NCBI RefSeq assembly: GCF_032594935.1
Contig: NZ_CP118734.1
Location: forward strand, 772,001 to 836,000
DNA: 64,000 nucleotides
Direction: 5' to 3'
Source: Streptococcus sp. 29892
Lineage (GTDB): Bacteria > Bacillota > Bacilli > Lactobacillales > Streptococcaceae
A model generated the notes under the pieces. The model saw only the letters and a list, made by a program, of their open reading frames with translations. It ran no database searches and had not been told where the DNA came from. Position numbers and translations under genes: made by a program. Position 1 is the stretch's first letter, and every line of letters begins with the position of its first letter. This document shows positions 1 to 64,000 of the stretch, in pieces.

Positions 1-819
1 TCAGATGTTGCTAAGTGTGAAGTTGGAATTACAACAGGTAATAATGCATACTTCTGTATCAATGAAGAAATTGTGGAAAAATATGACTTAAGAAAGTATT
101 GTAAACCATTAATAGCTAGAAGCGTAAATATTAAGGGAGTCCAATTTCAAAAAGAAGATTGGGAAGAAAATATTGAGTCAGGGGCTAGAACATACTTATT
201 GGATCTCAGTCCATATGAAAAAAGTGAATTTAAAGATGGTGTGAATAATTACATAAAATGGGGAGAAGAAAATAGCCACAATACTTCTTATAAAACGAGA
301 ATTCGTGATGAGTGGTACAAAGTCCCTTCAGTGTGGAGTCCAGATATTTTCTTTTTGAGGAGAAATTACCAATTCCCTAAAGTTATGTTGAATACAGAAG
401 AAGTATCTGCGGTAAGCACAGATACAATGCACAGAGTTAGGTTGAAAAATCATGCTGATGGGAAAAGATTAATTGTTGCCTACTATACAACTGTTGGTTT
501 GTTATTTTCAGAGCTTGAGGGGAGAAGTTATGGTGGAGGTGTACTTGAAATATTACCTAGTGAGGTCTCAAAGATAATGCTTCCGAATATTTTTGATGCA
601 AAGAAAGTAACAGATGCTGAGATTGATATTCTATTTAATAAAATTGACGAATTTATTCGCCAAAACGGGAGTGATAATATCGAAGTGCTAATAAATGAGT
701 TAGATAATAAAATATTAGTTGAAAAGATTGGTTTAGAGATTAACTCTGTGATAGAACTCAGAAAAGCTTGGAAAAAATTACAAAATCGAAGGCTTTCACG
801 AGGAAGAACAGCACAGTAA
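1..819 (+). CDS. Adenine-specific DNA methyltransferase, C-terminal part (5' end outside window)
   Basis: The reading frame is open from base 1 to the TAA at 817-819, so this is the 3' end of a gene that starts upstream. Its first residues (SDVAKCEVGITTGNNAYF) have the look of the target-recognition region after the catalytic domain in Eco57I/TaqI-type N6-adenine methyltransferases, where a V-G-x-x-T-G-x-N-x-x-F motif is common. The end (ELRKAWKKLQNRRLSR) is a basic helix often seen at the C-terminus of such proteins. No SAM-binding or NPPY motif lies inside the window, so activity cannot be judged. Whether the gene is intact upstream is unknown. Family placement is from motif resemblance. 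Confidence 0.6.
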   Translation, partial: SDVAKCEVGITTGNNAYFCINEEIVEKYDLRKYCKPLIARSVNIKGVQFQKEDWEENIESGARTYLLDLSPYEKSEFKDGVNNYIKWGEENSHNTSYKTRIRDEWYKVPSVWSPDIFFLRRNYQFPKVMLNTEEVSAVSTDTMHRVRLKNHADGKRLIVAYYTTVGLLFSELEGRSYGGGVLEILPSEVSKIMLPNIFDAKKVTDAEIDILFNKIDEFIRQNGSDNIEVLINELDNKILVEKIGLEINSVIELRKAWKKLQNRRLSRGRTAQ

Positions 820-1412
820 TCGTTCCTGATTACCTAAACTGTAGTTGTAGCTATGATATTGTTGTTGATAGTGATATTTTTACTGAATGTGCGAATATCA
901 ATGGAACCGATGTTCCAAATAGCTACATTCCATTAGTAAAAGGGAGTTTGAAAACTCCATATCATAAGCCTGAAGTAGATTGGTATATTAGATGGGATAA
1001 AAGTGAGATTAATGATTATCATGTTTTTTAAAAAGCACGATTTCAGAATAGTAGCTATTATTTCAAATATGGCATTGCAACTCAAATGCTTAAAAGTAAA
1101 AAAGTTCGTGCTTGTCTAATGGAAGACAGTGTATTTGATCAAAGTATTGTAGGTATTTTTCCAAAAAAATCATCAGATTTACTATTTATTTTAGCATTGC
1201 TTAATTCTGCTATAGTCAATGAAATTATTCATTCTATTAATCCAACAGTGAATAATTCAGCGAATTATCTAAAACGTATTCCTATACCAAAAATAAACGA
1301 AATTGATAGACAACAACTTAACAAACTTGTATTAGGTATTGTAGATAATCATGAGGACAATCAGAGGGAGCTTGATGAGCTCTTTGATAGACTATATGCT
1401 AAATTGAGCTAA
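768..1412 (+). pseudogene. Second adenine methyltransferase C-terminal fragment, split by an in-frame stop
   Basis: Frame 3 encodes a target-recognition and C-terminal segment typical of TaqI/Eco57I-like methyltransferases: VPDYLNCSCSYDIVV early, ARFQNSSYYFKYGIA in the middle, and NYLKRIPIPKI followed by an acidic helix at the end. A TAA at 1029-1031 interrupts the frame, and the conserved block resumes directly after it in the same frame. A single CAA to TAA change (HVF-Q-KARFQ) would explain this. The catalytic domain is absent. The only start is a TTG at 768 that overlaps the previous gene, so this looks like a decayed 3' remnant of a second enzyme abutting the first. Confidence 0.6.
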
Positions 1413-1456
1413 GAAAAAAGGTTGGGACTCCATCGAGAGTTCCCAGCCTTTTTTCA
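1412..1456. terminator. Bidirectional rho-independent terminator
   Basis: An A-run, then a stem GGTTGGGACTC / GAGTTCCCAGCC with a short loop, then a T-run. It serves the rightward methyltransferase remnants and the leftward ABC-3C operon, whose last stop codon is at 1460. Confidence 0.85.
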
Positions 1457-1459
1457 TAG

Positions 1460-3103
1460 CTATTCTGATATTTTATTATTCCAAGCACTACCAAATAACT
1501 CTCCTCCATTTGGATATAACCTAAGTACCTCGGTTTGTTTTAGAATTTCTTGGCATTTTTTTGAATATGATTTTTCTTTATCAAAAGTGATGAACACTTG
1601 CTTTTTTTGTTCAAGATAGCATTGTAAGATGCCTTCCAGTCCTTCATCTTGAATTTGTTTTAGAAAGAATGAGTCATGACCAATAATCGGAAGGTTAGTA
1701 AGTTGTAGCATAGCTATATCAAAAAGAATAAGTCCTTTATACTCAGAACCAGTTCCCCTATCTTGTGGAGTGTAAAACTCATAGGATTTTGCTGATTTTA
1801 ATGATATTTTAGGACTGGTTTTAGTACCATTATAGATTTTATCATTTATGGTAGACATTCTTGAATTGAGTCTTTCTTCAATATCATCCAGGATGGCTCT
1901 CATTAGTTGATTATAGGCATTATTTAAAGCGCGGATTTCATCCGACAGCTTTTCTTTTTGTTTAAAACTTTCATTGGAATCTCTAAGTTGAGTGATTTCT
2001 CGTTGTAAATAAGCATACTGTTCCAATATTGACTGAGAGACGTTTGATACGTTACTAATTTGGGATATTTTATCCTCTAATTGATTCACTTGAGAATTAG
2101 TTAGATTAATAAGGTTTTGTAATGTTTTAGCCGATTCTCTGTATTCTGCACTTAAAACGGATGTCAGTTGCTGATGGAAGGACTCAATTTCAGAAATCGT
2201 TTTGATGTCTACATTAGGAAAGAATTGTTGTAGCGATTCAAAATCTTTTTGAAATTGCTGCCTTTTAGGATTGCGTTCTGCTTCAAAGCTTCGTTTTTGA
2301 GACAATAAGCTAGAGCGCTGGCGTTTTGCATCAGATAATTGATGTCTAAGTTCTGACAATTGTTGTGCCTGAATAGAGTCTAAATCAACCAAACCGCTAT
2401 CACTTTCTCTGGTAAGTTGATTTATTTCCTGTTCTAGTTCTTGTATTCTTTTTTCGTTGTCCTTATATTCAGTTTTATTCTGGACTGTAGCAATGAACTT
2501 ATATTTTTGAGCAGCCACAAAGACTTTCTTTCTATCTTCAGCATCTTCGATATATTTTTTCTGCTGCTCTATTTCACTATATCTATTGAACAAACGTAAT
2601 AGTGTATCGATACCCTGTTTATCTGGGGAGTCTTTTGCAGCTTTTAGTGGTTTCTTATTATCGATAGTTTCTCTGCCCCAAGCACGTATAAAGGGACTTA
2701 TGGAGGCTCTAAACTGAATGAACGGATAGTTCATTTTATATTTTTGCTTTAGAAATTGACAGTATGCTTCCTTATCTAAACGTTTAATAACCGTATAGTT
2801 ACTGTCACATTTATTGAAGGTAGTAGAATTATCAGTTGAACGAGAGAAGTAGTATGACTGGTTATCAAAAACGAATTCATATTTAATTGTATGATGGCCT
2901 ACGTTTTCAACAATATCGTAGGCTTCTTCGACATAGTCACTTCCTCCAAAAATAAAATCAACTATTAGAAGGAAAGTAGACTTACCAATAGAGTTAGCAG
3001 CATTTTCGCTACCCATGACTGTATTTAATCCAGGATGAAATACGATTGGCTCTCTAATTTTTCCTTTTTCTAAAAATTTATCACAACTAATTTGTTTTAA
3101 CAT
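1460..3103 (-). CDS. SMC/Rad50-like ATPase of an ABC-three-component system (DUF2326 type)
   Basis: The roughly 547-residue protein has an N-terminal P-loop segment (GLNTVMGSENAANSIGKST), a long central coiled coil rich in E, Q, K, L and S, and a C-terminal ATPase half with the HDS signature (LPIIGHDSFFLKQIQD) that replaces a classical Walker B in this family. This split ATPase with a coiled-coil hinge is the ABC-3C ATPase type, which known comparative work places in invader-response systems. It is the last gene of a three-gene leftward operon and overlaps the middle component. I prefer the ATG at 3103; an ATG at 3124 adds seven residues. The trigger and target cannot be read from sequence. 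Confidence 0.8.
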   Translation of the reverse strand: MLKQISCDKFLEKGKIREPIVFHPGLNTVMGSENAANSIGKSTFLLIVDFIFGGSDYVEEAYDIVENVGHHTIKYEFVFDNQSYYFSRSTDNSTTFNKCDSNYTVIKRLDKEAYCQFLKQKYKMNYPFIQFRASISPFIRAWGRETIDNKKPLKAAKDSPDKQGIDTLLRLFNRYSEIEQQKKYIEDAEDRKKVFVAAQKYKFIATVQNKTEYKDNEKRIQELEQEINQLTRESDSGLVDLDSIQAQQLSELRHQLSDAKRQRSSLLSQKRSFEAERNPKRQQFQKDFESLQQFFPNVDIKTISEIESFHQQLTSVLSAEYRESAKTLQNLINLTNSQVNQLEDKISQISNVSNVSQSILEQYAYLQREITQLRDSNESFKQKEKLSDEIRALNNAYNQLMRAILDDIEERLNSRMSTINDKIYNGTKTSPKISLKSAKSYEFYTPQDRGTGSEYKGLILFDIAMLQLTNLPIIGHDSFFLKQIQDEGLEGILQCYLEQKKQVFITFDKEKSYSKKCQEILKQTEVLRLYPNGGELFGSAWNNKISE

Positions 3104-3317
3104 AATACAGCATCCCGTTTTCATTCATATCGATTTTCTTAAGAGCATATAGACAGGTCACTGCATCAGTAAATAGCGTGATACTGTCTATTTTTTTATA
3201 GAGTTTTATATAGAGTTCTCTTGGAGAATAATCATTATTTCGTAGTGCTTCTAAGATGATGGGAAAGAGAGGCAATATGCTTTTCTTATAAGAAACTGCT
3301 TTATTCGGTAATTTCAT
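3087..3317 (-). CDS. ABC-three-component system middle component (small winged-helix-like protein)
   Basis: A 76-residue protein beginning MKLPNKAVSYKKSILP. It lies between and overlaps both neighbours, the position and size of an ABC-3C middle component. The N-terminal LPNK motif, a helical block (ILEALRNNDYSPRELYIKLY) and a short C-terminal beta-like segment (MNENGMLYYV) fit the small winged-helix middle components, probably the MC6-like group. A GAGGTG Shine-Dalgarno six bases before the ATG at 3317 decides the start over an upstream ATG at 3329. In this family the middle component is thought to couple the ATPase to the effector. The exact subfamily is inferred. Confidence 0.7.
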   Translation of the reverse strand: MKLPNKAVSYKKSILPLFPIILEALRNNDYSPRELYIKLYKKIDSITLFTDAVTCLYALKKIDMNENGMLYYVKTN

Positions 3318-4482
3318 TGAACACCTCACAATTTTGGATAAAGTAAGATACGATAATTTTACATGCGTCTAAATGTCCATTGCTCAGTTTTGATTGATTT
3401 AAGAGCCAATTGGCAAGATTTTCTACGATCTCTGGTTGTGAGAGATTGGTATTAGCTAATTGAGTAAAAACTTTTTTTATATCACATTGAATCATTATGA
3501 AATTACTATTTTCAGCAAACAAGTCTTTTATGTATGAGAAATAAGTAAGTACGTGATATTGAACTGTTCCCCTTAAAACACTATGCTCAGGTAAGATTTT
3601 CTGATTGAGTTTAAGGGCGGTCATATTCAGGGTTGTTGAGCTTGAGCTTCCAGTATAATCGTTTAGTGCATCTATGACTTCGGTGATTTGTGTTTCAAGA
3701 TTTCCGTGATTCATAACTTCTTGAATCTCAGTTAACTTCTGAATTTCTTGTTTAATGGACAGTAACTTTTTATATTCGTCAATATCAGCATAGTTTTCAT
3801 ACTCGTTAGCGTCTTGAATACATAATGGGATTTTATTATCGTATGAATCTAATTTAGCTGGCGGGGGCATGAAATTCTTAAATTTATCTGCAGTATCCTT
3901 GTCAAGATTGGAAGAGAATATCTCTACTATTTTGTATGCTCGGATTGTAGTGTCTTTTTTTTGACGTGTTAATGGTTTCTGACAGAGAGGACATTTATTA
4001 CGAACCTGTTGTAAAAGCTCAATATCCTCAATTCTAGGTGCAGAATCAGTCATCTTATTCGTCTTGTTAAGGGCATATAGAAAAGAATAAGTTAAAAACT
4101 CAACTTCTTGCCCATTTTTTAAGTATCTTGCTAGTTCATCATACTTTTTCGGAGATGCTTCTGAATCACTGTTGATGCACTTTAATATGTTGTCGAAAAT
4201 ATCTTGCTTATTATGTATGCGTAAGTCAGAACAGATATTCTTTTCAAAATTTTTTAGCGTTGCTTGGATAATATTGTAATCGTTTGAAGCTTGGATAAAA
4301 GCACTATCAACTTCAATTTTTCTTTGTACGAGGCGAGTAATTTTTCGATCATCTATTGATGTTGTAATACCATTTAAATTAGATAACGGCTCAAGTAGTG
4401 TTATACCAAGCGGCCCCTGCTTTAAAGTTGTCATCCCAGGTAACAGAAGTTTTAAATATGAGGAAAAATTAAATTCTTGCAA
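3301..4482 (-). CDS. ABC-three-component system effector-type protein with CPLC zinc knuckle
   Basis: First gene of the ABC-3C operon, about 393 residues. Around residue 163 there is a CPLCQKPL knuckle, and about 60 residues later an NKIPLC segment followed by EYENY. The spacing recalls an HNH/treble-clef nuclease (CPLC, then N-x-I-x-LC), but the second zinc pair and the usual H residues are not visible, so it looks degenerate or highly diverged. The C-terminal third is helical and probably carries the domain that docks on the middle component. The start is chosen at TTG 4482 because AAAGGAG lies seven bases upstream; ATG 4500 has no ribosome-binding site and itself overlaps that site. Nuclease activity is inference. 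Confidence 0.65.
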   Translation of the reverse strand: MQEFNFSSYLKLLLPGMTTLKQGPLGITLLEPLSNLNGITTSIDDRKITRLVQRKIEVDSAFIQASNDYNIIQATLKNFEKNICSDLRIHNKQDIFDNILKCINSDSEASPKKYDELARYLKNGQEVEFLTYSFLYALNKTNKMTDSAPRIEDIELLQQVRNKCPLCQKPLTRQKKDTTIRAYKIVEIFSSNLDKDTADKFKNFMPPPAKLDSYDNKIPLCIQDANEYENYADIDEYKKLLSIKQEIQKLTEIQEVMNHGNLETQITEVIDALNDYTGSSSSTTLNMTALKLNQKILPEHSVLRGTVQYHVLTYFSYIKDLFAENSNFIMIQCDIKKVFTQLANTNLSQPEIVENLANWLLNQSKLSNGHLDACKIIVSYFIQNCEVFNEITE

Positions 4483-4607
4483 ATAATATTCTCCTTTCAA
4501 TGAAAAAATTGGTCACAAATTGGTCAAAAAGAGGACAAATACTTTTTGATTTCATTATCTTACAATAGCAATGTAAGTAAGTTACTCGAGATTTCTAGTT
4601 TTCTCTT

Positions 4608-4638
4608 ATTATATCACGAAACTTTCATAACGTGTGAA
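4608..4638 (-). promoter_or_regulatory. Candidate promoter of the ABC-3C operon (in gene-free stretch 4501-4769)
   Basis: On the minus strand an extended -10 (TGATATAAT) sits about 125 bases before the TTG start, with a weak -35-like TTCACA 19 bases upstream. Between promoter and gene lies a small inverted repeat, CTTACA-N7-TGTAAG (4560-4578), a possible operator; CTTACATT recurs near 4652. The rest of 4501-4769 is AT-rich and I see no gene in it. Confidence 0.45.
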
Positions 4639-4769
4639 ATTTCTTTGTAATGGCTTACATTTGCATGAAACCTATATTCGTTTGCTAGCACGACTTGAGG
4701 TGTAGGTATCAAAATTCAAATATCAGTATTTCAAGTCTACTGATTGTATATTAAGCAAAGGAAGTGCTT

Positions 4770-4868
4770 ATGCAATCAGAATTAAATATTTTTGTTGAGT
4801 CAATTGTCTCATTTTCTTTGCTATGCGATGAAAGCGAGACAAAATATGGCAAACCAAGTCAACCATAG
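4770..4868 (+). CDS. Small ORF preceding the sigma-like gene
   Basis: A 32-residue frame starts at ATG 4770 with a good AAAGGAAG ribosome-binding site six bases upstream, which the downstream sigma-like gene lacks. It ends at TAG 4866-4868, overlapping the likely start of that gene at 4846 by 23 bases. That layout fits translational coupling, or a frameshifted older start of the same gene. The peptide (MQSELNIFVESIVSF and onward) is partly hydrophobic and shows no recognisable domain. Confidence 0.4.
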   Translation: MQSELNIFVESIVSFSLLCDESETKYGKPSQP

Positions 4869-5451
4869 TCAATCTAACAATAATCCCTACCGTTATGAAT
4901 CCCAGAAATCATATGATGATCGTCCTTGTCTGTCGGGAGAAGTGCTAGCACCATTTGTTATTAAGGATAAAGTGATGCTAAGTGTGCTGAAAATCAATCG
5001 TAATAATTTAAGAACCTTTAAATTTGGAGGTAAATCAGTATTAGTTGGTTTTGTACCAGTTACTCTAGAAGAGTTTGATATCACTATGAAAGTATTCAAT
5101 GCTGATGTTCATGAGTATCTAAGTCGCCATTCTAGGAGTAAACTTGATACAACATCACTTGAAGAAATGATGGAAAGCAAGGATGGTATGAGGTCGTGTG
5201 GCTATGATCCTTCAGCTATTTCATCCTATGAAGAAACACTTATGCTGAATGAAACTTTGAAGGAGTTGATTGAAGTAGTATATCAACGTAGTCCTAAGCA
5301 TGGCAAAATTTTAAAACTGATATATGGTAATTATGAGATTACCAAGCAAGAAATCATCGCCAAAATGGGGATGAAAAAGACGCAAGGTTATGATGCAATC
5401 AAGAAAGCACATGCACTCGCAAAGGAGGTATATAAAGAACTAAATCAATAA
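4846..5451 (+). CDS. Sigma-70-like / HTH transcription factor, ICE or phage encoded
   Basis: About 201 residues. The C-terminal 60 residues (KILKLIYGNYEITKQEIIAKMG, then KTQGYDAIKKAH) resemble a sigma region 4 helix-turn-helix. The N-terminal half (RPCLSGEVLAPFVI and the following residues) is conserved-looking but lacks a clear sigma region 2. Starts at TTG 4792 and ATG 4828 are possible, but neither has a ribosome-binding site. ATG 4846 has a weak one and overlaps the small upstream ORF. Similar proteins are typical cargo of streptococcal ICEs. It sits just outside the prophage replication module and could alternatively be a phage regulator. Its target promoters are unknown; the three-copy element described below is one candidate. 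Confidence 0.55.
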   Translation: MANQVNHSQSNNNPYRYESQKSYDDRPCLSGEVLAPFVIKDKVMLSVLKINRNNLRTFKFGGKSVLVGFVPVTLEEFDITMKVFNADVHEYLSRHSRSKLDTTSLEEMMESKDGMRSCGYDPSAISSYEETLMLNETLKELIEVVYQRSPKHGKILKLIYGNYEITKQEIIAKMGMKKTQGYDAIKKAHALAKEVYKELNQ

Positions 5452-5454
5452 TTG

Positions 5455-5490
5455 AAAATCGCCATCTCGTATTGAGATGGCGATTTTTTG
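5455..5490. terminator. Bidirectional terminator between sigma-like gene and phage polymerase
   Basis: A 14-bp perfect stem AAAATCGCCATCTC / GAGATGGCGATTTT with a five-base loop, a T-run on the plus side and an A-run on the other. It separates the rightward sigma-like gene from the leftward polymerase, which ends at 5491. Confidence 0.9.
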
Positions 5491-7446
5491 CTAGTCTTTC
5501 TGATAGAATAAGCATTCGTATCCGTCGGCGTGAAGATTAATATCGGAAATCCAGTCTGGTGCAATTCCCATTAATGATGCAATCTCATCAATTTTTTGTT
5601 CCATAGGACATTCAATTATTACTTCATCATGGACATGGCCTACAATATTAAACTCTTTCAGTCGCTTCAAAGAGTAAGCAAGAATGTCTCTACTGATAGC
5701 TTGGACAATGTTCTCCACAAATTTTGGACCATAACTTTCTAGTCTCTCCCAACGTTTGGCAGTTCCAGTCCCTTCGTAGGTGACAGACTCTCCACCGAAC
5801 TGGTTATCGTCAATTCTTGGTTTGATATATGATAGTTTACGACCAGATGGTAGGGTGATGAATAAAATGCCACTTTTAACTTCAAATTGAATACCGTGAG
5901 TTGATGTTGGAATTAGTTCCTTTACAGCAGTCTTTACAGCATTATCGACATCCCACCATAAGAGAACGATATTCGGATTTGCTTGACGCCATGAATTTAC
6001 AAGTGGTTGAAGTTCTTCCTCCGATAGTCCCATATCAATGGCACCCATGGCTTTGAGTGCACCGACTGAACCACCATATCCACAAGCAAGCTCCGCAATT
6101 TTCCCTTTTTGTCTCAATTCAGAATTTTGTCCATGTTTTTCAACTGGTACTCCAAACATCTGAGAAGCGGACATACAGTAGATGTCATTTCCTTGTTCAA
6201 ATACTTTACTGCGCCATCTCTCTTCAGCTAAGTGGGAGAGTACACGAGCTTCGATAGCTGAAAAGTCGCAAACAATGAATTTCTTTCCTTCACTTGGAAC
6301 GAAAGCGGTACGGATAAGTTGCGATAAGGTATCCTGAGTATCGTAGAGTAGCTCAATAGCTTCTAAGTCACCTTTTCTAAAAAGTTCCCTAGCTTCCCCA
6401 AGGTCAGGAAGATGGTTCTGAGGTAGATTCTGAAGTTGTACCAAACGACCAGCCCAACGTCCAGTTCGGTTTGCTCCGTAAAATTGGAACATCCCCCTTG
6501 CTCTACCATCCTTACACACACAGTTCATCATAGCCTGGTACTTAGAGACACTTGATTTGGCAGCTTGCTGACGAAGTTTGAGAACTTGAGCAGTTGTTTC
6601 ATCAACCGTTTTGAGGAGTCCTTTCACAGCTTTTTTATCTAGAGAATCAGTAGTTACTCCATGTTCACGTAACCAGCCAATCATCTGCAGAACAGAGTTG
6701 GGATTTTCAAGACCTGTTAATGCTTTTAACTCTTCTTGAATTTTGGCTTTGCTCTCTCTGTCTATTTTTATAGCGGCTTTTACAAAGTCAACATCTATGC
6801 CAATACCACGGTCATTAATAATCTGATCCTGGTGGTACTCATCCCAAACAAAATCAGGTACTGGGAAGTTTTTCAGTCGTTCCTTGATAGCCAATTCGAC
6901 CTCAACATCACGTCTGTTGTAATCGATAAAGGCAGACCACTTGTCAGGCGCGTGATGAGGAAAGTTACGAATTCGTCCCCCATTGACTTTGGTAGGCTTA
7001 CAAGGCACGCAGAAGTAGCGAATGAGGTCAGCCCCCTCTCTCATCTTTTTGTCTTTTAGTTTGAGAACTGTTCCAACTCCTTCTAAGGAAAGTGGGAGTC
7101 CTAAATATGCGGACCAAATCATGCTACACCGCCATGAATTAGGCGAGAGAAATCCATCTAATAATAATTCAGGATGATGTTTCTTGAGCCAGTTGGACAG
7201 ACAAATTCGCTCAAATGAAGCGTTGAATGCCCATTTGATGACTCTATCGTCTACTAAAGCTTCAAGAATATCTTGTGGTAACTTCTCTTTATTAAAGTCG
7301 TAAACAGTCACTGGTCCATTATCAACAGAAACCGCAAACAAAAGGAGTTCAAAACTGTCATCTTCCGCATAGCGATAGACACCAGATTTTCGTAGGTCAA
7401 TTTCGCAATAGGTTTCAATGTCGATGCTGAGTTCTTTAATCGGCAT
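5491..7446 (-). CDS. Phage DNA polymerase, family A with 3'-5' exonuclease domain
   Basis: A 651-residue replicative polymerase of Firmicute siphophages. The N-terminus carries the DEDD exonuclease motif DIET (residues 8-11). Polymerase motif A is CDFSAIEARVLSHLA near residue 393, motif B is RQKGKIAELACGYGGS, and motif C is VGHVHDEVIIE near residue 605. All expected carboxylates are present, so it should be active. It is the last gene of the leftward replication operon that begins near 9780. ATG 7446 is the first in-frame Met and is followed directly by the exonuclease domain. Together with the primase-helicase and the single-strand-binding-like protein it would make the phage largely independent of the host replicase. 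Confidence 0.92.
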   Translation of the reverse strand: MPIKELSIDIETYCEIDLRKSGVYRYAEDDSFELLLFAVSVDNGPVTVYDFNKEKLPQDILEALVDDRVIKWAFNASFERICLSNWLKKHHPELLLDGFLSPNSWRCSMIWSAYLGLPLSLEGVGTVLKLKDKKMREGADLIRYFCVPCKPTKVNGGRIRNFPHHAPDKWSAFIDYNRRDVEVELAIKERLKNFPVPDFVWDEYHQDQIINDRGIGIDVDFVKAAIKIDRESKAKIQEELKALTGLENPNSVLQMIGWLREHGVTTDSLDKKAVKGLLKTVDETTAQVLKLRQQAAKSSVSKYQAMMNCVCKDGRARGMFQFYGANRTGRWAGRLVQLQNLPQNHLPDLGEARELFRKGDLEAIELLYDTQDTLSQLIRTAFVPSEGKKFIVCDFSAIEARVLSHLAEERWRSKVFEQGNDIYCMSASQMFGVPVEKHGQNSELRQKGKIAELACGYGGSVGALKAMGAIDMGLSEEELQPLVNSWRQANPNIVLLWWDVDNAVKTAVKELIPTSTHGIQFEVKSGILFITLPSGRKLSYIKPRIDDNQFGGESVTYEGTGTAKRWERLESYGPKFVENIVQAISRDILAYSLKRLKEFNIVGHVHDEVIIECPMEQKIDEIASLMGIAPDWISDINLHADGYECLFYQKD

Positions 7447-7494
7447 AGTTTGTCCTTTCTGAAAAAGGTGACAGAAGTACTGCCACCTTGAGTT

Positions 7495-7662
7495 CTATTT
7501 GTTTTTTCGACTGAGTGGTATTTGACTAAGTTTCTCTTTCTTTCGTTTAGCCCTTCGTTCCATTTCATTTCGAATGTCATCTCTAATGGTCATATACCCG
7601 AAGTATAGTCCGATTAGCACCCAGAGACCCATAATAGTACAAGTTAAAATAGTATACATCAT
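7495..7662 (-). CDS. Small membrane protein, hypothetical (55 aa)
   Basis: On the minus strand, ATG 7662 follows a GGAGA ribosome-binding site and opens a 55-residue frame. A hydrophobic stretch (ILTCTIMGLWVLIGLYFG) forms one likely transmembrane helix. It is followed by a charged tail (RNEMERRAKRKKEKL) that would be cytoplasmic by the positive-inside rule. It fits neatly between the DUF2815 gene and the polymerase and belongs to the same leftward operon. I do not recognise a family. Confidence 0.6.
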   Translation of the reverse strand: MMYTILTCTIMGLWVLIGLYFGYMTIRDDIRNEMERRAKRKKEKLSQIPLSRKNK

Positions 7663-7680
7663 CAATCTAATTCTCCATTT

Positions 7681-8229
7681 CTAGTTCAAAAAGTCATCAT
7701 CGTCCTCTGTCGCAAAATCATCCTCAGCACGAGTGCGTCCACCGAGGGGTTCACCATCACGCAATTTTTGCAAGTTATTCAAACCGCAAGCAATGCCTTT
7801 GTTGCCATTGGAATTAAATGCATAAAAGGTGATAGAAGCACGACCATAGATACCTGAGTAGAGTTCAGACGTATCGATAATTTCTTGGCGGTTGCCATCA
7901 ACGACTCCAGGTTTGTGTGGAGAGTTGGCATTTACGAAGTAAGCATTTTTGTAAGCTTCATCATCAGGGCGTTCAAGGTCACCATCACGAAGTGGAGTTT
8001 TCAGAGTAGATAATGCAGGTACTGATTTGCCATTGCCTTTGAGTTTTGACTCACCTTCTTTATAGGCTTGCTCAATGGCTACTTTGATCTTGTTAATGGT
8101 AGCAGTATCCTCTTTTGGGATGATGAGTGAGGCACTGTACTTGGGAATACTACCGTTAATCGACTTTGGCTCATTGGCATTTAAGTAGCTGAAGCGAGTG
8201 TTTGGTCCTGTAATTACTTTAGTTGTCAT
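7681..8229 (-). CDS. DUF2815 protein, likely phage single-stranded-DNA-binding protein
   Basis: A 182-residue protein starting MTTKVITGPNTRFSYLNANEP and ending in a very acidic tail (EDDFATEDDDDFLN). An acidic C-terminal tip is typical of SSB-like proteins that recruit partners. DUF2815 proteins sit next to phage family A polymerases and are regarded as ssDNA-binding. ATG 8229 is preferred over an upstream ATG at 8253 because GAGG lies just before it and it follows the previous gene's stop by a few bases. It probably coats single strands during phage replication or recombination. The binding role rests on family knowledge and the tail. Confidence 0.75.
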   Translation of the reverse strand: MTTKVITGPNTRFSYLNANEPKSINGSIPKYSASLIIPKEDTATINKIKVAIEQAYKEGESKLKGNGKSVPALSTLKTPLRDGDLERPDDEAYKNAYFVNANSPHKPGVVDGNRQEIIDTSELYSGIYGRASITFYAFNSNGNKGIACGLNNLQKLRDGEPLGGRTRAEDDFATEDDDDFLN

Positions 8230-8233
8230 ATAG

Positions 8234-9355
8234 TTAATCCTCTTTAAATTCATTTTTTGCTAGGTTCATCTCTTGACGGCTATCGTCAATTGGAACGAGT
8301 ATTGGTTTACCACTTGGTTTTATTACGAGACCACCAAGTAGGTCGTTAAAGGTTTTCTTGCCAAGTAATTTTGTCATGGCAGTGATAGTGAGTAGTTTCT
8401 TTTCGTAAGGGTCAAATCCAGCTTCCATCACAGCTTGACTCACGGCAGTTTCATCTGAGTATTTACGAACAGAACGACCTTCAACCAGTTTGTATCCTGG
8501 GATAGGATATCCATCTGTTGCTTGATTTAATGCATAAGCTTTGATGTCGTTTGCCCATGAAATCAACAAGTCTAGCTTAGGTAAAATCTCTGCAATATCC
8601 CCGTTATCAAGAGTAGCTGGATTTGCAAACTCCATCTTGGCAAGAGCCAAATTATCCTCCGCACGTTTACGACAGACAGTCTTTAGTTTACAGAATTGGC
8701 AGTGTTTACCAGACTGCATATCCCCCTCACCTTTGAATGCAAGTTCAGCTTTTGGAGCGAGTTCATTTTCAGCCCATTCAAGCAACTCAGTCTTTTCTAT
8801 CTCAAAGGTAGATATGTTATGTTTTCGTGGTTGAAAGATGGTCATGGTGACTTTATCAAAATCATAAAGCCCATCAAACATCTCAAGAGCACCGAGGGCA
8901 TAACACATCATTTGTGGGTTATGGTCTGCATCAACTAGAACACCAAGTCCGTGCTTATAATCAATAACCTGAAGAAGTCCATCTGCCACAATAAGGCAAT
9001 CTCCAGTTCCAAATCCTTCAGGTACCCACTTAGAAAAGTCCAGTCGTTGTTCGATAAGAACTGTAGGGTCACGAGAGTAGCCTCTGGCTTTCTCGACTTG
9101 TTGCATGACATAGTTGCGGTATTCTTCAGCGCAATCCTGTATTTCATTGTTATAAAATGCTAAATCCTCAGTTGGATCACGCGTTTTCCTTCCTAGAGCT
9201 TTCTCGACTAGATAAGCACACAACTCGTGAGCATCCGTACCTTCAAGGGCAAACTCAGAGGTTACATCTGGCATATTTTCTGTTAACCGAACAGATGGTG
9301 GGCAGTTCAACCAACGATGTGATGCAGAAGCAGATAGAATGGCGTGGTTAGTCAT
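8234..9355 (-). CDS. DUF2800 protein, RecB/Cas4-like PD-(D/E)XK nuclease
   Basis: A 373-residue protein beginning MTNHAILSASASHRWLNCPP. This is the N-terminal SAS-x-W-x-CP motif of RecB/Cas4-type nucleases, which often contributes an iron-sulfur cysteine. The core has GTGDCLIV, then LLQVIDYKHGLGV (D-Y-K, catalytic D-x-K), and a later cysteine cluster HCQFCKLKTVCRKRAED that would complete a 4Fe-4S site with the first cysteine. It sits between the DUF2815 gene and a coiled-coil protein in the replication operon and likely processes DNA ends in phage replication or recombination. ATG 9355 overlaps the upstream stop, a typical coupled start; a longer frame exists from 9436. Confidence 0.82.
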   Translation of the reverse strand: MTNHAILSASASHRWLNCPPSVRLTENMPDVTSEFALEGTDAHELCAYLVEKALGRKTRDPTEDLAFYNNEIQDCAEEYRNYVMQQVEKARGYSRDPTVLIEQRLDFSKWVPEGFGTGDCLIVADGLLQVIDYKHGLGVLVDADHNPQMMCYALGALEMFDGLYDFDKVTMTIFQPRKHNISTFEIEKTELLEWAENELAPKAELAFKGEGDMQSGKHCQFCKLKTVCRKRAEDNLALAKMEFANPATLDNGDIAEILPKLDLLISWANDIKAYALNQATDGYPIPGYKLVEGRSVRKYSDETAVSQAVMEAGFDPYEKKLLTITAMTKLLGKKTFNDLLGGLVIKPSGKPILVPIDDSRQEMNLAKNEFKED

Positions 9356-9671
9356 TTCCAATCCCTCCAGCTTCTTCAAGGACTGCCGCAAAGTGTTTAG
9401 GGTCAAGAGCTGATAGAGAAGAAGCACCGTAAGCATTTAGAAGAGCACGAACTTCATTCTTAAATCCATCTTTAGCTTTAGTCGCAAGGACTGTACGGAC
9501 ATCCTCCAATTGAATTTCCTTTTGTGATTCATTTTTTGGTGGATTTGATTTAGGTACTGTTTGCTCCTCAGAAGAGAGGAGTTTCTTGAACTCGTCCACC
9601 AATCGAAGATAGTACTTTGCGGTTTCTTCCATATCATTAATTAGTCTATTCAGTTCTTTCATTTTGCTCAT
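9348..9671 (-). CDS. Phage protein with N-terminal coiled coil, hypothetical
   Basis: A 107-residue protein. Residues 1-35 (MKELNRLINDMEETAKYYL and following) are predicted coiled coil, followed by a polar linker. The C-terminal half (VRTVLATKAKDGFKNEVRALLNAYG) resembles the small helical domain found in phage proteins called Rrp5-like or hypothetical. It overlaps the next gene's start (8 bp) and the previous gene's stop, so it belongs to the same polycistronic unit. The function is unknown; a structural or recruiting role in the replication module is a guess from position. Confidence 0.6.
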   Translation of the reverse strand: MSKMKELNRLINDMEETAKYYLRLVDEFKKLLSSEEQTVPKSNPPKNESQKEIQLEDVRTVLATKAKDGFKNEVRALLNAYGASSLSALDPKHFAAVLEEAGGIGND

Positions 9672-9780
9672 TGTTTTCTTCCTCCTTTATCTTACGAGCG
9701 AGTTGCTTTGAAATGATGCTAATGGCAGTTAGAGTATCGACCAGTTCATCATTGTGATTCACAGTTATTTCTTGAGTCAT
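9646..9780 (-). CDS. Small first gene of the leftward replication operon (44 aa)
   Basis: Read leftward from ATG 9780, a 44-residue frame MTQEITVNHNDELVDTLTAI and on ends at TAG 9646-9648, overlapping the next gene by 26 bases. The upstream ribosome-binding site TAGGAGG is embedded in a hairpin-forming palindrome (9791-9806) that recurs elsewhere in the phage. The product is acidic and helical with no recognisable domain. Its coupling and the strong site suggest that it is real. Confidence 0.55.
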   Translation of the reverse strand: MTQEITVNHNDELVDTLTAISIISKQLARKIKEEENNEQNERTE

Positions 9781-9790
9781 TTTGTGACCT

Positions 9791-9906
9791 CCTATCTTAT
9801 TAGGTAGAGATGTGAACAGAAATTCTGGTTTTTATTAAAAATTTTTTGAATCGATGTATTTCATCTCTTACACCTATATAGGTAATACTGGGATGTAATT
9901 TTCCGC
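9791..9906 (-). promoter_or_regulatory. Copy A of composite phage control element, plus leader hairpin
   Basis: On the minus strand GCGGAAAA (9906-9899) is followed, exactly 23 nt from its first base, by the palindrome ACCTATATAGGT (9883-9872). GCGGAA-N17-ACCTAT has the spacing of a -35/-10 pair. Further down, the transcript passes through CTACCTAATAAGATAGGAGG (9806-9787), a near-palindrome that could fold and cover the ribosome-binding site of the 9780 gene. The same pieces recur at 10004 and 40865. The divergent stretch 9781-10087 has no other gene. Confidence 0.6.
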
Positions 9907-10003
9907 TTTTTTATAAAAAATTTTTATTTTGGCATAAAAGAAAATAATCTTCCTCTAGCTATATAAAGGAAGATTATTTTTTTTGAAAAAAATGTTATTA
10001 AGG

Positions 10004-10044
10004 GCGGAAAAATGAGTCGTAGTTCTACCTAATAAGGTAGGAGG
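10004..10044 (+). promoter_or_regulatory. Copy B of composite phage control element
   Basis: GCGGAAAA at 10004 and, exactly 23 nt later, ACCTAATAAGGT (10027-10038) inside the longer palindrome CTACCTAATAAGGTAG, followed directly by GAGG. It faces rightward 44 bases before the primase gene. Identical geometry to copies A and C suggests a shared promoter or operator, recognised by the same factor. Confidence 0.65.
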
Positions 10045-10087
10045 GAAAAAACTCCACATATCATTAATTACATTTGGAGGGTACATA

Positions 10088-12373
10088 ATGCAATTTACCT
10101 TATCTTATTCTGGACAGACTGGGGTTCAGACAACCACGGTTTATCCCAATCAAGTAACTATTACTGATGAAATATCGCTACAAACTGTTGCGAAATTCGA
10201 CCATGTGGCAGGGCAGTTTTTAAACAATACACGCTCAAATACCAATTTCGTCAAGTCGGACGTTTTGGTCATGGATATTGATAATCACCACACTGAAAAT
10301 CCAGATGAGTGGATAACTATAGAGAGATTAAAAGAAATCTTTGCGGATTATAACTTTGCCTTGGTAACTAGTCGAAGTCACATGCAGGCTAAGGCAGGAA
10401 AAGCTCCAAGACCAAAATTTCATATTTACTTCCAAATCAATGAGGTAACTGATAAAGATGTCTACGTAGCTATGAAGGAAGAACTCTGTAATCAGTACAA
10501 GTTTTTTGATGATCATGCCAAGGATGCGGCACGTTTCTTCTTTGGAAATCCAAATGCACAGGTTATATGGCATGATTCATGGCTAACTATTGATGAAGAT
10601 TTGTTTCAAGTTGTTTCTATTGAAGACGAGGAAGATTTCGATGCAGACTTCTATACTCCTCCAAGTGGACCAATCCAGCAAGGGAGTCGTAATTCAACGA
10701 TGTCTGTATTTGCAGCTAAGATTGTCAAACGGTTAGGCGTGACCCAAGAAGCAAGGGATGGCTTTGATGAACAAGCTGAAAAGTGTGAACCACCATTGGA
10801 TAAAGCGGAGTTAGATACCATATGGGGCAGTGCAGTACGTTTCTACAATAAAACCATTAAAAGTTCTGAAGGTTATGTTTCACCAGAACAGTTTAATCGA
10901 GAAACACTGAGACCAGATGACTACTCCGATGTCGGTGAAGCAGGAGTATTGGCTCGTGAGTATTGTGACAAATTAGCTTATACCAATGCGACAGATTATC
11001 TCTATTACGATGGAACGCATTGGCGTGAGAACAAGCAGTTGGCATTAGGGGCAGTTGTACACTTTACTGATGAACAACTTGCTGAAGCGAATGCACTCTT
11101 GGAATCTGCAGAGAAGCAACTTCAGTCTTCAGGTATTGATGAATTGACCATTAAGGCTGGTGGAAAGCGACTAGAAAATGCAGTCGAAACTCCACTTCAG
11201 TTGAAATATTTAAAAGCCTATCTAGCAGCTAAAGAGTTTCATAAATTTGTTATGAAACATCGTGACTATAAGAATTTGATGGCTGTCTATAATACAGCTA
11301 AACCAATGCTTTCAGTAGAATTGTCAGAATTAGATAGTGATGACTTATTACTCAATACGCCAGAGGCTACCTATGATTTACGAAAAGGAATAAATGGGTC
11401 ACAAGAACACAATCCTGAAGATTATATAACTAAAATGACAGCAGTCTCTCCTAGTGATCAGGGTATGGGATTATGGCAGGAAACTTTAGCTACCTTTTTC
11501 TGTAATGACCAAGAATTAATTGATTATGTTCAAGAAATTATTGGTATGGCGGCAATCGGTAAGGTCTATCAGGAACATATGATTATTGCCTATGGAGGCG
11601 GAGCGAACGGCAAGTCTACTTTTTGGAATACCATTGCTCGTGTGCTAGGTAGCTATTCAGGTAAATTATCTGCGGATGCTTTAACGATGTCAAACAAGCG
11701 AAATGTCAGTCCTGAGCTTGCTGAGCTTAAAGGGAAACGTCTGGTCATTGCTTCTGAGATGGCAGAAGGGATGAGACTCAATACAGCTGTTGTTAAGCAG
11801 ATTACCTCAACAGATGAAATCCAAGCTGAGAAAAAGTACAAGGATCCTTTTCACTTCGTGCCATCACATACGCTGGTTCTTTATACCAACCATCTGCCTA
11901 AAGTAGGAGCGAACGATGATGGAACTTGGCGACGTTTGGTTGTTATTCCCTTTAATGCCAAAATCACTGGTCGCTCTGACATCAAAAACTTTGCGGACCA
12001 TTTGTATGACAATGCAGCACCAGCAATTTTGTCTTGGATTATCGAAGGTGCAGAAAAAGCTATCAAAGCGAACTTTAAAACAAAAGTACCAACTGCGGTA
12101 TCTTCTTCCGTCAAAGCCTATCGTGAGGCCAATGATTGGTTAGGACACTTCCTTAGTGAGTGTTGTCAAGTTGGTGATCAGTTGACAGAAAAATCAGGAG
12201 AACTATACAGTCAGTATCGTGCTTATTGCGCCAAGAACATGGAGTACACACGCAGTACGACCGATTTTTATTCTGCTCTTGATCAGGCAGGGTTTAAGCG
12301 AAAACGGACAAGTAAAGGTAACTTCATTCTTGGTTTGAAATTGGTTGATGATGACTATGATTTCTTAGATTAA
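10088..12373 (+). CDS. Phage primase-helicase, P4/D5 type (Prim-Pol plus SF3 helicase)
   Basis: A 761-residue replication protein. The N-terminal third carries a primase-polymerase-like segment (VLVMDIDNHH near residue 57, then PRPKFHIYFQ). The middle shows the D5 N-terminal type region (DYLYYDGTHWRENK). The C-terminal half is a superfamily 3 helicase with Walker A GGGANGKST near residues 504-512, an SEMAEG Walker B-like block and a YTNHLPKVGANDDGTWRRL sensor region, then a winged-helix tail. It is expected to unwind and prime phage DNA for the family A polymerase encoded across the divergent promoter. TTGGAGGG precedes ATG 10088. Confidence 0.9.
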   Translation: MQFTLSYSGQTGVQTTTVYPNQVTITDEISLQTVAKFDHVAGQFLNNTRSNTNFVKSDVLVMDIDNHHTENPDEWITIERLKEIFADYNFALVTSRSHMQAKAGKAPRPKFHIYFQINEVTDKDVYVAMKEELCNQYKFFDDHAKDAARFFFGNPNAQVIWHDSWLTIDEDLFQVVSIEDEEDFDADFYTPPSGPIQQGSRNSTMSVFAAKIVKRLGVTQEARDGFDEQAEKCEPPLDKAELDTIWGSAVRFYNKTIKSSEGYVSPEQFNRETLRPDDYSDVGEAGVLAREYCDKLAYTNATDYLYYDGTHWRENKQLALGAVVHFTDEQLAEANALLESAEKQLQSSGIDELTIKAGGKRLENAVETPLQLKYLKAYLAAKEFHKFVMKHRDYKNLMAVYNTAKPMLSVELSELDSDDLLLNTPEATYDLRKGINGSQEHNPEDYITKMTAVSPSDQGMGLWQETLATFFCNDQELIDYVQEIIGMAAIGKVYQEHMIIAYGGGANGKSTFWNTIARVLGSYSGKLSADALTMSNKRNVSPELAELKGKRLVIASEMAEGMRLNTAVVKQITSTDEIQAEKKYKDPFHFVPSHTLVLYTNHLPKVGANDDGTWRRLVVIPFNAKITGRSDIKNFADHLYDNAAPAILSWIIEGAEKAIKANFKTKVPTAVSSSVKAYREANDWLGHFLSECCQVGDQLTEKSGELYSQYRAYCAKNMEYTRSTTDFYSALDQAGFKRKRTSKGNFILGLKLVDDDYDFLD

Positions 12374-12657
12374 TGACCAACATTTTTAGCCACCTTACCT
12401 CCACAAGAGAGGTGATGGACTATTTTAGGTGTGTAGGTCGTTGACTGAATGGTTGGAACTTATTTTGAGTGAGGTTTCAGATAAATGATTAAAACGACCA
12501 GCATGAGTGACATTTTTTGATTTTGTGTAGGTCTATTATGGTCTTTTCTAAAACTATCCTATAAGCAAAAATTACTATAAAAAAAGCCTATAAGAGGAGT
12601 TTTGGAAATGACTGCACTAGACCTACACACTTCAATTTGATGAAAGGATTTAGAACG
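12374..12657 (+). other. Gene-free stretch with repeated GTGTAGGTC motifs
   Basis: No credible gene. GTGTAGGTC occurs at about 12430 and 12525, and its inverted copy GACCTACAC at about 12615. The last two form a roughly 11-bp inverted repeat (TGTGTAGGTCT / AGACCTACACA) about 90 bases apart. A small hairpin (CACCTTACCTC / GAGAGGTGATGG) lies near 12395-12423. This may be a protein-binding or origin region next to the primase gene; no function is shown. Confidence 0.4.
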
Positions 12658-12939
12658 ATGAGAGAAAAGTACGTTGAGCAAGCTTTGGTGAAATCTGTGA
12701 AAGCTAGAGGAGGCATTTGTCCTAAGTGGGTATCACCATCTTTTTCTGGTGTGCCAGACAGGTTGGTATTTTTACCCAATGGCAAGTTTGGCTTGGTGGA
12801 AGTAAAAGCTCCTAACCAAAAGCCAAGGATGTTGCAAGTGTCAAGGCATAAACTGTTCGAGCGGTTAGGTTTCAAGGTTTATGTGATTGACCGAATTGAG
12901 ATGATTGGAGAGGTGCTAGATGAAATTGACATTACATAA
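12658..12939 (+). CDS. VRR-NUC domain nuclease
   Basis: A 93-residue protein consisting of a single VRR-NUC fold. EQALVKSVKARGG is the N-terminal helix with its catalytic Glu, GVPDRLVFLPNGKFGLVEVKAPN contains the PD and E-x-K catalytic residues, and the end (RHKLFERLGFKVYVI) is the typical closing strand. Phages often encode this nuclease beside a SNF2 helicase, and the two genes overlap by 20 bases here. It may resolve branched DNA in replication or recombination. ATG 12658 has AAGGA ten bases upstream; an ATG at 12640 is possible. The family call is secure; the phage role is inferred. Confidence 0.85.
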   Translation: MREKYVEQALVKSVKARGGICPKWVSPSFSGVPDRLVFLPNGKFGLVEVKAPNQKPRMLQVSRHKLFERLGFKVYVIDRIEMIGEVLDEIDIT

Positions 12940-14296
12940 CTATCAGGTAGTCGCCAAGGACTTCATCATAGCTCACCCTTATGCAGCAGTCATCCTAGAC
13001 ATGGGGATGGGAAAGACAGCTACAACCTTGTCTGCGGTGAATGAGCTGATGTTTGATAGGTTTGAAGTCACTAAAGTTTTGGTTATTGCCCCACTTCGAG
13101 TCGCAAATACGGTTTGGAGTGATGAGATTGAGCAATGGGCGGAGTTGCGTCACTTGCGTTATTCGAAAATTGTTGGAACACCAAAGCAACGAAAAGTAGC
13201 TCTCCAGAAAGATGCGGATATCTATATCGTCAATCGTGAAAATCTCCCTTGGTTGGTGGAACAATGTAGTCCCTATTTCAAGTGGGATATGGTAGTGATT
13301 GATGAATTGAGTTCTTTCAAGTCTTGGCAGTCCAAGCGTTTCAAAGCCTTCATGGCTATGCGACCTTACATGAAACGTATCGTTGGTTTGACAGGAACTC
13401 CAAGCTCAAATGGACTGATGGACTTGTTCGCAGAGTTTAAAGTCATTGACGGAGGTGAACGTCTTGGTCGGTTCATCGGTGAGTTTCGTAGTCGCTACTT
13501 TGAAGAAGGTCGTCGCAATGGAAACATTGTTTATGAATACATCCCTATGGATTATGCGGAGTGTCAAATTCAAGACAAGATTAGTGATATTACCATTTCC
13601 ATGAAAGCCCTAGACTATTTGGATATGCCTGAATTGATTTCAACCAAGAAACTGGTGCGTATGTCAGAAAAGGAAAAAGAAAAATACAGTCAGTTTAAGA
13701 AAGAGTATGTATTGTCAGAGTTAGACGGACTAGAAGTAACTGCCGCAAATGCTGCAAGCCTGACGAACAAGTTAGTTCAGTTGTCCAATGGAGCTGTATA
13801 TTCTGATGATCATACGGTTGTGGCATTACATGAACAAAAACTAGATGCCCTTGAAGATATCCTTGAATCCGCAAATGGAGAACCTGTCTTAGTTGCCTAT
13901 TGGTTCAAACATGACTTAGCTCGGATTATTGGACGTTTAGAAAAACTCAAGGTAAAGAGTCGGTTGTTGAAAACAGAAGAAGATATTCGTGAATGGAACA
14001 AGGGAAATGTCCCAGTTGGCTTACTTCATCCAGCTGGAGCTGGTCATGGGTTGAACCTCCAAAAAGGCGGCCACCACTTGGTCTGGTTTGGATTAACATG
14101 GTCTTTGGAATTATACCAACAAACCAATGCACGCCTTTGGCGTCAAGGCCAGGAGGCTGAGACAGTTGTTATTCAACACATTGTGACTGAAGGAACGATT
14201 GATGAGGAAATCCTGAAGGCACTAGAAAACAAAGATGCACAACAAGAACGGCTAATTGAAGCTGTTAAAGCACAAGTAGGAGGGGCAGATGGATAA
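12920..14296 (+). CDS. SNF2-family DEAD/DEAH helicase (phage replication/recombination)
   Basis: A 458-residue SF2 helicase of compact phage type. The motifs run in order: Q-like LHNYQVVAKDFI at the start, Walker A ILDMGMGKTATTLS near residues 30-40, LVIAPLRVANTVW (Ia), VIDELSSFK (DE-box with DELS), GLTGTPSSNGLMDLFAEF (III), and in the second lobe a GLNLQKGGHHLVWFG block and QTNARLWRQGQ (VI, with the arginine finger). It overlaps VRR-NUC upstream and the regulator downstream (8 bp), so the three are translationally coupled. It likely remodels or unwinds DNA with VRR-NUC. All motifs look intact. Confidence 0.9.
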   Translation: MKLTLHNYQVVAKDFIIAHPYAAVILDMGMGKTATTLSAVNELMFDRFEVTKVLVIAPLRVANTVWSDEIEQWAELRHLRYSKIVGTPKQRKVALQKDADIYIVNRENLPWLVEQCSPYFKWDMVVIDELSSFKSWQSKRFKAFMAMRPYMKRIVGLTGTPSSNGLMDLFAEFKVIDGGERLGRFIGEFRSRYFEEGRRNGNIVYEYIPMDYAECQIQDKISDITISMKALDYLDMPELISTKKLVRMSEKEKEKYSQFKKEYVLSELDGLEVTAANAASLTNKLVQLSNGAVYSDDHTVVALHEQKLDALEDILESANGEPVLVAYWFKHDLARIIGRLEKLKVKSRLLKTEEDIREWNKGNVPVGLLHPAGAGHGLNLQKGGHHLVWFGLTWSLELYQQTNARLWRQGQEAETVVIQHIVTEGTIDEEILKALENKDAQQERLIEAVKAQVGGADG

Positions 14297-14765
14297 GGCA
14301 GAGCACATACTGACGAATTACAATGAACTCAAAAGTGACTTGGATATGTTAAAGTATCGTTTGGAACATTTCAAACCAGTGACAGAAAATGAGGTTATTG
14401 GTTCACTCGTTTTTGAAAAATCTGATGAGCCTAGAGTTAAAAGTTCACCTACCAATCAAAGGTCAGAGATGATTGCACTGAATTTTCGAGAGAAGATGAT
14501 TCAGGAAAATGAGGAACAATTGGCGGATTTATCGCAACGGTATATCCGATTGGCTAATGACCTTGATAATTTTGAGATGGCTTTAAAATTTCTTAAGGGA
14601 GATTTATATGATTTTGCGCAATCCATGCTTAAGATAGATAGTAATTGGGATAGCTTGATGAGAGAGTTTCATATTAGCCGAAGTACTGTTAGAAATTGGC
14701 GACGTAAGGTCTTAGACCATGTTAGGGAAGTGTATATGAAAATGGGATTTTCTTTGGAAAAGTAA
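14289..14765 (+). CDS. Phage transcriptional regulator, sigma-like / ArpU-DUF1492 type
   Basis: A 158-residue protein with a helical N-terminal two thirds and a C-terminal helix-turn-helix (NWDSLMREFHISRSTVRNWRR). This architecture matches the late-gene regulators (ArpU/DUF1492-like) that sit at the end of the early operon in Gram-positive phages. It overlaps the SNF2 gene by eight bases. Directly after its stop begins an array of nine 11-bp TGACCT units, an obvious candidate for its own binding site ahead of the downstream genes. The assignment as late activator is inferred from family and position. Confidence 0.7.
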   Translation: MDKAEHILTNYNELKSDLDMLKYRLEHFKPVTENEVIGSLVFEKSDEPRVKSSPTNQRSEMIALNFREKMIQENEEQLADLSQRYIRLANDLDNFEMALKFLKGDLYDFAQSMLKIDSNWDSLMREFHISRSTVRNWRRKVLDHVREVYMKMGFSLEK

Positions 14766-14861
14766 CCTCTCCCTGACCTAACATTGACCTCCCCTTGACC
14801 TACCAGTAACCTCCCTCTGACCTCCCCCTGCACTAAGTGTGACCTAACATTGACCTCACTT
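14763..14861 (+). repeat. Nine tandem 11-bp TGACCT units
   Basis: TGACCT or a close variant starts at 14763 (TAACCT), 14774, 14785, 14796, 14807 (TAACCT), 14818, 14829 (TGCACT), 14840 and 14851, exactly every 11 bp. Units two and eight are identical (TGACCTAACAT). One helical turn per unit puts every site on the same DNA face. The array overlaps the end of the regulator gene and lies upstream of a -10-like TAGAAT at 14877. Confidence 0.85.
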
Positions 14862-14914
14862 TGTCAAAATTTGTGGTAGAATTGTAAGTGTCAAAAAAGA
14901 TAAAAAATACTCAG

Positions 14915-14987
14915 AAATGACTGGATATATCTCCTTTTTAGAGTTAATATGTACACAACAAAAGAAGAGGAGAACAATACCATGACA
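14915..14987 (+). repeat. Duplicated leader/promoter region, copy 1
   Basis: About 73 bp nearly identical to 20742-20814: AAATGACTGGATATA, CTCCTTT, TAGAGTTAATATGTACACAA, and AGAAGAGGAGAACAA before the ATG. It ends at the first codons of the small gene at 14982, so it carries that gene's ribosome-binding site and probably its promoter. Unlike copy 2 it has the TGACCT array just upstream. Confidence 0.75.
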
Positions 14988-15164
14988 AAGCGTCAACAAG
15001 AAAAACTCAATGCCCTTTTAACAGAAATTGCAAAAGAAGAACTTTTTGTAGAAACCTTGGAAAAACGTTGGAGCGACAATCTAGACTTCTACGATGTTTC
15101 GGTATGGGGTATCAAAAGAGCATTGGAGAGAGCCTACGAAGCAGGCCAAAAATCAGTAAAATAA
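14982..15164 (+). CDS. Small phage protein, DUF6900-like (60 aa)
   Basis: A 60-residue protein MTKRQQEKLNALLTEIAK with the C-terminal motif DFYDVSVWGIKRALERAYEAGQ, which I associate with the small DUF6900-type domain of phages and ICEs. The longer frame from 14949 reads back through the GAGGAGA ribosome-binding site, so ATG 14982 is the start. It is preceded by the duplicated leader and followed by a terminator, so it can be a single-gene transcript. No function is known. The domain name is recalled from the motif and should be treated as tentative. Confidence 0.65.
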   Translation: MTKRQQEKLNALLTEIAKEELFVETLEKRWSDNLDFYDVSVWGIKRALERAYEAGQKSVK

Positions 15165-15166
15165 AG

Positions 15167-15198
15167 TAAAGCCTAGCCTCATAAAGGTTGGGCTTTTT
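15167..15198 (+). terminator. Rho-independent terminator before metK
   Basis: Stem AAAGCCTAGCCT / AGGTTGGGCTTT with loop CATAA and a short T-run. It lies directly between the DUF6900-like gene and metK and ends 14 bases before the metK ATG, so it could attenuate readthrough. Confidence 0.65.
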
Positions 15199-15211
15199 GC
15201 GTGGAGGAATT

Positions 15212-16249
15212 ATGATTATTTCTAGTGAACAAGTTTCAGTTGGACACCCAGATAAAATCTGTGATCAGATTTCAGATGCCATTTTGACGGAGTGTCTCAA
15301 GTTTGACAAATCAAGTCGAGTGGCAGTTGAGACCTTAATCAAAGATACCCAGGTTATAGTAGCTGGTGAAATTTCGACAAGACATTACTTTAATCTCGAG
15401 AACATTGTTCGTCGGGTTGTCGAGCCACTTGGTATGAAGAATGTTCGGGTAACTAACCTACTTGGACTCCAAAGTTCTGATATTGCCCAAGGTGTTGATA
15501 ATGGTGGTGCTGGTGACCAAGGAATGATGTTTGGTTATGCGACTGATGAAACACCTGAGTACCTCCCACTGCCTTATGTTCTAGCAACTCGAGTCCTTGA
15601 GAAACTGATGTCACTTGGTCACCCCTTACTTGGAAAGGACGCTAAAGCTCAGGTTTCCTACGACTATGAGAAGAAACGAATTGATACCTTCTTAGTTTCC
15701 ATACAACATACCGAAACGGCTGACCTTGCCAAAGTAAAGCGAATTGTGACAGAAGCCATGATGTCAGTAGCACTTCGTTACCGTCAGAATCTAGATTTCA
15801 AAGTTCTAGTCAATCCAACTGGTCGTTTCGTACTTGGTGGTTCATTGGCGGATGCAGGAGTTACTAGTCGAAAAATTGTGGCAGATACATATGGTGGTTT
15901 CGCACATCATGGCGGAGGTGCTTTCTCTGGAAAAGACCCAAGCAAGGTGGACAGATCCGGTGCCTACATGGCACGAAAGATTGCTAAGGATATTGTTCGA
16001 GAAGGGTATGCGAAACGATGTGAAGTACAATTAGCCTATGCCATTGGAGTTGCAGAACCTGTGTCGGTATATGTAGAAACCTTTGGAACCAGTCGCTACA
16101 CCTCAACACAACTGGAAGGAATGATTCGTGAACGCTACGACTTGACCCCACAAGGTATCATTAAGGAACTTCATCTCTTAAATGTAGACTACACCAAAAC
16201 ATCTTGCTTTGGGCATTTCACAAAAGCCTATCTTCCTTGGGAGAAGTAA
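15212..16249 (+). CDS. metK: Phage-encoded S-adenosylmethionine synthetase
   Basis: A 345-residue MetK, shorter than the roughly 395-residue cellular enzyme. Visible signatures are GHPDKICDQISDAI (ATP/Met binding, with the Mg Asp), GAGDQGMMFGYATDET (core loop), and DTYGGFAHHGGGAFSGKDPSKVDRS (the P-loop-like glycine block with catalytic Lys and Asp). It converts methionine and ATP to SAM. It is followed within a few genes by a beta-class DNA methyltransferase and a C5 methyltransferase, so the obvious role is to feed phage DNA methylation, and perhaps overcome host SAM limits. GTGGAGG before ATG 15212 decides the start over TTG 15188. The active site looks complete. Confidence 0.92.
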   Translation: MIISSEQVSVGHPDKICDQISDAILTECLKFDKSSRVAVETLIKDTQVIVAGEISTRHYFNLENIVRRVVEPLGMKNVRVTNLLGLQSSDIAQGVDNGGAGDQGMMFGYATDETPEYLPLPYVLATRVLEKLMSLGHPLLGKDAKAQVSYDYEKKRIDTFLVSIQHTETADLAKVKRIVTEAMMSVALRYRQNLDFKVLVNPTGRFVLGGSLADAGVTSRKIVADTYGGFAHHGGGAFSGKDPSKVDRSGAYMARKIAKDIVREGYAKRCEVQLAYAIGVAEPVSVYVETFGTSRYTSTQLEGMIRERYDLTPQGIIKELHLLNVDYTKTSCFGHFTKAYLPWEK

Positions 16250-16250
16250 G

Positions 16251-16616
16251 ATGCCAAGAAGACCAAGCACACCTTGTAAACAAAATGGTTGTCCTAACCT
16301 AGTACCTTATGGTCACAAGTATTGTGACAACCATAAAGCAAACTACCAACTGGATATCAAGTCAACCAAAGCCAAAGGATACAATGCCCAATGGAATAAA
16401 GCACGACTTCGTTACTTAAAAGTTCAACCACTTTGTGTTCAATGCAAAGTCAAAGGTCGATTGACCAAGGCAACAGTGGTTGACCATATCACACCCCACC
16501 GAGGTGACCAAGAACTCTTTTGGAATCAATCTAACTGGCAAGCACTTTGTAAGTCTTGTCATGATAGGAAGACCAAGACGACTGACCGATATGTGGAGTA
16601 TACGTATCGATTTTAA
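16251..16616 (+). CDS. Phage HNH endonuclease
   Basis: A 121-residue HNH protein starting two bases after metK. An N-terminal zinc knuckle (CKQNGCPNLVPYGHKYCDNH) is followed by the HNH core PLCVQCKVKG, VVDHITPHRGD (catalytic His) and NWQALCKSCHDRKT. In HK97-like siphophages this enzyme acts with terminase in genome packaging, and the C-rich and G-rich stretch right after it looks like a cohesive-end region. Here the terminase genes are about 5 kb downstream because the methyltransferase block intervenes, which is unusual. Confidence 0.88.
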   Translation: MPRRPSTPCKQNGCPNLVPYGHKYCDNHKANYQLDIKSTKAKGYNAQWNKARLRYLKVQPLCVQCKVKGRLTKATVVDHITPHRGDQELFWNQSNWQALCKSCHDRKTKTTDRYVEYTYRF

Positions 16617-16914
16617 TCTTGGAGTTTCGTTACAAAAGTATCTCATTTTTCACTCATTGGGGGAGGGGGGATGAAATCTCTAAACCCTTGGGAGACTAAG
16701 ACCGACGCCCCCTCAAACGTGCAATTTCGCAAAATTCGCAAGTGGGTACATTTAAATCGCTCAATTATTACGTTTGTTCCCACCGTTATCACGTTTCTAA
16801 TGTGGGGATGTAGCGTTCCCTAGTATGTCATTTTGGTAATAAAATAGTGAAAAAGGCTAGAAACAATGTAGAAAATAGTTGTTTTTAGTCCTTTTTTGCT
16901 GGAAAGGAAAACAA
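16617..16914 (+). other. Candidate cos/packaging region
   Basis: There is no gene here. Just after the HNH stop is GGGGGAGGGGGG (16660-16671), then ACCGACGCCCCCTCA about 30 bases further on, then short AT-rich and GC-rich blocks with repeated ACGTTT and ACGTGC words up to 16800. A G-run and C-run pair beside an HNH gene is a familiar layout of cohesive-end sites in Gram-positive siphophages. The cut position cannot be read from sequence. Confidence 0.4.
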
Positions 16915-17376
16915 ATGGACGAAAGTCAACGCAAACAAATCTGGAAAATGCGAGCAGAAGGTCTTGGCTATGGCTTAATCGGTAAGGCTACAGGACTATC
17001 TAGAGATTCTGTTAAAAAATACTGTAAACGAAATCCAGCATTGCTTGGTCATGGAGCGGCGACAAAGCAAATGGCAAAAGCCGACCAGATTGATGGACTC
17101 CGTTGCCCTCAGTGTTATCAAACACTTAAAATTCATAAAGTAGGAAGACCAAAGAAGTTCTGTTCGGATAAGTGTCGTAAGGTTTGGTGGACAACACATT
17201 CTGATGAACACGATAAATCAAAAACCGCATATGAAGATTTGACTTGCCAGCAATGTGGCAGGTCATTTTTATCTTATGCCAATCCAAATAGGAAATTTTG
17301 TAGCCATTCGTGTTACATTCAATCACGCTTTTATAAAGGAGAAACCAATGACAAGCCAACCAACAATGGAAATTAG
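16915..17376 (+). CDS. HTH and zinc-finger phage protein
   Basis: A 153-residue protein. The N-terminus (KQIWKMRAEGLGYGLIGKATGLSRDSVK) is a helix-turn-helix of the sigma-region-4 or resolvase type. It is followed by two C2-C2-like zinc knuckles: CPQCYQTLKI with FCSDKCRKVWW, and CQQCGRSFLSY with FCSHSCY. This HTH plus paired zinc-ribbon layout is common in phage DNA-modification and packaging regions, but no fixed function is known to me. ATG 16915 follows AAAGGA. The gene overlaps the methyltransferase start by 29 bases, so expression is probably coupled. It may guide methyltransferase or packaging functions; that is speculation. Confidence 0.6.
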   Translation: MDESQRKQIWKMRAEGLGYGLIGKATGLSRDSVKKYCKRNPALLGHGAATKQMAKADQIDGLRCPQCYQTLKIHKVGRPKKFCSDKCRKVWWTTHSDEHDKSKTAYEDLTCQQCGRSFLSYANPNRKFCSHSCYIQSRFYKGETNDKPTNNGN

Positions 17377-19459
17377 AGAAATTCGATTGTCTGAATTACA
17401 CCCAGCCTCCTACAATCCTCGAAAAAAACTTAAAAAGGGTGATAAGGAGTATGAAAAGATTAAGCAAAGTCTACTCAAGTTTGGCTACGTTGACCCCATC
17501 ATCGTCAATAAAGACTTGACGGTAATTGGTGGCCATCAACGATTAACTGTATTGAAGGACTTAGACTATGAAACCGCCAAATGTGTCATTGTCGATTTAT
17601 CTAAAGAAGATGAAAAGGCACTGAACATTGCCCTTAACAAAATCACCGGTCAATGGGACGACCAACTTTTGGCGGACTTGCTTTTGGATTTACAGGAATC
17701 GGATTTCAATCTCGACCTGACTGGTTTTGAACCACCAGAAATTGACGATATCCTGTCGAATGTTCATGATAAAGACCTATCAGATGATGACTTTGATGTT
17801 GAAGAGGAATTGAAGAAACCCACCTTTTCAAAACGAGGGGACATTTGGCAACTTGGTAAGCATCGAGTGATTTGTGGAGACTCTACGAAAGCTGAAACTT
17901 ATGACCAACTTTTAGGTGATAAAAAGGCAAATTTGGTTGTGACAGACCCTCCCTATAATGTTGATGTAGAAGAAACAGCTGGAAAGATTCTCAATGACAA
18001 TATGCCTGATAGTGACTTTTACCAGTTTCTTTTTGATATGTTCACTCAAGTAGAAAAACATATGGAGTCTGATGGTTCAATCTATGTATTCCATGCGGAT
18101 ACAGAAGGACTGAACTTCCGAAAGGCATTTAAAGAGGCGGGATTCTACCTCAGTGGGTGTTGCATTTGGAAGAAGAACTCCTTAGTTCTTGGACGTAGTC
18201 CCTATCAGTGGCAACATGAACCATGTCAGCCAGCAGGTACGATTGTTCAAACTATAAATGGTCCCGTTCCAATAGAAGACTTAAAGGATGGTGATAGGGT
18301 CATTAGTTACAATTCCTATTCAGGAACAATTCTGGGGATGCGTAATGGTGGCTATGAGATAAAAACAGCTTCTCGATATTATAATGGCACCTTATACGGT
18401 ATAAAAATTGGAAATAAAATAACGTGGGCTACGGATAACCATCAGTTTTCGGTTCGTTTTAATGAATCAACAAAAAACAATTATTGTACCTATCTTATGC
18501 GTAAAGGAGACCGTTGGCGTGTAGGGATTACTGAACTCTATAACTCGAGGGGATTTGGTTTGAAAACGAGACTTCGTGGAGAGAAAGGTGAAGAGGCTTG
18601 GGTCATTGATGTATTTGATGATAAAGTAACAGCCCAGTGCCACGAACAGTTATTAGCCCTCAAGTACGGTATTCCTTATACTCATTGGGAAATGGATAGA
18701 GGACTTCCAAAGAAAGAAACTCAACGCACATCTCATCATGTCGATATGATTTATGATAACTTGGATAGCCAAATTCAATTAGATAATGCTAGACGTTTGC
18801 TTGTTGACTATGGTCGAAATATCAAATACCCACTCATTCACAAAGGAAATGGACATGAGGCATTTAGTAAACGAGTAACTGCTCGCATCAATGCTTGTAA
18901 TCTGATCCCTCAAATTATGCAAGTTCCAATTCCAAAAACTTATGAAAAGGAAACGAGAGAAAATTTTTACTGGGGCGTAATTGATGAGGTTCTTACAAAA
19001 GGATTCAGTGGACCTGTTTATTCTCTTGCTGTTGAAAAATATGAACATTATATTGCAGATGGAATTGTTACTCATAACTGTCTTTATGGCTGGAAACAAA
19101 AGGGAAAACATCAATGGTTCAGTGACCGTAAACAAACAACCATTTGGGAATATGACCGTCCAAAATCTAGTAAAGACCACCCAACGATGAAACCAATTCC
19201 GCTCATGGCCTATCCTATTCAAAATTCATCGATGCGAGGAACGCTTGTCCTAGATCCATTTCTTGGTTCTGGTTCAACCCTAATGGCTGCAGACCAAACT
19301 GGAAGGGTTTGTTACGGCATTGAGTTGGATGAGAAGTTTGTGGATGTCATTGTCAAACGTTATATAGAGTCAACAGGAAATGACAACGTGACGGTGTTGC
19401 GCGATGGACAGACATTGACCTTTGATGAAGCTTATTCAATGATGGAGGAGTCGGTATGA
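17348..19459 (+). CDS. ParB-domain DNA methyltransferase (beta class) interrupted by an intein
   Basis: A 703-residue precursor. Residues 1-130 are a ParB/Srx-like N-terminal domain (LHPASYNPRKKLKK, then IIVNKDLTVIGGHQRL). Then comes a beta-class N4/N6 DNA methyltransferase with DPPYNV at 200-205 and, after the insertion, DPFLGSGSTLMAA as the SAM-binding motif. Between PYQWQHEP and CLYGW lies a 285-residue intein (293-577). Removal restores the motif QWQHEPCLYGWK and a 418-residue enzyme. The product would methylate adenine or N4-cytosine in phage DNA using SAM from the adjacent metK; the recognition site is unknown. ATG 17348 follows AAAGGAG. The gene overlaps its neighbours by 29 bp (16915 gene) and 4 bp (Dcm). 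Confidence 0.92.
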   Translation: MTSQPTMEIREIRLSELHPASYNPRKKLKKGDKEYEKIKQSLLKFGYVDPIIVNKDLTVIGGHQRLTVLKDLDYETAKCVIVDLSKEDEKALNIALNKITGQWDDQLLADLLLDLQESDFNLDLTGFEPPEIDDILSNVHDKDLSDDDFDVEEELKKPTFSKRGDIWQLGKHRVICGDSTKAETYDQLLGDKKANLVVTDPPYNVDVEETAGKILNDNMPDSDFYQFLFDMFTQVEKHMESDGSIYVFHADTEGLNFRKAFKEAGFYLSGCCIWKKNSLVLGRSPYQWQHEPCQPAGTIVQTINGPVPIEDLKDGDRVISYNSYSGTILGMRNGGYEIKTASRYYNGTLYGIKIGNKITWATDNHQFSVRFNESTKNNYCTYLMRKGDRWRVGITELYNSRGFGLKTRLRGEKGEEAWVIDVFDDKVTAQCHEQLLALKYGIPYTHWEMDRGLPKKETQRTSHHVDMIYDNLDSQIQLDNARRLLVDYGRNIKYPLIHKGNGHEAFSKRVTARINACNLIPQIMQVPIPKTYEKETRENFYWGVIDEVLTKGFSGPVYSLAVEKYEHYIADGIVTHNCLYGWKQKGKHQWFSDRKQTTIWEYDRPKSSKDHPTMKPIPLMAYPIQNSSMRGTLVLDPFLGSGSTLMAADQTGRVCYGIELDEKFVDVIVKRYIESTGNDNVTVLRDGQTLTFDEAYSMMEESV
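18224..19078 (+). other. Intein coding segment within the methyltransferase (285 aa)
   Basis: The splicing blocks are clear. Block A begins with Cys (CQPAGTIVQTINGPVPIEDL, then KDGDRVISYN), block B is WATDNHQFSV (T-x-x-H), block F is VYSLAVEKYEHYIADGI, and block G is VTHN followed by Cys of the C-extein. The length exceeds a mini-intein by about 130 residues, but no LAGLIDADG motif is visible. The central insert has YLMRKGDRWRVGIT and GLKTRLRGEKG, with a distant GIY-YIG-like arrangement that I cannot prove. The insertion point is in a conserved motif near the active site, as is typical for inteins. Confidence 0.92.
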
Positions 19460-20715
19460 CCTTAACTTTTCTTGATTTCTTTGCAGGAGTGGGTGGTTTT
19501 CGTCGTGGTTTGGAATTAGCTGGTTTCAAATGTATCGGTTACTGTGAAAAGGATAAGTTTGCACGAAAATCTTATGAAGCAATGTATGACACGAAAGGAG
19601 AATGGTTTCATGACGACATCACAAGCATTGACCCAACACAACTTCCAAAAGCAGATTTATGGACTGCGGGAAGCCCTTGTCAAAATGTGTCTATCGCAGG
19701 GAAGCGAGCAGGCCTATACGGTGAACGAAGTGGACTCTTTTTTACATTTGTTGACCTCCTCCAAAGCCAAGAAGAAGAAGATAAACCCGAGTGGATACTC
19801 CTTGAAAATGTTAAGGGACTTTTATCAAGTGGCGGGGGACGAGATTATCTCGACTATCTCTCTATCTTGGATGAAGCAGGGTACGACCTTGAGTGGCAAG
19901 TGTTCAATTCAAAAGACTACGGAGTTCCCCAAAATCGAGAACGCATCTACACTCTCGGACATCTTAGAAGTAGAGGTCGACGAAAAGTACTACCTATCAG
20001 CGGAGAAAGCGGTAGCCATCTTAAGCAACTTGTAGGTGGAATGCAAAGCTATCGTGTCTACGACCCTAGTGGAATTGCCACAACCCTTGTTGGTGCGGGT
20101 GGTGGCCTGGGAGCTAAGACTGGTCTATATTTGATTGACCAATCTTTGACAGAACCAAAGTTGACAGATGAGGCACGTTGTATCACTGCACGATATACTG
20201 CTGGAGCTACAAAGCGGACGGCTATGAATTCTGGAGTACTCGAAATTCAACCTATTCTAACACCCAATAGAATCAATAAGCGTCAAAATGGACGCAGGCT
20301 CAAGGAACAGGATGAGCCAATGTTCACATTGACCTCTCAAGACCGCCATGGCATTCTTGAAGGTATCAAGGTCAGAAATGGTACGAAGCAAGGTTATCAA
20401 GTTGCTGAGGTAGGTGATTCAGTGGATTTATCTTATCCCAACTCTCCCACGAGACGAGCAAGAGTTGGGAAAGGAATCGCCCATAACCTATCCTGCGGTG
20501 GTCAAATGGGTGCTGTGGTTTGGAATGATCGAGTGGTGAAAATTAGACGTTTAACCCCTAGAGAATGTTTTCGACTACAAGGTTTTTCGGATGATTTATT
20601 CGAGAAAGCCCAAGCAGTAAACTCCGATGCCCAACTGTATAAACAAGCTGGAAATGGAGTGACGGTAACAGTTGTCTATGCTATTGGATGTGCCATTCTA
20701 GGAAGTGAAAAATAG
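19456..20715 (+). CDS. Phage DNA (cytosine-5) methyltransferase
   Basis: A 419-residue C5 methyltransferase. Motif I is LDFFAGVGGFRRGLELAG, catalytic motif IV SPCQNVS has Cys75, motif VI is ENVKGLL, motif VIII is QNRERIY, and the C-terminal motifs IX and X are RRLTPRECFRLQGF and LYKQAGNGVTV. The variable middle holds the target-recognition domain, which contains KRQNGRRLKEQDEPMFTLTS. It shares this block with the ICE-encoded enzyme at 51467, so the two may be related in specificity. ATG 19456 overlaps the upstream stop. With metK and the ParB-methyltransferase it forms a SAM-making and SAM-using block, likely for protection from host restriction. Confidence 0.93.
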   Translation: MTLTFLDFFAGVGGFRRGLELAGFKCIGYCEKDKFARKSYEAMYDTKGEWFHDDITSIDPTQLPKADLWTAGSPCQNVSIAGKRAGLYGERSGLFFTFVDLLQSQEEEDKPEWILLENVKGLLSSGGGRDYLDYLSILDEAGYDLEWQVFNSKDYGVPQNRERIYTLGHLRSRGRRKVLPISGESGSHLKQLVGGMQSYRVYDPSGIATTLVGAGGGLGAKTGLYLIDQSLTEPKLTDEARCITARYTAGATKRTAMNSGVLEIQPILTPNRINKRQNGRRLKEQDEPMFTLTSQDRHGILEGIKVRNGTKQGYQVAEVGDSVDLSYPNSPTRRARVGKGIAHNLSCGGQMGAVVWNDRVVKIRRLTPRECFRLQGFSDDLFEKAQAVNSDAQLYKQAGNGVTVTVVYAIGCAILGSEK

Positions 20716-20741
20716 TCGAAAATATCGGCAAAATAATCTAT

Positions 20742-20814
20742 AAATGACTGGATATAAGTCTCCTTTAGAGTTAATATGTACACAAGAAAAGAAGAGGAGA
20801 ACAAAACCATGACA
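20742..20814 (+). repeat. Duplicated leader/promoter region, copy 2
   Basis: Nearly identical to 14915-14987, including AAATGACTGGATATA, TTAGAGTTAATATGTACACAA and AGAAGAGGAGAACAA before an ATG. Here it leads into an unrelated 82-residue gene, so the regulatory unit moved or was kept independently of the gene. No TGACCT array accompanies this copy. Confidence 0.75.
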
Positions 20815-21057
20815 ACAACACTTGAAAAACTCTATGAAATCTACCCAACAACCGCAAGCATCATTCCTTACAAGGAATGGGTTATCGTTGCATCCAAAGG
20901 AAACAAAGAAACAGTAGTTGAGATTTACGAAACGGCTGATAGTCTTGAAGAGTTTGAAAACTTCGAACGCAGATTTGACCGCATTTACCAAGAAGCAGGA
21001 ACATTCGAAGACTTTGGACATGCAGTTAAGTGGGCATTTGAAAAGATTGGAGAATAA
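20809..21057 (+). CDS. Small acidic phage protein, hypothetical (82 aa)
   Basis: An 82-residue protein MTTTLEKLYEIYPTTASII rich in E and F (ADSLEEFENFERRFDRIYQEAG), pI clearly acidic. I do not recognise a family. ATG 20809 is set by the GAGGAGA site in the duplicated leader; the frame extends back to an ATG at 20776 that would place the ribosome-binding site inside the gene. It overlaps nothing and is followed at 21059 by the DUF4314 gene. Small acidic proteins in this part of phages often act as anti-host factors or DNA mimics, but nothing here proves it. Confidence 0.6.
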   Translation: MTTTLEKLYEIYPTTASIIPYKEWVIVASKGNKETVVEIYETADSLEEFENFERRFDRIYQEAGTFEDFGHAVKWAFEKIGE

Positions 21058-21058
21058 C

Positions 21059-21271
21059 ATGGACGCAAAAATTTTCAACTACCTAAAGACAATCTATCCG
21101 GTTGGTACAAAAGTTAGATTAGTAAAAATGGATGACCCACATCCAGTTCCTAAAGGAACACTTGGTACAGTTATTGGAGTGGATGACATTGGTTCACTCT
21201 TAGTTAAGTGGGAAAATGGCAGTTGCCTAAATGTTTTGTATGGAATTGATATCGTAGAAAAGGTAATGTGA
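21059..21271 (+). CDS. DUF4314-like small phage protein
   Basis: A 70-residue protein. GTKVRLVKMDDPHPVPKGTLG and VIGVDDIGSLLVKWENGS form a compact beta-barrel-like (SH3/KOW-like) domain known as DUF4314 in phages and ICEs. ATG 21059 overlaps the previous stop region; a longer in-frame start at 20918 would lie inside the previous gene and is unlikely. It is adjacent to the next small gene with a one-base gap. The role is unknown. Confidence 0.7.
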   Translation: MDAKIFNYLKTIYPVGTKVRLVKMDDPHPVPKGTLGTVIGVDDIGSLLVKWENGSCLNVLYGIDIVEKVM

Positions 21272-21272
21272 G

Positions 21273-21503
21273 ATGTGGGAAATTATGACTCGAACGGTTG
21301 GAGACAGACATTACGTTTGTGAGTTTCTCCGTGAAGATACAACAGACCCAAGGAATATAGACGGTGCTTGGATTAGAATACTGACTATCAAGCGAGATGG
21401 TAACTATATTTACCAATACCGATACGGAAACGAAATAGATAACATGGACGACATTGACAGAACTGTTTGTCAGGCTGTACTTGATAACTTTAATGAACTT
21501 TAA
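21273..21503 (+). CDS. Small phage protein, hypothetical (76 aa)
   Basis: A 76-residue protein MWEIMTRTVGDRHYVCEFL, with aromatic residues in the second half (GNYIYQYRYGNEID). No recognised domain. The start at 21273 lies one base after the previous stop, which fits tight operon packing; a second ATG at 21285 is possible. It ends just before a strong terminator that separates the early block from the packaging genes. Confidence 0.55.
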   Translation: MWEIMTRTVGDRHYVCEFLREDTTDPRNIDGAWIRILTIKRDGNYIYQYRYGNEIDNMDDIDRTVCQAVLDNFNEL

Positions 21504-21533
21504 GAATGAACTCGAAATGAGTTCTTTTTTCTT
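21502..21533 (+). terminator. Rho-independent terminator before the packaging module
   Basis: Stem GAACTC / GAGTTC extended by flanking AAGAA and TTCTT pairs, loop GAAAT, T-run. It lies 20 bases upstream of terS. Confidence 0.75.
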
Positions 21534-21553
21534 ACTCTCAAGGAGGTGAGATT

Positions 21554-22027
21554 GTGGCAATCAGGGGGCGAAAACCAAAGCCTACGAATATGAAAATACT
21601 TGAGGGAAATCCTGGTAAGCGACCACTCCCTACGAATGAAGTCAAACCCAAACAAAAAGCCCCACGTTGCCCACAGTGGCTTGAAGAAGATGCAAAGAAG
21701 GAGTGGAAACGGATGGGAAAAATTCTCGAACAGATGGGAATTTTAACCGAAATGGACATGACTGCATTTGCAGGATATTGTCAAGCCTACGCTCGCTGGA
21801 AAGAGGCAGAAGAGTTCCTTTCCAAGCATGGCTCCATTATCAAAACTCCGAACGGCTATCTCCAACAAGTCCCTCAAGTCTCTATCAGCCAGACTAACCT
21901 CAAAATCATGCTTAAATTCTGTGAACAATTTGGTTTGACACCTTCAGCTCGTAACCGTCTAGCAACGATGGATTCAGAAGTTGGTACTGGTGATGAAATG
22001 GAAGATTTGTTAGGAGGAATTTTATGA
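21554..22027 (+). CDS. terS: Terminase small subunit, P27 family
   Basis: A 157-residue protein with the P27-type start GRKPKPTNMKILEGNPGKRPL, then APRCPQWLEEDAKKEWKRM and FAGYCQAYARW, all hallmarks of P27-family small terminases. It recognises phage DNA and loads the large subunit. It starts at GTG 21554 with AAGGAGG upstream. Four bases overlap with terL couple the two. The presumptive packaging site lies about 5 kb upstream next to the HNH gene. Confidence 0.92.
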   Translation: MAIRGRKPKPTNMKILEGNPGKRPLPTNEVKPKQKAPRCPQWLEEDAKKEWKRMGKILEQMGILTEMDMTAFAGYCQAYARWKEAEEFLSKHGSIIKTPNGYLQQVPQVSISQTNLKIMLKFCEQFGLTPSARNRLATMDSEVGTGDEMEDLLGGIL

Positions 22028-23616
22028 GCTATCATTATGAACCAAGTCCATTCATGCTTCCAACCTCACACTATGATAAGGCAAAGGCTGATAGGGCAGT
22101 AACATTTATCAATAATCTCTCCCACACAAAGGGCAAGTGGGCAGGAAAGCGATTTGATTTGTTGCCGTGGCAGGAACAGATTGTCCGTGACCTATTTGGG
22201 ATTGTGAAAGAAGATGGTAACCGTCAGTTCTTAACAGCCTATATAGAAATTCCAAAGAAGAATGGTAAGTCTGAGCTAGCAGCGGCTATCGCTCTTTATC
22301 TACTTTATGCGGATAATGAAGCCAGTGCAGAAGTTTATGGTGCGGCTTGTGACCGAAACCAAGCGTCAATCGTATTTGATGTAGCCAAGCAGATGGTGCA
22401 GATGAGTCGCCCCTTGGAAAAGCGTTCTAAGATAATGGGTGCTACCAAGCGTATTGTAAATTATTCTAACGCTGGGTTTTACCAAGTTCTTTCAGCAGAG
22501 ACTGGGACAAAGCATGGACTAAACGTATCTGGCTTGGTCTTTGATGAAATCCACGCTCAGCCTAATCGTCATTTGTATGATGTATTAACCAAGGGGTCAG
22601 GAGACGCAAGGGAACAACCCCTCTTTTTTATTATCACAACAGCTGGAACGGATAGGAACTCCATCTGTTATGAATTGCATACTAAAGCATTGGATATTTT
22701 GAATGGTAGAAAGAAGGACACGTCATTCTATCCTGTGGTTTATGGATTATCCGATGAAGATGATTGGAATGATGAAGCAAACTGGAGAAGAGCCAACCCT
22801 TCACTAGGGCATACTATTGGGATTGACCGTGTTAGAGAAGCCTACCAACAGGCACTTGATAACCCAGCAGAAGAAAATGTCTTTAAGCAACTCCGACTAA
22901 ATATGTGGACAAGCTCAAGTGTTGCTTGGATTCCAGAACATGTTTATGCAAAGGGAAATGATCCTATCCAATATGATAGCCTCAAGGGGCGTAGTTGTTA
23001 TGCAGGTTTAGACCTTTCTAGTACGTCCGATATTACAGCTTTTGTTTTGGTGTTCCCTCCTAGATTTGAAGAAGAGAATTATATCGTTCTGCCATTTTTC
23101 TGGCTACCTGAGGATACATTGGAACTGAGATGTCGACGTGACCATGTTCTATATGATGTTTGGGAGCGTCAGGGCTACATCAAAACTACAGAGGGGAATG
23201 TTGTTCACTATGGTTTTATCGAAAAGTTTATTGAAGACTTATCGGAAATCTATCATATTAAGGAAATAGCCTATGACCGTTGGAATGCGACACAGATGGT
23301 TCAGAATCTAGAAGGAATGGGCTTGACCATGGTGCCTTTCGGTCAGGGGTACAAGGATATGAGTCCACCATCAAAGGAACTATATAAACTTATGATGGAA
23401 GGCAAGATTCAACATGGTGGCCATCCAGTTCTGAAATGGATGGGACAAAACGTAGTCATGAGACAAGACCCTGCTGGTAATATCAAGCCTGATAAGGAAA
23501 AGTCAGTCGAGAAGATTGACGGTATTGTAGCACTCATTATGGGACTGGATCGTTGTATTCGTCACCAAACCGATGAAGGAAGTGTGTATGATGAACGTGG
23601 AATTTTGAGTTTTTAG
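22024..23616 (+). CDS. terL: Terminase large subunit
   Basis: A 530-residue motor. The ATPase domain has IEIPKKNGKSELAAA (Walker A-like, Lys82) and SGLVFDEIHAQ (Walker B with catalytic Glu), then a coupling motif FFIITTAGTD. The nuclease domain has CYAGLDLSSTSDITAF (first Asp), AYDRWNATQ and a final DGIVALIMGL. It belongs to the HK97-like phage terminase group. It cuts and pumps DNA into the prohead. All catalytic residues look present. Confidence 0.94.
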   Translation: MSYHYEPSPFMLPTSHYDKAKADRAVTFINNLSHTKGKWAGKRFDLLPWQEQIVRDLFGIVKEDGNRQFLTAYIEIPKKNGKSELAAAIALYLLYADNEASAEVYGAACDRNQASIVFDVAKQMVQMSRPLEKRSKIMGATKRIVNYSNAGFYQVLSAETGTKHGLNVSGLVFDEIHAQPNRHLYDVLTKGSGDAREQPLFFIITTAGTDRNSICYELHTKALDILNGRKKDTSFYPVVYGLSDEDDWNDEANWRRANPSLGHTIGIDRVREAYQQALDNPAEENVFKQLRLNMWTSSSVAWIPEHVYAKGNDPIQYDSLKGRSCYAGLDLSSTSDITAFVLVFPPRFEEENYIVLPFFWLPEDTLELRCRRDHVLYDVWERQGYIKTTEGNVVHYGFIEKFIEDLSEIYHIKEIAYDRWNATQMVQNLEGMGLTMVPFGQGYKDMSPPSKELYKLMMEGKIQHGGHPVLKWMGQNVVMRQDPAGNIKPDKEKSVEKIDGIVALIMGLDRCIRHQTDEGSVYDERGILSF

Positions 23617-23681
23617 TTGAATTTATAAGGTAAGCATGATAGAATGTATTTACAAATCATCTTTACAATGAGGTAAGAACT

Positions 23682-23975
23682 ATGGCAAGCACACAGCCCG
23701 TCAACTTTAGAGCAGATTCAACTTTTTATAAACAAACTAAAGAAATTTTAGCAGATGAAAAGCTGACTCTGTCTGATATCTTCAATGCTGCTCTTCGTAA
23801 AATTGCGACTGGAGCAGTTGATCCCCAGGAGTTCGTAAACAGTGATTTACAAGAGACGCAGTATCAAGTTGCTTTTGAAGACTTGAAAAAGGAAATTCTA
23901 ATTGGCCATCAAGAAATTGAGCAAGGGAAACTAACATCTTTGGCTGATGTGAGAAAGGAATTTGGTCTTGAATAA
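23682..23975 (+). CDS. Antitoxin, RelB/DinJ family
   Basis: A 97-residue protein. VNFRADSTFYKQTKEILADEK and LTLSDIFNAALRKIA form the ribbon-helix-helix domain of RelB/DinJ antitoxins. The C-terminal half is an acidic helical tail that would neutralise the toxin. It overlaps the following toxin gene by 8 bp and would repress the pair. The location between terL and portal, inside the late operon but with its own spacer, marks it as a moron-type insertion. Confidence 0.8.
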   Translation: MASTQPVNFRADSTFYKQTKEILADEKLTLSDIFNAALRKIATGAVDPQEFVNSDLQETQYQVAFEDLKKEILIGHQEIEQGKLTSLADVRKEFGLE

Positions 23976-24306
23976 TCATAAACGATACCATGTTTCCCTT
24001 ACGGATCAAGCCAAAAGGGACTTAGGAGGGATTCATGACTATATTTTACATAATTTCTATAGTCAACAATCTGCCGACAGCAAACTAGACCTTATCCTAA
24101 CTGCACTTGAAACTCTAGAGACCTTTCCTGAAGCATGTCCTTTGGTGTCTAGTCGTGGTTACGGGGAATTGACAGATGATGGCAAACGGTACCGATATAT
24201 GCCAATCGAGAATTATCTAGCTTTTTATTACATTGATAACCATGAGGTTTATGTTGCAAGGATTTTGAACTCTAAGCAAAATTGGGCTAAGTTATTCAAT
24301 AAATAA
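23968..24306 (+). CDS. Toxin, RelE/ParE superfamily
   Basis: About 112 residues. KRYHVSLTDQAKRDLGGIHDYI and the C-terminal MPIENYLAFYYIDNHEVYVARILNSKQNW match ParE/RelE-type toxins. The start is TTG at 23968, inside the antitoxin 3' end; a TTG at 23962 is the alternative. No ATG is available. Whether it targets gyrase (ParE) or ribosome-bound mRNA (RelE) cannot be decided, though the compact helical N-terminus and the NWAKLF end favour the ParE side slightly. Confidence 0.78.
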   Translation: MNNHKRYHVSLTDQAKRDLGGIHDYILHNFYSQQSADSKLDLILTALETLETFPEACPLVSSRGYGELTDDGKRYRYMPIENYLAFYYIDNHEVYVARILNSKQNWAKLFNK

Positions 24307-24348
24307 CGGCCATTTTTCTATGCGAAAATTAAGGAAAAGGTATTCTCA

Positions 24349-24513
24349 GTGGTTATAAAAAATAATATTCCCATAAATAAATCTGATGACTGTTATTGTC
24401 TATTAGATATGGAACAGGCAACACCTACAGTTGTTGAACAATCAACATTGGATGATGTTACAACTTCGGTTTTTTCACGCCATATTGATGCTTTTAGAGA
24501 GTTGGCAAAATAG
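24349..24513 (+). CDS. Small ORF, possible orphan antitoxin or remnant
   Basis: A 54-residue frame from GTG 24349 (AAGGAAAAGG upstream) to TAG. The C-terminus TLDDVTTSVFSRHIDAFRELAK is amphipathic and resembles the toxin-binding tail of a small antitoxin. It follows the RelE/ParE pair directly. It may be a second antitoxin, a remnant of one, or chance. Between it and the portal gene only a ribosome-binding region remains. Confidence 0.4.
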   Translation: MVIKNNIPINKSDDCYCLLDMEQATPTVVEQSTLDDVTTSVFSRHIDAFRELAK

Positions 24514-24629
24514 GAATGTTGACTATTGCACAGAACAGTAAATTGTAATGATGTTAGTTGAAATTTCATATCTCAATTCAATGCATCTCCAAAGGGGAGG
24601 TGCTTTTTTCGTACTTAAAAGGAGGAACT

Positions 24630-25913
24630 ATGGGACTACTAGATTTATTGGGACGTAAGCGGGCTAGAGATAAACCACGAAATACTTATGAAGGTCAGGA
24701 CTTTTCATATCTGTTTGGACGAACGACCAGTGGGGAGAATGTGGATGAGTTTAAAGCTATGCAGACGACAGCTGTTTATGCTTGTGTCCGCATCTTAGCT
24801 GAAGCGGTAGCTTCACTACCCATTCATGTTTATGAGAGAACGGCAACTGGAAAGGAGAAAAAGGTGGAACATCCCCTTTATTTTCTCTTGCATGACGAAC
24901 CTAACCCTGAGATGTCATCCTTTGTCTTTAGAGAAACCTTGATGACCCATCTATTGATATGGGGCAATGCCTATGTCCAGATTATCCGAGATAGGAGTGG
25001 ACAAGTTATCAGTCTTTACCCACTCTTACCAGATAAGATGTCTGTTCATCGTGACGAGAGCGGAAAGCTATATTACAAATACAAGCGTCAGTCAGAAGAA
25101 AATCCAAACTTTAAGGAAAAGGGTGATGCTATCTTGAGAGCAGAAGATGTTCTCCACGTTCCTGGTCTGGGTTTTGATGGCTTGATAGGTTATTCTCCAA
25201 TTGCCCTTGCTAAAAATGCTATCGGTATGACATTGGCTACGGAAAACTATGGAGCTTCATTCTTTAAGAATGGTGCAAATCCAGGTGGCGTTTTGGAACA
25301 CCCAGGCATTCTCAAAGATCCCAAACGAGTGAGAGATTCATGGAATGCAGTCTATAATGGTGTAACCAATGCCCATAAAGTGGCAGTCCTAGAGGAAGGG
25401 ATGAAATACACTCAAGTAGGCATACCACCTGAAGAAGCTCAGTTTCTTCAGACAAGAAAATTCCAAATCAATGAAATTGCAAGGCTCTACCGCATTCCAC
25501 CTCATATGGTTGGTGACTTGGAGAAATCCTCATTTTCAAACATTGAGCAACAATCTCTAGAATTTGTAAAATATACCTTAGACCCTTGGGTAGTTCGTCT
25601 CGAACAGGCTTTCAAGAGGTCTCTTTTTTTACCTGAAGAAAAGAAAACCCACTTTGTGAAGTTTAATGTGGATGGTCTTCTTCGTGGTGATTATCAGAGT
25701 CGAATGAATGGCTATGCGATTGGGAGACAAAATGGCTGGCTATCGACAAATGATATTCGTGAACTTGAGGACTTGAACCTCCTTTCAGATGAGGAAGGTG
25801 GCAATCTCTACTTGATAAATGGAAACATGACGAAACTGAAGGATGCAGGTGGCTTTATGAAACAAGAACCGCCAGAACAAGAAACTCAATCTGAGGAGGA
25901 TATGGATGCATAA
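24630..25913 (+). CDS. Portal protein, HK97 family
   Basis: A 427-residue portal. MGLLDLLGRKRARDKP, AVYACVRILAEAVASLPIHVYER, HLLIWGNAYVQIIRD and FSNIEQQSLEFVKYTLDPW are classic HK97 portal motifs. It forms the dodecameric ring through which DNA is packaged and to which the neck attaches. ATG 24630 has AAGGAGG upstream; the frame extends back to 24558 without a better site. The end overlaps the protease gene by 8 bp. Confidence 0.95.
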   Translation: MGLLDLLGRKRARDKPRNTYEGQDFSYLFGRTTSGENVDEFKAMQTTAVYACVRILAEAVASLPIHVYERTATGKEKKVEHPLYFLLHDEPNPEMSSFVFRETLMTHLLIWGNAYVQIIRDRSGQVISLYPLLPDKMSVHRDESGKLYYKYKRQSEENPNFKEKGDAILRAEDVLHVPGLGFDGLIGYSPIALAKNAIGMTLATENYGASFFKNGANPGGVLEHPGILKDPKRVRDSWNAVYNGVTNAHKVAVLEEGMKYTQVGIPPEEAQFLQTRKFQINEIARLYRIPPHMVGDLEKSSFSNIEQQSLEFVKYTLDPWVVRLEQAFKRSLFLPEEKKTHFVKFNVDGLLRGDYQSRMNGYAIGRQNGWLSTNDIRELEDLNLLSDEEGGNLYLINGNMTKLKDAGGFMKQEPPEQETQSEEDMDA

Positions 25914-26601
25914 GTTTTGGAATTTTACAGAAGATGATAGTGGTCGAACACTTCGTATAGAAGGACAGATTGCTGATGAGACGTGGTTTGGCGATGAAGT
26001 CACGCCACAAGTATTTAAAAATGATTTACATGCAGGAAACGGAGACATCACCCTCTGGATTAATAGTCCAGGGGGTGATGTTTTTGCGGCTGCTCAAATC
26101 TATAACATGCTGATGGATTACAAAGGTGATGTCCATGTAATGATTGATGGCTTAGCCGCAAGTGCTGCTAGTGTCATTGCCATGGCAGGTACAACGGTTT
26201 CTATGAGTCCAGTTGCCATGATGATGATTCACAACCCTTGGACTGTGGCACAAGGTGAAGCCAAGGATATGCAGAAGGTCATTGAAATGTTAGGAGAAAT
26301 TAAGGAATCCATCATCAATGCCTACGAACTAAGAACAGGACTTTCAAGAACTAAGCTATCACACCTCATGGACTCAGAGTCTTGGTTCAATGCCAAAAAG
26401 GCTGTTGAACTGGGCTTTGCGGACAAGATTCTCTTTGACAAACAAGGGGAACATGGAATGGATATTGAGAGTTATTCTTTCAGTCGAACTGCTGCCCAAC
26501 AAGATTTACTTGTAAAAATGCAGGCGAAACTTGAAGTCCAACAACCAAAGAAAACAATCCCTATCAATCAGTTGGAAAAACGATTGAATTTGCTCAAATA
26601 A
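25906..26601 (+). CDS. Prohead protease, ClpP-like serine protease
   Basis: A 231-residue ClpP-fold protease. LWINSPGGDVFAAAQIYN, then DGLAASAASVIAM with the nucleophile Ser86, and MMMIHNPW with His109; an Asp/Asn follows in the next helix. It processes or scaffolds the capsid protein in the ClpP-type maturation pathway. It is placed, as usual, between portal and major capsid. There is no sign of inactivation. Confidence 0.92.
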   Translation: MHKFWNFTEDDSGRTLRIEGQIADETWFGDEVTPQVFKNDLHAGNGDITLWINSPGGDVFAAAQIYNMLMDYKGDVHVMIDGLAASAASVIAMAGTTVSMSPVAMMMIHNPWTVAQGEAKDMQKVIEMLGEIKESIINAYELRTGLSRTKLSHLMDSESWFNAKKAVELGFADKILFDKQGEHGMDIESYSFSRTAAQQDLLVKMQAKLEVQQPKKTIPINQLEKRLNLLK

Positions 26602-26619
26602 CGAAAGGAAAATGAACTG

Positions 26620-27825
26620 ATGTCTACATTACTTGAATTGAAAGAAAAACGTAACCAAGCTTGGCAACAAGCAAAAACCTTCCTTGATTCTGTTCGCTCA
26701 GAAGACGGACTGGTATCAGAGGAGGATTCTAAACGCTATGATGACATGGAAGCAAAAATCAACCTCTACAATCAAGAGATTGCCCGGTTGGAGCGACAAG
26801 AAAAGATTGACCTTGAACTTGCTCAACCAGCCTCACAGGCTTTAATTGGGCAACCCACTACAGTTCTGAATGACAAGACTACTGAAGAGGAAAAGAAGGG
26901 TGTGGCTTCAGATATCTATGCCAAGACTTTTTGGACAAGTGTCCGTAAGCGTCACTTCTTTGATGTCAAAGACGTCCTTCGAGTTGGGGAAGATACCGAA
27001 GGTGGTCATCTGGTTCCTGATGAGTATGAGAAGAAACTAGTTCAAGGATTACAAGAAGAGAATTTCTTCCGTAGCCTTGCGACTGTTATCAAAACATCTA
27101 GTGGTGAGCGAAAGATTCCTGTTGTGACTGGACATGGATCAGCCTCATGGATGGATGAAAATGGTTTATATCCAGAAACAGAAGAAACCTTTGGTCAGGT
27201 GACTCTTGACTCTCATAAGATTGGTACTGCCATTCGCATTTCAGAAGAGTTGCTAAACGATTCAGTCTTTGACCTTGAATCCTATATGACAGCAGAATTT
27301 GCTCGACGTATTGGAACGGAAGAAGAAAAGTCATTCTTGATTGGGGATGGTTCTAAGAAACCGACAGGTATCTTTACTCAGGCAGAAGTTACAGGTCCGA
27401 CGACTGCTACAAAGGATATTACCTTTGATGACATGATTGAATTGTATCATTCTCTACCAGCACCATATCGTAAGAACGCAGTTTGGATTTTACATGATAC
27501 GACTGTCAAAGCTATCCGTAAACTCAAAGATAATAATGGCAATTACATTTGGCAGCCATCCACTCAAGCTGGACAACCAGATTTGATTCTAAATCGTCCA
27601 TACTATACATCAACCTTTGCTCCACTTCCTGAAGCAGGAAACAAGGCCATTGCATTTGGTGATTTTTCTTATTATTGGATTGCGGATCGTCAGGGTCGTA
27701 CCTTCAAACGTTTGAACGAACTCTATGCCAATAATGGACAGATTGGTTTTCTTGCTTCACAACGTGTTGATGGTAAGTTAGTCCTACCTGAAGCCGTGAA
27801 GACATTAACCGTGAAGGCTAAGTAA
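26620..27825 (+). CDS. Major capsid protein, HK97 fold
   Basis: A 401-residue HK97-type capsid protein. The N-terminal ~110 residues are helical and charged (delta domain, to be cleaved by the ClpP-like protease). The mature part starts near GVASDIYAKTFWTSVRKRH and contains GGHLVPDEYEKKLVQGL and SSGERKIPVVTG, the E-loop and A-domain blocks of this family. The following helix ISEELLNDSVFDLESYMTAEF is diagnostic. Confidence 0.95.
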   Translation: MSTLLELKEKRNQAWQQAKTFLDSVRSEDGLVSEEDSKRYDDMEAKINLYNQEIARLERQEKIDLELAQPASQALIGQPTTVLNDKTTEEEKKGVASDIYAKTFWTSVRKRHFFDVKDVLRVGEDTEGGHLVPDEYEKKLVQGLQEENFFRSLATVIKTSSGERKIPVVTGHGSASWMDENGLYPETEETFGQVTLDSHKIGTAIRISEELLNDSVFDLESYMTAEFARRIGTEEEKSFLIGDGSKKPTGIFTQAEVTGPTTATKDITFDDMIELYHSLPAPYRKNAVWILHDTTVKAIRKLKDNNGNYIWQPSTQAGQPDLILNRPYYTSTFAPLPEAGNKAIAFGDFSYYWIADRQGRTFKRLNELYANNGQIGFLASQRVDGKLVLPEAVKTLTVKAK

Positions 27826-27827
27826 TT

Positions 27828-28085
27828 ATGGTTAGTTTAGCAGAGGCAAAACAATATCTCAAAGTGGAACACGAGGATGAGGATGGGCTGATTGAGCAGT
27901 TACTTGAAACCAGTCAACAACTCTGTGAAGATATTTTGCGACAATCAATTTATTCAGAAGTTCTAAAGACGGCAATCCTATATGGGGTTGCCTATCTTTA
28001 TGAACACAGAGAAGATGCCAATCATAAGGAGTTGAAAGAGACTCTCTATCATTTGTTGTTGGCCGAACGAAAGGATGTGTTCTGA
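27828..28085 (+). CDS. Head-tail connector, gp6-like
   Basis: An 85-residue helical protein, MVSLAEAKQYLKVEHEDEDGLIE, the standard N-terminus of gp6-like/QLRG-type adaptor proteins. It attaches to the portal and continues the neck. It starts two bases after the capsid stop and overlaps the next gene by one base. Confidence 0.85.
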   Translation: MVSLAEAKQYLKVEHEDEDGLIEQLLETSQQLCEDILRQSIYSEVLKTAILYGVAYLYEHREDANHKELKETLYHLLLAERKDVF

Positions 28086-28423
28086 TGAAGATTGCACCGT
28101 TGAGGGAACGCTTGTCATTTCAGATTCGACAGATTGTTCAAGATGAGATTGGCAATGAAACTTCGACATGGATACCTTTATTTGACCGGTGGTGCTCTTG
28201 TCGTCCTCTCACCTTGACCGAAAGGGATGGGAGTGTGACGAAACTGGAACAAGAGAAAGTCCAGTTCACCCTCAGATACGAAAAAGCAATTCTTGGACTT
28301 CATTCCTTAACGACTCGCATTCAATTTCGTGGTCAAACCTATGAGATTGAGTCTATTGATGGAGATACAGTGCCAAGGCAACTGATTTACATCGTCGCCA
28401 TTAGGGAGGAGAGTTATGACTAG
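28085..28423 (+). CDS. Head closure protein (SPP1 gp16-like)
   Basis: A 112-residue beta-rich protein. APLRERLSFQIRQIVQDEIGN and IQFRGQTYEIESIDGD are typical of phage head-tail adaptors (head closure). It plugs the portal after packaging. The ATG overlaps the previous TGA. Confidence 0.82.
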   Translation: MKIAPLRERLSFQIRQIVQDEIGNETSTWIPLFDRWCSCRPLTLTERDGSVTKLEQEKVQFTLRYEKAILGLHSLTTRIQFRGQTYEIESIDGDTVPRQLIYIVAIREESYD

Positions 28424-28784
28424 AATTGAACTAGATGCACTAGAAACTGTCATCGCTAATGAGCTGGCGGAATTTGTAGAGGATACAACAGAGGTGATGC
28501 GTGAAGTTGTAGAGGAAGTCACTGAGGAATCCATCGAAACCTTGAAAGCAACGTCACCTAGAAAGAGTGGATCTTATGCCAAAGGGTGGAAGAGTAAAGC
28601 AACGATTGATACCAGTACAGGTCTAACCAAAACCATTCATAATCGAACACCAGGCCTGACGCATCTATTAGAAAATGGTCATGCCAAAAGCTCTGGTGGG
28701 CGAGTTGAGGGAATTAAGCATATCGCACCTGTTGAGAAACAAGCAATACAATCCTTAGAAGAAAAGCTGAGAAAGCGAGTGTGA
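28416..28784 (+). CDS. HK97 gp10-like neck protein
   Basis: A 122-residue protein with the family pattern SIETLKATSPRKSGSYAKGWK and NRTPGLTHLLENGHAK, which defines HK97 gp10/minor tail neck proteins. It probably forms the tail-to-head joining ring. It overlaps the previous gene by 8 bp. Confidence 0.88.
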   Translation: MTRIELDALETVIANELAEFVEDTTEVMREVVEEVTEESIETLKATSPRKSGSYAKGWKSKATIDTSTGLTKTIHNRTPGLTHLLENGHAKSSGGRVEGIKHIAPVEKQAIQSLEEKLRKRV

Positions 28785-28790
28785 TATGAC

Positions 28791-29117
28791 ATGTTACTGA
28801 GCGAAATGTACTCCATTCTCAAAGAATTACAGCTCCCACTCGCCTACCATCATTTTGAAGAAGGGAGTCGTCCAAGACCACCGTATCTAGTATATTTGGT
28901 GACTGATTCAGAAAATCATGGTGCAGACAATTGGACCTATCATAAGCAGAATAACCTGCTAGTGGAACTCTATACCACTAAGAAAGATTTAGCAACTGAA
29001 CAAAAGGTGGAGTCATTATTTGACAGCCACCTTATTTATTTTGAAAAAGTAGAGACCTATATCTCATCAGAGAAACTCTACCAAATAACCTATTACATCA
29101 CATTACATGGAGGATAA
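28791..29117 (+). CDS. Tail completion protein
   Basis: A 108-residue protein (YHHFEEGSRPRPPYLVYLV and NLLVELYTTKKDLATEQKVE) matching the tail-completion/terminator proteins that cap the tail tube before joining. It stands directly before the major tail protein. The ATG at 28791 has no strong ribosome-binding site, so coupling to the preceding gene is likely. Confidence 0.8.
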   Translation: MLLSEMYSILKELQLPLAYHHFEEGSRPRPPYLVYLVTDSENHGADNWTYHKQNNLLVELYTTKKDLATEQKVESLFDSHLIYFEKVETYISSEKLYQITYYITLHGG

Positions 29118-29118
29118 T

Positions 29119-29688
29119 ATGGCTGAAAAGAATAAGGTCACCTTTGGACTACAAGATGTCCATTGGGCAGAAGTTACAAGCGAAGGTCCTGATGGTACGT
29201 TGACATACGGCAATGTAGAACGCCTTCGTGGTGCTGCAGAATTAACCCTTGAACCAACAGGAGATAAGGGTTCTTATAAGGCAGACAATATCAATTTTTA
29301 TACAACAGAGTCAAATGATGGTTATGAAGGAACACTAAAAGTTGCCCTTCTAACGCAGGAATTTTTGACACGAGTCCTTGGAGAACAGTTGGATGCGACG
29401 ACAAACACCATTTCAGAGATCGCAAACAGCGAAAAGAAAAATTTTGCGTTGATGTTCCGTTTTGAAGGGGATAAAAAAGAAACCTTACACGTTTTGTATT
29501 ATTGTTACGCATCTCGTCCGACTGTTGGTTCAAAAACCAAGTCTGGTTCAGATATCAATGAGGTAGAGTTGACCTTTACTGCCAGTCCTCGTCCACTTGA
29601 TAAGGTTGTACGTAGACGTACAACGGAGGAAACGAGTGATGAGATTCGTCAAAACTGGTTCAAGGCAGTTTTTGAACCTCGTAAGTAA
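29119..29688 (+). CDS. Major tail tube protein
   Basis: A 189-residue beta-sandwich protein, MAEKNKVTFGLQDVHWAEVT, in the position and with the size of the major tail protein of Gram-positive siphophages. The segment KKNFALMFRFEGDKKETLHV and the ending PRPLDKVVRRRTT are usual for the phi13/TP901-type group. It polymerises into the tail tube. Confidence 0.88.
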   Translation: MAEKNKVTFGLQDVHWAEVTSEGPDGTLTYGNVERLRGAAELTLEPTGDKGSYKADNINFYTTESNDGYEGTLKVALLTQEFLTRVLGEQLDATTNTISEIANSEKKNFALMFRFEGDKKETLHVLYYCYASRPTVGSKTKSGSDINEVELTFTASPRPLDKVVRRRTTEETSDEIRQNWFKAVFEPRK

Positions 29689-29699
29689 GGGAGAAGGCA

Positions 29700-30283
29700 A
29701 TGAGAGAAAGTATTACCATAGCAGGCGCGACCTACGAGTTAGCAACCAATGCCTACACACCAATTGCTTATAAAGAGCAGTTTGGTAAGGACTATTTCCA
29801 AGATCTCTTTTCTATGGTCAATAGTCAAGCTATCTTGGATAAGCTAGACCAGCTGAAGGAAGGGGAAGAACTCAAGGCAAGTCAGGTTGATGTGTCTATC
29901 TTATCTGACTTTGATATGACCTTTTTCCATCGTCTTTTTTGGGTTTTTGCCAAATCTGCCAATCCTCGTGTGAAACCTTTTGTGGATTTCTTCATGGAAT
30001 TGGAGGAATTTCCAGTTCAGGAAGTAGCCCCTGTCTTGATGAATATGTTGAACCAAGGGATGTCAACCAGAAAAAAGCAGATGAAACAGAAACAGCGAGT
30101 GAAGAAATCTTCACAGTAGAGAGTTATTTCTCCTGTTGTAAGGAGACTGGTCTGACCATTGACGATTTAAAACATATCTCTATTGGAATGGCACTTGACT
30201 ATCAAACGGACTATGTGGAGATGCGTACTCGAGAAACTTCTCAAACACGCCCGGCAACTCAAGCTGATTTTGATAATTTCTGA
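29700..30283 (+). CDS. Tail assembly chaperones gpG and gpGT (programmed -1 frameshift)
   Basis: The zero frame (29700-30119) gives a 139-residue gpG-like chaperone, MRESITIAGATYELATNA. A second frame, open to 30283 and in the -1 register, encodes ADETETASEEIFTVESYF, KETGLTIDDLKHISIGMAL and a C-terminal DFDNF, the T part. The switch site is A-AAA-AAG at 30071-30077. Both products bind the tape measure during tail assembly, with GT made in minor amount. The layout G, GT, tape measure is universal in long-tailed phages. Confidence 0.9.
30071..30077 (+). other. Slippery heptamer A-AAA-AAG for -1 frameshifting
   Basis: The zero-frame codons are AGA AAA AAG CAG. After a one-base backward slip, reading continues GCA GAT GAA ACA in the T frame. 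The heptamer fits X-XXY-YYZ exactly and lies 42 bases before the gpG stop codon. No obvious downstream pseudoknot could be checked by eye. Confidence 0.85.
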
Positions 30284-30301
30284 TGGTAGAAAGGAGGGAC
30301 T

Positions 30302-33160
30302 ATGGCTGGAAACATAAAGGGGATTACAATTGAAATTGGTGGCGATACCCAACCCTTACAAGATGCCCTAAAGGGTGTGAACAAACAAGCATCTGAAGCT
30401 ACCAAAGAACTAAGACAGATTGATAAGGCTCTCAAGTTTGATACAGGCAATGTCACCCTCCTTACTCAAAAGCAGGAAGTCTTGGCAAAACAAGTCGAGA
30501 CAACCAAAGAAAAATTGGCAACGCTCCGTCAAGCCCAATCACAGGTGGAAGCTCAATTTAAGGCTGGGGATATTGGGGCAGACCAGTACCGTGCCTTTCA
30601 ACGTGAGGTGGAAACTACTCAAAGGCTGCTAACGTCCTATGAAACTAAGTTAGCTGATGTGTCATCAACACTTGAGAATCACGGTCGAGCAAGTAGTTCA
30701 GCGGCTCAACAATTAGATAAACTCCAAGTGGAGCAGGGGCAGTTAGCAAGTGAGATGAACAAGGTCACGTCTCAATTTGAGTTACAAGAAAGTGCTTTGT
30801 CATCCAATAGTTCCGAAGCAGAACGCAATGCCATAGCCCAACAAAAGATAGGAGCACAGTCAGAAATTGTTTCTAAACAAATTTCCAATCTCGAAAAGCA
30901 ACTAGCCCTGACAAAGAGTGAATATGGTGAGAATTCCATTGAAGCCAATAAGATGGAAGCTGAGTTGAACCAAGCAAAGACCGCTCTCAATAACCTGAAC
31001 AACGAGATGGATGATACCAAATCCTCTGCGGATGGTGCTCAAGATGGCATGAAAGCCATGTCTGACACCATTCGGGCTGAGGCACTTCAAGCGACCAGTG
31101 AGAAGCTAGCAGACATCTCTCAGAAAATCTTCGAAGTCGGAACAGAGTCCATGTCTGCGGCAGCTCAACTTCAAGCCAGCAATGCCCAATTCTCTACCGT
31201 ATTTGGGGATATGGAGAATGCTGCTAAGGATGCCCTCAATAAGATTGGGGAAGAGATGGACATTGTTCCAGAGCGTCTTCAAGGCTCCTTCACTCAGATG
31301 GCTTCCTTTGCCAAAACCTCTGGAATGGATACGGCTCAGGCTTTGGATCTGACCACTCGTGCCACCAGAGCAGCGGCTGATGGGGCAGCATTTTACGACA
31401 AATCCATCGAAGAAGTCACCGAAAACCTGCAGTCCTTCCTCAAAGGAAACTATGAAAATGACGCAGCTCTAGGTATTTCTGCGACAGAAACCACTCGTAA
31501 TGCAGCGGCGAACAAGCTCTATGGAAAGTCCTTCAATGAACTATCAGAAGCTCAGAAGCAGTTAACCCTCCTTCAAATGGTAGAGGACGGCAATGAACTC
31601 TCTGGAGCCTTGGGACAAGCTGCAAGGGAATCAGACGGACTGGAAAACGTTCTGGGTAACTTAAGACAGTCTGGAACTAATGCTCTAGCAGCAATCGGTC
31701 AACCGATTCTGGAGATGCTTATTCCAGTCTTTCAAAGTTTGGCAGACATTGTTAGTCAACTAGCGACTTGGTTTACCAACTTAACCAGTCCCATCAAGGA
31801 AGTCGTCATTATCTTCACAGGTATTTTAGCCGTGGTAGGGATGTTACTTCCTGTTTTCTTGGGCTTACAGGTTGCGGCAGCCGCTATGGGGACAACCGTT
31901 GTTGGAATGATAACGGCATTTTTGCCGATTGTGGGGATTATTGTTGGTATTGTAGCTGCCATTACCTTATTGATTGTTGGGTTAAAAGAACTCTGGACGA
32001 ATCACGAAGGCTTTCGAACGGCTGTGACGGAAATCTGGAATAGTATCTATGCCTTTCTGTCCATGATCATCCAGCAGATTTCTAGTTTTGTTATGTCCGT
32101 CTGGGGAACGCTAACCACATGGTGGACTGAAAACCAACAATTGATTCTAAATGCTGCAACCACGGTATGGAATGCCATCACTACGGTTATTCAAACGGTG
32201 ATGACTATACTTGGACCGCTCATCCAAGCAAGTTGGGAGAATATCAAACTCATCATTACAGCCGCTTGGGAGATGATAAAGATTGTGGTCGAGACTGCTA
32301 TCAATGTGGTACTTGGTATCATCAAGGCAGTCATGCAGGTTATCACTGGTGATTGGACTGGCGCTTGGGAAACCATTAAACAAGTTCTAGCTACGGCTTG
32401 GGAGGGAATAAAGTCCCTGATTTCATTAGCTTTAAACTTCATCGCCCAGTACATCACAACTGCTTGGACAGGTATCAAAAATACCATTGCAAACTTACTG
32501 TCCGCCATTAGTTCGGTTGTTTCTTCCGTCTGGACAGCAATCCAATCGACCATATCCAGTATTTTATCTAACATCGGCTCAACAGTCTCCAATATTTGGA
32601 ACAGTATCCGAAACACGGTCTCTAGTGTCTTGAATGGCATTTCAAGCACGGTATCATCCGTTTGGAATGGTGTCAAGAATACCATTTCAAATGCCATCAA
32701 TGGAGCGAGAGATGCCGTAAGTAACGCTATTAATGCCATCAAAAATCTCTTCAACTTCCAAATTCGTTGGCCGCATATTCCCCTCCCTCACTTTAGGGTG
32801 TCAGGATCTGCCAATCCTCTTGATTGGTTGAAGGGTGGTATTCCAAGAATTTCTATTGATTGGTATGCCAAGGGAGGTATCTTAACCAAACCAACCGCAT
32901 TTGGAATGAATGGCAATAGCCTGATGGTTGGTGGTGAAGCAGGAAAAGAAGCGGTGTTGCCTTTGAATGAACAAACCTTGGGTGCCATTGGTCGAGGAAT
33001 CGCAAAGACCATGACAAGCAATCTACCACCCATTCACATCACTATTACAGGTAACACAGTAAGAGAAGAGACTGACCTTCACCGACTAGCGGAGATGGTT
33101 GGAGAAAAACTTGTGTATGAATTAGAACGTCAACAAGGATTGAGAGGAGTGAAACCATGA
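30302..33160 (+). CDS. Tail tape measure protein
   Basis: A 952-residue protein that sets tail length. Residues 1-270 form a long coiled coil rich in Q, A, E and T. Residues 470-580 include strongly hydrophobic segments (VVIIFTGILAVVGMLLPVF and IVGIIVGIVAAITLLIVGL). Residues 580-840 are tryptophan-containing repeats (TTWWTENQQLILNAATTVWN, AWEMIKIVV and similar), and the end carries GGEAGKEAVLPLN, a common tape-measure motif. A tail of ordinary siphophage length is expected. ATG 30302 follows AAAGGAGG. Confidence 0.95.
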   Translation: MAGNIKGITIEIGGDTQPLQDALKGVNKQASEATKELRQIDKALKFDTGNVTLLTQKQEVLAKQVETTKEKLATLRQAQSQVEAQFKAGDIGADQYRAFQREVETTQRLLTSYETKLADVSSTLENHGRASSSAAQQLDKLQVEQGQLASEMNKVTSQFELQESALSSNSSEAERNAIAQQKIGAQSEIVSKQISNLEKQLALTKSEYGENSIEANKMEAELNQAKTALNNLNNEMDDTKSSADGAQDGMKAMSDTIRAEALQATSEKLADISQKIFEVGTESMSAAAQLQASNAQFSTVFGDMENAAKDALNKIGEEMDIVPERLQGSFTQMASFAKTSGMDTAQALDLTTRATRAAADGAAFYDKSIEEVTENLQSFLKGNYENDAALGISATETTRNAAANKLYGKSFNELSEAQKQLTLLQMVEDGNELSGALGQAARESDGLENVLGNLRQSGTNALAAIGQPILEMLIPVFQSLADIVSQLATWFTNLTSPIKEVVIIFTGILAVVGMLLPVFLGLQVAAAAMGTTVVGMITAFLPIVGIIVGIVAAITLLIVGLKELWTNHEGFRTAVTEIWNSIYAFLSMIIQQISSFVMSVWGTLTTWWTENQQLILNAATTVWNAITTVIQTVMTILGPLIQASWENIKLIITAAWEMIKIVVETAINVVLGIIKAVMQVITGDWTGAWETIKQVLATAWEGIKSLISLALNFIAQYITTAWTGIKNTIANLLSAISSVVSSVWTAIQSTISSILSNIGSTVSNIWNSIRNTVSSVLNGISSTVSSVWNGVKNTISNAINGARDAVSNAINAIKNLFNFQIRWPHIPLPHFRVSGSANPLDWLKGGIPRISIDWYAKGGILTKPTAFGMNGNSLMVGGEAGKEAVLPLNEQTLGAIGRGIAKTMTSNLPPIHITITGNTVREETDLHRLAEMVGEKLVYELERQQGLRGVKP

Positions 33161-33879
33161 TTAGACACAATGCATTAACCATTGGTGGAGTGTCCACGAG
33201 TTCTTTTCCTTTTAAGGTAATCGTGGAAGATAGTCCTTCAATCACAGTAAGTGAAAGTAAGACGCAATTGATAGAACACCAAGGTCTGTCAGGAGCGGTT
33301 CTTCAAACCAATCCTCGCAGAAGCGTCATGGAACTGAGCTACACCCTATATCTTGTTAAACCTAGTGAAGAACAGTTATTTTCATTTTTGAAGCTATTTT
33401 TGAAAGAAGGATTTTGGCTTGAGAACGCTAGTTTCAAGACCATACGCTTTTGGTGTTACAAAGTTCACCATACTCCGGTTCAAAAGGATAAGCTGGGGGT
33501 GTATGAGCTTAAGGTTACCTTTTCTTGTCACCCAACCAAGTGGTTCAAAACGACGACCTCGCAGGTGTTTAGCACTAGTGGTACTTTGAGAAGTCAAGGT
33601 TCAGCCATTGCTTTTCCAAAGATTACCATAAGCGGCAACTCAAGTGGTGAAACTAGCTTTACGATTGGGGATGATGTTATCCGCTTGGAGCGATTACAAG
33701 AAACACTCATTATGGATAATAATCCTATTCAGCCAAGTTTTAAGACACAAAGAGGTCAGCCTGTAAAATGGTCTGGTGATTTTATCTCCATTGATGCAGG
33801 CAGAAATGACTCAGTTGGAATTGTCTTAGGTGCTGGCATCACATCATTAACAATAGAAATGAATTGGGGGTGGGCATAG
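33157..33879 (+). CDS. Distal tail protein (Dit)
   Basis: A 240-residue protein beginning IRHNALTIGGVSTSSFPFKVIVE, the sequence of the conserved Dit N-terminal domain. It forms the hexameric hub between the tube and the tip. The C-terminal half is a galectin-like beta domain (KTQRGQPVKWSGDFISIDAG). It overlaps the tape measure by 4 bp. Confidence 0.92.
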   Translation: MIRHNALTIGGVSTSSFPFKVIVEDSPSITVSESKTQLIEHQGLSGAVLQTNPRRSVMELSYTLYLVKPSEEQLFSFLKLFLKEGFWLENASFKTIRFWCYKVHHTPVQKDKLGVYELKVTFSCHPTKWFKTTTSQVFSTSGTLRSQGSAIAFPKITISGNSSGETSFTIGDDVIRLERLQETLIMDNNPIQPSFKTQRGQPVKWSGDFISIDAGRNDSVGIVLGAGITSLTIEMNWGWA

Positions 33880-33880
33880 A

Positions 33881-36800
33881 GTGCTATCTTTATTAGACAA
33901 AACTGTTCGAACGGCAAAATGGCATGGGAAACCACTCCCAGAGACCATTAAGGCAAGCGTCAAAGAAACATTGAATGGAGATTTTGTCCTGAACTTTACC
34001 TATCCGATCACAGATAGCGGACTATTTCGAGAGTTAAAAGAGGACTACCTCGTTCGTAGCCCAGTTCCAGTATTGGGACACCAGTTGTTTCGGATTAAGA
34101 AAGTCATCGAAGGAGACACCAGTCTTGAAGTTGTGGCCTATCACATATCAGATGACATCATGACTAGATTAGTATCGCCATTTAGGTGTGAACAGGTACC
34201 CTGTGCAACAGCTCTATCAAGCATGGTCATGGCAAGCAAGTCTCCATTGGGAGATTTTTCTTTTACCAGCGACATTGTCAAGAACAGAACCTATACAACG
34301 GACAAGGAACAGACGCTTTACTCCAGCTTGTTGGATGGCAAACATTCTATTATTGGAACTTGGGAGGGGGAACTGGTTCGTGATAATCTTGCCCTAACTA
34401 TAAAGGGTGAGCGAGGACAAGACCGTGGGGTGGTCATTTCTACTCACTATAATTTAAAAAAGTATCAGAGAACAAAAGAAAGTTCACAGATTATCACTCG
34501 TATCCATGCCACTTCAAGCTTCAAACAGGAGGGGCAGGATAGGGAAACTGTACTTCGAGTCACAGTAGACAGTCCACTGATAAACTCCTATCCATTCATT
34601 AATGAAGTGACCTATACTAATAATCATGTCAGGACTCGTCAAGAGTTAATAGAGTGGGCTAGTAGCAAGTTTCGCTTAGAGGGAATTGATAAGCCAAAAG
34701 ATGCCATCATCATTGAGGCATTTGAGTTAGATGGTCAAACGGTTCATCTAGGCGATACCGTAACTTTAAAAAGCAAGCTACACGGCATTGATGTGAGGAA
34801 GAAGGCCATCGCCTATGATTATGATCCTTTAGCTAAAAATTACCGCTCTATCACATTTGATGATAAGGCAAGTATCGGAACAGGTAAAACTGGCGGTAGC
34901 TTGACTACCCTAGCAAATAATCTCCTTGATGGGAATAAGCGGAGTGAGGATGTTGCCATTGAAATTGCCCTTGAGAATGCCAACAGAGCATTTGATGCAG
35001 AATTTGAGAAACGTCAAGTAGCTATCGATAACGCTATCGAACAGGCTCAAAGTCGTGGGGAGGTCTATTCGGATCGATTAAAGGCTAGCATTGATAGTGA
35101 ACTTTCAACTATTCACCAACAGATGCGACAACAGGAAGAGGAGCAGCAACTCACAACTCGTGATTTATTGGCAAAGGCTGGGGTTAACACCAACCTAGCT
35201 ACAGAAGCCAAACAAAAAGCAGAACAGGCTCAAACTGGGGCGACTGAAGCCCTCAGGAGGGCAGAACAAGCCAAGCTTGATGCCATTCAAGAGGCTAACC
35301 GCTTGACTGTAACGGAGCGTAGTCAAACTGAGATAAAGATTGCGACAGCAAAATCACAAGCTATCTCTGAGGCTAGTCGATTGGTTGATGTAGCAAAATC
35401 ACTGTTGGGTGGACAGTTGGCTACTGTCAGTACCAATCTGTCACAAACCAAGGAGGATATAAAGCTCCTTGCGAGTAAGCAACTGGTGGATAGTCTGACT
35501 GGTCGAGTAACCGGTGCAGAGTCCATGATTCAAGTACAAGCAGACCAAATTTCTCAGCGTGTTAAAACCAGTGATTTTAACCAAGCGAAACAGAGAATCG
35601 AAACTGCCGAGTCGTCTATTACGCAATTGGGGAATCGGATAACGACTGAGATTCGAGAGACCATAGCTAAGATTCCAGTTGATTTTGGTGGTCGAAATTA
35701 CATACTAAAAAGTGATACTTATATTACATCCGGGAGTAAGTTTCTGGATAGTGCTTCGGACTTTATCGACTATGCACAGGCAGGGAAGTTTGTGACGATC
35801 AGCGTTGATATCAAGGGGGAAAATCTGTCGCCTGATGAAAGAGGACAGTCTAGGATAGGATGCGAGCTACGCTTGACTTTATCCAATGGCAATCCTCTCT
35901 ATCTAAACTGCTATAAAGTTGTTTCAGCAACCCAACCTCGCGAGCGGATATACCGAACGGTTCGTATTCCTGATGGTGTATCGGTTGTTAGTGTAGCAAA
36001 GCTCAATCTTTTTGTGCAAGTCAGAGGAAATGCCTTAGCTGGAAGACCAAAGTTTGAACTTTCTTCTATGCCTACTGACTGGTCACCTGCTCCTGAAGAC
36101 TTAATCACAGATCTCAGTCAAACCAGAACACTAATTACTCAGACAGCTGAGGGCCAAACTCAGCTGTCTACAAAGCTTACTCATACTGAGAATAAAATGA
36201 TGAATGCTGAAACCCAAATCAGGCAATTGTTGGGTGATGTGGCTAGTAAAGTATCTAAAATGGACTATGACAATCTCAAGAGTACAGTTGAGAATCATAC
36301 GACAAGTATTAATCAAACGACCCAGTCCATTTTACTTAAAGCTGACAAGACCTTTGTGGACGGTGTGAAATCTACGGCAGAAGCAGCCCTTTCAAAAGCA
36401 ACTAGCAATGCGACAATGATTAGTCAGACCAAGTCTGAGCTAACTATTGCCAATGATGCCATCTCACAGAAAGTCGCAAAGACGGATTTTAATAATTTGA
36501 GCGGTCGAGTAGCAAGTGCGGAAACCACTATCCGAACACAGGCTGGGCAAATCGAACAACGACTGACGAGTACGCAAGTTGAATCTGCAATTAACTCAAA
36601 AGGCTACCAAACCAAGTCACAGGTCGATTCAAATATTATGGGTCGTGGCTATCTAACCAGCAGTTCTCTCCAGCCCTATGCGACGACAACTAGTGTGCAG
36701 AATTTGGTTAGAACCACCTATGATAGTTTTACCCAGCGAATCAGTCAAACGGAAAGCAGAATCCCTACCTCAGTTTCGCATCGCAACTTAATAGCTGGTA

Positions 36801-38362
36801 CTTCAGACAGATGGAGTGCTTATCAGACGATAAATACCAATAGTAACTGGATAGCCTCTTTAGGAAGAGTTCAATTTGGAGATAGTAGTGGTATCTATGT
36901 TGGATCAAAAGTTCATTTATATGTTCATGTCTCAGCGGATGAGATTACATTTGACCCTGCGGTGACGACACGTACTATGAAACTTCAAGGTCCAATATTG
37001 GATAGTCAAAATGCTTGGACATGGACCAACTGGAATTTGTATCACCCTTTCTACAATAAATGGAGCAGCAATCTGACAACTGGTAACAATTATCGGTTAA
37101 TCAAACTAACCTCTACCGTCACGCAAGAGATGTACCAACATTCTAAAGGATTTGAACTTCAAGTCAGAATAGATGGAGTTAAAACTGGTAAGTTCCATGT
37201 AAGAGCTTTAATGGTATCAACTGGTGATATCTTTCCAGACTATTGGACACCGTCATTAGACGACTTTACGACAGTAACCGCCTTTCATGAAGTGCGGGAT
37301 ACTGTAAGTAGTCATACTCGAACAATTGGAGATCACACCAATCAAATCAGTCAGGTTGTTCAAACGACTACTGGAATTGTGACACGAGTTGGCAATCTAG
37401 AAACAAGTCGAGCGACAACGGCGGCAGTTAATGCCATTCAAACTCAGGTTTCAACACTTGCAGGGGCGTGGTCGGTTCGAAATCTGACCAGTGCAGGAAC
37501 AGTCCTGAGTCAGCTCAATCTCAATAAGGATGGCACAGTCAAGATTGATGGAAAACTCGTCCAAATTACAGGCACAACCTATATCCAAGATGGAGTAATT
37601 GCGAGCGGTAAGATTGCCAGTCTTGATGCAGGCAAGATTACGTCAGGTATCATATCGGCAGCTCGAATTGGAGCAGAAGCAATCACTGCGGATAAGTTAA
37701 AGGTTGACCAAGCATTCTTTACCAAGTTTATGGCAACAGAAGCCTATCTTAAGCAGTTATTTGCCAAATCAGCCTTTATAACCCAAGTGCAGTCAGTAAC
37801 CCTATCTGCCAACAACATTTCTGGTGGAATCTTGTCAGCAATCAACGGAGCTATGAAAATCAATCTATCACTTGGAAACATCAAGTTCTATACCAACTCT
37901 CCATCCATTTCTCGTGAGGTTAGTGGATATCCCCACCAATGGGTTTCCTTTGAGACAGGAACATCAAACGGTAAGCCATGTGGTGTAACCATTATCGGTT
38001 CGAATCGATGGAACAACTGGAATGCCAATGACGGTGGCTTTGTAGGGATTCGAGCATGGAACGGTACGGATACCGACCAAATTGATGTGGTAGGCGATAA
38101 GGTACGTTTAGCTAGTGCTCCATATACCAATCCAGATGGGTGGGAAATAGTAACGTTGCCTAACCGGCTGAGTATTGATGCCTATAAAGCCTCTGACCGA
38201 CCAAGTTCTATTCTGAATATCGGAGATATCCGCATCTATCGAAATGGGACAACCTATGTCAGCTTGAAAGACGTACTTCATCAATTCAATCACAATTTTA
38301 AACACTTAATAAACATCACTGGTCGAGGTGATGTCATCTTGACATGGGATACGATTAAATAA
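33881..38362 (+). CDS. Tail-associated lysin / host-specificity tail tip protein
   Basis: A 1493-residue tip protein. The N-terminal ~370 residues are the prophage tail-endopeptidase/Tal hub (SVKETLNGDFVLNFTYPI, and HQLFRIKKVIEGDTSLEVVA). Residues 380-600 form a long alternating coiled coil (EQAQSRGEVYSDRLKASIDS). The rest alternates helical spacers with beta domains (GGRNYILKSDTYITSG and HRNLIAGTSDRWSAYQ), which may bind cell-wall polysaccharide. It starts at GTG 33881 right after the Dit stop. It decides host range; receptor domains of this sort vary between strains. Confidence 0.9.
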   Translation: MLSLLDKTVRTAKWHGKPLPETIKASVKETLNGDFVLNFTYPITDSGLFRELKEDYLVRSPVPVLGHQLFRIKKVIEGDTSLEVVAYHISDDIMTRLVSPFRCEQVPCATALSSMVMASKSPLGDFSFTSDIVKNRTYTTDKEQTLYSSLLDGKHSIIGTWEGELVRDNLALTIKGERGQDRGVVISTHYNLKKYQRTKESSQIITRIHATSSFKQEGQDRETVLRVTVDSPLINSYPFINEVTYTNNHVRTRQELIEWASSKFRLEGIDKPKDAIIIEAFELDGQTVHLGDTVTLKSKLHGIDVRKKAIAYDYDPLAKNYRSITFDDKASIGTGKTGGSLTTLANNLLDGNKRSEDVAIEIALENANRAFDAEFEKRQVAIDNAIEQAQSRGEVYSDRLKASIDSELSTIHQQMRQQEEEQQLTTRDLLAKAGVNTNLATEAKQKAEQAQTGATEALRRAEQAKLDAIQEANRLTVTERSQTEIKIATAKSQAISEASRLVDVAKSLLGGQLATVSTNLSQTKEDIKLLASKQLVDSLTGRVTGAESMIQVQADQISQRVKTSDFNQAKQRIETAESSITQLGNRITTEIRETIAKIPVDFGGRNYILKSDTYITSGSKFLDSASDFIDYAQAGKFVTISVDIKGENLSPDERGQSRIGCELRLTLSNGNPLYLNCYKVVSATQPRERIYRTVRIPDGVSVVSVAKLNLFVQVRGNALAGRPKFELSSMPTDWSPAPEDLITDLSQTRTLITQTAEGQTQLSTKLTHTENKMMNAETQIRQLLGDVASKVSKMDYDNLKSTVENHTTSINQTTQSILLKADKTFVDGVKSTAEAALSKATSNATMISQTKSELTIANDAISQKVAKTDFNNLSGRVASAETTIRTQAGQIEQRLTSTQVESAINSKGYQTKSQVDSNIMGRGYLTSSSLQPYATTTSVQNLVRTTYDSFTQRISQTESRIPTSVSHRNLIAGTSDRWSAYQTINTNSNWIASLGRVQFGDSSGIYVGSKVHLYVHVSADEITFDPAVTTRTMKLQGPILDSQNAWTWTNWNLYHPFYNKWSSNLTTGNNYRLIKLTSTVTQEMYQHSKGFELQVRIDGVKTGKFHVRALMVSTGDIFPDYWTPSLDDFTTVTAFHEVRDTVSSHTRTIGDHTNQISQVVQTTTGIVTRVGNLETSRATTAAVNAIQTQVSTLAGAWSVRNLTSAGTVLSQLNLNKDGTVKIDGKLVQITGTTYIQDGVIASGKIASLDAGKITSGIISAARIGAEAITADKLKVDQAFFTKFMATEAYLKQLFAKSAFITQVQSVTLSANNISGGILSAINGAMKINLSLGNIKFYTNSPSISREVSGYPHQWVSFETGTSNGKPCGVTIIGSNRWNNWNANDGGFVGIRAWNGTDTDQIDVVGDKVRLASAPYTNPDGWEIVTLPNRLSIDAYKASDRPSSILNIGDIRIYRNGTTYVSLKDVLHQFNHNFKHLINITGRGDVILTWDTIK

Positions 38363-38374
38363 AGGAGTTCACAG

Positions 38375-38581
38375 ATGAATCTAGAACAAATCAACCAATC
38401 ATTAAAATTAACCATCCAGGAGCTTGTCTCCAAGCTATCTGATGAGATTACCGCTAAGAACCTCATTGCCATCCAATTGGTGGAAAGGGATGAGGAACTT
38501 AGCCTATTGCGTAAAGAAAAACAGGAATTGACTGAGCTGTTAGAAGTTCAGACAAAACCTGAAGAAGGGAAAGGAGAATAG
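38375..38581 (+). CDS. Small coiled-coil phage protein, hypothetical
   Basis: A 68-residue helical protein (LEQINQSLKLTIQELVSKLSD, then VERDEELSLLRKEKQELTELL), almost all coiled coil. Such short genes regularly stand between the tip protein and the holin in streptococcal phages. No function is known. AAAGGAG precedes ATG 38375. Confidence 0.7.
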   Translation: MNLEQINQSLKLTIQELVSKLSDEITAKNLIAIQLVERDEELSLLRKEKQELTELLEVQTKPEEGKGE

Positions 38582-38586
38582 TAATC

Positions 38587-38955
38587 ATGGCACTTCTCAA
38601 TATTGACAAAGTAACAGAACCATTTGATTTGGAGACAGCTCTCGCATATATGCGTAAGAATGGAGAGTTCATTCGTTGTAAGACAGCAGAGCAGGATTTT
38701 TACATGTATCTTGAAGAAATAAGGCGACCTGCCATAAAAAATGGAAAGCGGCAGTTGGTTACAACAGAAACAGTTTGGGCTTTTAATCAGTGGGGCAGTA
38801 CCACATTAACTCTGAATCTTTCTGATTTATTCCATGATTGTTTTTATCTGATGCGGTTTGATGAGAACGGTCAACCGGATTGGTCAGACCCCACCATTGT
38901 GCAGGAAGGTTCATTAGAAAGTGAGGTGACCGATGAAGGAACTATTAACTCTTAA
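38587..38955 (+). CDS. DUF1366-like phage protein
   Basis: A 122-residue protein (MALLNIDKVTEPFDLETALAY, TAEQDFYMYLEEIRRPAIKNG). It resembles the DUF1366-type proteins found before holins in streptococcal prophages, but I give this name with reserve. It overlaps the holin gene by 23 bp. The role is unknown. Confidence 0.6.
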   Translation: MALLNIDKVTEPFDLETALAYMRKNGEFIRCKTAEQDFYMYLEEIRRPAIKNGKRQLVTTETVWAFNQWGSTTLTLNLSDLFHDCFYLMRFDENGQPDWSDPTIVQEGSLESEVTDEGTINS

Positions 38956-39328
38956 TAAGATTTTATTTTCCATGATTGGAGGCTTGATTGGTAGTCTATT
39001 TGGAGAGTTAGATGGTATCTTATATGCCCTACTTGTCTTCATTATTATTGACTATCTAACAGGAATTTTTGCGGCGGTTGTAGAGAAACAATTGTCAAGT
39101 AGTATCGGTTTTCGTGGCATCTTTAAAAAGATAGCCATTTTATTTTTAGTTTCACTAGGTCATCTGATTGATACAGCTATTATCAAGCAGGGTGGAACAA
39201 TTCGAACCATGGTCATTTTCTTTTATCTCAGTAATGAGGGGTTAAGTATCTTAGAAAATACTGTTCGAATTGGTCTACCAATACCTGAGAAACTACAAGC
39301 AATCTTAAAACAAATCAACGAGAGGTGA
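38933..39328 (+). CDS. Phage holin, toxin-secretion/Cph1 family
   Basis: A 131-residue membrane protein. Three hydrophobic helices (ILFSMIGGLIGSLFGELDGI, LYALLVFIIIDYLTGIFAAV and IAILFLVSLGHLIDTAII) plus the motif IDYLTGIFAA and the block GFRGIFKKIAIL define the Cph1/TcdE holin family. It makes membrane lesions that release the endolysin. It precedes the endolysin by six bases. Confidence 0.9.
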   Translation: MKELLTLNKILFSMIGGLIGSLFGELDGILYALLVFIIIDYLTGIFAAVVEKQLSSSIGFRGIFKKIAILFLVSLGHLIDTAIIKQGGTIRTMVIFFYLSNEGLSILENTVRIGLPIPEKLQAILKQINER

Positions 39329-39334
39329 GAAGAT

Positions 39335-40804
39335 ATGGGAAAACATCTGGTCATTTGTGGTCATGGACAGGGGCGAACAGGCTATGATCCTGGAGCAGTG
39401 AATACCAAACTAGGCATCACAGAAGCAGGAAAGGTTCGAGAATTAGCCAAGTTAATGTCTAAGTACAGTGGACAACAGATTGATTTTATTACCGAACAAA
39501 ATGTTTATGATTATCGGAGTATTACTAGTATTGGTAAGGGATACGACTCGATTACTGAATTGCACTTCAATGCCTTTAATGGTAGTGCTAAGGGTACAGA
39601 AGTCTTGATTCAATCTTCTTTAGAAGCAGACAAGGAAGATATGGCTATCCTATCTCTCCTTTCACGATACTTTCAAAATCGTGGCATTAAGAAGGTAGAT
39701 TGGCTCTATAATGCCAACCAAGCAGCGAGTCGTGGATATACCTATCGTTTGGTGGAGATTGCCTTCATCGATAATGAACATGACATGGCGATTTTTGAAA
39801 CCAAGAAAGAGGACATTGCGAAAGGTCTTGTGGCAGCAATAACAGGAGTTGAGGTCAAGACCATAGTTCCCTCGCCCCCCAATTCAATCGCTGGGAGTTC
39901 AGGAACTCCTACAAAACCAATCTATCTTGTTGGTGATAGTCTTAGGGTGTTGCCTCATGCGACTCATTATCAGACTGGTCAGAAAATCGCTAACTGGGTC
40001 AAGGGGCGAACCTACAAAATCCTCCAAGTAAAAAATGTTCACCAGTCCAACAGTAAGAGAGCTTATCTACTTGATGGAATCAAGTCATGGGTGCTTGAGC
40101 AGGATGTAGAAGGAACAACTAAAGGCCATAGTGAGCAGACCTATCAAGCACAGAAAGGGGATACGTATTATGGTATTGCTCGGAAGTTTGGTTTATCAGT
40201 AGATGCTCTTCTTGCGGTAAATAGCTTGAAGAAGACGGATATTTTAAGAGTTGGACAAACTCTAAAGGTCAACGCAGTTTCAAGGACAACAACCGCTATT
40301 CCAACCAGTGTTGCAAGTCGTGTGGTTGCGTCAGCTTTATCTAAGGTCGGTCAAAAGGTGACCGTTCCATCTAACCCTTATGGTGGACAGTGTGTTGCCT
40401 TGGTAGATAAGATTGTTCAAGAACTTACGGATAAGAATATGTCCTATACTAATGCCATTGATTGTTTGAAGAAAGCAAAATCAAATGGTTTCCAAGTCAT
40501 CTACGATGCTTGGGGTGTGAATCCTAAAGCAGGTGATTTCTATGTCATTCAGACGGATGGTTTGGTATATGGTCACATTGGTGTCTGTGTAACGGATTCA
40601 GATGGAAAAAGTATAGATGGCGTGGAACAGAATATTGATGGATATTCTGACCATAATAGGAACGGAATCAATGACCAATTGGAAATTGGTGGCGGTGGTA
40701 TCACTCGTCGTGTGAAACGTCAATGGATGGCGGATGGCTCACTTTACGATTCAACTGGAACAGTTAAACTGGGTAAAGTTGTAGGTTGGTTTAGAATTTC
40801 ATAA
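39335..40804 (+). CDS. Endolysin with amidase, SH3-like, LysM and CHAP domains
   Basis: A 489-residue lysin. Residues 1-170 form an N-acetylmuramoyl-L-alanine amidase type 3 fold (HLVICGHGQGRTGYDPGAVN, then ITELHFNAFNG and EIAFIDNEHD). Residues 195-260 look SH3-like (LVGDSLRVLPHATHYQTGQ). Residues 270-310 are a LysM motif (YQAQKGDTYYGIARKFGLS). Residues 340-489 are a CHAP amidase/endopeptidase (GGQCVALVDKIV with the Cys, and VYGHIGVCV with the His). Two catalytic units flank the binding modules, a strong streptococcal lysin layout. Confidence 0.92.
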   Translation: MGKHLVICGHGQGRTGYDPGAVNTKLGITEAGKVRELAKLMSKYSGQQIDFITEQNVYDYRSITSIGKGYDSITELHFNAFNGSAKGTEVLIQSSLEADKEDMAILSLLSRYFQNRGIKKVDWLYNANQAASRGYTYRLVEIAFIDNEHDMAIFETKKEDIAKGLVAAITGVEVKTIVPSPPNSIAGSSGTPTKPIYLVGDSLRVLPHATHYQTGQKIANWVKGRTYKILQVKNVHQSNSKRAYLLDGIKSWVLEQDVEGTTKGHSEQTYQAQKGDTYYGIARKFGLSVDALLAVNSLKKTDILRVGQTLKVNAVSRTTTAIPTSVASRVVASALSKVGQKVTVPSNPYGGQCVALVDKIVQELTDKNMSYTNAIDCLKKAKSNGFQVIYDAWGVNPKAGDFYVIQTDGLVYGHIGVCVTDSDGKSIDGVEQNIDGYSDHNRNGINDQLEIGGGGITRRVKRQWMADGSLYDSTGTVKLGKVVGWFRIS

Positions 40805-40814
40805 TTATATTATT

Positions 40815-40847
40815 AGCCTGGTGGAAACATCAGGCTTTATTTTTTTG
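40815..40847 (+). terminator. Rho-independent terminator after the lysis cassette
   Basis: Stem AGCCTGGTG / CATCAGGCT with loop GAAA, followed by a T-rich tract. It ends the late transcript and lies just before copy C of the control element. Confidence 0.85.
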
Positions 40848-40864
40848 CCTTTTTTTCAAAAAGC

Positions 40865-40904
40865 GCGGAAAAATTACTCCCAAACCTACCTAGTAAGGTA
40901 GGAG
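40865..40904 (+). promoter_or_regulatory. Copy C of composite phage control element, upstream of the recombinases
   Basis: GCGGAAAA at 40865 and ACCTAGTAAGGT at 40888, exactly 23 nt apart, inside CCTACCTAGTAAGGTAGG and followed by AGG. The word TTACTCCCA after GCGGAAAA matches TTACATCCCA of copy A. It is 123 bases upstream of the first recombinase gene and points to co-regulation of excision and replication genes. Confidence 0.65.
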
Positions 40905-41026
40905 GAATATTTGTATTCCATGAACTGTGGCATAAATTTATCAGGTCGAAATAGTTGGTCTGATAACTTGACTAATATTCCCTTTAGAGTGATATATAGT
41001 GTGCCATTACATAGGAAGGAGAGTAA

Positions 41027-42268
41027 ATGTCCGTAAAGAAGATTAGAGTCAATAGACAAAAACATAGGAAGAGGGTCTGTGCCTACATTCGAGTTTCGAC
41101 GACTAATGGAAGTCAGTTAGATTCATTAGAAAATCAGAAGCAGTATTTTGAAAACCTGTATTCTATTAGAGACGATATTGATTTTATAGGTGTTTATCAT
41201 GACAGAGGTATATCTGGTTCTAAGGATAATCGTCCAAATTTTCAAGCTATGATTGAAGATTGTCGTAGAGGTAAGATTGATGTTATTCATACCAAGTCAA
41301 TTGCACGCTTTGCCAGAAATACGGTTACAGTTCTTGAAATTAGTCGTGAACTGAAGGCAATAGGAGTAGACATATTCTTTGAGGAGCAAAACATTCATAC
41401 CCTTTCAAGTGAGGGGGAAGTGATGCTTTCGGTATTAGCTAGTATCGCAGAGGACGAGTTAAGGAGTATGAGTGGCAATCAACGTTGGGCATTTCAAAAG
41501 AAGTTCCAACGAGGTGAGCTAGTCATTAACACCAAGCGATTCTTAGGATACGATTTAGACGAGAATGGTGAATTGATTATCAATCCAGAAGAAGCTTTGA
41601 TAGTCAGGCAAATATTTGCACTTTACCTTGAAGGGTATGGTACTCACCGTATTGCCAAGCTGTTAAATGAAAAGGGCGTTGCGACTGTTACAGGTGCTAA
41701 ATGGCATGACAGCACAATCCGTCAAATGTTAAGCAATGAAAAATACAATGGTTCGGTCTTATTGCAGAAGTATTTTCACGATGGTGTGAATGGTCCTAAA
41801 AAATTGAATCAGGGTGAACTCGAAAAATATTTTATAGAGGATAATCATGAAGCTATTATTTCCATGGAGGATTGGCAAACAGTCCAGGACAAACTAAGCA
41901 GTAGAAGATGGCAAAAAGGTAGAAACAAAACCTATAAATTTACGGGGTTATTAAAGTGTCAGCATTGTGGTTCGACTTTAAAGAGACAAGTTTCTTACAA
42001 GAAAAAAATTGTTTGGTGCTGTTCCAAATACATAAAAGAAGGCAAAGTAACTTGTCAGGGGATGCGAGTGCCAGAAGTAGATATTTCAAATTGGGAGATA
42101 ACCTCACCTGTTACAGTAATAGAAAGGGATAGAAATGGGGAAAAGTATTACAGTTATACCGGCCAAGAAAGTGCAGACCAGTGTTCTTCATCAGGACAGG
42201 AAGAAAATCAAAGTAGCCGCATATTGCCGAGTGTCCACCGACCAAGAAGAGCAGCTATCAAGTTATGA
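41027..42268 (+). CDS. Large serine recombinase 1
   Basis: A 413-residue serine recombinase. The resolvase domain is VCAYIRVSTTNGSQLDSL (nucleophile Ser24), then SIARFARNTVTVLEI, followed by the recombinase domain (GYDLDENGELIINPEEA) and a zinc ribbon (CQHCGSTL, then WCCSKYIKEG). Strong AGGAAGGAG before ATG 41027. The C-terminal 45 residues are encoded in the 134 bp overlapping the next gene and look out of family, so this end may be a read-on. Confidence 0.9.
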   Translation: MSVKKIRVNRQKHRKRVCAYIRVSTTNGSQLDSLENQKQYFENLYSIRDDIDFIGVYHDRGISGSKDNRPNFQAMIEDCRRGKIDVIHTKSIARFARNTVTVLEISRELKAIGVDIFFEEQNIHTLSSEGEVMLSVLASIAEDELRSMSGNQRWAFQKKFQRGELVINTKRFLGYDLDENGELIINPEEALIVRQIFALYLEGYGTHRIAKLLNEKGVATVTGAKWHDSTIRQMLSNEKYNGSVLLQKYFHDGVNGPKKLNQGELEKYFIEDNHEAIISMEDWQTVQDKLSSRRWQKGRNKTYKFTGLLKCQHCGSTLKRQVSYKKKIVWCCSKYIKEGKVTCQGMRVPEVDISNWEITSPVTVIERDRNGEKYYSYTGQESADQCSSSGQEENQSSRILPSVHRPRRAAIKL

Positions 42269-43523
42269 AAACCAAGTTAATTATTACCGAGAGTTTATCT
42301 CTAAACACGAGGACTATGAGTTAGTTGACATCTATGCGGATGAGGGCATCTCAGCAACCAATACCAAAAAACGCGATGCTTTTAATCGCTTGATACAAGA
42401 TTGTAAGGCTGGTAAGGTGGATAGGATTTTGGTCAAGTCGATCAGTCGCTTTGCCAGAAACACCCTTGATTGTATCAAATACGTCCGAGAGCTGAAAGAA
42501 CTGGGTGTTGGTGTGACTTTTGAAAAGGAGAATATTGACAGCCTGGATTCCAAAGGTGAAGTTCTCCTTACAATCCTTTCTTCCTTAGCACAGGATGAGT
42601 CACGCTCTATCTCAGAGAATGCGACGTGGGGAATTCGTAAGAAGTTTGAACGTGGGGAAGTTCGGGTGAATACCACAAAGTTCATGGGTTATGACAAGGA
42701 TGAAAATGGTAAGCTTATCGTTAACCCTCAGCAAGCCGAAATAGTTAAATTAATATACGGGAAATACTTAGAGGGGTATAGTCCCGAGTCCATAGCTAAG
42801 TATTTGAATGACAATGAAATACCTGGTTGGACAGGAAAGGCAAATTGGTATCCTAGTGCTATACAGAAAATGCTTCAAAATGAAAAGTACAAAGGTGATG
42901 CCTTATTACAAAAGACTTTTACCGTTGATTTTCTGACTAAGAAACGAGTTCAAAATGATGGCCAGGTCAACCAATACTATGTGGAAGGTAGCCATGAGGG
43001 CATCATTGATGAGGAGACTTGGGAGACAGTTCAACTGGAAATCGCCAGGCGTAAAACCTACCGAGAGGAACACCAGCTCAAGTCCTATATCATGCAGAGT
43101 CAGGACAACCCCTTTACCACCAAGGTGTTCTGCGGAGCCTGCGGGTCAGCCTTTGGGCGGAAGAATTGGGCAACCAGCCGAGGTAAACGCAAGGTCTGGC
43201 AATGTAACAACCGCTATCGCATTAAGGGAGTGGAAGGGTGTTACAGTAGCCATTTGGATGAGGCGACACTTGAGCAGATTTTCTTAAAGGCATTAGAGCT
43301 ATTAAGCGAGAACATCGACTTGCTTGATGGCAAGTGGGAGAAAATCTTAGCAGAGAATCTACTGCTTGACAAGCACTACAGCATGGCATTGAGTGACTTG
43401 CTTAAGCAGAAGCAGATGGACTTCAACCCCTCTGACATCTGCCGAGTGCTAGACCATATCAGGATAGGACTTGATGGAGAGATTACGGTTCGATTCCTGG
43501 AAGGAACTGAGGTGGGCTTATAA
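42135..43523 (+). CDS. Large serine recombinase 2
   Basis: A 462-residue serine recombinase related to recombinase 1. VAAYCRVSTDQEEQLSSYENQ has Ser34, RFARNTLDCI follows, then the recombinase domain GYDKDENGKLIVNPQQA and a zinc ribbon (FCGACGSAFGR, WQCNNRYRIKG). It overlaps recombinase 1 by 134 bp in another frame. Two adjacent recombinases of this kind are known in the streptococcal phi-m46.1-type phages; they may act together or split integration and excision. The attP site is expected near this 3' end. It ends 9 bp before a strong terminator. Confidence 0.92.
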   Translation: MGKSITVIPAKKVQTSVLHQDRKKIKVAAYCRVSTDQEEQLSSYENQVNYYREFISKHEDYELVDIYADEGISATNTKKRDAFNRLIQDCKAGKVDRILVKSISRFARNTLDCIKYVRELKELGVGVTFEKENIDSLDSKGEVLLTILSSLAQDESRSISENATWGIRKKFERGEVRVNTTKFMGYDKDENGKLIVNPQQAEIVKLIYGKYLEGYSPESIAKYLNDNEIPGWTGKANWYPSAIQKMLQNEKYKGDALLQKTFTVDFLTKKRVQNDGQVNQYYVEGSHEGIIDEETWETVQLEIARRKTYREEHQLKSYIMQSQDNPFTTKVFCGACGSAFGRKNWATSRGKRKVWQCNNRYRIKGVEGCYSSHLDEATLEQIFLKALELLSENIDLLDGKWEKILAENLLLDKHYSMALSDLLKQKQMDFNPSDICRVLDHIRIGLDGEITVRFLEGTEVGL

Positions 43524-43531
43524 AGTAGATG

Positions 43532-43578
43532 AAAGGCTGTAATGACAGTGGGATGCCATTGTTGTTACAGCCTTTTTT
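43532..43578 (+). terminator. Terminator at the right end of the prophage
   Basis: AAGGCTGTAA / TTACAGCCTT with an inner CAGTGG / CCATTG pairing and a six-T run. Right prophage boundary region. Confidence 0.85.
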
Positions 43579-44018
43579 GCGTTTTTGTGATATAATTTAG
43601 GGAGTATTCATTTTAGTTATGAAGAGAAATATGAGTAAGATTGTACTTTGTATTTAATGATAGTAGCAAATCTATGCTACTGAATTTTGAATAGAAATAA
43701 TAGTTAATTAAGAATATTAAAGACATTTACAGATATGTTTTTCTATATAAATTACTAAAATTAAAAATAGGAGATTGTAATGGTTGAATATACAGGAAAT
43801 GCGATATGTGATTATTAATGTTGAAGAGGAAAAGTAGAATGACAACAATTTTTTTAACAAAAACAAACTGCACTAATTGCGGAAAACAAAGTACTTTTGA
43901 AAGATTTGATATGGCTTTTTGTGATTGGTAAAAGACTTTGAGGGTATGATATAATAGCGCAGAATTTTAGTATAATTAAGATGTAGAAAATTAATGGGAA
44001 AACAGCAGGAGAAGATAA
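43579..44018 (+). other. AT-rich debris between prophage and acetyltransferase remnant
   Basis: There is no full gene. An extended -10 (TGATATAAT, 43588-43596) with GGGAG leads to a 12-codon ORF (43619-43657, MKRNMSKIVLCI), leader-like in size. A 30-codon ORF (43839-43931) has a CTNCG knuckle and a GGAAAA site. A second promoter-like TATAAT at 43950-43955 precedes the acetyltransferase remnant. The stretch is probably the edge of an acquired segment. Confidence 0.4.
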
Positions 44019-44230
44019 ATGATATTGAACACAAAGCGATTAAATATACGACCGTTTAGATCAGATGATATCGAAGATGCTTTTGAGATTTATACTGATG
44101 CAGATGTATGTAGATATCTTTTAGAAGATGAATGGAATACTGAAGATAAAGAAGAGTTCGAAAAGAAAATTAAAAATAACAAATTAGAGGAGAACTCGAG
44201 CTTAAATCTTGCTGTAGTATTGGATAAAAA
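44019..44230 (+). pseudogene. GNAT acetyltransferase, 5' fragment fused to Tn916 DNA
   Basis: The N-terminal ~70 residues (MILNTKRLNIRPFRSDDIED and AFEIYTDADVCRYLL) are the start of a RimJ/RimL-type GNAT acetyltransferase. AGCAGGAG is a ribosome-binding site for ATG 44019. Near LDKKV the sequence leaves the GNAT family, and the downstream residues belong to Tn916 orf13. The C-terminal acetyl-CoA-binding half is absent, so the gene is dead. The frame ends at 44280. Confidence 0.65.
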
Positions 44231-44479
44231 GGTTAGTTTTTATGTAGGATCATACGGCAGGGGGAACTTTCTTACTATGTGAATGATGGTATTTTGAAAT
44301 CTATCGGAAAAGATTATATTTTTCAAGAACTCGTGAATCCTATCTACAATCGTAAAGATAATCAAGTCACGGTATCACTGACAGTAAAGTATCTCGACCA
44401 GCAGACCAAAGCAACGCAAGTATCTCAATTTGATTTGGTGCTAGAAAAATTAGGAAATAACTGGAAGATTATAAAATAA
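44229..44479 (+). pseudogene. Tn916 orf13 (tcpC-like conjugation gene), 3' remnant with frameshift
   Basis: The end of the Tn916 gene preceding tet(M). SFYVGSYGRGNFLT is in the frame joined to the GNAT piece, and NDGILKSIGKDYIFQELV to TKATQVSQFDLVLEK continues one frame over. The switch at about 44274 can be explained by loss of one base in ACNTATGTG. Full-length TcpC/Orf13-type protein is around 300 residues, so only about the last 80 remain. It marks the left boundary of the Tn916 fragment. Confidence 0.65.
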
Positions 44480-44545
44480 CTTTTAGTACATGGTTATAGC
44501 TATTTTGTAATCACGTACTCTCTTTGATAAAAAATTGGAGATTCC

Positions 44546-44574
44546 TTTACAAATATGCTCTTACGTGCTATTAT
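44546..44574 (+). promoter_or_regulatory. tet(M) promoter
   Basis: TTTACA (44546-44551) and TATTAT (44569-44574) are separated by 17 bp, the known tet(M) promoter pattern in Tn916. Downstream lie AAGGAG, a seven-codon ORF at 44605, and a pair of complementary words (GGTATTCTTAAA and TTTAAGAATACC) able to fold in the leader RNA. Confidence 0.8.
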
Positions 44575-44750
44575 TTAAGTGACTATTTAAAAGGAGTTAA
44601 TAAATATGCGGCAAGGTATTCTTAAATAAACTGTCAATTTGATAGCGGGAAAAAATAATTAGATGTCCTTTTTTAGGAGGGCTTAGTTTTTTGTACCCAG
44701 TTTAAGAATACCTTTATCATGTGATTCTAAAGTATCCAGAGAATATCTGT

Positions 44751-44837
44751 ATGCTTTGTATACCTATGGTTATGCATAAAAATCCCAGTGATAAAAGTAT
44801 TTATCACTGGGATTTTTATGCCCTTTTGGGTTTTTGA
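44751..44837 (+). CDS. tet(M) leader peptide (Tn916 orf12)
   Basis: A 28-residue leader (MLCMPMVMHKNPSDKSIYHW) overlapping the attenuator hairpin and ending 15 bases before tet(M). In the Tn916 model, translation of this peptide under tetracycline lets RNA polymerase read through the terminator. The sequence and spacing are intact here. Confidence 0.8.
   Translation: MLCIPMVMHKNPSDKSIYHWDFYALLGF
44776..44819 (+). terminator. tet(M) transcription attenuator
   Basis: A perfect stem AAAAATCCCAGTGATAAA / TTTATCACTGGGATTTTT with loop AGTA within the leader peptide gene. Acts as an intrinsic terminator unless the leader is translated. Confidence 0.88.
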
Positions 44838-44852
44838 ATGGAGGAAAATCAC

Positions 44853-46772
44853 ATGAAAATTATTAATATTGGAGTTTTAGCTCATGTTGATGCAGGAAAA
44901 ACTACCTTAACAGAAAGCTTATTATATAACAGTGGAGCGATTACAGAATTAGGAAGCGTGGACAAAGGTACAACGAGGACGGATAATACGCTTTTAGAAC
45001 GTCAGAGAGGAATTACAATTCAGACAGGAATAACCTCTTTTCAGTGGGAAAATACGAAGGTGAACATCATAGACACGCCAGGACATATGGATTTCTTAGC
45101 AGAAGTATATCGTTCATTATCAGTTTTAGATGGGGCAATTCTACTGATTTCTGCAAAAGATGGCGTACAAGCACAAACTCGTATATTATTTCATGCACTT
45201 AGGAAAATGGGGATTCCCACAATCTTTTTTATCAATAAGATTGACCAAAATGGAATTGATTTATCAACGGTTTATCAGGATATTAAAGAGAAACTTTCTG
45301 CCGAAATTGTAATCAAACAGAAGGTAGAACTGTATCCTAATATGTGTGTGACGAACTTTACCGAATCTGAACAATGGGATACGGTAATAGAGGGAAACGA
45401 TGACCTTTTAGAGAAATATATGTCCGGTAAATCATTAGAAGCATTGGAACTCGAACAAGAGGAAAGCATAAGATTTCAGAATTGTTCTCTGTTCCCTGTT
45501 TATCATGGAAGCGCAAAAAGCAACATAGGGATTGAGCAGCTTATAGAAGTGATAACGAATAAATTTTATTCATCAACATACAGAAAGAAGTCTGAACTTT
45601 GCGGAAATGTCTTCAAAATTGAATATTCGGAAGAAAGACAACGTCTTGCATATGTACGCCTTTATGGCGGAATCCTGCATTTGCGGGATTCGGTTAGAAT
45701 ATCGGAAAAGGAAAAAATAAAAATTACAGAAATGTATACTTCAATAAATGGTGAATTATGTAAAATTGATAAGGCTTATTCCGGGGAAATTGTTATTTTG
45801 CAAAATGAGTTTTTGAAGCTAAATAGTGTTCTTGGAGATACAAAGCTATTGCCACAGAGAGAGAGAATTGAAAATCCGCTCCCTCTGCTGCAAACAACTG
45901 TTGAACCGAGCAAACCTCAACAAAGGGAAATGTTACTTGATGCACTTTTAGAAATCTCCGACAGTGACCCGCTTCTACAATATTATGTGGATTCTACGAC
46001 ACATGAAATCATACTTTCTTTCTTAGGGAAAGTACAAATGGAAGTGACTTGTGCTCTATTGCAAGAAAAGTATCATGTGGAGGTAAAAATAAAAAAGCCT
46101 ACAGTCATTTATATGGAAAGACCGTTAAAAAAAGCAGAGTATACCATTCACATCGAAGTGCCACCGAATCCCTTCTGGGCTTCCATTGGTCTTTCTGTAG
46201 CACCGCTTCCATTAGGGAGCGGAGTACAGTATGAGAGCTCGGTTTCTCTTGGATACTTAAATCAATCGTTTCAAAATGCAGTTATGGAAGGGATACGATA
46301 TGGCTGTGAACAAGGATTGTATGGTTGGAATGTGACGGACTGTAAAATCTGTTTTAAGTATGGCTTATACTATAGCCCTGTTAGTACCCCAGCAGATTTT
46401 CGGATGCTTGCTCCTATTGTATTGGAACAAGTTTTAAAAAAAGCTGGAACAGAATTGTTAGAGCCATATCTTAGTTTTAAAATTTATGCACCACAAGAAT
46501 ATCTTTCACGAGCATATAACGATGCTCCCAAATATTGTGCAAATATCGTAAATACTCAACTGAAAAATAATGAGGTCATTCTTAGTGGAGAAATCCCTGC
46601 TCGGTGTATTCAAGAATATCGTAGTGATTTAACTTTCTTTACAAATGGACGTAGTGTTTGTTTAACAGAGTTAAAAGGGTACCATGTTACTACCGGTGAA
46701 CCTGTTTGCCAGCCCCGTCGTCCAAATAGTCGGATAGATAAAGTACGATATATGTTCAATAAAATAACTTAG
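44853..46772 (+). CDS. tet(M): Tetracycline resistance ribosomal protection protein Tet(M)
   Basis: A 639-residue EF-G-like GTPase, [20 protein letters not shown] at the start (P-loop), DTPGHMDF (switch II) and FINKID (G4). The end [17 protein letters not shown] is that of Tet(M). It displaces tetracycline from the ribosome. Most of the sequence follows Tn916 Tet(M), but a short stretch around residues 230-270 ([19 protein letters not shown]) looks divergent, as in mosaic tet alleles. ATG 44853, ten bases after GGAGG, is the start rather than the upstream ATG 44838. Apparently functional. Confidence 0.96.
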
Positions 46773-46869
46773 TGTATTTTATGTTGTTATATAAATATGG
46801 TTTCTTGTTAAATAAGATGAAATATTCTTTAATAAAGATTTGAATTAAAGTGTAAAGGAGGAGATAGTT

Positions 46870-47058
46870 ATTATAAACTACAAGTGGATATTGTGTCCTG
46901 TATGTGGAAATAAAACACGATTAAAGATAAGGGAAGATACTGAATTAAAAAAATTCCCCCTCTATTGTCCGAAATGCAGACAAGAAAATTTAATTGAAAT
47001 AAAGCAGTTCAAAGTAACTGTGATTACAGAGCCAGACGCAAAGACGCAGAGCCGATAA
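46870..47058 (+). CDS. Cysteine-rich KTR protein (Tn916 orf6)
   Basis: A 62-residue zinc-ribbon-like protein with the pairs CPVCGNKTRL and YCPKCRQENL. In Tn916 it follows tet(M). No ATG is present; AGGAGGAGATAG upstream suggests a start at ATT 46870 or nearby, so the exact N-terminus is uncertain. The function is unknown. Its stop codon lies inside the first arm of the downstream terminator. Confidence 0.7.
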   Translation: MINYKWILCPVCGNKTRLKIREDTELKKFPLYCPKCRQENLIEIKQFKVTVITEPDAKTQSR

Positions 47059-47093
47059 AATGAGATTAATACAATCTCATTTTATCGGCTCTT
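47049..47093. terminator. Terminator after tet(M)-orf6, facing orf9
   Basis: A 19-bp perfect stem GAGCCGATAAAATGAGATT / AATCTCATTTTATCGGCTC with a five-base loop, then CTTT. It is convergent between orf6 (+) and orf9 (-). Confidence 0.85.
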
Positions 47094-47117
47094 TCCGTTA
47101 TGTATGGATTCTTTTAA

Positions 47118-47471
47118 TTAGTCTTCGATGTTTCTTGCTTCGTTGATACCGCTGGCTAAAGATTCCATTAAGGATAGTTCTTTGTCTGTAAAGCTATCCA
47201 TGTATTTCTCTATCTGTAATCGTCGGGTGCTTTTTACCAAGTTATTAGCAGGTAAGAAAAATTCATCAACGGAAACATGAAGTAACGATACAAGGTCATA
47301 AAGAACTTGTATGCTGGGGTGTTGCCCTTTATTTTCAATATTAGTTAAGTACCGTGGGTCAATTTCAATCAATGCTCCCACTTGTTCACGAGTTAAACCT
47401 CGTTTCAATCGAGCTTCTTTAATGGCTAAACCAAAGGCTCTAAAATCATATTTATCTTCTTTTTTACGCAT
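47118..47471 (-). CDS. Tn916 orf9 transcriptional regulator (XRE family)
   Basis: A 117-residue HTH protein. [21 protein letters not shown] and [20 protein letters not shown] are an XRE-type DNA-binding domain; the second half is helical. In Tn916 Orf9 represses the region upstream of orf7 and thereby conjugation genes. It seems intact here although the transfer genes it would regulate are absent. Confidence 0.88.
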
Positions 47472-47975
47472 AGTAGACCACCTCTATACATTTTATTGTT
47501 CCTACTGAATTAAAAACAGGTATAGAAAAACGTGTTATATGGTTTATAGGTTTATATTTAATAAAAAGCACTACTAAACGCCAATAAAAAAAACCGTTAT
47601 ATGGTAGTGCTATTTACGCTGTTAAAATATTGTATATTACTTCCAAATGGCGGTTTGTTGGAGGTCAACGTCGCCATGAAGTACATCATATACAATAAAT
47701 TTCCTTACATTGGGTTCTTGTCAAAAAAAGTCGTCTATCTGCAATAGATAAGTACGTCCACCAATGTGGTTTTATAAATCATATAGATAGAATAACAGAA
47801 GCATGTAAACAGAGAAATAAATCTGTTTATATGCTTTTTTGGCTATTCAGAACTTTTTTACAAAGTTTATTTATCAGTAATGCAACAAATCCCCCTTTCA
47901 CATTGGGACTAAGAGTGAAAGGAGATAAACGAGCAAGGCTCACTTCCTTTCCTAGACAGAAAGGGGGTGAGAAAC
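47472..47975 (+). other. Tn916 orf9-orf7 regulatory intergenic region
   Basis: Gene-poor, with the word GTTATATGGT at 47534 and 47597, and a 23-codon ORF (47676-47747) preceded by GGAGG at 47660. The stretch is the expected promoter region for orf7 and the target of Orf9. No other gene is visible. Confidence 0.5.
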
Positions 47976-48401
47976 ATGAAACCATCTTCTTTTCAGACCA
48001 CAATAGAAAATCAGTTTGACTATATCTGTAAACGTGCTATGGAAGACGAGCGAAAGAATTATATGCTTTATCTTTCAAGGATTGCAAAGCGTGAGGTGTC
48101 CTTTTCGGATGTTGGCGATTATCTTGTTAGCCAGTTTGCGACAACAGATAACTATTCAACTGACTTTCAGATTTTTACACTCAATGGGTTATCAGTAGGC
48201 GTTGAAAATGATTTGTTGAGTGAAGCATTACGTGAGTTGCCAGACAAGAAACGTGAAATTCTACTGCTGTTTTACTTTATGGACATGAGCGATTCAGAAA
48301 TTGCAGACCTGTTGAAATTGAACCGCTCTACTGTCTATCGACATAGAACCAGTGGACTAGACTTAATCAAGAAGTTTATGGAGGAGGAAAATGAAGAATG
48401 A
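47976..48401 (+). CDS. Tn916 orf7 sigma-like regulator
   Basis: A 141-residue sigma-70-like protein: IENQFDYICKRAMEDERKNY (region 2-like) and REILLLFYFMDMSDSEIADL with NRSTVYRHRTSGLD (region 4 HTH). Orf7 and Orf8 together drive excision and transfer transcription in Tn916. A strong AAGGGGGTG upstream selects ATG 47976 over GTG 47967. Intact here, but its partner Orf8 is truncated. Confidence 0.88.
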   Translation: MKPSSFQTTIENQFDYICKRAMEDERKNYMLYLSRIAKREVSFSDVGDYLVSQFATTDNYSTDFQIFTLNGLSVGVENDLLSEALRELPDKKREILLLFYFMDMSDSEIADLLKLNRSTVYRHRTSGLDLIKKFMEEENEE

Positions 48402-48613
48402 GAAAAGAATATTCCAGAATTCCGTTTCCAATGATTGTAAGGGCTTGTGATGGCGATACAGAAGCGATTAACCAGATTCTTCATCATTACAGAGGGTACA
48501 TTACAAAACGCTCTCTTAGACTGATGAAAGATGAGTATAAGTATGTTGATTATTTACAGAGTTTAAATATTCTTCTTACGCAAGCAATAAATGATTTGGG
48601 TAAGGTGGCATGA
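48398..48613 (+). pseudogene. Tn916 orf8, truncated and fused to an unrelated 3' end
   Basis: The first ~47 codons (REYSRIPFPMIVRACDGDTEA and YRGYITKRSLRLMKDEY) are Tn916 Orf8. After position ~48538 the usual Orf8 tail is replaced by KYVDYLQSLNILLTQAINDL, which overlaps the next gene by ATGA and reads like the end of that cassette's own upstream gene. This is the right boundary of the Tn916 fragment. The chimera probably has no Orf8 function. Confidence 0.72.
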
Positions 48614-49971
48614 GCAAATTCAAATACACTGAAGTAGAACAACAATTTAATAATGTTTTGAATTATCAGTCAAAAGAATTAAGCTCGATTAAAAGACCTG
48701 ATATGGCGTCTGCTGAAGCTTGCATTTCTGAAAGCGAAGCAATGCTGAAGGAATTAGGCATTGCTACAGAGAACTTGCCTAAAGTAGTTTATCCTACACC
48801 TAATAGGGTTATGGTTGTTCCTACGTGGGAAGAATTGTGCAATCAAGCTGAACAGAAAGTTGGTTCAACAACAGATTTAGAATCCCTTTTTACGTTTGAA
48901 GAATTGAGAATGAGTCAAGCTGCTCTGCGTGCATTGAACGCCGATTACAATAACATTCATAAGCTTGATAAAATAGATATTACTATTTGTGCCGCAGCAG
49001 GTATGCTAGGAGCAGTTGTTGATATTCTGCTAATAGGAATTCCTCAAAAAACACAAGAAGGATTAAAAGGTGGGCCACTTTCCAATTATGTAAGAGATTG
49101 GTTCAATCAAAGATTCCCTGAGGAAGAAATGGAGAAACTTGCTAATTCAAAAGTAAGCAAAGTATCATTTGATGCTCAAGATAATCGCCATACGACAGAA
49201 TATGTTACCGGGTTATCTGCTTACTATCATAGATTGCTATCGCTAGGGCATGACCCTATCCTTGGATTGATATTTGGGGTCTATGATATTTTGAACGGTA
49301 AAATGACGACGATCGATAAAACTGGCAAAATAGTATCACAGGTTATGGAGAACTATGCAGACCGAAAAGAAAGTGATATCTTTGCTGCAATTGCTAAGCA
49401 GATTATTCATTTCAAATCTGACATTACAACTTCTATGGGTTTACCAGCGCCTTTGATGGCATTATTTAACTTACTCCAGTTTGGAAGTATCGGAGAAGAA
49501 GAACAGACAATTGCTGAAATTGTGCAGGGAATGTATTACGAAGGTTATGATTTCATTAATTTTTGTAGTATGTCAATTCCAACAATGCTAGTTGAAGTAA
49601 TCATCAGATTAGGCTATGGCATTAAAAGGATTAAAGAAGGTAATTCTATAAAGAACTCGATTCCATTTTCATTAAATCGAGAAAAGCATCCTAAGCTGAG
49701 CACTATGTTATTCATTGGGTATTCAGCGGCTACAGCTGTAAATGCTGGAAAGGTTTACTTTACTAAAAATCCTATGGCAATAAACTATCCTCAATGGGTA
49801 GCATTTGCTAAATACTCATACAAACAATTGAAATGGGTGTTGTTGGAGAAACCAGAACTTAGAGATGCTTACTTTAGAGGTATCATTGCTGAAGAATTGA
49901 ATGAAGTATATGTTGAAATAGATAAATCCTTCGCGGAAATGTCCGAAGAATATATAGTCGTCTTTAATTAA
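48610..49971 (+). CDS. Unknown 453-residue protein, probably membrane associated
   Basis: I do not recognise the family with confidence. Hydrophobic segments occur near residues 125-147 (ICAAAGMLGAVVDILLIGIP), 220-240 (DPILGLIFGVYDIL), 325-345 (SMSIPTMLVEVIIRLGYGI) and 375-390 (LSTMLFIGYSAATAV). The N-terminus is helical and polar. The ATG overlaps the stop of the chimeric orf8, whose 3' end is probably the remnant of a natural upstream partner. The cassette lies between Tn916 and ICE core genes, a typical cargo position. A defence or toxin-immunity role is a guess from context only. Confidence 0.6.
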   Translation: MSKFKYTEVEQQFNNVLNYQSKELSSIKRPDMASAEACISESEAMLKELGIATENLPKVVYPTPNRVMVVPTWEELCNQAEQKVGSTTDLESLFTFEELRMSQAALRALNADYNNIHKLDKIDITICAAAGMLGAVVDILLIGIPQKTQEGLKGGPLSNYVRDWFNQRFPEEEMEKLANSKVSKVSFDAQDNRHTTEYVTGLSAYYHRLLSLGHDPILGLIFGVYDILNGKMTTIDKTGKIVSQVMENYADRKESDIFAAIAKQIIHFKSDITTSMGLPAPLMALFNLLQFGSIGEEEQTIAEIVQGMYYEGYDFINFCSMSIPTMLVEVIIRLGYGIKRIKEGNSIKNSIPFSLNREKHPKLSTMLFIGYSAATAVNAGKVYFTKNPMAINYPQWVAFAKYSYKQLKWVLLEKPELRDAYFRGIIAEELNEVYVEIDKSFAEMSEEYIVVFN

Positions 49972-50329
49972 AAACAACCCGCTCAACCATCATGTCTGGG
50001 AGAGTTTCATTCCACAGTATAATTCTAAATTTTATAACTTTGATTTCGTTCTATAGTATAGAGGGGGGCTCTCACCACACGTGGAGTGCGTAGTGTTGCT
50101 ACAACGAAGCAACGGGTAAAAATCCTTTATTTTAAGCACTTTTTCAAGCATTTTGTCTTTATTGAAAAGAGTGATTTTGACATAAAAAAGGTTCAAAAAA
50201 AGTACATTGATGTGAATGTCTGTTTGGATGTCGACTGCGTAGACAAAAAATAGATACGTCATAAAATATAATAGTTCAACGAGAACATTTTAATAAGTGT
50301 TCTCGTTTTTTTATTTTAAGGAGGAATTC
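49972..50329 (+). other. Gene-free stretch with GC-rich palindromes, possible oriT
   Basis: In AT-rich surroundings a GC-rich islet (50059-50117) contains GAGGGGGGCTCTC, the short palindrome CCACACGTGG, and the stem GTTGCT-N7-AGCAAC. Promoter-like TTGACA (50175) and TATAAT (50267) follow. It lies immediately upstream of the RepA region. The islet with stem-loops could be a relaxase or single-strand origin site; no nic motif is recognised. Confidence 0.35.
50278..50313 (+). terminator. Terminator-like hairpin upstream of the ICE gene block
   Basis: Stem AACGAGAACA / TGTTCTCGTT, loop about 11 bases, seven T. It lies 16 bases before the ATG at 50330 and could act as an attenuator. Confidence 0.65.
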
Positions 50330-50497
50330 ATGAAAAAGAAGGAACAATCATCACGCCAAATCGTGATGTGTCATCTCGTGGCTATTTTAGGAGTTGATAT
50401 TGAGAAAGCAACTCATCTGGTTGATGAATTGGAACAAGTAGGTTTAATCCGATTTGATGAATTCGGAAATGTTGGACTTGTAGTCTTGGAGGGATAA
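50330..50497 (+). CDS. Small ICE protein, hypothetical (55 aa)
   Basis: A 55-residue protein, KEQSSRQIVMCHLVAILGVD, with a winged-helix-like pattern. It comes directly before repA with a two-base gap. AAGGAGG precedes ATG 50330. Such a gene opens the replication module of ICESa2603-type elements. A regulatory role in repA expression is possible but not shown. Confidence 0.6.
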   Translation: MKKKEQSSRQIVMCHLVAILGVDIEKATHLVDELEQVGLIRFDEFGNVGLVVLEG

Positions 50498-50499
50498 TC

Positions 50500-51318
50500 A
50501 TGAAACGAATTACCGCTAATCAGTATCAGACATCAGAGCGTTATTATAAACTCCCAAAAGTCTTGTTTGAGAGTGAACGGTATAAGGATATGAAGCTGGA
50601 AGTTAAGGTAGCCTACGCGGTTTTAAAGGATCGGTTGGAGTTGTCTTTGAGTAAAGGTTGGATTGATGAGGATGGGGCTATTTATTTGATTTATTCCAAT
50701 TCAAATCTGATGGCACTTTTAGGCTGTTCAAAGTCAAAATTACTCTCTATCAAGAAAACCTTACGTGAATATGGCTTAATTGATGAAGTCCAACAGTCCT
50801 CTAGTGAAAAAGGTCGAATGGCAAATAAAATTTACTTGGGGGAATTAGAACATGAAACTACTCCAGTCTTACATACAGACGGGGCTAGTGTTAAAAAAAC
50901 ACTAGGGGGGTCTCAAGGAAAGACGGGGCCGGTCTTAAATTCAGCCCCTAGTGAGACTGAAGGAAGTGAGACTAAATATAGTGAAACTAAAGGGAGTGAT
51001 TTCCTTATTGAGGACGAGGAGGAAAGGCAGCTAGTAGATGAGAAACAAGAAGAAAACTTTACTTCAAAAGTCGATGGCGTGACCAAGTACGATCGAGACT
51101 ATATTTGGGGTTTGGTTCATGACCAGTTAAGACAGACTGGTCTATCTCAGTCAGCTAGTGACTATGCCATGATTTATTTTAGTGACCGTTATCAGTATGC
51201 TTTGGAACATATGCGATTTGCTCGGTCAGCGGAAGTAATAGCTGAATACGTATTTAATGGTGTGCTGTCAGAGTGGACCAAGCAACTGAGACGACAAGAA
51301 GTAAAGGGAGGTGATTAA
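50500..51318 (+). CDS. repA: Replication initiator RepA (RepA_N family)
   Basis: A 272-residue initiator. The N-terminal RepA_N domain is ITANQYQTSERYYKLPKVLF and DMKLEVKVAYAVLKDRLELS, then SNSNLMALLGCSKSKLLSIKK. The C-terminal 80 residues (YIWGLVHDQLRQTGLSQSAS) are the helicase-recruiting DUF6017-like domain. ICEs with such a gene can replicate transiently as circles. The linker is low complexity (S, E, T). Confidence 0.88.
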   Translation: MKRITANQYQTSERYYKLPKVLFESERYKDMKLEVKVAYAVLKDRLELSLSKGWIDEDGAIYLIYSNSNLMALLGCSKSKLLSIKKTLREYGLIDEVQQSSSEKGRMANKIYLGELEHETTPVLHTDGASVKKTLGGSQGKTGPVLNSAPSETEGSETKYSETKGSDFLIEDEEERQLVDEKQEENFTSKVDGVTKYDRDYIWGLVHDQLRQTGLSQSASDYAMIYFSDRYQYALEHMRFARSAEVIAEYVFNGVLSEWTKQLRRQEVKGGD

Positions 51319-51319
51319 G

Positions 51320-51415
51320 TTGATTTGGTGAATACTAGGCGGAATCTATCTGATTTCTATCATCATTTTGATTGTTGAAATCATCCGTGCACCAGAAATG
51401 GATGATCATATATAA
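51320..51415 (+). pseudogene. Small ICE membrane peptide gene, broken by a stop at codon 4
   Basis: From TTG 51320 the frame reads L-I-W-stop-I-L-G-G-I-Y-L-I-S and continues open to TAA 51413. The stop (TGA 51329-51331) replaces what is most simply TGG (W). The remaining 27 codons encode a transmembrane helix (IYLISIIILIVEII) with an acidic tail. GGAGGTG precedes it. A one-base change thus seems to have inactivated a tiny membrane protein in the ICE replication block. Confidence 0.55.
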
Positions 51416-51417
51416 GC

Positions 51418-51447
51418 AAGAGTTTTACAAGTGTAAGGCTCTTTTTT
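51418..51447 (+). terminator. Terminator-like hairpin before the ICE cytosine methyltransferase
   Basis: AAGAGTTTTACA / TGTAAGGCTCTT with a two-base loop and a T-run; imperfect stem. Confidence 0.55.
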
Positions 51448-51466
51448 AGTTGGAAAGAGAGGAAAA

Positions 51467-52822
51467 ATGAAATTTTTAGATTTATTTGCTGGGATAGGTG
51501 GTTTTAGGCTAGGGATGGAATCACAGGGTCATAAATGCCTGGGCTTTTGTGAAATTGATAAATTCGCCAGAACATCTTATAAAGCCATGTTTAATACAGA
51601 AGGGGAAATAGAATACCATGACATTAAAGAGGTCACAGACCATGACTTTAGACAATTTAGAGGGCAAGTGGACATCATCTGCGGGGGATTTCCTTGCCAA
51701 GCTTTTTCACTCGCAGGAAGACGATTGGGATTTGAAGATACTCGAGGGACTCTCTTTTTTGAGATTGCTCGAGCGGCCAAACAAATCCAACCACGTTTTC
51801 TATTTTTGGAAAACGTCAAAGGCCTACTCAATCACGAGGAGGGACGGACGTTCGCCACTATCCTCTCCACGATGGATGAATTGGGGTATGATGTCGAATG
51901 GCAGGTGCTTAACAGTAAGGACTTCCAAGTCCCGCAAAACAGAGAGCGGGTCTTTATTATCGGACATTCTAGAAGATACCGTTCCAGATTCATATTTCCT
52001 CTCAGAAGAGAAAACAGCCCAGCTCATCTTGAAAGGCTAGGAAATATCAATCCCTCTAAACGTGGTTTGAATGGTGAAGTCTATCTGACGAGTGGACTTG
52101 CTCCTACACTAACAAGAGGTAAAGGAGAGGGAGCTAAAATCGCCATTCCAGTCTTAACACCAGATAGACTAGAAAAACGGCAACATGGTCGTCGATTTAA
52201 GGACAATCAAGACCCTATGTTTACTTTGACAAGTCAAGACAGACACGGAGTTGTTGTCGCAGGAAATCTGCCGACTAGCTTTGACCAGACTGGAAGAGTA
52301 TTTGACATATCTGGCTTGTCACCGACTTTGACCACCATGCAAGGTGGAGACAAGGTGCCAAAGATTTTGCTGAGGGAGGAGCTGCCATTTCTGAAAATCA
52401 AGGAAGCCACAAAAACAGGGTACGCAAAGGCAACTCTTGGAGACTCTGTTAATCTGGCTTATCCAGACTCAACCAAACGTAGGGGACGTGTGGGAAAGGG
52501 AATATCCAATACTCTGACGACTTCAGACAATATGGGAGTGGTGGTTGCTGCTCTGGAATATCGACAGGATAAGTGGTATGAAGTCACAGGCATTGTCTTA
52601 GAGGGAAAACTTTATCGCCTGAGAATAAGACGACTGACACCAAGAGAGTGTTTCAGACTTCAAGGCTTTCCTGATTGGGCTTATGAAAGAGCAGAAAGTG
52701 TTTCCAGTAAGAGCCAGCTATACAAACAGGCCGGCAATAGCGTGACTGTCACAGTTATTGAAGCCATTGCCAGAGAATTTAGAAGAACGGAAGAGGAAGA
52801 AAAACATGAACTTACTACATAA
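51467..52822 (+). CDS. ICE DNA (cytosine-5) methyltransferase
   Basis: A 451-residue C5 methyltransferase. MKFLDLFAGIGGFRLGMESQ (motif I), GGFPCQAFS with Cys77 (IV), ENVKGLLNHE (VI), QNRERVFIIG (VIII) and RRLTPRECFRLQGFP (IX). It shares KRQHGRRFKDNQDPMFTLTS with the phage enzyme at 19456. No matching endonuclease is near, so it is a solitary enzyme, likely an anti-restriction device for conjugative entry. Confidence 0.92.
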   Translation: MKFLDLFAGIGGFRLGMESQGHKCLGFCEIDKFARTSYKAMFNTEGEIEYHDIKEVTDHDFRQFRGQVDIICGGFPCQAFSLAGRRLGFEDTRGTLFFEIARAAKQIQPRFLFLENVKGLLNHEEGRTFATILSTMDELGYDVEWQVLNSKDFQVPQNRERVFIIGHSRRYRSRFIFPLRRENSPAHLERLGNINPSKRGLNGEVYLTSGLAPTLTRGKGEGAKIAIPVLTPDRLEKRQHGRRFKDNQDPMFTLTSQDRHGVVVAGNLPTSFDQTGRVFDISGLSPTLTTMQGGDKVPKILLREELPFLKIKEATKTGYAKATLGDSVNLAYPDSTKRRGRVGKGISNTLTTSDNMGVVVAALEYRQDKWYEVTGIVLEGKLYRLRIRRLTPRECFRLQGFPDWAYERAESVSSKSQLYKQAGNSVTVTVIEAIAREFRRTEEEEKHELTT

Positions 52823-53231
52823 GAAAAGTATCCTAGATTGTACTGAATTAGAAGAACGTATTCACCAAGCTGAAACCAATCAGCTATTACAAAAGATACT
52901 GTCGCTCCCCAATTTTGATTGTGACTTTGAGGTGACTTTTGAAGATGATTACCACAAAGAGATGAATGATCCCCTATTCTACGAATCCAATCTTCATCAG
53001 ATTTCGGATTTTATGGAAACTAGGGATATTAAAAATGGTGTAGATACACTACTGACGAAAGACAATCACCTGGCCTTTCGTGCCTTTGGTGAAAATTATT
53101 CTGCTAGAGGAAAGGATGGCATTTTAACGACTTTAGTGATAGTCAAGTGCTTTGGTGAAGGACGGATGCCCATTGCTATGAGACGAATCATCTCATCAAG
53201 AACATCTGCAAGTGAAATCCCTTTTGTATAG
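52806..53231 (+). CDS. ICE hypothetical protein overlapping abiEii
   Basis: A 141-residue acidic protein (NLLHKKSILDCTELEERIHQ and DDYHKEMNDPLFYESNLHQI). No known domain. Starts at ATG 52806, overlapping the methyltransferase by 17 bp. The last 40 codons overlap the 3' end of the convergent abiEii gene by 136 bp. The tail (MPIAMRRIISSRTSAS) looks like antisense of AbiEii, so this reading frame may have lost its original stop. Confidence 0.6.
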   Translation: MNLLHKKSILDCTELEERIHQAETNQLLQKILSLPNFDCDFEVTFEDDYHKEMNDPLFYESNLHQISDFMETRDIKNGVDTLLTKDNHLAFRAFGENYSARGKDGILTTLVIVKCFGEGRMPIAMRRIISSRTSASEIPFV

Positions 53232-53992
53232 CTATATTTTTTTGAATAATTTTGCCATTGTTTATTCTGAATAGGGTCAGATTTGAACCTCTCGAGTAGT
53301 TCAATAATCTTTTCAAAATCGAGCTCTGTTTCGCGATATGAAAACGTTCTCTGACAGGCATTTTTCAACTGAATGAAGTCAATGTCTTCTTTTTTCAGTT
53401 TTGAAAGAATATAAACATCGTAAAAATCTTTGCTTCTACTGTTCAAGAAGTTACGTGAATAGACGGTTTGAAGTTTTTCAGCTAGAATTGTTTCAATTGT
53501 ATAAGCAATGATTGGAAAATTGTCTTCATCAAAAATAGCTTTATAGTCGTATGTAATCGGCTGAGGAGTTACAACATCACCTGTCGCAATATCCAAATGG
53601 ATAACTTGTTTAATATTCTCAAGTTGGCACGAAATTGTTGCTCGATAGCCACCATAGTCATCACTTTCTTTAATAGCTGTGATTGATTGAATCACAAAAG
53701 ATATACCTTCTTCGGAATCTGCTAAAATTTCCTTGAGTTGCTGTTTAACAGTTTCTTCTGAGAGTGTTATTTGATGGAATAAAAAGTCAATATCAACAGT
53801 GCTACGAGATTCAACTCCGATGACATTCGAAAGTAGGAATCCTCCTTTGAAGATATAGTGATTTGAATAAGAACTTTGACTTAATTTTTTCAAAATGACT
53901 TCTAGGAAGTAATAGGTCATGACGGAATTAAAGGTTAAACCAGTATTCTTTGATATTTTATGACAGAGTGCTGTTAATTTAGCTTTGTTCAT
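53096..53992 (-). CDS. abiEii: AbiEii toxin, nucleotidyltransferase
   Basis: A 298-residue nucleotidyltransferase-like toxin. FKGGFLLSNVIGVESRSTVDIDF contains the GG and D-x-D catalytic pattern; the later ETILAEKLQTVYSRNFLNSR (E-K block) and SKDFYDVYILSKLK are characteristic of AbiEii/AbiGii. AbiE acts as a type IV toxin-antitoxin and abortive-infection system. It overlaps abiEi by 4 bp. Its 3' end overlaps the convergent ICE gene. Confidence 0.9.
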   Translation of the reverse strand: MNKAKLTALCHKISKNTGLTFNSVMTYYFLEVILKKLSQSSYSNHYIFKGGFLLSNVIGVESRSTVDIDFLFHQITLSEETVKQQLKEILADSEEGISFVIQSITAIKESDDYGGYRATISCQLENIKQVIHLDIATGDVVTPQPITYDYKAIFDEDNFPIIAYTIETILAEKLQTVYSRNFLNSRSKDFYDVYILSKLKKEDIDFIQLKNACQRTFSYRETELDFEKIIELLERFKSDPIQNKQWQNYSKKYSYTKGISLADVLDEMIRLIAMGIRPSPKHLTITKVVKMPSFPLAE

Positions 53993-54579
53993 ATTAGAAC
54001 CTCCAGAGTTTGTTTAACTTTTTCTAAAGTATTCATTTTTGTCGCATATTCATAGAGTTTTGCTAGATTTTTTTTAGGATAGTTTCCATAAGATTGAAGT
54101 GTCTTGACAAAGAGTTCGGAATCAATCTTTTCTCGATGTATTACAAAATCACAAATAATACGTTCAAAATCATATACCCTTACGTTGTTTCCCATAGGAG
54201 TAGGTACAGTAGTCATTCCCAGCTCGCTGTATTCTTTAGAGACAAAGTGAATATTTAGATTAGCTGGAGGAGTATTAAAGCGGTAGCCTCTAGGAACTGT
54301 CACATCAAAATATTGTGGAATTTCATCTGTAAACTGTTGTAGATACAGTGCCGAAATATAAGAGAAAATAGCCTTAGGAAAACGATATTGAAAGAAGTAG
54401 TATTCATCATAGTCTCCGTTTTGGGTTAGGAAAATACCTTTTTCAACTCGGAAGATAATGCCTTCTTTCTCTAGTCTTGTCAGATATATTGTTGGAATAC
54501 CTAGTGCTTTACAATCTTTGTTTGTGACAATGCCATTGTTCTTTTCTATAAAATCGAGTAGAATCTCTTTTTTTGACAT
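53989..54579 (-). CDS. abiEi: AbiEi antitoxin/autorepressor
   Basis: A 196-residue protein with an N-terminal winged helix (KEILLDFIEKNNGIVTNKDC and GIPTIYLTRLEKEGIIFRVE) and a C-terminal antitoxin domain. AbiEi binds the operon promoter cooperatively and neutralises AbiEii. Inverted repeats of the known 23-bp type are visible just upstream (54593-54645). The start at 54579 follows GGAG. Confidence 0.9.
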   Translation of the reverse strand: MSKKEILLDFIEKNNGIVTNKDCKALGIPTIYLTRLEKEGIIFRVEKGIFLTQNGDYDEYYFFQYRFPKAIFSYISALYLQQFTDEIPQYFDVTVPRGYRFNTPPANLNIHFVSKEYSELGMTTVPTPMGNNVRVYDFERIICDFVIHREKIDSELFVKTLQSYGNYPKKNLAKLYEYATKMNTLEKVKQTLEVLI

Positions 54580-54592
54580 ACTTACTCCTTCT

Positions 54593-54645
54593 AATGTTGC
54601 TTTTATACTACAATTTTACAATATTTGTAGTGCAAAAGCAACATT
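54593..54645 (-). promoter_or_regulatory. AbiE operator: two 23-bp inverted repeats
   Basis: AATGTTGCTTTTATACTACA (54593-54612, continuing AATT) is mirrored by TTGTAGTGCAAAAGCAACAT (54626-54644); both repeats extend to 23 bp and are separated by seven. AbiEi antitoxins are known to bind such a pair to repress abiE. The same sequence lies upstream of the surface-protein gene on the other strand, which could bring that gene under AbiEi influence. Confidence 0.8.
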
Positions 54646-54750
54646 TCTTTTCCCTGAATTTATTGTGATAACAAAATCAAGCCTTCTTTTTTATGATGAG
54701 GAAAGAGTGACAAATTGTTGCTAGAGAATAAAAGAAAAGAAGGACTATTT

Positions 54751-57700
54751 ATGACCAAAACATGTAATCATCACTTTCTTGTCAATCAGGAAAAAGGCGA
54801 GAAACACGTCTTTCGCAAGAGTAAAAAATATCGCACTCTATGTTCCGTTGCCCCTGGAACCATGGTGACGGCTGTTGTTGCTTGGGGAGGAACGGTTGCA
54901 CATGCTGATGAAGTCACATCATCAGTTGACAGCACCATCCAACGAACGGAGAATCCAGCCACAAATTTACCAGAAGCACAACCAAGCCCTGTTTCTGAAC
55001 AAACTGAAAGTTTAGGGTCAACTGGACAATCTAACGGTTCAATTGCAGTCACCGTACCACATGATACGGTAACACAAGCAGTTGAAGAGGCAAAGGCAGC
55101 AGGTGTTTCTACGGTTGAAGATAGCCCAATGGATTTGGGAAATACAACTTCTGTGGCAGAAACCAACCAACAAATTTCAAAAGCTGAAGCAGATGCCCAA
55201 AACCAAGTTGAGGCTATCAATGAAGTCACTAAAACCTACAAAGCTGATAAAGCGACATACGAATCGAATAAAGCCCGCATTGAACAAGAAAATAAGGTGC
55301 TGTCACAGGCCTACGAAGAGGCCAACCAAACTGGTAATGAGACAAATGCTTGGGTTGATACCAAAGTCAATGACCTAAAATCCCAGTATGCAGATGCTGA
55401 TGTGACAGTAAATGAACAAATAGTTTCATCAGGAAATGGGACATCTGTACTTGACTATACAAACTATGGCAAGGCTGTTGAAACCATTCAATCAACTAAC
55501 GAACAAGCTGTAGCGGATTATCTAACAAAGAAAACAAAGGCAGATGATATTGTTGCGAAAAACCAGGCCATTCAAAAAGAAAATGAAGCTGGACTTGCTA
55601 AGGCAAAAGCAGATAACGAAGCCATTGAAAAGCGGAATCAGGCAGGTCAAGCAGCTGTTGATGCTGAAAACCGTACAGGCCAAGCCGCAGTTGATCAGGC
55701 TAATCAAGAGAAACAACTATTAGTTTCAAATCGTACAGCTGAGATTGAAGCCATTACTAAACGTAATCAAGAAAAAGAAGCCGCAGCCAGAAAAGAGAAT
55801 GAAGCGATTGATGTCTATAATGCCAAAGAAATGGAACGCTATCAACGTGATTTGGCCGAGATTTCAAAAGGTGCAGAAGGTTATATTTCTGAAGCCCTTG
55901 CTCAAGCCCTCAATCTCAATAACGGTGAACCCCAAGCACAACATGGGGCCATTACCCGAAATCCTAATCAAATCATTTCAACTGGCGATGCCATGCTGGG
56001 TGGCTACTCAAGAATTTTAGATTCAACTGGATTCTTTGTCTATGATAGCTTCAAAACAGGTGAGACCCTTAGTTTTAACTATCAAAATCTTCAAAATGCA
56101 CGATTTGATGGGAAAAAGATTAGTCGTGTGACTTACGATATTACCAACCTTGTATCACCTGCTGGAACCAATGCCGTGAAATTGGTTGTACCAAACGATC
56201 CCACAGAGGGCTTTATTGCCTATCGAAATGACGGAAACGGTGACTGGCGAACAGACAAGATGGAGTTTCGTGTAGTTGCCAAGTATTTCTTGGAAGACGG
56301 AACGCAGGTCACCTTTTCTAAGGAGAAACCAGGAGTCTTCACGCATTCTTCCCTCAATCATAATGACATTGGTTTAGAATATGTTAAAGATTCATCTGGG
56401 AAATTTGTTCCGATTAATGGTTCAACCGTTCAAGTGACTAATGAAGGTCTAGCACGTTCTTTGGGTTCCAACCGTGCAAGTGATTTGAATTTACCTGAGG
56501 AATGGGATACCACATCAAGTCGTTATGCTTATAAAGGAGCAATTGTCTCAACAGTTACATCAGGTAATACCTACACAGTAACCTTTGGCCAAGGCGATAT
56601 GCTACAGAATGTTGGCTTGTCATACTGGTTCGCCTTAAATACCCTACCAGTTGCACGTACAGTAACACCGTATAGTCCCAAACCTAATGTAACGGTGGAA
56701 CTTGAACCCATTCCAGAACCTATTACGGTAACACCAGATGTCTTTTCTCCTAAAACATTTACACCAGAAAAGCCTGTGACCTTCACGCCAAAGCCTTTGG
56801 AAGAAGTAGTGCAGCCTAGTCTGTCCTTGACCAAAGTAACCTTACCTGTCAAACCTATTCCAAAAGAACTTCCAACGCCACCACAAGTACCGACAGTCCA
56901 TTATCATGCATACCGTTTGACGACAACTCCAGAGATTATGAAAGAAGTGGTCAATAGTGACCAAGCTAATCTTCATGAGAAAACTGTCGCAAAAGATTCA
57001 ACGGTGATTTATCCCTTAACAGTTGATGCCTTATCGCCCAATCGTGCCCAAACGACTAGTCTTATTTTTGAGGACTACTTGCCTGCTGGTTACCTATTTG
57101 ATAAGGAAACAACACAAAAAGAGAATGGAAACTATGTCCTTAGCTTTGATGAGACTAAGAATTTTGTGACCTTAACTGCAAAGGAAAACTTGTTGCAGGA
57201 GGTAAATAAAGATTTAACCAAGGTATATCAACTGACCGCTCCAAAACTCTATGGTTCTATTCAAAATGATGGGGCAACCTATTCCAATAGTTACAAACTC
57301 CTTTTGAACAAGGGTACAACCAATGCTTACACAGTCACTTCAAATGTTGTAACGGTTCGTACACCAGGTGATGGGGAGACAACCACACTCATTACACCAG
57401 ATAAAAACAATGAAAATGCGGATGGTGTCCTCATTAATGACACGGTCGTAGCCCTTGGCACAACCAACCACTACCGATTGATTTGGGATTTGGACCAGTA
57501 TAAGGGAGATCGTTCTGCTAAAGAGACAATTGCACGAGGCTTCTTCTTTGTGGACGATTACCCAGAGGAAGTGCTCGATGTGGTGGAAAATGGCACGGCT
57601 GTTATTACCCTTGACGGTCTGAATGTATCAGGAATAACGGTTAAAAACTATGCTTCACTAAATGAAGCTCCTAAAGACCTTCAAGCTAAATTAGCTCGTG

Positions 57701-59646
57701 CTAAAATTACACCGACAGGTGCCTTTCTAGTCTTTATGCCGGATGACAACCAAGCCTTTTATGACCAGTATGTTCAAACAGGAACTTCTTTAGCTCTTTT
57801 GACCAAAATGATGGTTAAAGATAGTCTCTACGGTCAGACAAAGACCTATACAAACAAGGCTTATCAAGTTGATTTCGGCAATGGCTATGAAACCAAGGAA
57901 GTGACCAACACCCTAGTTTCTCCAGAACCCAAGAAACAAAACCTCAATAAAGACAAAGTAGACATCAATGGGAAGCCCATGCTAGTGGGAAGTCAAAATC
58001 ACTATACTCTCTCATGGGACTTGGACCAATACCGAGGGATTAAAGCAGACAACTCTCAGATTGCACAAGGTTTTTACTTTGTGGATGATTATCCAGAAGA
58101 AGCTTTACTGCCGGATGAAGCAGCTATTCAGTTTGTCACATCTGATGGTAAAACAGTTTCAGGAATCATGGTGAAGGCTTATTCTCGATTATCAGAAGCT
58201 CCTAAATCTTTACAAGAAGCCCTTTCTAAACAAAAAATTCAGCCTAAAGGAGCTTTTCAAGTTTTCATGCCTGAGGACCCACAAGTCTTTTTTGAATCTT
58301 ATGTGACCAAGGGGGAGAATATTACCATTGTCACTCCGATGACGGTTTTGGAAACCATGCTTAATTCAGGGAAGTCTTATGAAAACGTGGCCTATCAGGT
58401 GGATTTTGGCCAAGCTTATGAAACCAATACGGTGACTAATTTTGTCCCTAAAGTAATTCCACATAAGTCTAATACCAATCAAGAAGGCATTTCAATTGAT
58501 GGAAAGACTATTCTTCCGAATACGGTCAATTATTACAAAATTGTACTGGATTACAGTCAATACAAGGACATGGTCGTGACGGATGATGTTCTTGCCAAGG
58601 GATTTTACATGGTAGACGATTACCCAGAAGAAGCTCTTACCCTAGATCCTGATGGCATCCAAGTTTTAGATAAGGATGGCAATCGTGTATCTGGTATTTC
58701 TGTTAGCACCTACGCTAGTTTGCCAGAAGCTCCGAAAGTCGTCCAAGATGCCATGGCTAAACGTCAGTTTACACCTAAAGGAGCCATTCAGGTCCTTAGT
58801 AGCAATGATCCCAAAACCTTTTATGAGACCTATGTGAAGACTGGTCAAACCTTAGTTGTCACGCTTCCGATGACGGTTAAAAATGAGTTGACCAAAACAG
58901 GTGGTCAGTATGAAAATACAGCCTATCAGATTGATTTTGGCTTGGCCTATGTCACGGAAACAGTGGTCAATAATGTTCCCAAACTAGACCCACAAAAAGA
59001 TGTGGTAATTGACTTGTCTCATAAAGATGACAGCCTTGATGGTAAAGAAGTGGCCTTGAATCAAACCTTTAACTATCGTTTGGTTGGAGCTTTGATTCCA
59101 AGTAATCGTGCGACTGATTTATTTGAATATAGTTTTGAAGATAACTATGATGAAAAGCATGATGAGTATAATGGTGTTTATCGCAGCTATCTGATGACGG
59201 ATGTCATCCTCAAAGACGGTTCTGTCTTAAAAGAGGGGACAGAAGTCACGAAATATACCTTGCAACAGGTGGATACAGAAAATGGCCTCGTGTCAATTTC
59301 ATTTGATAAATCCTTCTTAGAGACTGTCTCTGATGATTCAGCCTTTCAGGCAGATGTTTACCTGCAGATGAAACGGATTGCGGCTGGTCAGGTGGAGAAT
59401 ACCTATCTCCATACAGTGAATGGCTATGTCATCAGTTCAAATACAGTTGTAACACATACACCTCAACCTGAAGAACCAAGTCCAAATCAACCCACTCCAC
59501 CTCAACCACCGATTGAGTCTCTTGAACCACCTGTTCCAGCAAGCGTTTTGCCAAATACAGGGGAACAGGAATCCCTTTTGGGCTTGATTGGAGCTGGTAT
59601 TCTACTTGGTACGGCTTATGGACTGAAGAAAAAGGAGGAGAAGTAG
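54751..59646 (+). CDS. LPNTG-anchored antigen I/II-type surface adhesin
   Basis: A 1631-residue cell-wall protein. The signal region (KSKKYRTLCSVAPGTMVTAV, then WGGTVAHADE) is of the long streptococcal type. Residues 130-385 are helical with A, K, Q and E repeats, 390-630 a beta-rich V-like domain (STGDAMLGGYSRILDSTGFF), 640-720 proline rich, and 890-1410 three ~180-residue C-domain repeats, then a fourth related domain. A proline stretch (1571-1590) precedes LPNTG (1600-1604), a hydrophobic helix and KKKEEK. The ATG at 54751 has AAGAAGGA. Such proteins mediate adhesion and cell aggregation, and on ICEs can aid mating contact. Confidence 0.9.
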   Translation: MTKTCNHHFLVNQEKGEKHVFRKSKKYRTLCSVAPGTMVTAVVAWGGTVAHADEVTSSVDSTIQRTENPATNLPEAQPSPVSEQTESLGSTGQSNGSIAVTVPHDTVTQAVEEAKAAGVSTVEDSPMDLGNTTSVAETNQQISKAEADAQNQVEAINEVTKTYKADKATYESNKARIEQENKVLSQAYEEANQTGNETNAWVDTKVNDLKSQYADADVTVNEQIVSSGNGTSVLDYTNYGKAVETIQSTNEQAVADYLTKKTKADDIVAKNQAIQKENEAGLAKAKADNEAIEKRNQAGQAAVDAENRTGQAAVDQANQEKQLLVSNRTAEIEAITKRNQEKEAAARKENEAIDVYNAKEMERYQRDLAEISKGAEGYISEALAQALNLNNGEPQAQHGAITRNPNQIISTGDAMLGGYSRILDSTGFFVYDSFKTGETLSFNYQNLQNARFDGKKISRVTYDITNLVSPAGTNAVKLVVPNDPTEGFIAYRNDGNGDWRTDKMEFRVVAKYFLEDGTQVTFSKEKPGVFTHSSLNHNDIGLEYVKDSSGKFVPINGSTVQVTNEGLARSLGSNRASDLNLPEEWDTTSSRYAYKGAIVSTVTSGNTYTVTFGQGDMLQNVGLSYWFALNTLPVARTVTPYSPKPNVTVELEPIPEPITVTPDVFSPKTFTPEKPVTFTPKPLEEVVQPSLSLTKVTLPVKPIPKELPTPPQVPTVHYHAYRLTTTPEIMKEVVNSDQANLHEKTVAKDSTVIYPLTVDALSPNRAQTTSLIFEDYLPAGYLFDKETTQKENGNYVLSFDETKNFVTLTAKENLLQEVNKDLTKVYQLTAPKLYGSIQNDGATYSNSYKLLLNKGTTNAYTVTSNVVTVRTPGDGETTTLITPDKNNENADGVLINDTVVALGTTNHYRLIWDLDQYKGDRSAKETIARGFFFVDDYPEEVLDVVENGTAVITLDGLNVSGITVKNYASLNEAPKDLQAKLARAKITPTGAFLVFMPDDNQAFYDQYVQTGTSLALLTKMMVKDSLYGQTKTYTNKAYQVDFGNGYETKEVTNTLVSPEPKKQNLNKDKVDINGKPMLVGSQNHYTLSWDLDQYRGIKADNSQIAQGFYFVDDYPEEALLPDEAAIQFVTSDGKTVSGIMVKAYSRLSEAPKSLQEALSKQKIQPKGAFQVFMPEDPQVFFESYVTKGENITIVTPMTVLETMLNSGKSYENVAYQVDFGQAYETNTVTNFVPKVIPHKSNTNQEGISIDGKTILPNTVNYYKIVLDYSQYKDMVVTDDVLAKGFYMVDDYPEEALTLDPDGIQVLDKDGNRVSGISVSTYASLPEAPKVVQDAMAKRQFTPKGAIQVLSSNDPKTFYETYVKTGQTLVVTLPMTVKNELTKTGGQYENTAYQIDFGLAYVTETVVNNVPKLDPQKDVVIDLSHKDDSLDGKEVALNQTFNYRLVGALIPSNRATDLFEYSFEDNYDEKHDEYNGVYRSYLMTDVILKDGSVLKEGTEVTKYTLQQVDTENGLVSISFDKSFLETVSDDSAFQADVYLQMKRIAAGQVENTYLHTVNGYVISSNTVVTHTPQPEEPSPNQPTPPQPPIESLEPPVPASVLPNTGEQESLLGLIGAGILLGTAYGLKKKEEK
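57421..58980 (+). repeat. Three diverged ~180-codon C-domain repeats in the adhesin
   Basis: Each unit begins with a DG or NG turn and a YRLIWDLDQY-like strand (57421, 57961, 58493), passes an ARGFFFVDDYPEE or equivalent block, an APK-x-LQ block and a KGA-x-QVFMP block, and ends with YQVDFG or YQIDFG. The protein repeats are clear; the DNA has drifted. Confidence 0.85.
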
Positions 59647-59838
59647 ATGAATCCAAAAACTATTTATGAAAATGATTCAGAACAAGATGGTTTGACAGAT
59701 GCTCAGGAACTAGCTTTGGGAACCAATCCGCAGTCTGTTGACACAGATGGTGATGGTCAAGCTGATTTAGAAGAGCTACAATCTGGACATTCACCACTAG
59801 TCCCACAAAAGGAGTTGTGTGATGGCTTGGAACTTTGA
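59647..59838 (+). CDS. Small calcium-binding-repeat protein (thrombospondin type 3-like)
   Basis: A 63-residue acidic protein with two Dx-D-x-D loops (NDSEQDGLTDAQELALGT and VDTDGDGQADLEELQSG). It lacks a signal peptide. It follows the adhesin gene with only GGAGGAGAAG between, so it may be a piece broken off a surface protein or a small coupled partner. It overlaps the next gene by 17 bp. Confidence 0.65.
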   Translation: MNPKTIYENDSEQDGLTDAQELALGTNPQSVDTDGDGQADLEELQSGHSPLVPQKELCDGLEL

Positions 59839-60373
59839 CACCATGAAAGAGGCTTTGTCTGAAATGGAGAAGGTCGATTACCAAGAGTTTATCAAAGCCC
59901 TTCTCTCTTTGGAATTAAGTATTTCTGATAGAACAATCCTCAATCAGGTTTATCAAGATTATATGGATGAAGATGACCTATCCTTGATTAGTGATGAGCT
60001 ACGAGTTAAAGTGGATAGTTATCAGGATGAAGTACAGGCAGATATGACTGACATTCTGGAAAAGCTGTACCGAACAGGTGAAGGATCTAGTTTTATTATG
60101 GATTTAATGTCCTCAAATAGTCTTTCAGACACCTTGGAACAGTATGAGGTTTTGGATAGTGACGATTATTCACCACTTAGCCTTGAAACCTTACAGGCCA
60201 TGATTCAACAGGAATTGGCTATTTCCAGTCAGGATTATTTTGGAGATTTGGTTCACCTTGCCTTGCAAAAAGATTTACTAGACCAGAAAAGTCATTTCTT
60301 ACAACACTATGTGGCAACTGTAATGGAAGGTATTCCACAAGAAAGAGACCAACGAGCCTTGGTCCTAGATTAA
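59822..60373 (+). CDS. ICE hypothetical protein (183 aa)
   Basis: A 183-residue acidic helical protein (AWNFDTMKEALSEMEKVDYQ and LSISDRTILNQVYQDYMDED). I do not recognise a domain. The ATG at 59822 is seven bases after AAGGAG, so it is preferred over GTG 59819. In ICESa2603-like elements an unknown gene in this place precedes the SNF2/methylase giant gene. A terminator follows. Confidence 0.6.
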   Translation: MAWNFDTMKEALSEMEKVDYQEFIKALLSLELSISDRTILNQVYQDYMDEDDLSLISDELRVKVDSYQDEVQADMTDILEKLYRTGEGSSFIMDLMSSNSLSDTLEQYEVLDSDDYSPLSLETLQAMIQQELAISSQDYFGDLVHLALQKDLLDQKSHFLQHYVATVMEGIPQERDQRALVLD

Positions 60374-60378
60374 CGCAA

Positions 60379-60407
60379 AGGGCTGAGAAAAACTCTCAGC
60401 CTTTTTT
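60379..60407 (+). terminator. Rho-independent terminator before the SNF2/methylase gene
   Basis: AAGGCTGAGA / TCTCAGCCTT, loop AAAAC, six T. Confidence 0.88.
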
Positions 60408-60421
60408 AAATGGGAGGGAAA

Positions 60422-63400
60422 ATGAATCAAGAAGTCTTACTACAAATGATGAGAGCCACCATTCCTCGTGATAGAGCCTTGCTTGAGGCGTTTTTATATT
60501 ACCAAGCTGAGCATTTTGATGAGGAGTGGGATAGTCTCGTTCATCAGTTTTTAACCAATGGGCAAGAAATTAATAAATCTGTTCAGGTACTTCACTTTGA
60601 GACAGATGTTTCAGCTTTTGTCCAGGCTAGTCCTTATGATACTGCTCATGATCTATTGACCTATACAAAAGTTTTCGGCCAAACTGGTCTCCAAAAACTC
60701 GACAAACTATCGCCGTCTGAAAAAGACTTGGTGATTGAAGTGGCATTGTTCAATCTGGCCACTCGTTTTCAACTATTAGACTCAAATGGACACTACCAAA
60801 CTATTTCACCAGATTCTCTATTACAAAAGAGTAGGGGAGCTAATTTGGTCAATGTTTATCGTGTGGCTAATAATTTAGCGGATCGTATTAGCCGAGATAT
60901 TGAACAGTTTCTCTTAACTTACGAGCCTGAGCTTGAAACAAGAGCTGATGAAACTATTCTAGAAAATGAAGAAACTATTGATGAGCACAAAACAAGTGTT
61001 CATCAAGCAATATCTTTTCGAGAAGAGGGCTCTCTGGTTATTGCTAGTTTAGATGTAGATTTGTCTCAACTAGATGTTCAAACAGGAAAAACCAGTCATC
61101 TGCCTGCTTATGAAGAGTTATCTTTACGACGTAAATTTGAGATTCTAACATATTTTGACCAAATTCGAAATGAACGTTCCAAAGTCCCAAGTTTTAGACG
61201 AGGTGATTTTGATACTGAGACGGAAATGACACCAGTCTTTGAGGGCGAGGAGTTACTTACCTATCTAGAAGCTGATGGCAGTCCCTATGAGCTGAAACGA
61301 ACGCTGACTACAGTCGAAGAAAAGGAATTAGAAAAAATTGGACAAGCCATTAGGATAGAAAATCAAGAAAAATTGACTCAGCTAGGGATTGATATATCTC
61401 AGTTTGAATCAGACCAAGTCGGTATTTTATTGGATGCAGCAGGTCGTTTTCGTTTGAAAAATGCGGACCTTGCTTTACTAGGTGGCTATCCCAAAGCCTC
61501 GGTAACTCAACTAGCCCTTGCGACAGAACTACTCCAAATGGGATTGAGTCATGAAAAGGTTGAATTTTTCTTTGGTAGCCAGCTTTCCATTGAAGAGCTG
61601 CGACAAGTTGCCTACGCCTTTTTACACCAAGAACTCAGCAGAGAAGATGCGGAGCAATTTGAAAAAGATAAACGCAATCAGCCAGATTTAACCCTCAGAG
61701 ATTGGAAAAGCAAGCTAGAGAAAGCTGAGTCGAAAGTAGTGGTTGATGAAGAGTTAGCGGAAAATCCACTAGTCCAGAGAGTCTTGGACACTTATCCTCT
61801 GGGGTCATTGGTTTCCTATAAGGGACAGGACTTTGAGGTCGTGTCGGTCAGTGATGCTCGATTGAACGGTTTGATTCGGATTGAGTTAGTCAATGACTTT
61901 TCGGATATCATTGAACAAAATCCAGTTCTTTATTTGAGGACCTGGGAAGAAGTCAGTCAGTCACTTCATCAGCCAAAGGCAGAACCACAAACAGAGTTAG
62001 AAGAAGCGGACCAAGGATTAAACCTATTCTCATTTCTGGAAGAGGAGCCAGTTCAGAGTATTGGACTATTGGAACCAGATAGTTCAGAAATAGGTCATAA
62101 CGATACTGATCTTGAAGAATCAGATAGTCAAATTCCTGAAGAGGTAGTAGTCGAAACAATTCCAGAGATTCCAGTAATGGACTTTTATTTTCCAGAAGAT
62201 ATGACGGACTTTTATCCAAAGACTGCTAGAGATAAGGTTGAGACAAACATTGCGGCTATTCGTTTGGTAAAAAATCTAGAAGTAGAGCACCGCAATGCTT
62301 TACCAAGTGAACAAGAACTCCTTGCCAAGTATGTAGGCTGGGGTGGACTAGCCAATGAATTTTTTGATGACTATAATCCAAAATTTTCTAAGGAACTAGA
62401 AGAACTGAAAAGCCTAGTCACAGATAAAGAGTATTCGGATATGAAACAGTCCTCTCTGACAGCCTATTACACAGACCCAGCCCTGATCCGTCAGATGTGG
62501 GATAAGTTGGAAAGAGATGGCTTTACAGGTGGCAAAATCCTAGATCCTTCCATGGGAACAGGGAATTTTTTTGCAGCAATGCCCAAACACTTAAGAGAAA
62601 AGAGTGAGTTATATGGTGTGGAATTAGATACCATTACAGGAGCTATTGCCAAACACCTTCATCCAAATAGTCACATTGAAATTAAGGGCTTTGAGACGGT
62701 GGCTTTTAACGACAATAGTTTTGATTTAGTGATTTCAAATGTTCCCTTTGCCAATATACGAATTGCGGATAACAGGTACGATAAGCCTTACATGATTCAT
62801 GACTACTTTGTCAAAAAGTCACTTGATTTGGTCCATGATGGTGGACAAGTAGCGATTATCTCTTCAACAGGAACCATGGATAAGCGAACAGAAAACATCT
62901 TACAAGATATTCGTGAGACAACTGAATTTCTTGGTGGGGTTCGACTGCCTGATTCTGCCTTTAAGGCCATTGCAGGAACGAGTGTCACAACGGATATGTT
63001 ATTCTTTCAGAAACACTTGAACAAGGGATATGTTACAGATGACTTAGCCTTTTCTGGTTCCATTCGTTATGAAAAGGATAGTCGCATTTGGCTCAATCCT
63101 TACTTTGATGGAGAATACAATAGCCAAGTGCTAGGAACCTACGAGGTCAGAAATTTTAACGGTGGAACACTTTCTGTTAAGGGGACTAGTGATGACTTGA
63201 TTGCAAGTGTTGAAACAGCTCTACATCAAGTAAAAGCCCCAAGAAAGATTGATAGAAATGAGGTCATCATTAACCCAGATGTGTTGACCAAACAAGTCAT
63301 TGATACCTCCATTCCAGCTGAAATGAGGGAGAATCTAGATCAGTACAGTTTTGGTTATCAGGGTTCTACAGTTTACTATCGAGATAACAAAGGCATTCGA

Positions 63401-64000
63401 GTCGGAACCAAGACGGAAGAAATCAGTTACTATGTCGATGAAGAGGGCAACTTCAAAGCATGGGACACCAAACATTCTCAAAAGCAGATTGATCGCTTTA
63501 ATGCCTTAGAAGTGACTGATAACACTGCTCTGGATGTCTATGTGACCGATGATGCAGCAAAACGTGGTCAGTTTAAGGGATATTATAAAAAGACAGTTTT
63601 CTATGAAGCTCCATTGTCTGATAAAGAAGTGGCACGAATCAAAGGAATGGTCGATATTCGCAATGCCTACCAAGAAGTTATTGCCATTCAACGCTATTAT
63701 GACTACGATACGGAGTTCTTTAACCTCTTGTTAGGCAAACTCAATCGTACCTATGATAGCTTTGTCAAACACTATGGGTATTTGAACAGTGCAGTGAACC
63801 GCAATCTTTTTGATAGTGATGATAAGTATTCGCTTCTTGCTAGTTTGGAAGATGAACGTCTGGATCCAAGTGGAAAGTCTGTTATCTATACTAAATCCCT
63901 TGCTTTTGAGAAGGCTTTAGTGCGTCCTGAAAAAGAGGTTAAAAAGGTACATACTGCCCTTGATGCCTTAAATTCGAGCTTGGCTGACGGACGTGGTGTT
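60422..64000 (+). CDS. ICE giant SNF2 helicase-methylase, N-terminal 1193 residues (runs off window)
   Basis: Open from ATG 60422 (GGGAGGG upstream) to the window end. Residues 1-530 are helical and charged with no clear domain. Around residue 640 is LAKYVGWGGLANEFF, then TAYYTDPALIRQMW and the SAM motif ILDPSMGTGNFFAAMP, YGVELDTITGAIAKHLHP, and LVISNVPFANIRI as the motif IV equivalent (NVPF in place of NPPY). KKSLDLVHDGGQVAIISSTG completes an N6-methylase fold. The SNF2 helicase lobes of this family would lie beyond 64000. The protein is a hallmark of ICESa2603-like elements and probably protects or processes transferred DNA. Confidence 0.85.
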   Translation, partial: MNQEVLLQMMRATIPRDRALLEAFLYYQAEHFDEEWDSLVHQFLTNGQEINKSVQVLHFETDVSAFVQASPYDTAHDLLTYTKVFGQTGLQKLDKLSPSEKDLVIEVALFNLATRFQLLDSNGHYQTISPDSLLQKSRGANLVNVYRVANNLADRISRDIEQFLLTYEPELETRADETILENEETIDEHKTSVHQAISFREEGSLVIASLDVDLSQLDVQTGKTSHLPAYEELSLRRKFEILTYFDQIRNERSKVPSFRRGDFDTETEMTPVFEGEELLTYLEADGSPYELKRTLTTVEEKELEKIGQAIRIENQEKLTQLGIDISQFESDQVGILLDAAGRFRLKNADLALLGGYPKASVTQLALATELLQMGLSHEKVEFFFGSQLSIEELRQVAYAFLHQELSREDAEQFEKDKRNQPDLTLRDWKSKLEKAESKVVVDEELAENPLVQRVLDTYPLGSLVSYKGQDFEVVSVSDARLNGLIRIELVNDFSDIIEQNPVLYLRTWEEVSQSLHQPKAEPQTELEEADQGLNLFSFLEEEPVQSIGLLEPDSSEIGHNDTDLEESDSQIPEEVVVETIPEIPVMDFYFPEDMTDFYPKTARDKVETNIAAIRLVKNLEVEHRNALPSEQELLAKYVGWGGLANEFFDDYNPKFSKELEELKSLVTDKEYSDMKQSSLTAYYTDPALIRQMWDKLERDGFTGGKILDPSMGTGNFFAAMPKHLREKSELYGVELDTITGAIAKHLHPNSHIEIKGFETVAFNDNSFDLVISNVPFANIRIADNRYDKPYMIHDYFVKKSLDLVHDGGQVAIISSTGTMDKRTENILQDIRETTEFLGGVRLPDSAFKAIAGTSVTTDMLFFQKHLNKGYVTDDLAFSGSIRYEKDSRIWLNPYFDGEYNSQVLGTYEVRNFNGGTLSVKGTSDDLIASVETALHQVKAPRKIDRNEVIINPDVLTKQVIDTSIPAEMRENLDQYSFGYQGSTVYYRDNKGIRVGTKTEEISYYVDEEGNFKAWDTKHSQKQIDRFNALEVTDNTALDVYVTDDAAKRGQFKGYYKKTVFYEAPLSDKEVARIKGMVDIRNAYQEVIAIQRYYDYDTEFFNLLLGKLNRTYDSFVKHYGYLNSAVNRNLFDSDDKYSLLASLEDERLDPSGKSVIYTKSLAFEKALVRPEKEVKKVHTALDALNSSLADGRGV

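Follow-up and report, generated by a model that had tools for sequence, protein, structure and literature searches.

The 64,000-nt stretch of the Streptococcus sp. 29892 genome analyzed here in full (hereafter, the window) seems to hold a phage-private class of promoters, which would not be expected to be recognized by the main host sigma factor and would be read by host RNA polymerase carrying the product of a small phage gene, S, which would be sigma-like and kept off in the lysogen; we would give this reading a probability of about 0.7. The sites in question stand ahead of the polymerase, primase and recombinase operons both in the window and in its relatives, and, as the promoter recurs in related Firmicutes phages and changes together with S, it is probably S that acts as the switch out of dormancy.

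The promoter element and its copies

An exact pattern scan of the window returned the three copies of GCGGAA-N17-ACCTA that had been reported in the initial annotation, at 9906(-), 10004(+) and 40865(+), the first letters of GCGGAA and ACCTA being exactly 23 nt apart in each, while the chance expectation is 0.00 and at least three copies were seen in 0 of 100 dinucleotide shuffles of the window. The palindrome described there was likewise found at all three positions (ACCTA-N3-AGGT), and neither box resembles a sigma-A hexamer upon inspection, which agrees with what had been said of them. Overlooked at that time were an A-tract that precedes the first box, a conserved AAGnTAGnAGG block that comes after the second one, and a fourth site of the same geometry but with a weakened first box (CCAGAA-N17-ACCTA at 9828(-)), recovered by a looser scan; its counterpart in relatives reads CCGGAA, one such sequence being common to 12 loci. 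The elements and the structures around them are as follows.

9788..9828, minus strand: degenerate second promoter element of the polymerase operon (CCAGAA 9828-9823, N17, ACCTA 9805-9801)
9866..9906, minus strand: promoter element C, polymerase/replication operon (GCGGAA 9906-9901, ACCTA 9883-9879), also present in relatives
about 9908-9930: A-tract of element C, upstream of 9906(-)
9936..9985, no strand assigned: inverted repeat with flanking A- and T-runs between the divergent promoters, spotted by eye
about 9984-9999: A-tract of element A, upstream of 10004(+)
10004..10044, plus strand: promoter element A, primase operon (GCGGAA 10004-10009, N17, ACCTA 10027-10031, ATAAGGTAGGAGG to 10044), the site being present in relatives as well
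40865..40905, plus strand: promoter element B, serine recombinase operon (GCGGAA 40865-40870, ACCTA 40888-40892, GTAAGGTAGGAGG to 40905)

The inverted repeat is a probable bidirectional terminator, and the AGGAGG within the degenerate element stands where a ribosome-binding site would be expected for a small ORF that starts at 9780. Downstream of the elements lie three gene runs, the minus-strand one having DNA polymerase A as its last gene.

5491..9671, minus strand: PHROG 408 protein, DUF2800, Enc34-type ssDNA-binding protein and DNA polymerase A, downstream of 9906 and 9828
10088..14765, plus strand: D5/VapE-like primase-helicase, VRR-NUC, SNF2 helicase and PHROG 36 regulator, downstream of 10004
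41027..43523, plus strand: two large serine recombinases, downstream of 40865

Beyond the window, the host genome (one contig, 2.06 Mb) contains one further perfect match to GCGGAA-N17-ACCTA, at 841893 of that contig (G000:C1:841893), and, over the whole 2.06 Mb, 0 matches to the reversed pattern and none to the V-type pattern introduced below. This copy is situated upstream of a second serine recombinase pair (locus L005, 5892-8502; G000:C1 from 841893), whose DNA is 91.6% identical to that of the window pair, which shares the promoter, and whose second gene is apparently split into two ORFs. Only one S gene was found in the host genome, yet the second pair bears the promoter, and its expression may depend on the S of the prophage in trans. 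Directly before the recombinase genes of the window (~40960-41010), a conserved ACTTGA-N-CTTTAGAGTGATATATAGT is also to be seen, which is present ahead of the recombinases in other streptococcal records too, is less well conserved in G034 and G035, and may be either a sigma-A promoter or a site of the att kind.

Conservation among related phages

Looking for the geometry in related phages had been proposed along with the element itself, and there it proved to be conserved: among 127 loci sampled via the primase (49 genome loci and 78 viral loci), the closest relatives being prophages of Streptococcus suis and other streptococci, 193 matches were distributed over 83 loci ranging from Streptococcus to Lachnospiraceae, as opposed to 14 matches in 14 loci for the reversed pattern, with 8 loci having the V-type instead and 36 having neither type. 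All 59 streptococcal loci (assigned by record name or primase identity) carry a C- or V-type element, so that none of them is among the 36 lacking both. Outside the streptococci, the element is carried by, among others, Lachnospiraceae, Blautia, Peptoniphilus and one Veillonellaceae record. In a wider sequence pool with redundant loci, a few of the matches being coding, [ACG]CGGAA-N17-[AGC]C[CT]TA was matched 209 times at a spacer of 17 vs. 2-21 times at each spacer of 12-16 and 18-23. Of 40 phage records, 37 contained VCGGAA-N17-NCYTA (124 matches vs. 17 reversed, summed over rows, a few of these being chance matches in coding sequence), the usual layout being two to three sites in the polymerase/primase region plus one ~30 kb away, which, in the records fetched, precedes the recombinases, at times separated from them by small genes.

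The C-type consensus, built from 39 elements less than 70% identical pairwise, reads AAAAATTTTT, 8 nt, CCGGAAAA and then ACTTAGnAAGnTAGAAGG, with T at -11 from the first box in 93% of that set. Scored against the UP-element consensus, the A-tract of 45 representatives reached 9.07 of 14, and shuffled sequences reached 7.73. The RNA immediately following the promoters is only moderately enriched in hairpins over shuffled sequence, a stem score of at least 6 being attained by 65% of 57 sites vs. 30% of shuffled ones, some of the 57 being chance coding matches; an Rfam search at the promoter site gave no match (best E 0.27).

Concerted change of the first box

Seven records (G012, G015, G016, G017, G018, G027 and phiStag1, i.e., W01), here called V-type, have RGACTAAA where the C-type has SCGGAA. 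The exchange concerns both divergent promoters and leaves the distance to the second box unchanged, and RGACTAAA is met again upstream of the recombinases ~30 kb away, resulting in three sites per record. The V-type pattern has 23 matches in 9 of the 40 phage records (reversed control: 1). Four of the seven (G012, G017, G018 and G027) have C-type sites as well, at the recombinase end and nowhere else; G014 has a V-type site before the recombinases only, next to a C-type one; and G007 shows a V-type plus C-type pair at the position corresponding to the recombinase end of G014. G012, G018 and G027 have GCGGAA..ACTTA, CCGGAA..ACCTA and RGACTAAA one behind the other at 57-bp intervals, an arrangement that is probably one allele.

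Gene S and its weak likeness to sigma factors

4846..5451, plus strand: gene S, PHROG 2513, 201 aa, convergent to the polymerase operon, its ORF being open from 4792

All 14 of the S proteins sampled match the PHROG 2513 profile (best E 2e-107), a family with no function assigned in PHROG, and in the listed part of the phage records (40 of 45) it carries either the annotation “hypothetical protein” or none, the exception being phiStag1 (“sigma-70 family”). In the streptococcal records fetched in full, S adjoins the polymerase operon or sits one gene off; of five non-streptococcal contigs, three contain it (G032, G034 and G036), and it was not found in G035 or in the fetched 40 kb of G030.

The S profile, when aligned with 19 ECF-type sequences (same-class genomes, a usable ORF having been obtained from 19 of 30 loci, two of the 19 being short fragments), gave an hhalign P of 5e-4 and a probability of 32%, vs. 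P=0.47 for the reversed control, the alignment running from the last part of region 2 through region 4, by which S would weakly resemble the C-terminal half of ECF sigma factors. Pfam yielded no sigma match for 14 members, NCBIfam no significant one (FliA/WhiG far sub-threshold, E 0.039), and a PDB search with S no sigma among its matches, while the PHROGs gave one weak match to a sigma family and one weak match to a “transcriptional activator”.

Association of promoter class with the class of S

Across the 58 records having S within the locus, which are partly non-independent (6 further records do not have it there), two-box promoters with a spacing of ~17 nt that change when S changes are what was found, the S class being concordant with the polymerase/primase promoter class in 51, discordant in 5 and unscored in 2. 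Counted by record, S1/2 goes with ACCTA in 15 and with ACTTA in 2, S4 with ACTTA in 30 and with ACCTA in 1 (2 unscored), and S_V with V in 6, with ACCTA in 1 and with ACTTA in 1. The five mispaired records include the S_V phages G013 and G014 with C-type polymerase/primase promoters, and L007 and L058, both among the five, are identical in sequence. At the recombinase end, a V-type site is present in 8/8 S_V records holding that end (G012, G014-G018, G027 and W01; G013, a 20-kb fragment, is outside this count) and in a single non-S_V record, G007 (S4). The ACCTA/ACTTA distinction is lost there (ACCTA in the S4 records G002 and G020, ACTTA in the S2 record G021), and, as the V-type is kept where ACCTA/ACTTA is not, the first box is the firmer specificity link.

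Since S is located only 4 to 5 kb from the promoters, and since a gene-by-gene V/C ranking over full records had not singled it out (AUC 0.967 and 0.95 for S, the same 0.967 and 0.95 for DUF2800, and 1.0 for an overlapping-frame ORF inside the primase), a pairwise linkage control was made using 34 non-identical records of 47 (L207 and L212 unscored, 11 duplicates dropped). The AUC for shared promoter class was 0.82 for S, vs. 0.62 for the polymerase, 0.61 for ssb, 0.58 for DUF2800, 0.64 for PHROG 408 and 0.63 for the primase, and, with only the C-type records considered, 0.81 for S vs. 0.48-0.61 for the compared genes. Label permutation brought the AUC of S to a maximum of 0.69 over 500 rounds, and the bootstrapped difference between S and each other gene had means of 0.19-0.25, with intervals including zero for ssb, PHROG 408 and the primase. 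Nearest-neighbour prediction of the promoter class succeeded for 29/34 records with S, 27 with the primase, 25 with either the polymerase or PHROG 408, and about 20 with ssb or DUF2800. Judging by these sequence comparisons, promoter type goes more closely with S than with the genes that separate S from the promoters.

The structured leader of S

4692..4848, plus strand: structured S leader, with hairpins 4692-4698/4731-4737, 4740-4746/4773-4779 and 4804-4810/4836-4842

The second hairpin surrounds position 4770, the start of a leader ORF of 32 codons overlapping S, and the third (4804-4810/4836-4842), the pairing of which was read directly from the window sequence, as the window row is gapped there in the alignment, is found just before the S start. 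Nineteen S leaders (window plus 18 relatives) share five helices with 30 pairs, 92.5% paired, vs. 81.9 for shuffled and 38-49 for slid alignments; 17 pairs have changed on both sides, and covariation is 0.380 vs. 0.191, as scored on the same alignment from which the structure had been derived. Rfam returned nothing at gathering thresholds in the S-holding loci of four relatives, and no C or V element was present within 600 nt upstream of the 18 S genes examined. The leader looks like a translational control coupled to the leader ORF.

Proposed mechanism and its rivals

The promoter, in the mechanism that we propose, would be composed of an UP-element-like A-tract, a first box SCGGAA at the -35 position, 17 nt, NCYTA-N2-AAG as the -10 region and a conserved start region, to which host RNA polymerase would be redirected by S, a compact sigma-like factor of PHROG 2513 predicted to bind both the polymerase and the boxes. 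S would be held off in the lysogen, probably partly at translation, by means of its structured leader and the short upstream ORF, and, once made upon induction or infection, would turn on, from predicted start sites, both divergent replication operons and the recombinases at the opposite prophage end at once. The initial interpretation had been a promoter for a phage-specific sigma factor or, alternatively, a combined promoter-operator, and it is the sigma part that the conserved geometry, the concerted switch and the tracking by S argue for, the operator part having come out weaker. A repressor operator over the promoter in the form of the ACCTA..AGGT palindrome would suit the clean palindromes at the three copies of the window, but a clean palindrome is largely streptococcal, the conserved part being CYTA-N2-AAG, and in the ACTTA, GCTTA and CCTTA relatives it is imperfect while the boxes and their spacing persist, for which the operator-only reading was rejected and the combined one is held to be improbable.

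Were S an activator that attaches to the SCGGAA/RGACTAAA box and brings sigma-A-bearing host RNA polymerase to a weak -10 (the TA-N2-AA within CYTANNAAG), then the weakness of its similarity to sigma factors, confined as it is to the last part of region 2 through region 4, its weak PHROG “transcriptional activator” match alongside the one to a sigma family, and the TA-N2-AA that follows the second box in the C-type consensus would all be accounted for. Against this speak the conservation of both boxes and the start region at fixed spacing, with little likeness to sigma-A promoters, and the second-box classes (ACCTA/ACTTA), which also track S; an activator is, in our estimate, a minority possibility, and a true sigma factor would be favored over it by about three to one. 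All in all, the sequences support S as a putative sigma factor.

Three helix-turn-helix genes had been named as candidates for acting upon the element, and only the one at 4846, which is S, tracks the promoter type, the ones at 14289 (PHROG 36) and 16915 (PHROG 2308) failing to do so. PHROG 36 is a transcriptional-regulator family, and a PHROG 2308 relative at the V-type recombinase end is, in phiStag1, annotated as “RNA polymerase subunit sigma-70” and located directly behind a V-type promoter, such a relative being also present in G012, G014, G015, G017, G018 and G027. The subtypes of PHROG 36, however, score equally in L061 (C) and L077/L096 (V) and very differently in L009 and the window, which share one promoter type; the other PHROG 2308 copy has the same score in V-type G016 and C-type G004; and the extra PHROG 2308 gene, which has zinc-ribbon/HNH-like matches, is lacking there in V-type G016 but occurs in C-type G021. 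The switch is therefore left unexplained by PHROG 2308, though this gene stays alive as a second candidate. With neither subtype nor presence tracking promoter type, both families were rejected as promoter readers, and another phage HTH protein in this role is about as improbable as the operator. A host alternative sigma factor, for which sigma-H at staphylococcal int promoters offers a precedent in Staphylococcus aureus (PMC2869324), is rejected as very unlikely, given the concerted first-box switch inside one phage subclade within the same host genus and the occurrence of the element in hosts of several families. Least probable of all would be replication-origin or recombination sites that are not promoters: two to three copies do adjoin the replication genes, but the copy ~30 kb off precedes the recombinases and points into them, and this reading was rejected as well.

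Comparison with known systems

Phage sigma or sigma-like proteins redirecting host RNA polymerase are known from the SPO1/T4-type sigma cascades and from Xpf of PBSX, which concern middle or late genes, whereas the operons here are those for replication and excision of a temperate phage. The nearest known kind is SigN (ZpdN) of the Bacillus subtilis plasmid pBS32, a mobile-element sigma factor whose private regulon comes on after DNA damage (PMC6751061, PMC10601692), much as S is proposed to be a mobile-element sigma with a regulon of its own. SigN promoters are, in the part of Table 2 of PMC6751061 compared by eye, mostly TTTACGTTT and AGATATAA, unlike the SCGGAA/NCYTA seen here, and the C-type consensus does not fit the SigN consensus given there. 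The SigN gene, moreover, is described as having LexA-repressed and SigN-dependent promoters, whereas S has its structured leader and, for the 18 S genes mentioned, no C/V element within 600 nt upstream. The sigma-H int promoter of S. aureus is similar in being a conserved non-sigma-A promoter of a Firmicutes prophage recombination gene, and different in that the sigma is host-encoded, serves int only and is reported in PMC2869324 for staphylococcal prophages only; the conserved int-upstream sequence depicted there differs, by eye, from the C-type consensus. Phage sporulation-type sigma factors are treated in PMC9429907.

Implications

It is conceivable, albeit at odds that we would place somewhat below even, that S is the first recognized representative of a compact phage sigma family with exchangeable, partly orthogonal specificities and leader-mediated silencing, mobile recombinase modules collecting tandem promoters for several S types; if this were true, the tandem promoters would allow any S in the cell to turn on a recombinase in trans, and cross-talk between neighboring mobile elements is suggested. 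What is offered is a candidate switch gene, three likely target promoters and a leader RNA, together with an exchange of specificity found in nature (GCGGAA to GACTAAA), which could serve as an internal control. The element-bearing phage group includes phi1207.3 and phi-m46.1, both with S matches, which are, according to titles and beginnings of abstracts, elements carrying resistance genes among streptococci. No induction regulator for the phi1207.3/phi-m46.1 group was found in the literature as judged by titles and the beginnings of abstracts, and the main text of PMC9927172 contains neither “repressor” nor “promoter” nor “regulat”; likewise, no description of these promoters or of S was encountered in titles and beginnings of abstracts, in a search mostly outside subscription journals.

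Other observations

The PHROG 2308 gene with HTH and zinc-ribbon matches that lies before the recombinases occupies 3144-3545 of L264 in phiStag1 and has counterparts in G012, G014, G015, G017, G018, G021, G027, G032, G034, G035 and G036. S lies beside DUF2326 and ABC-three-component CTD11 genes in the window (1460-4500), a probable defence module, and adjoins a TenpIN-like type III toxin, below the curated cut-off of that family, in phiStag1 (L136, 33133-33675). Elsewhere in the window, 17255-19459 codes for a 734-aa ParB/N6-N4 methyltransferase with internal intein and Hint matches below curated cut-offs (the related ORF of G016 is 446 aa), and 44838-46772 for a protein of 644 aa that is EF-G-like by its domain matches and presumably resembles the product of a ribosomal-protection tetracycline resistance gene. 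An AbiEi/AbiEii type IV toxin-antitoxin pair (53096-54579) is followed by a cell wall-anchored surface protein of the Antigen I/II family (54715-59646).
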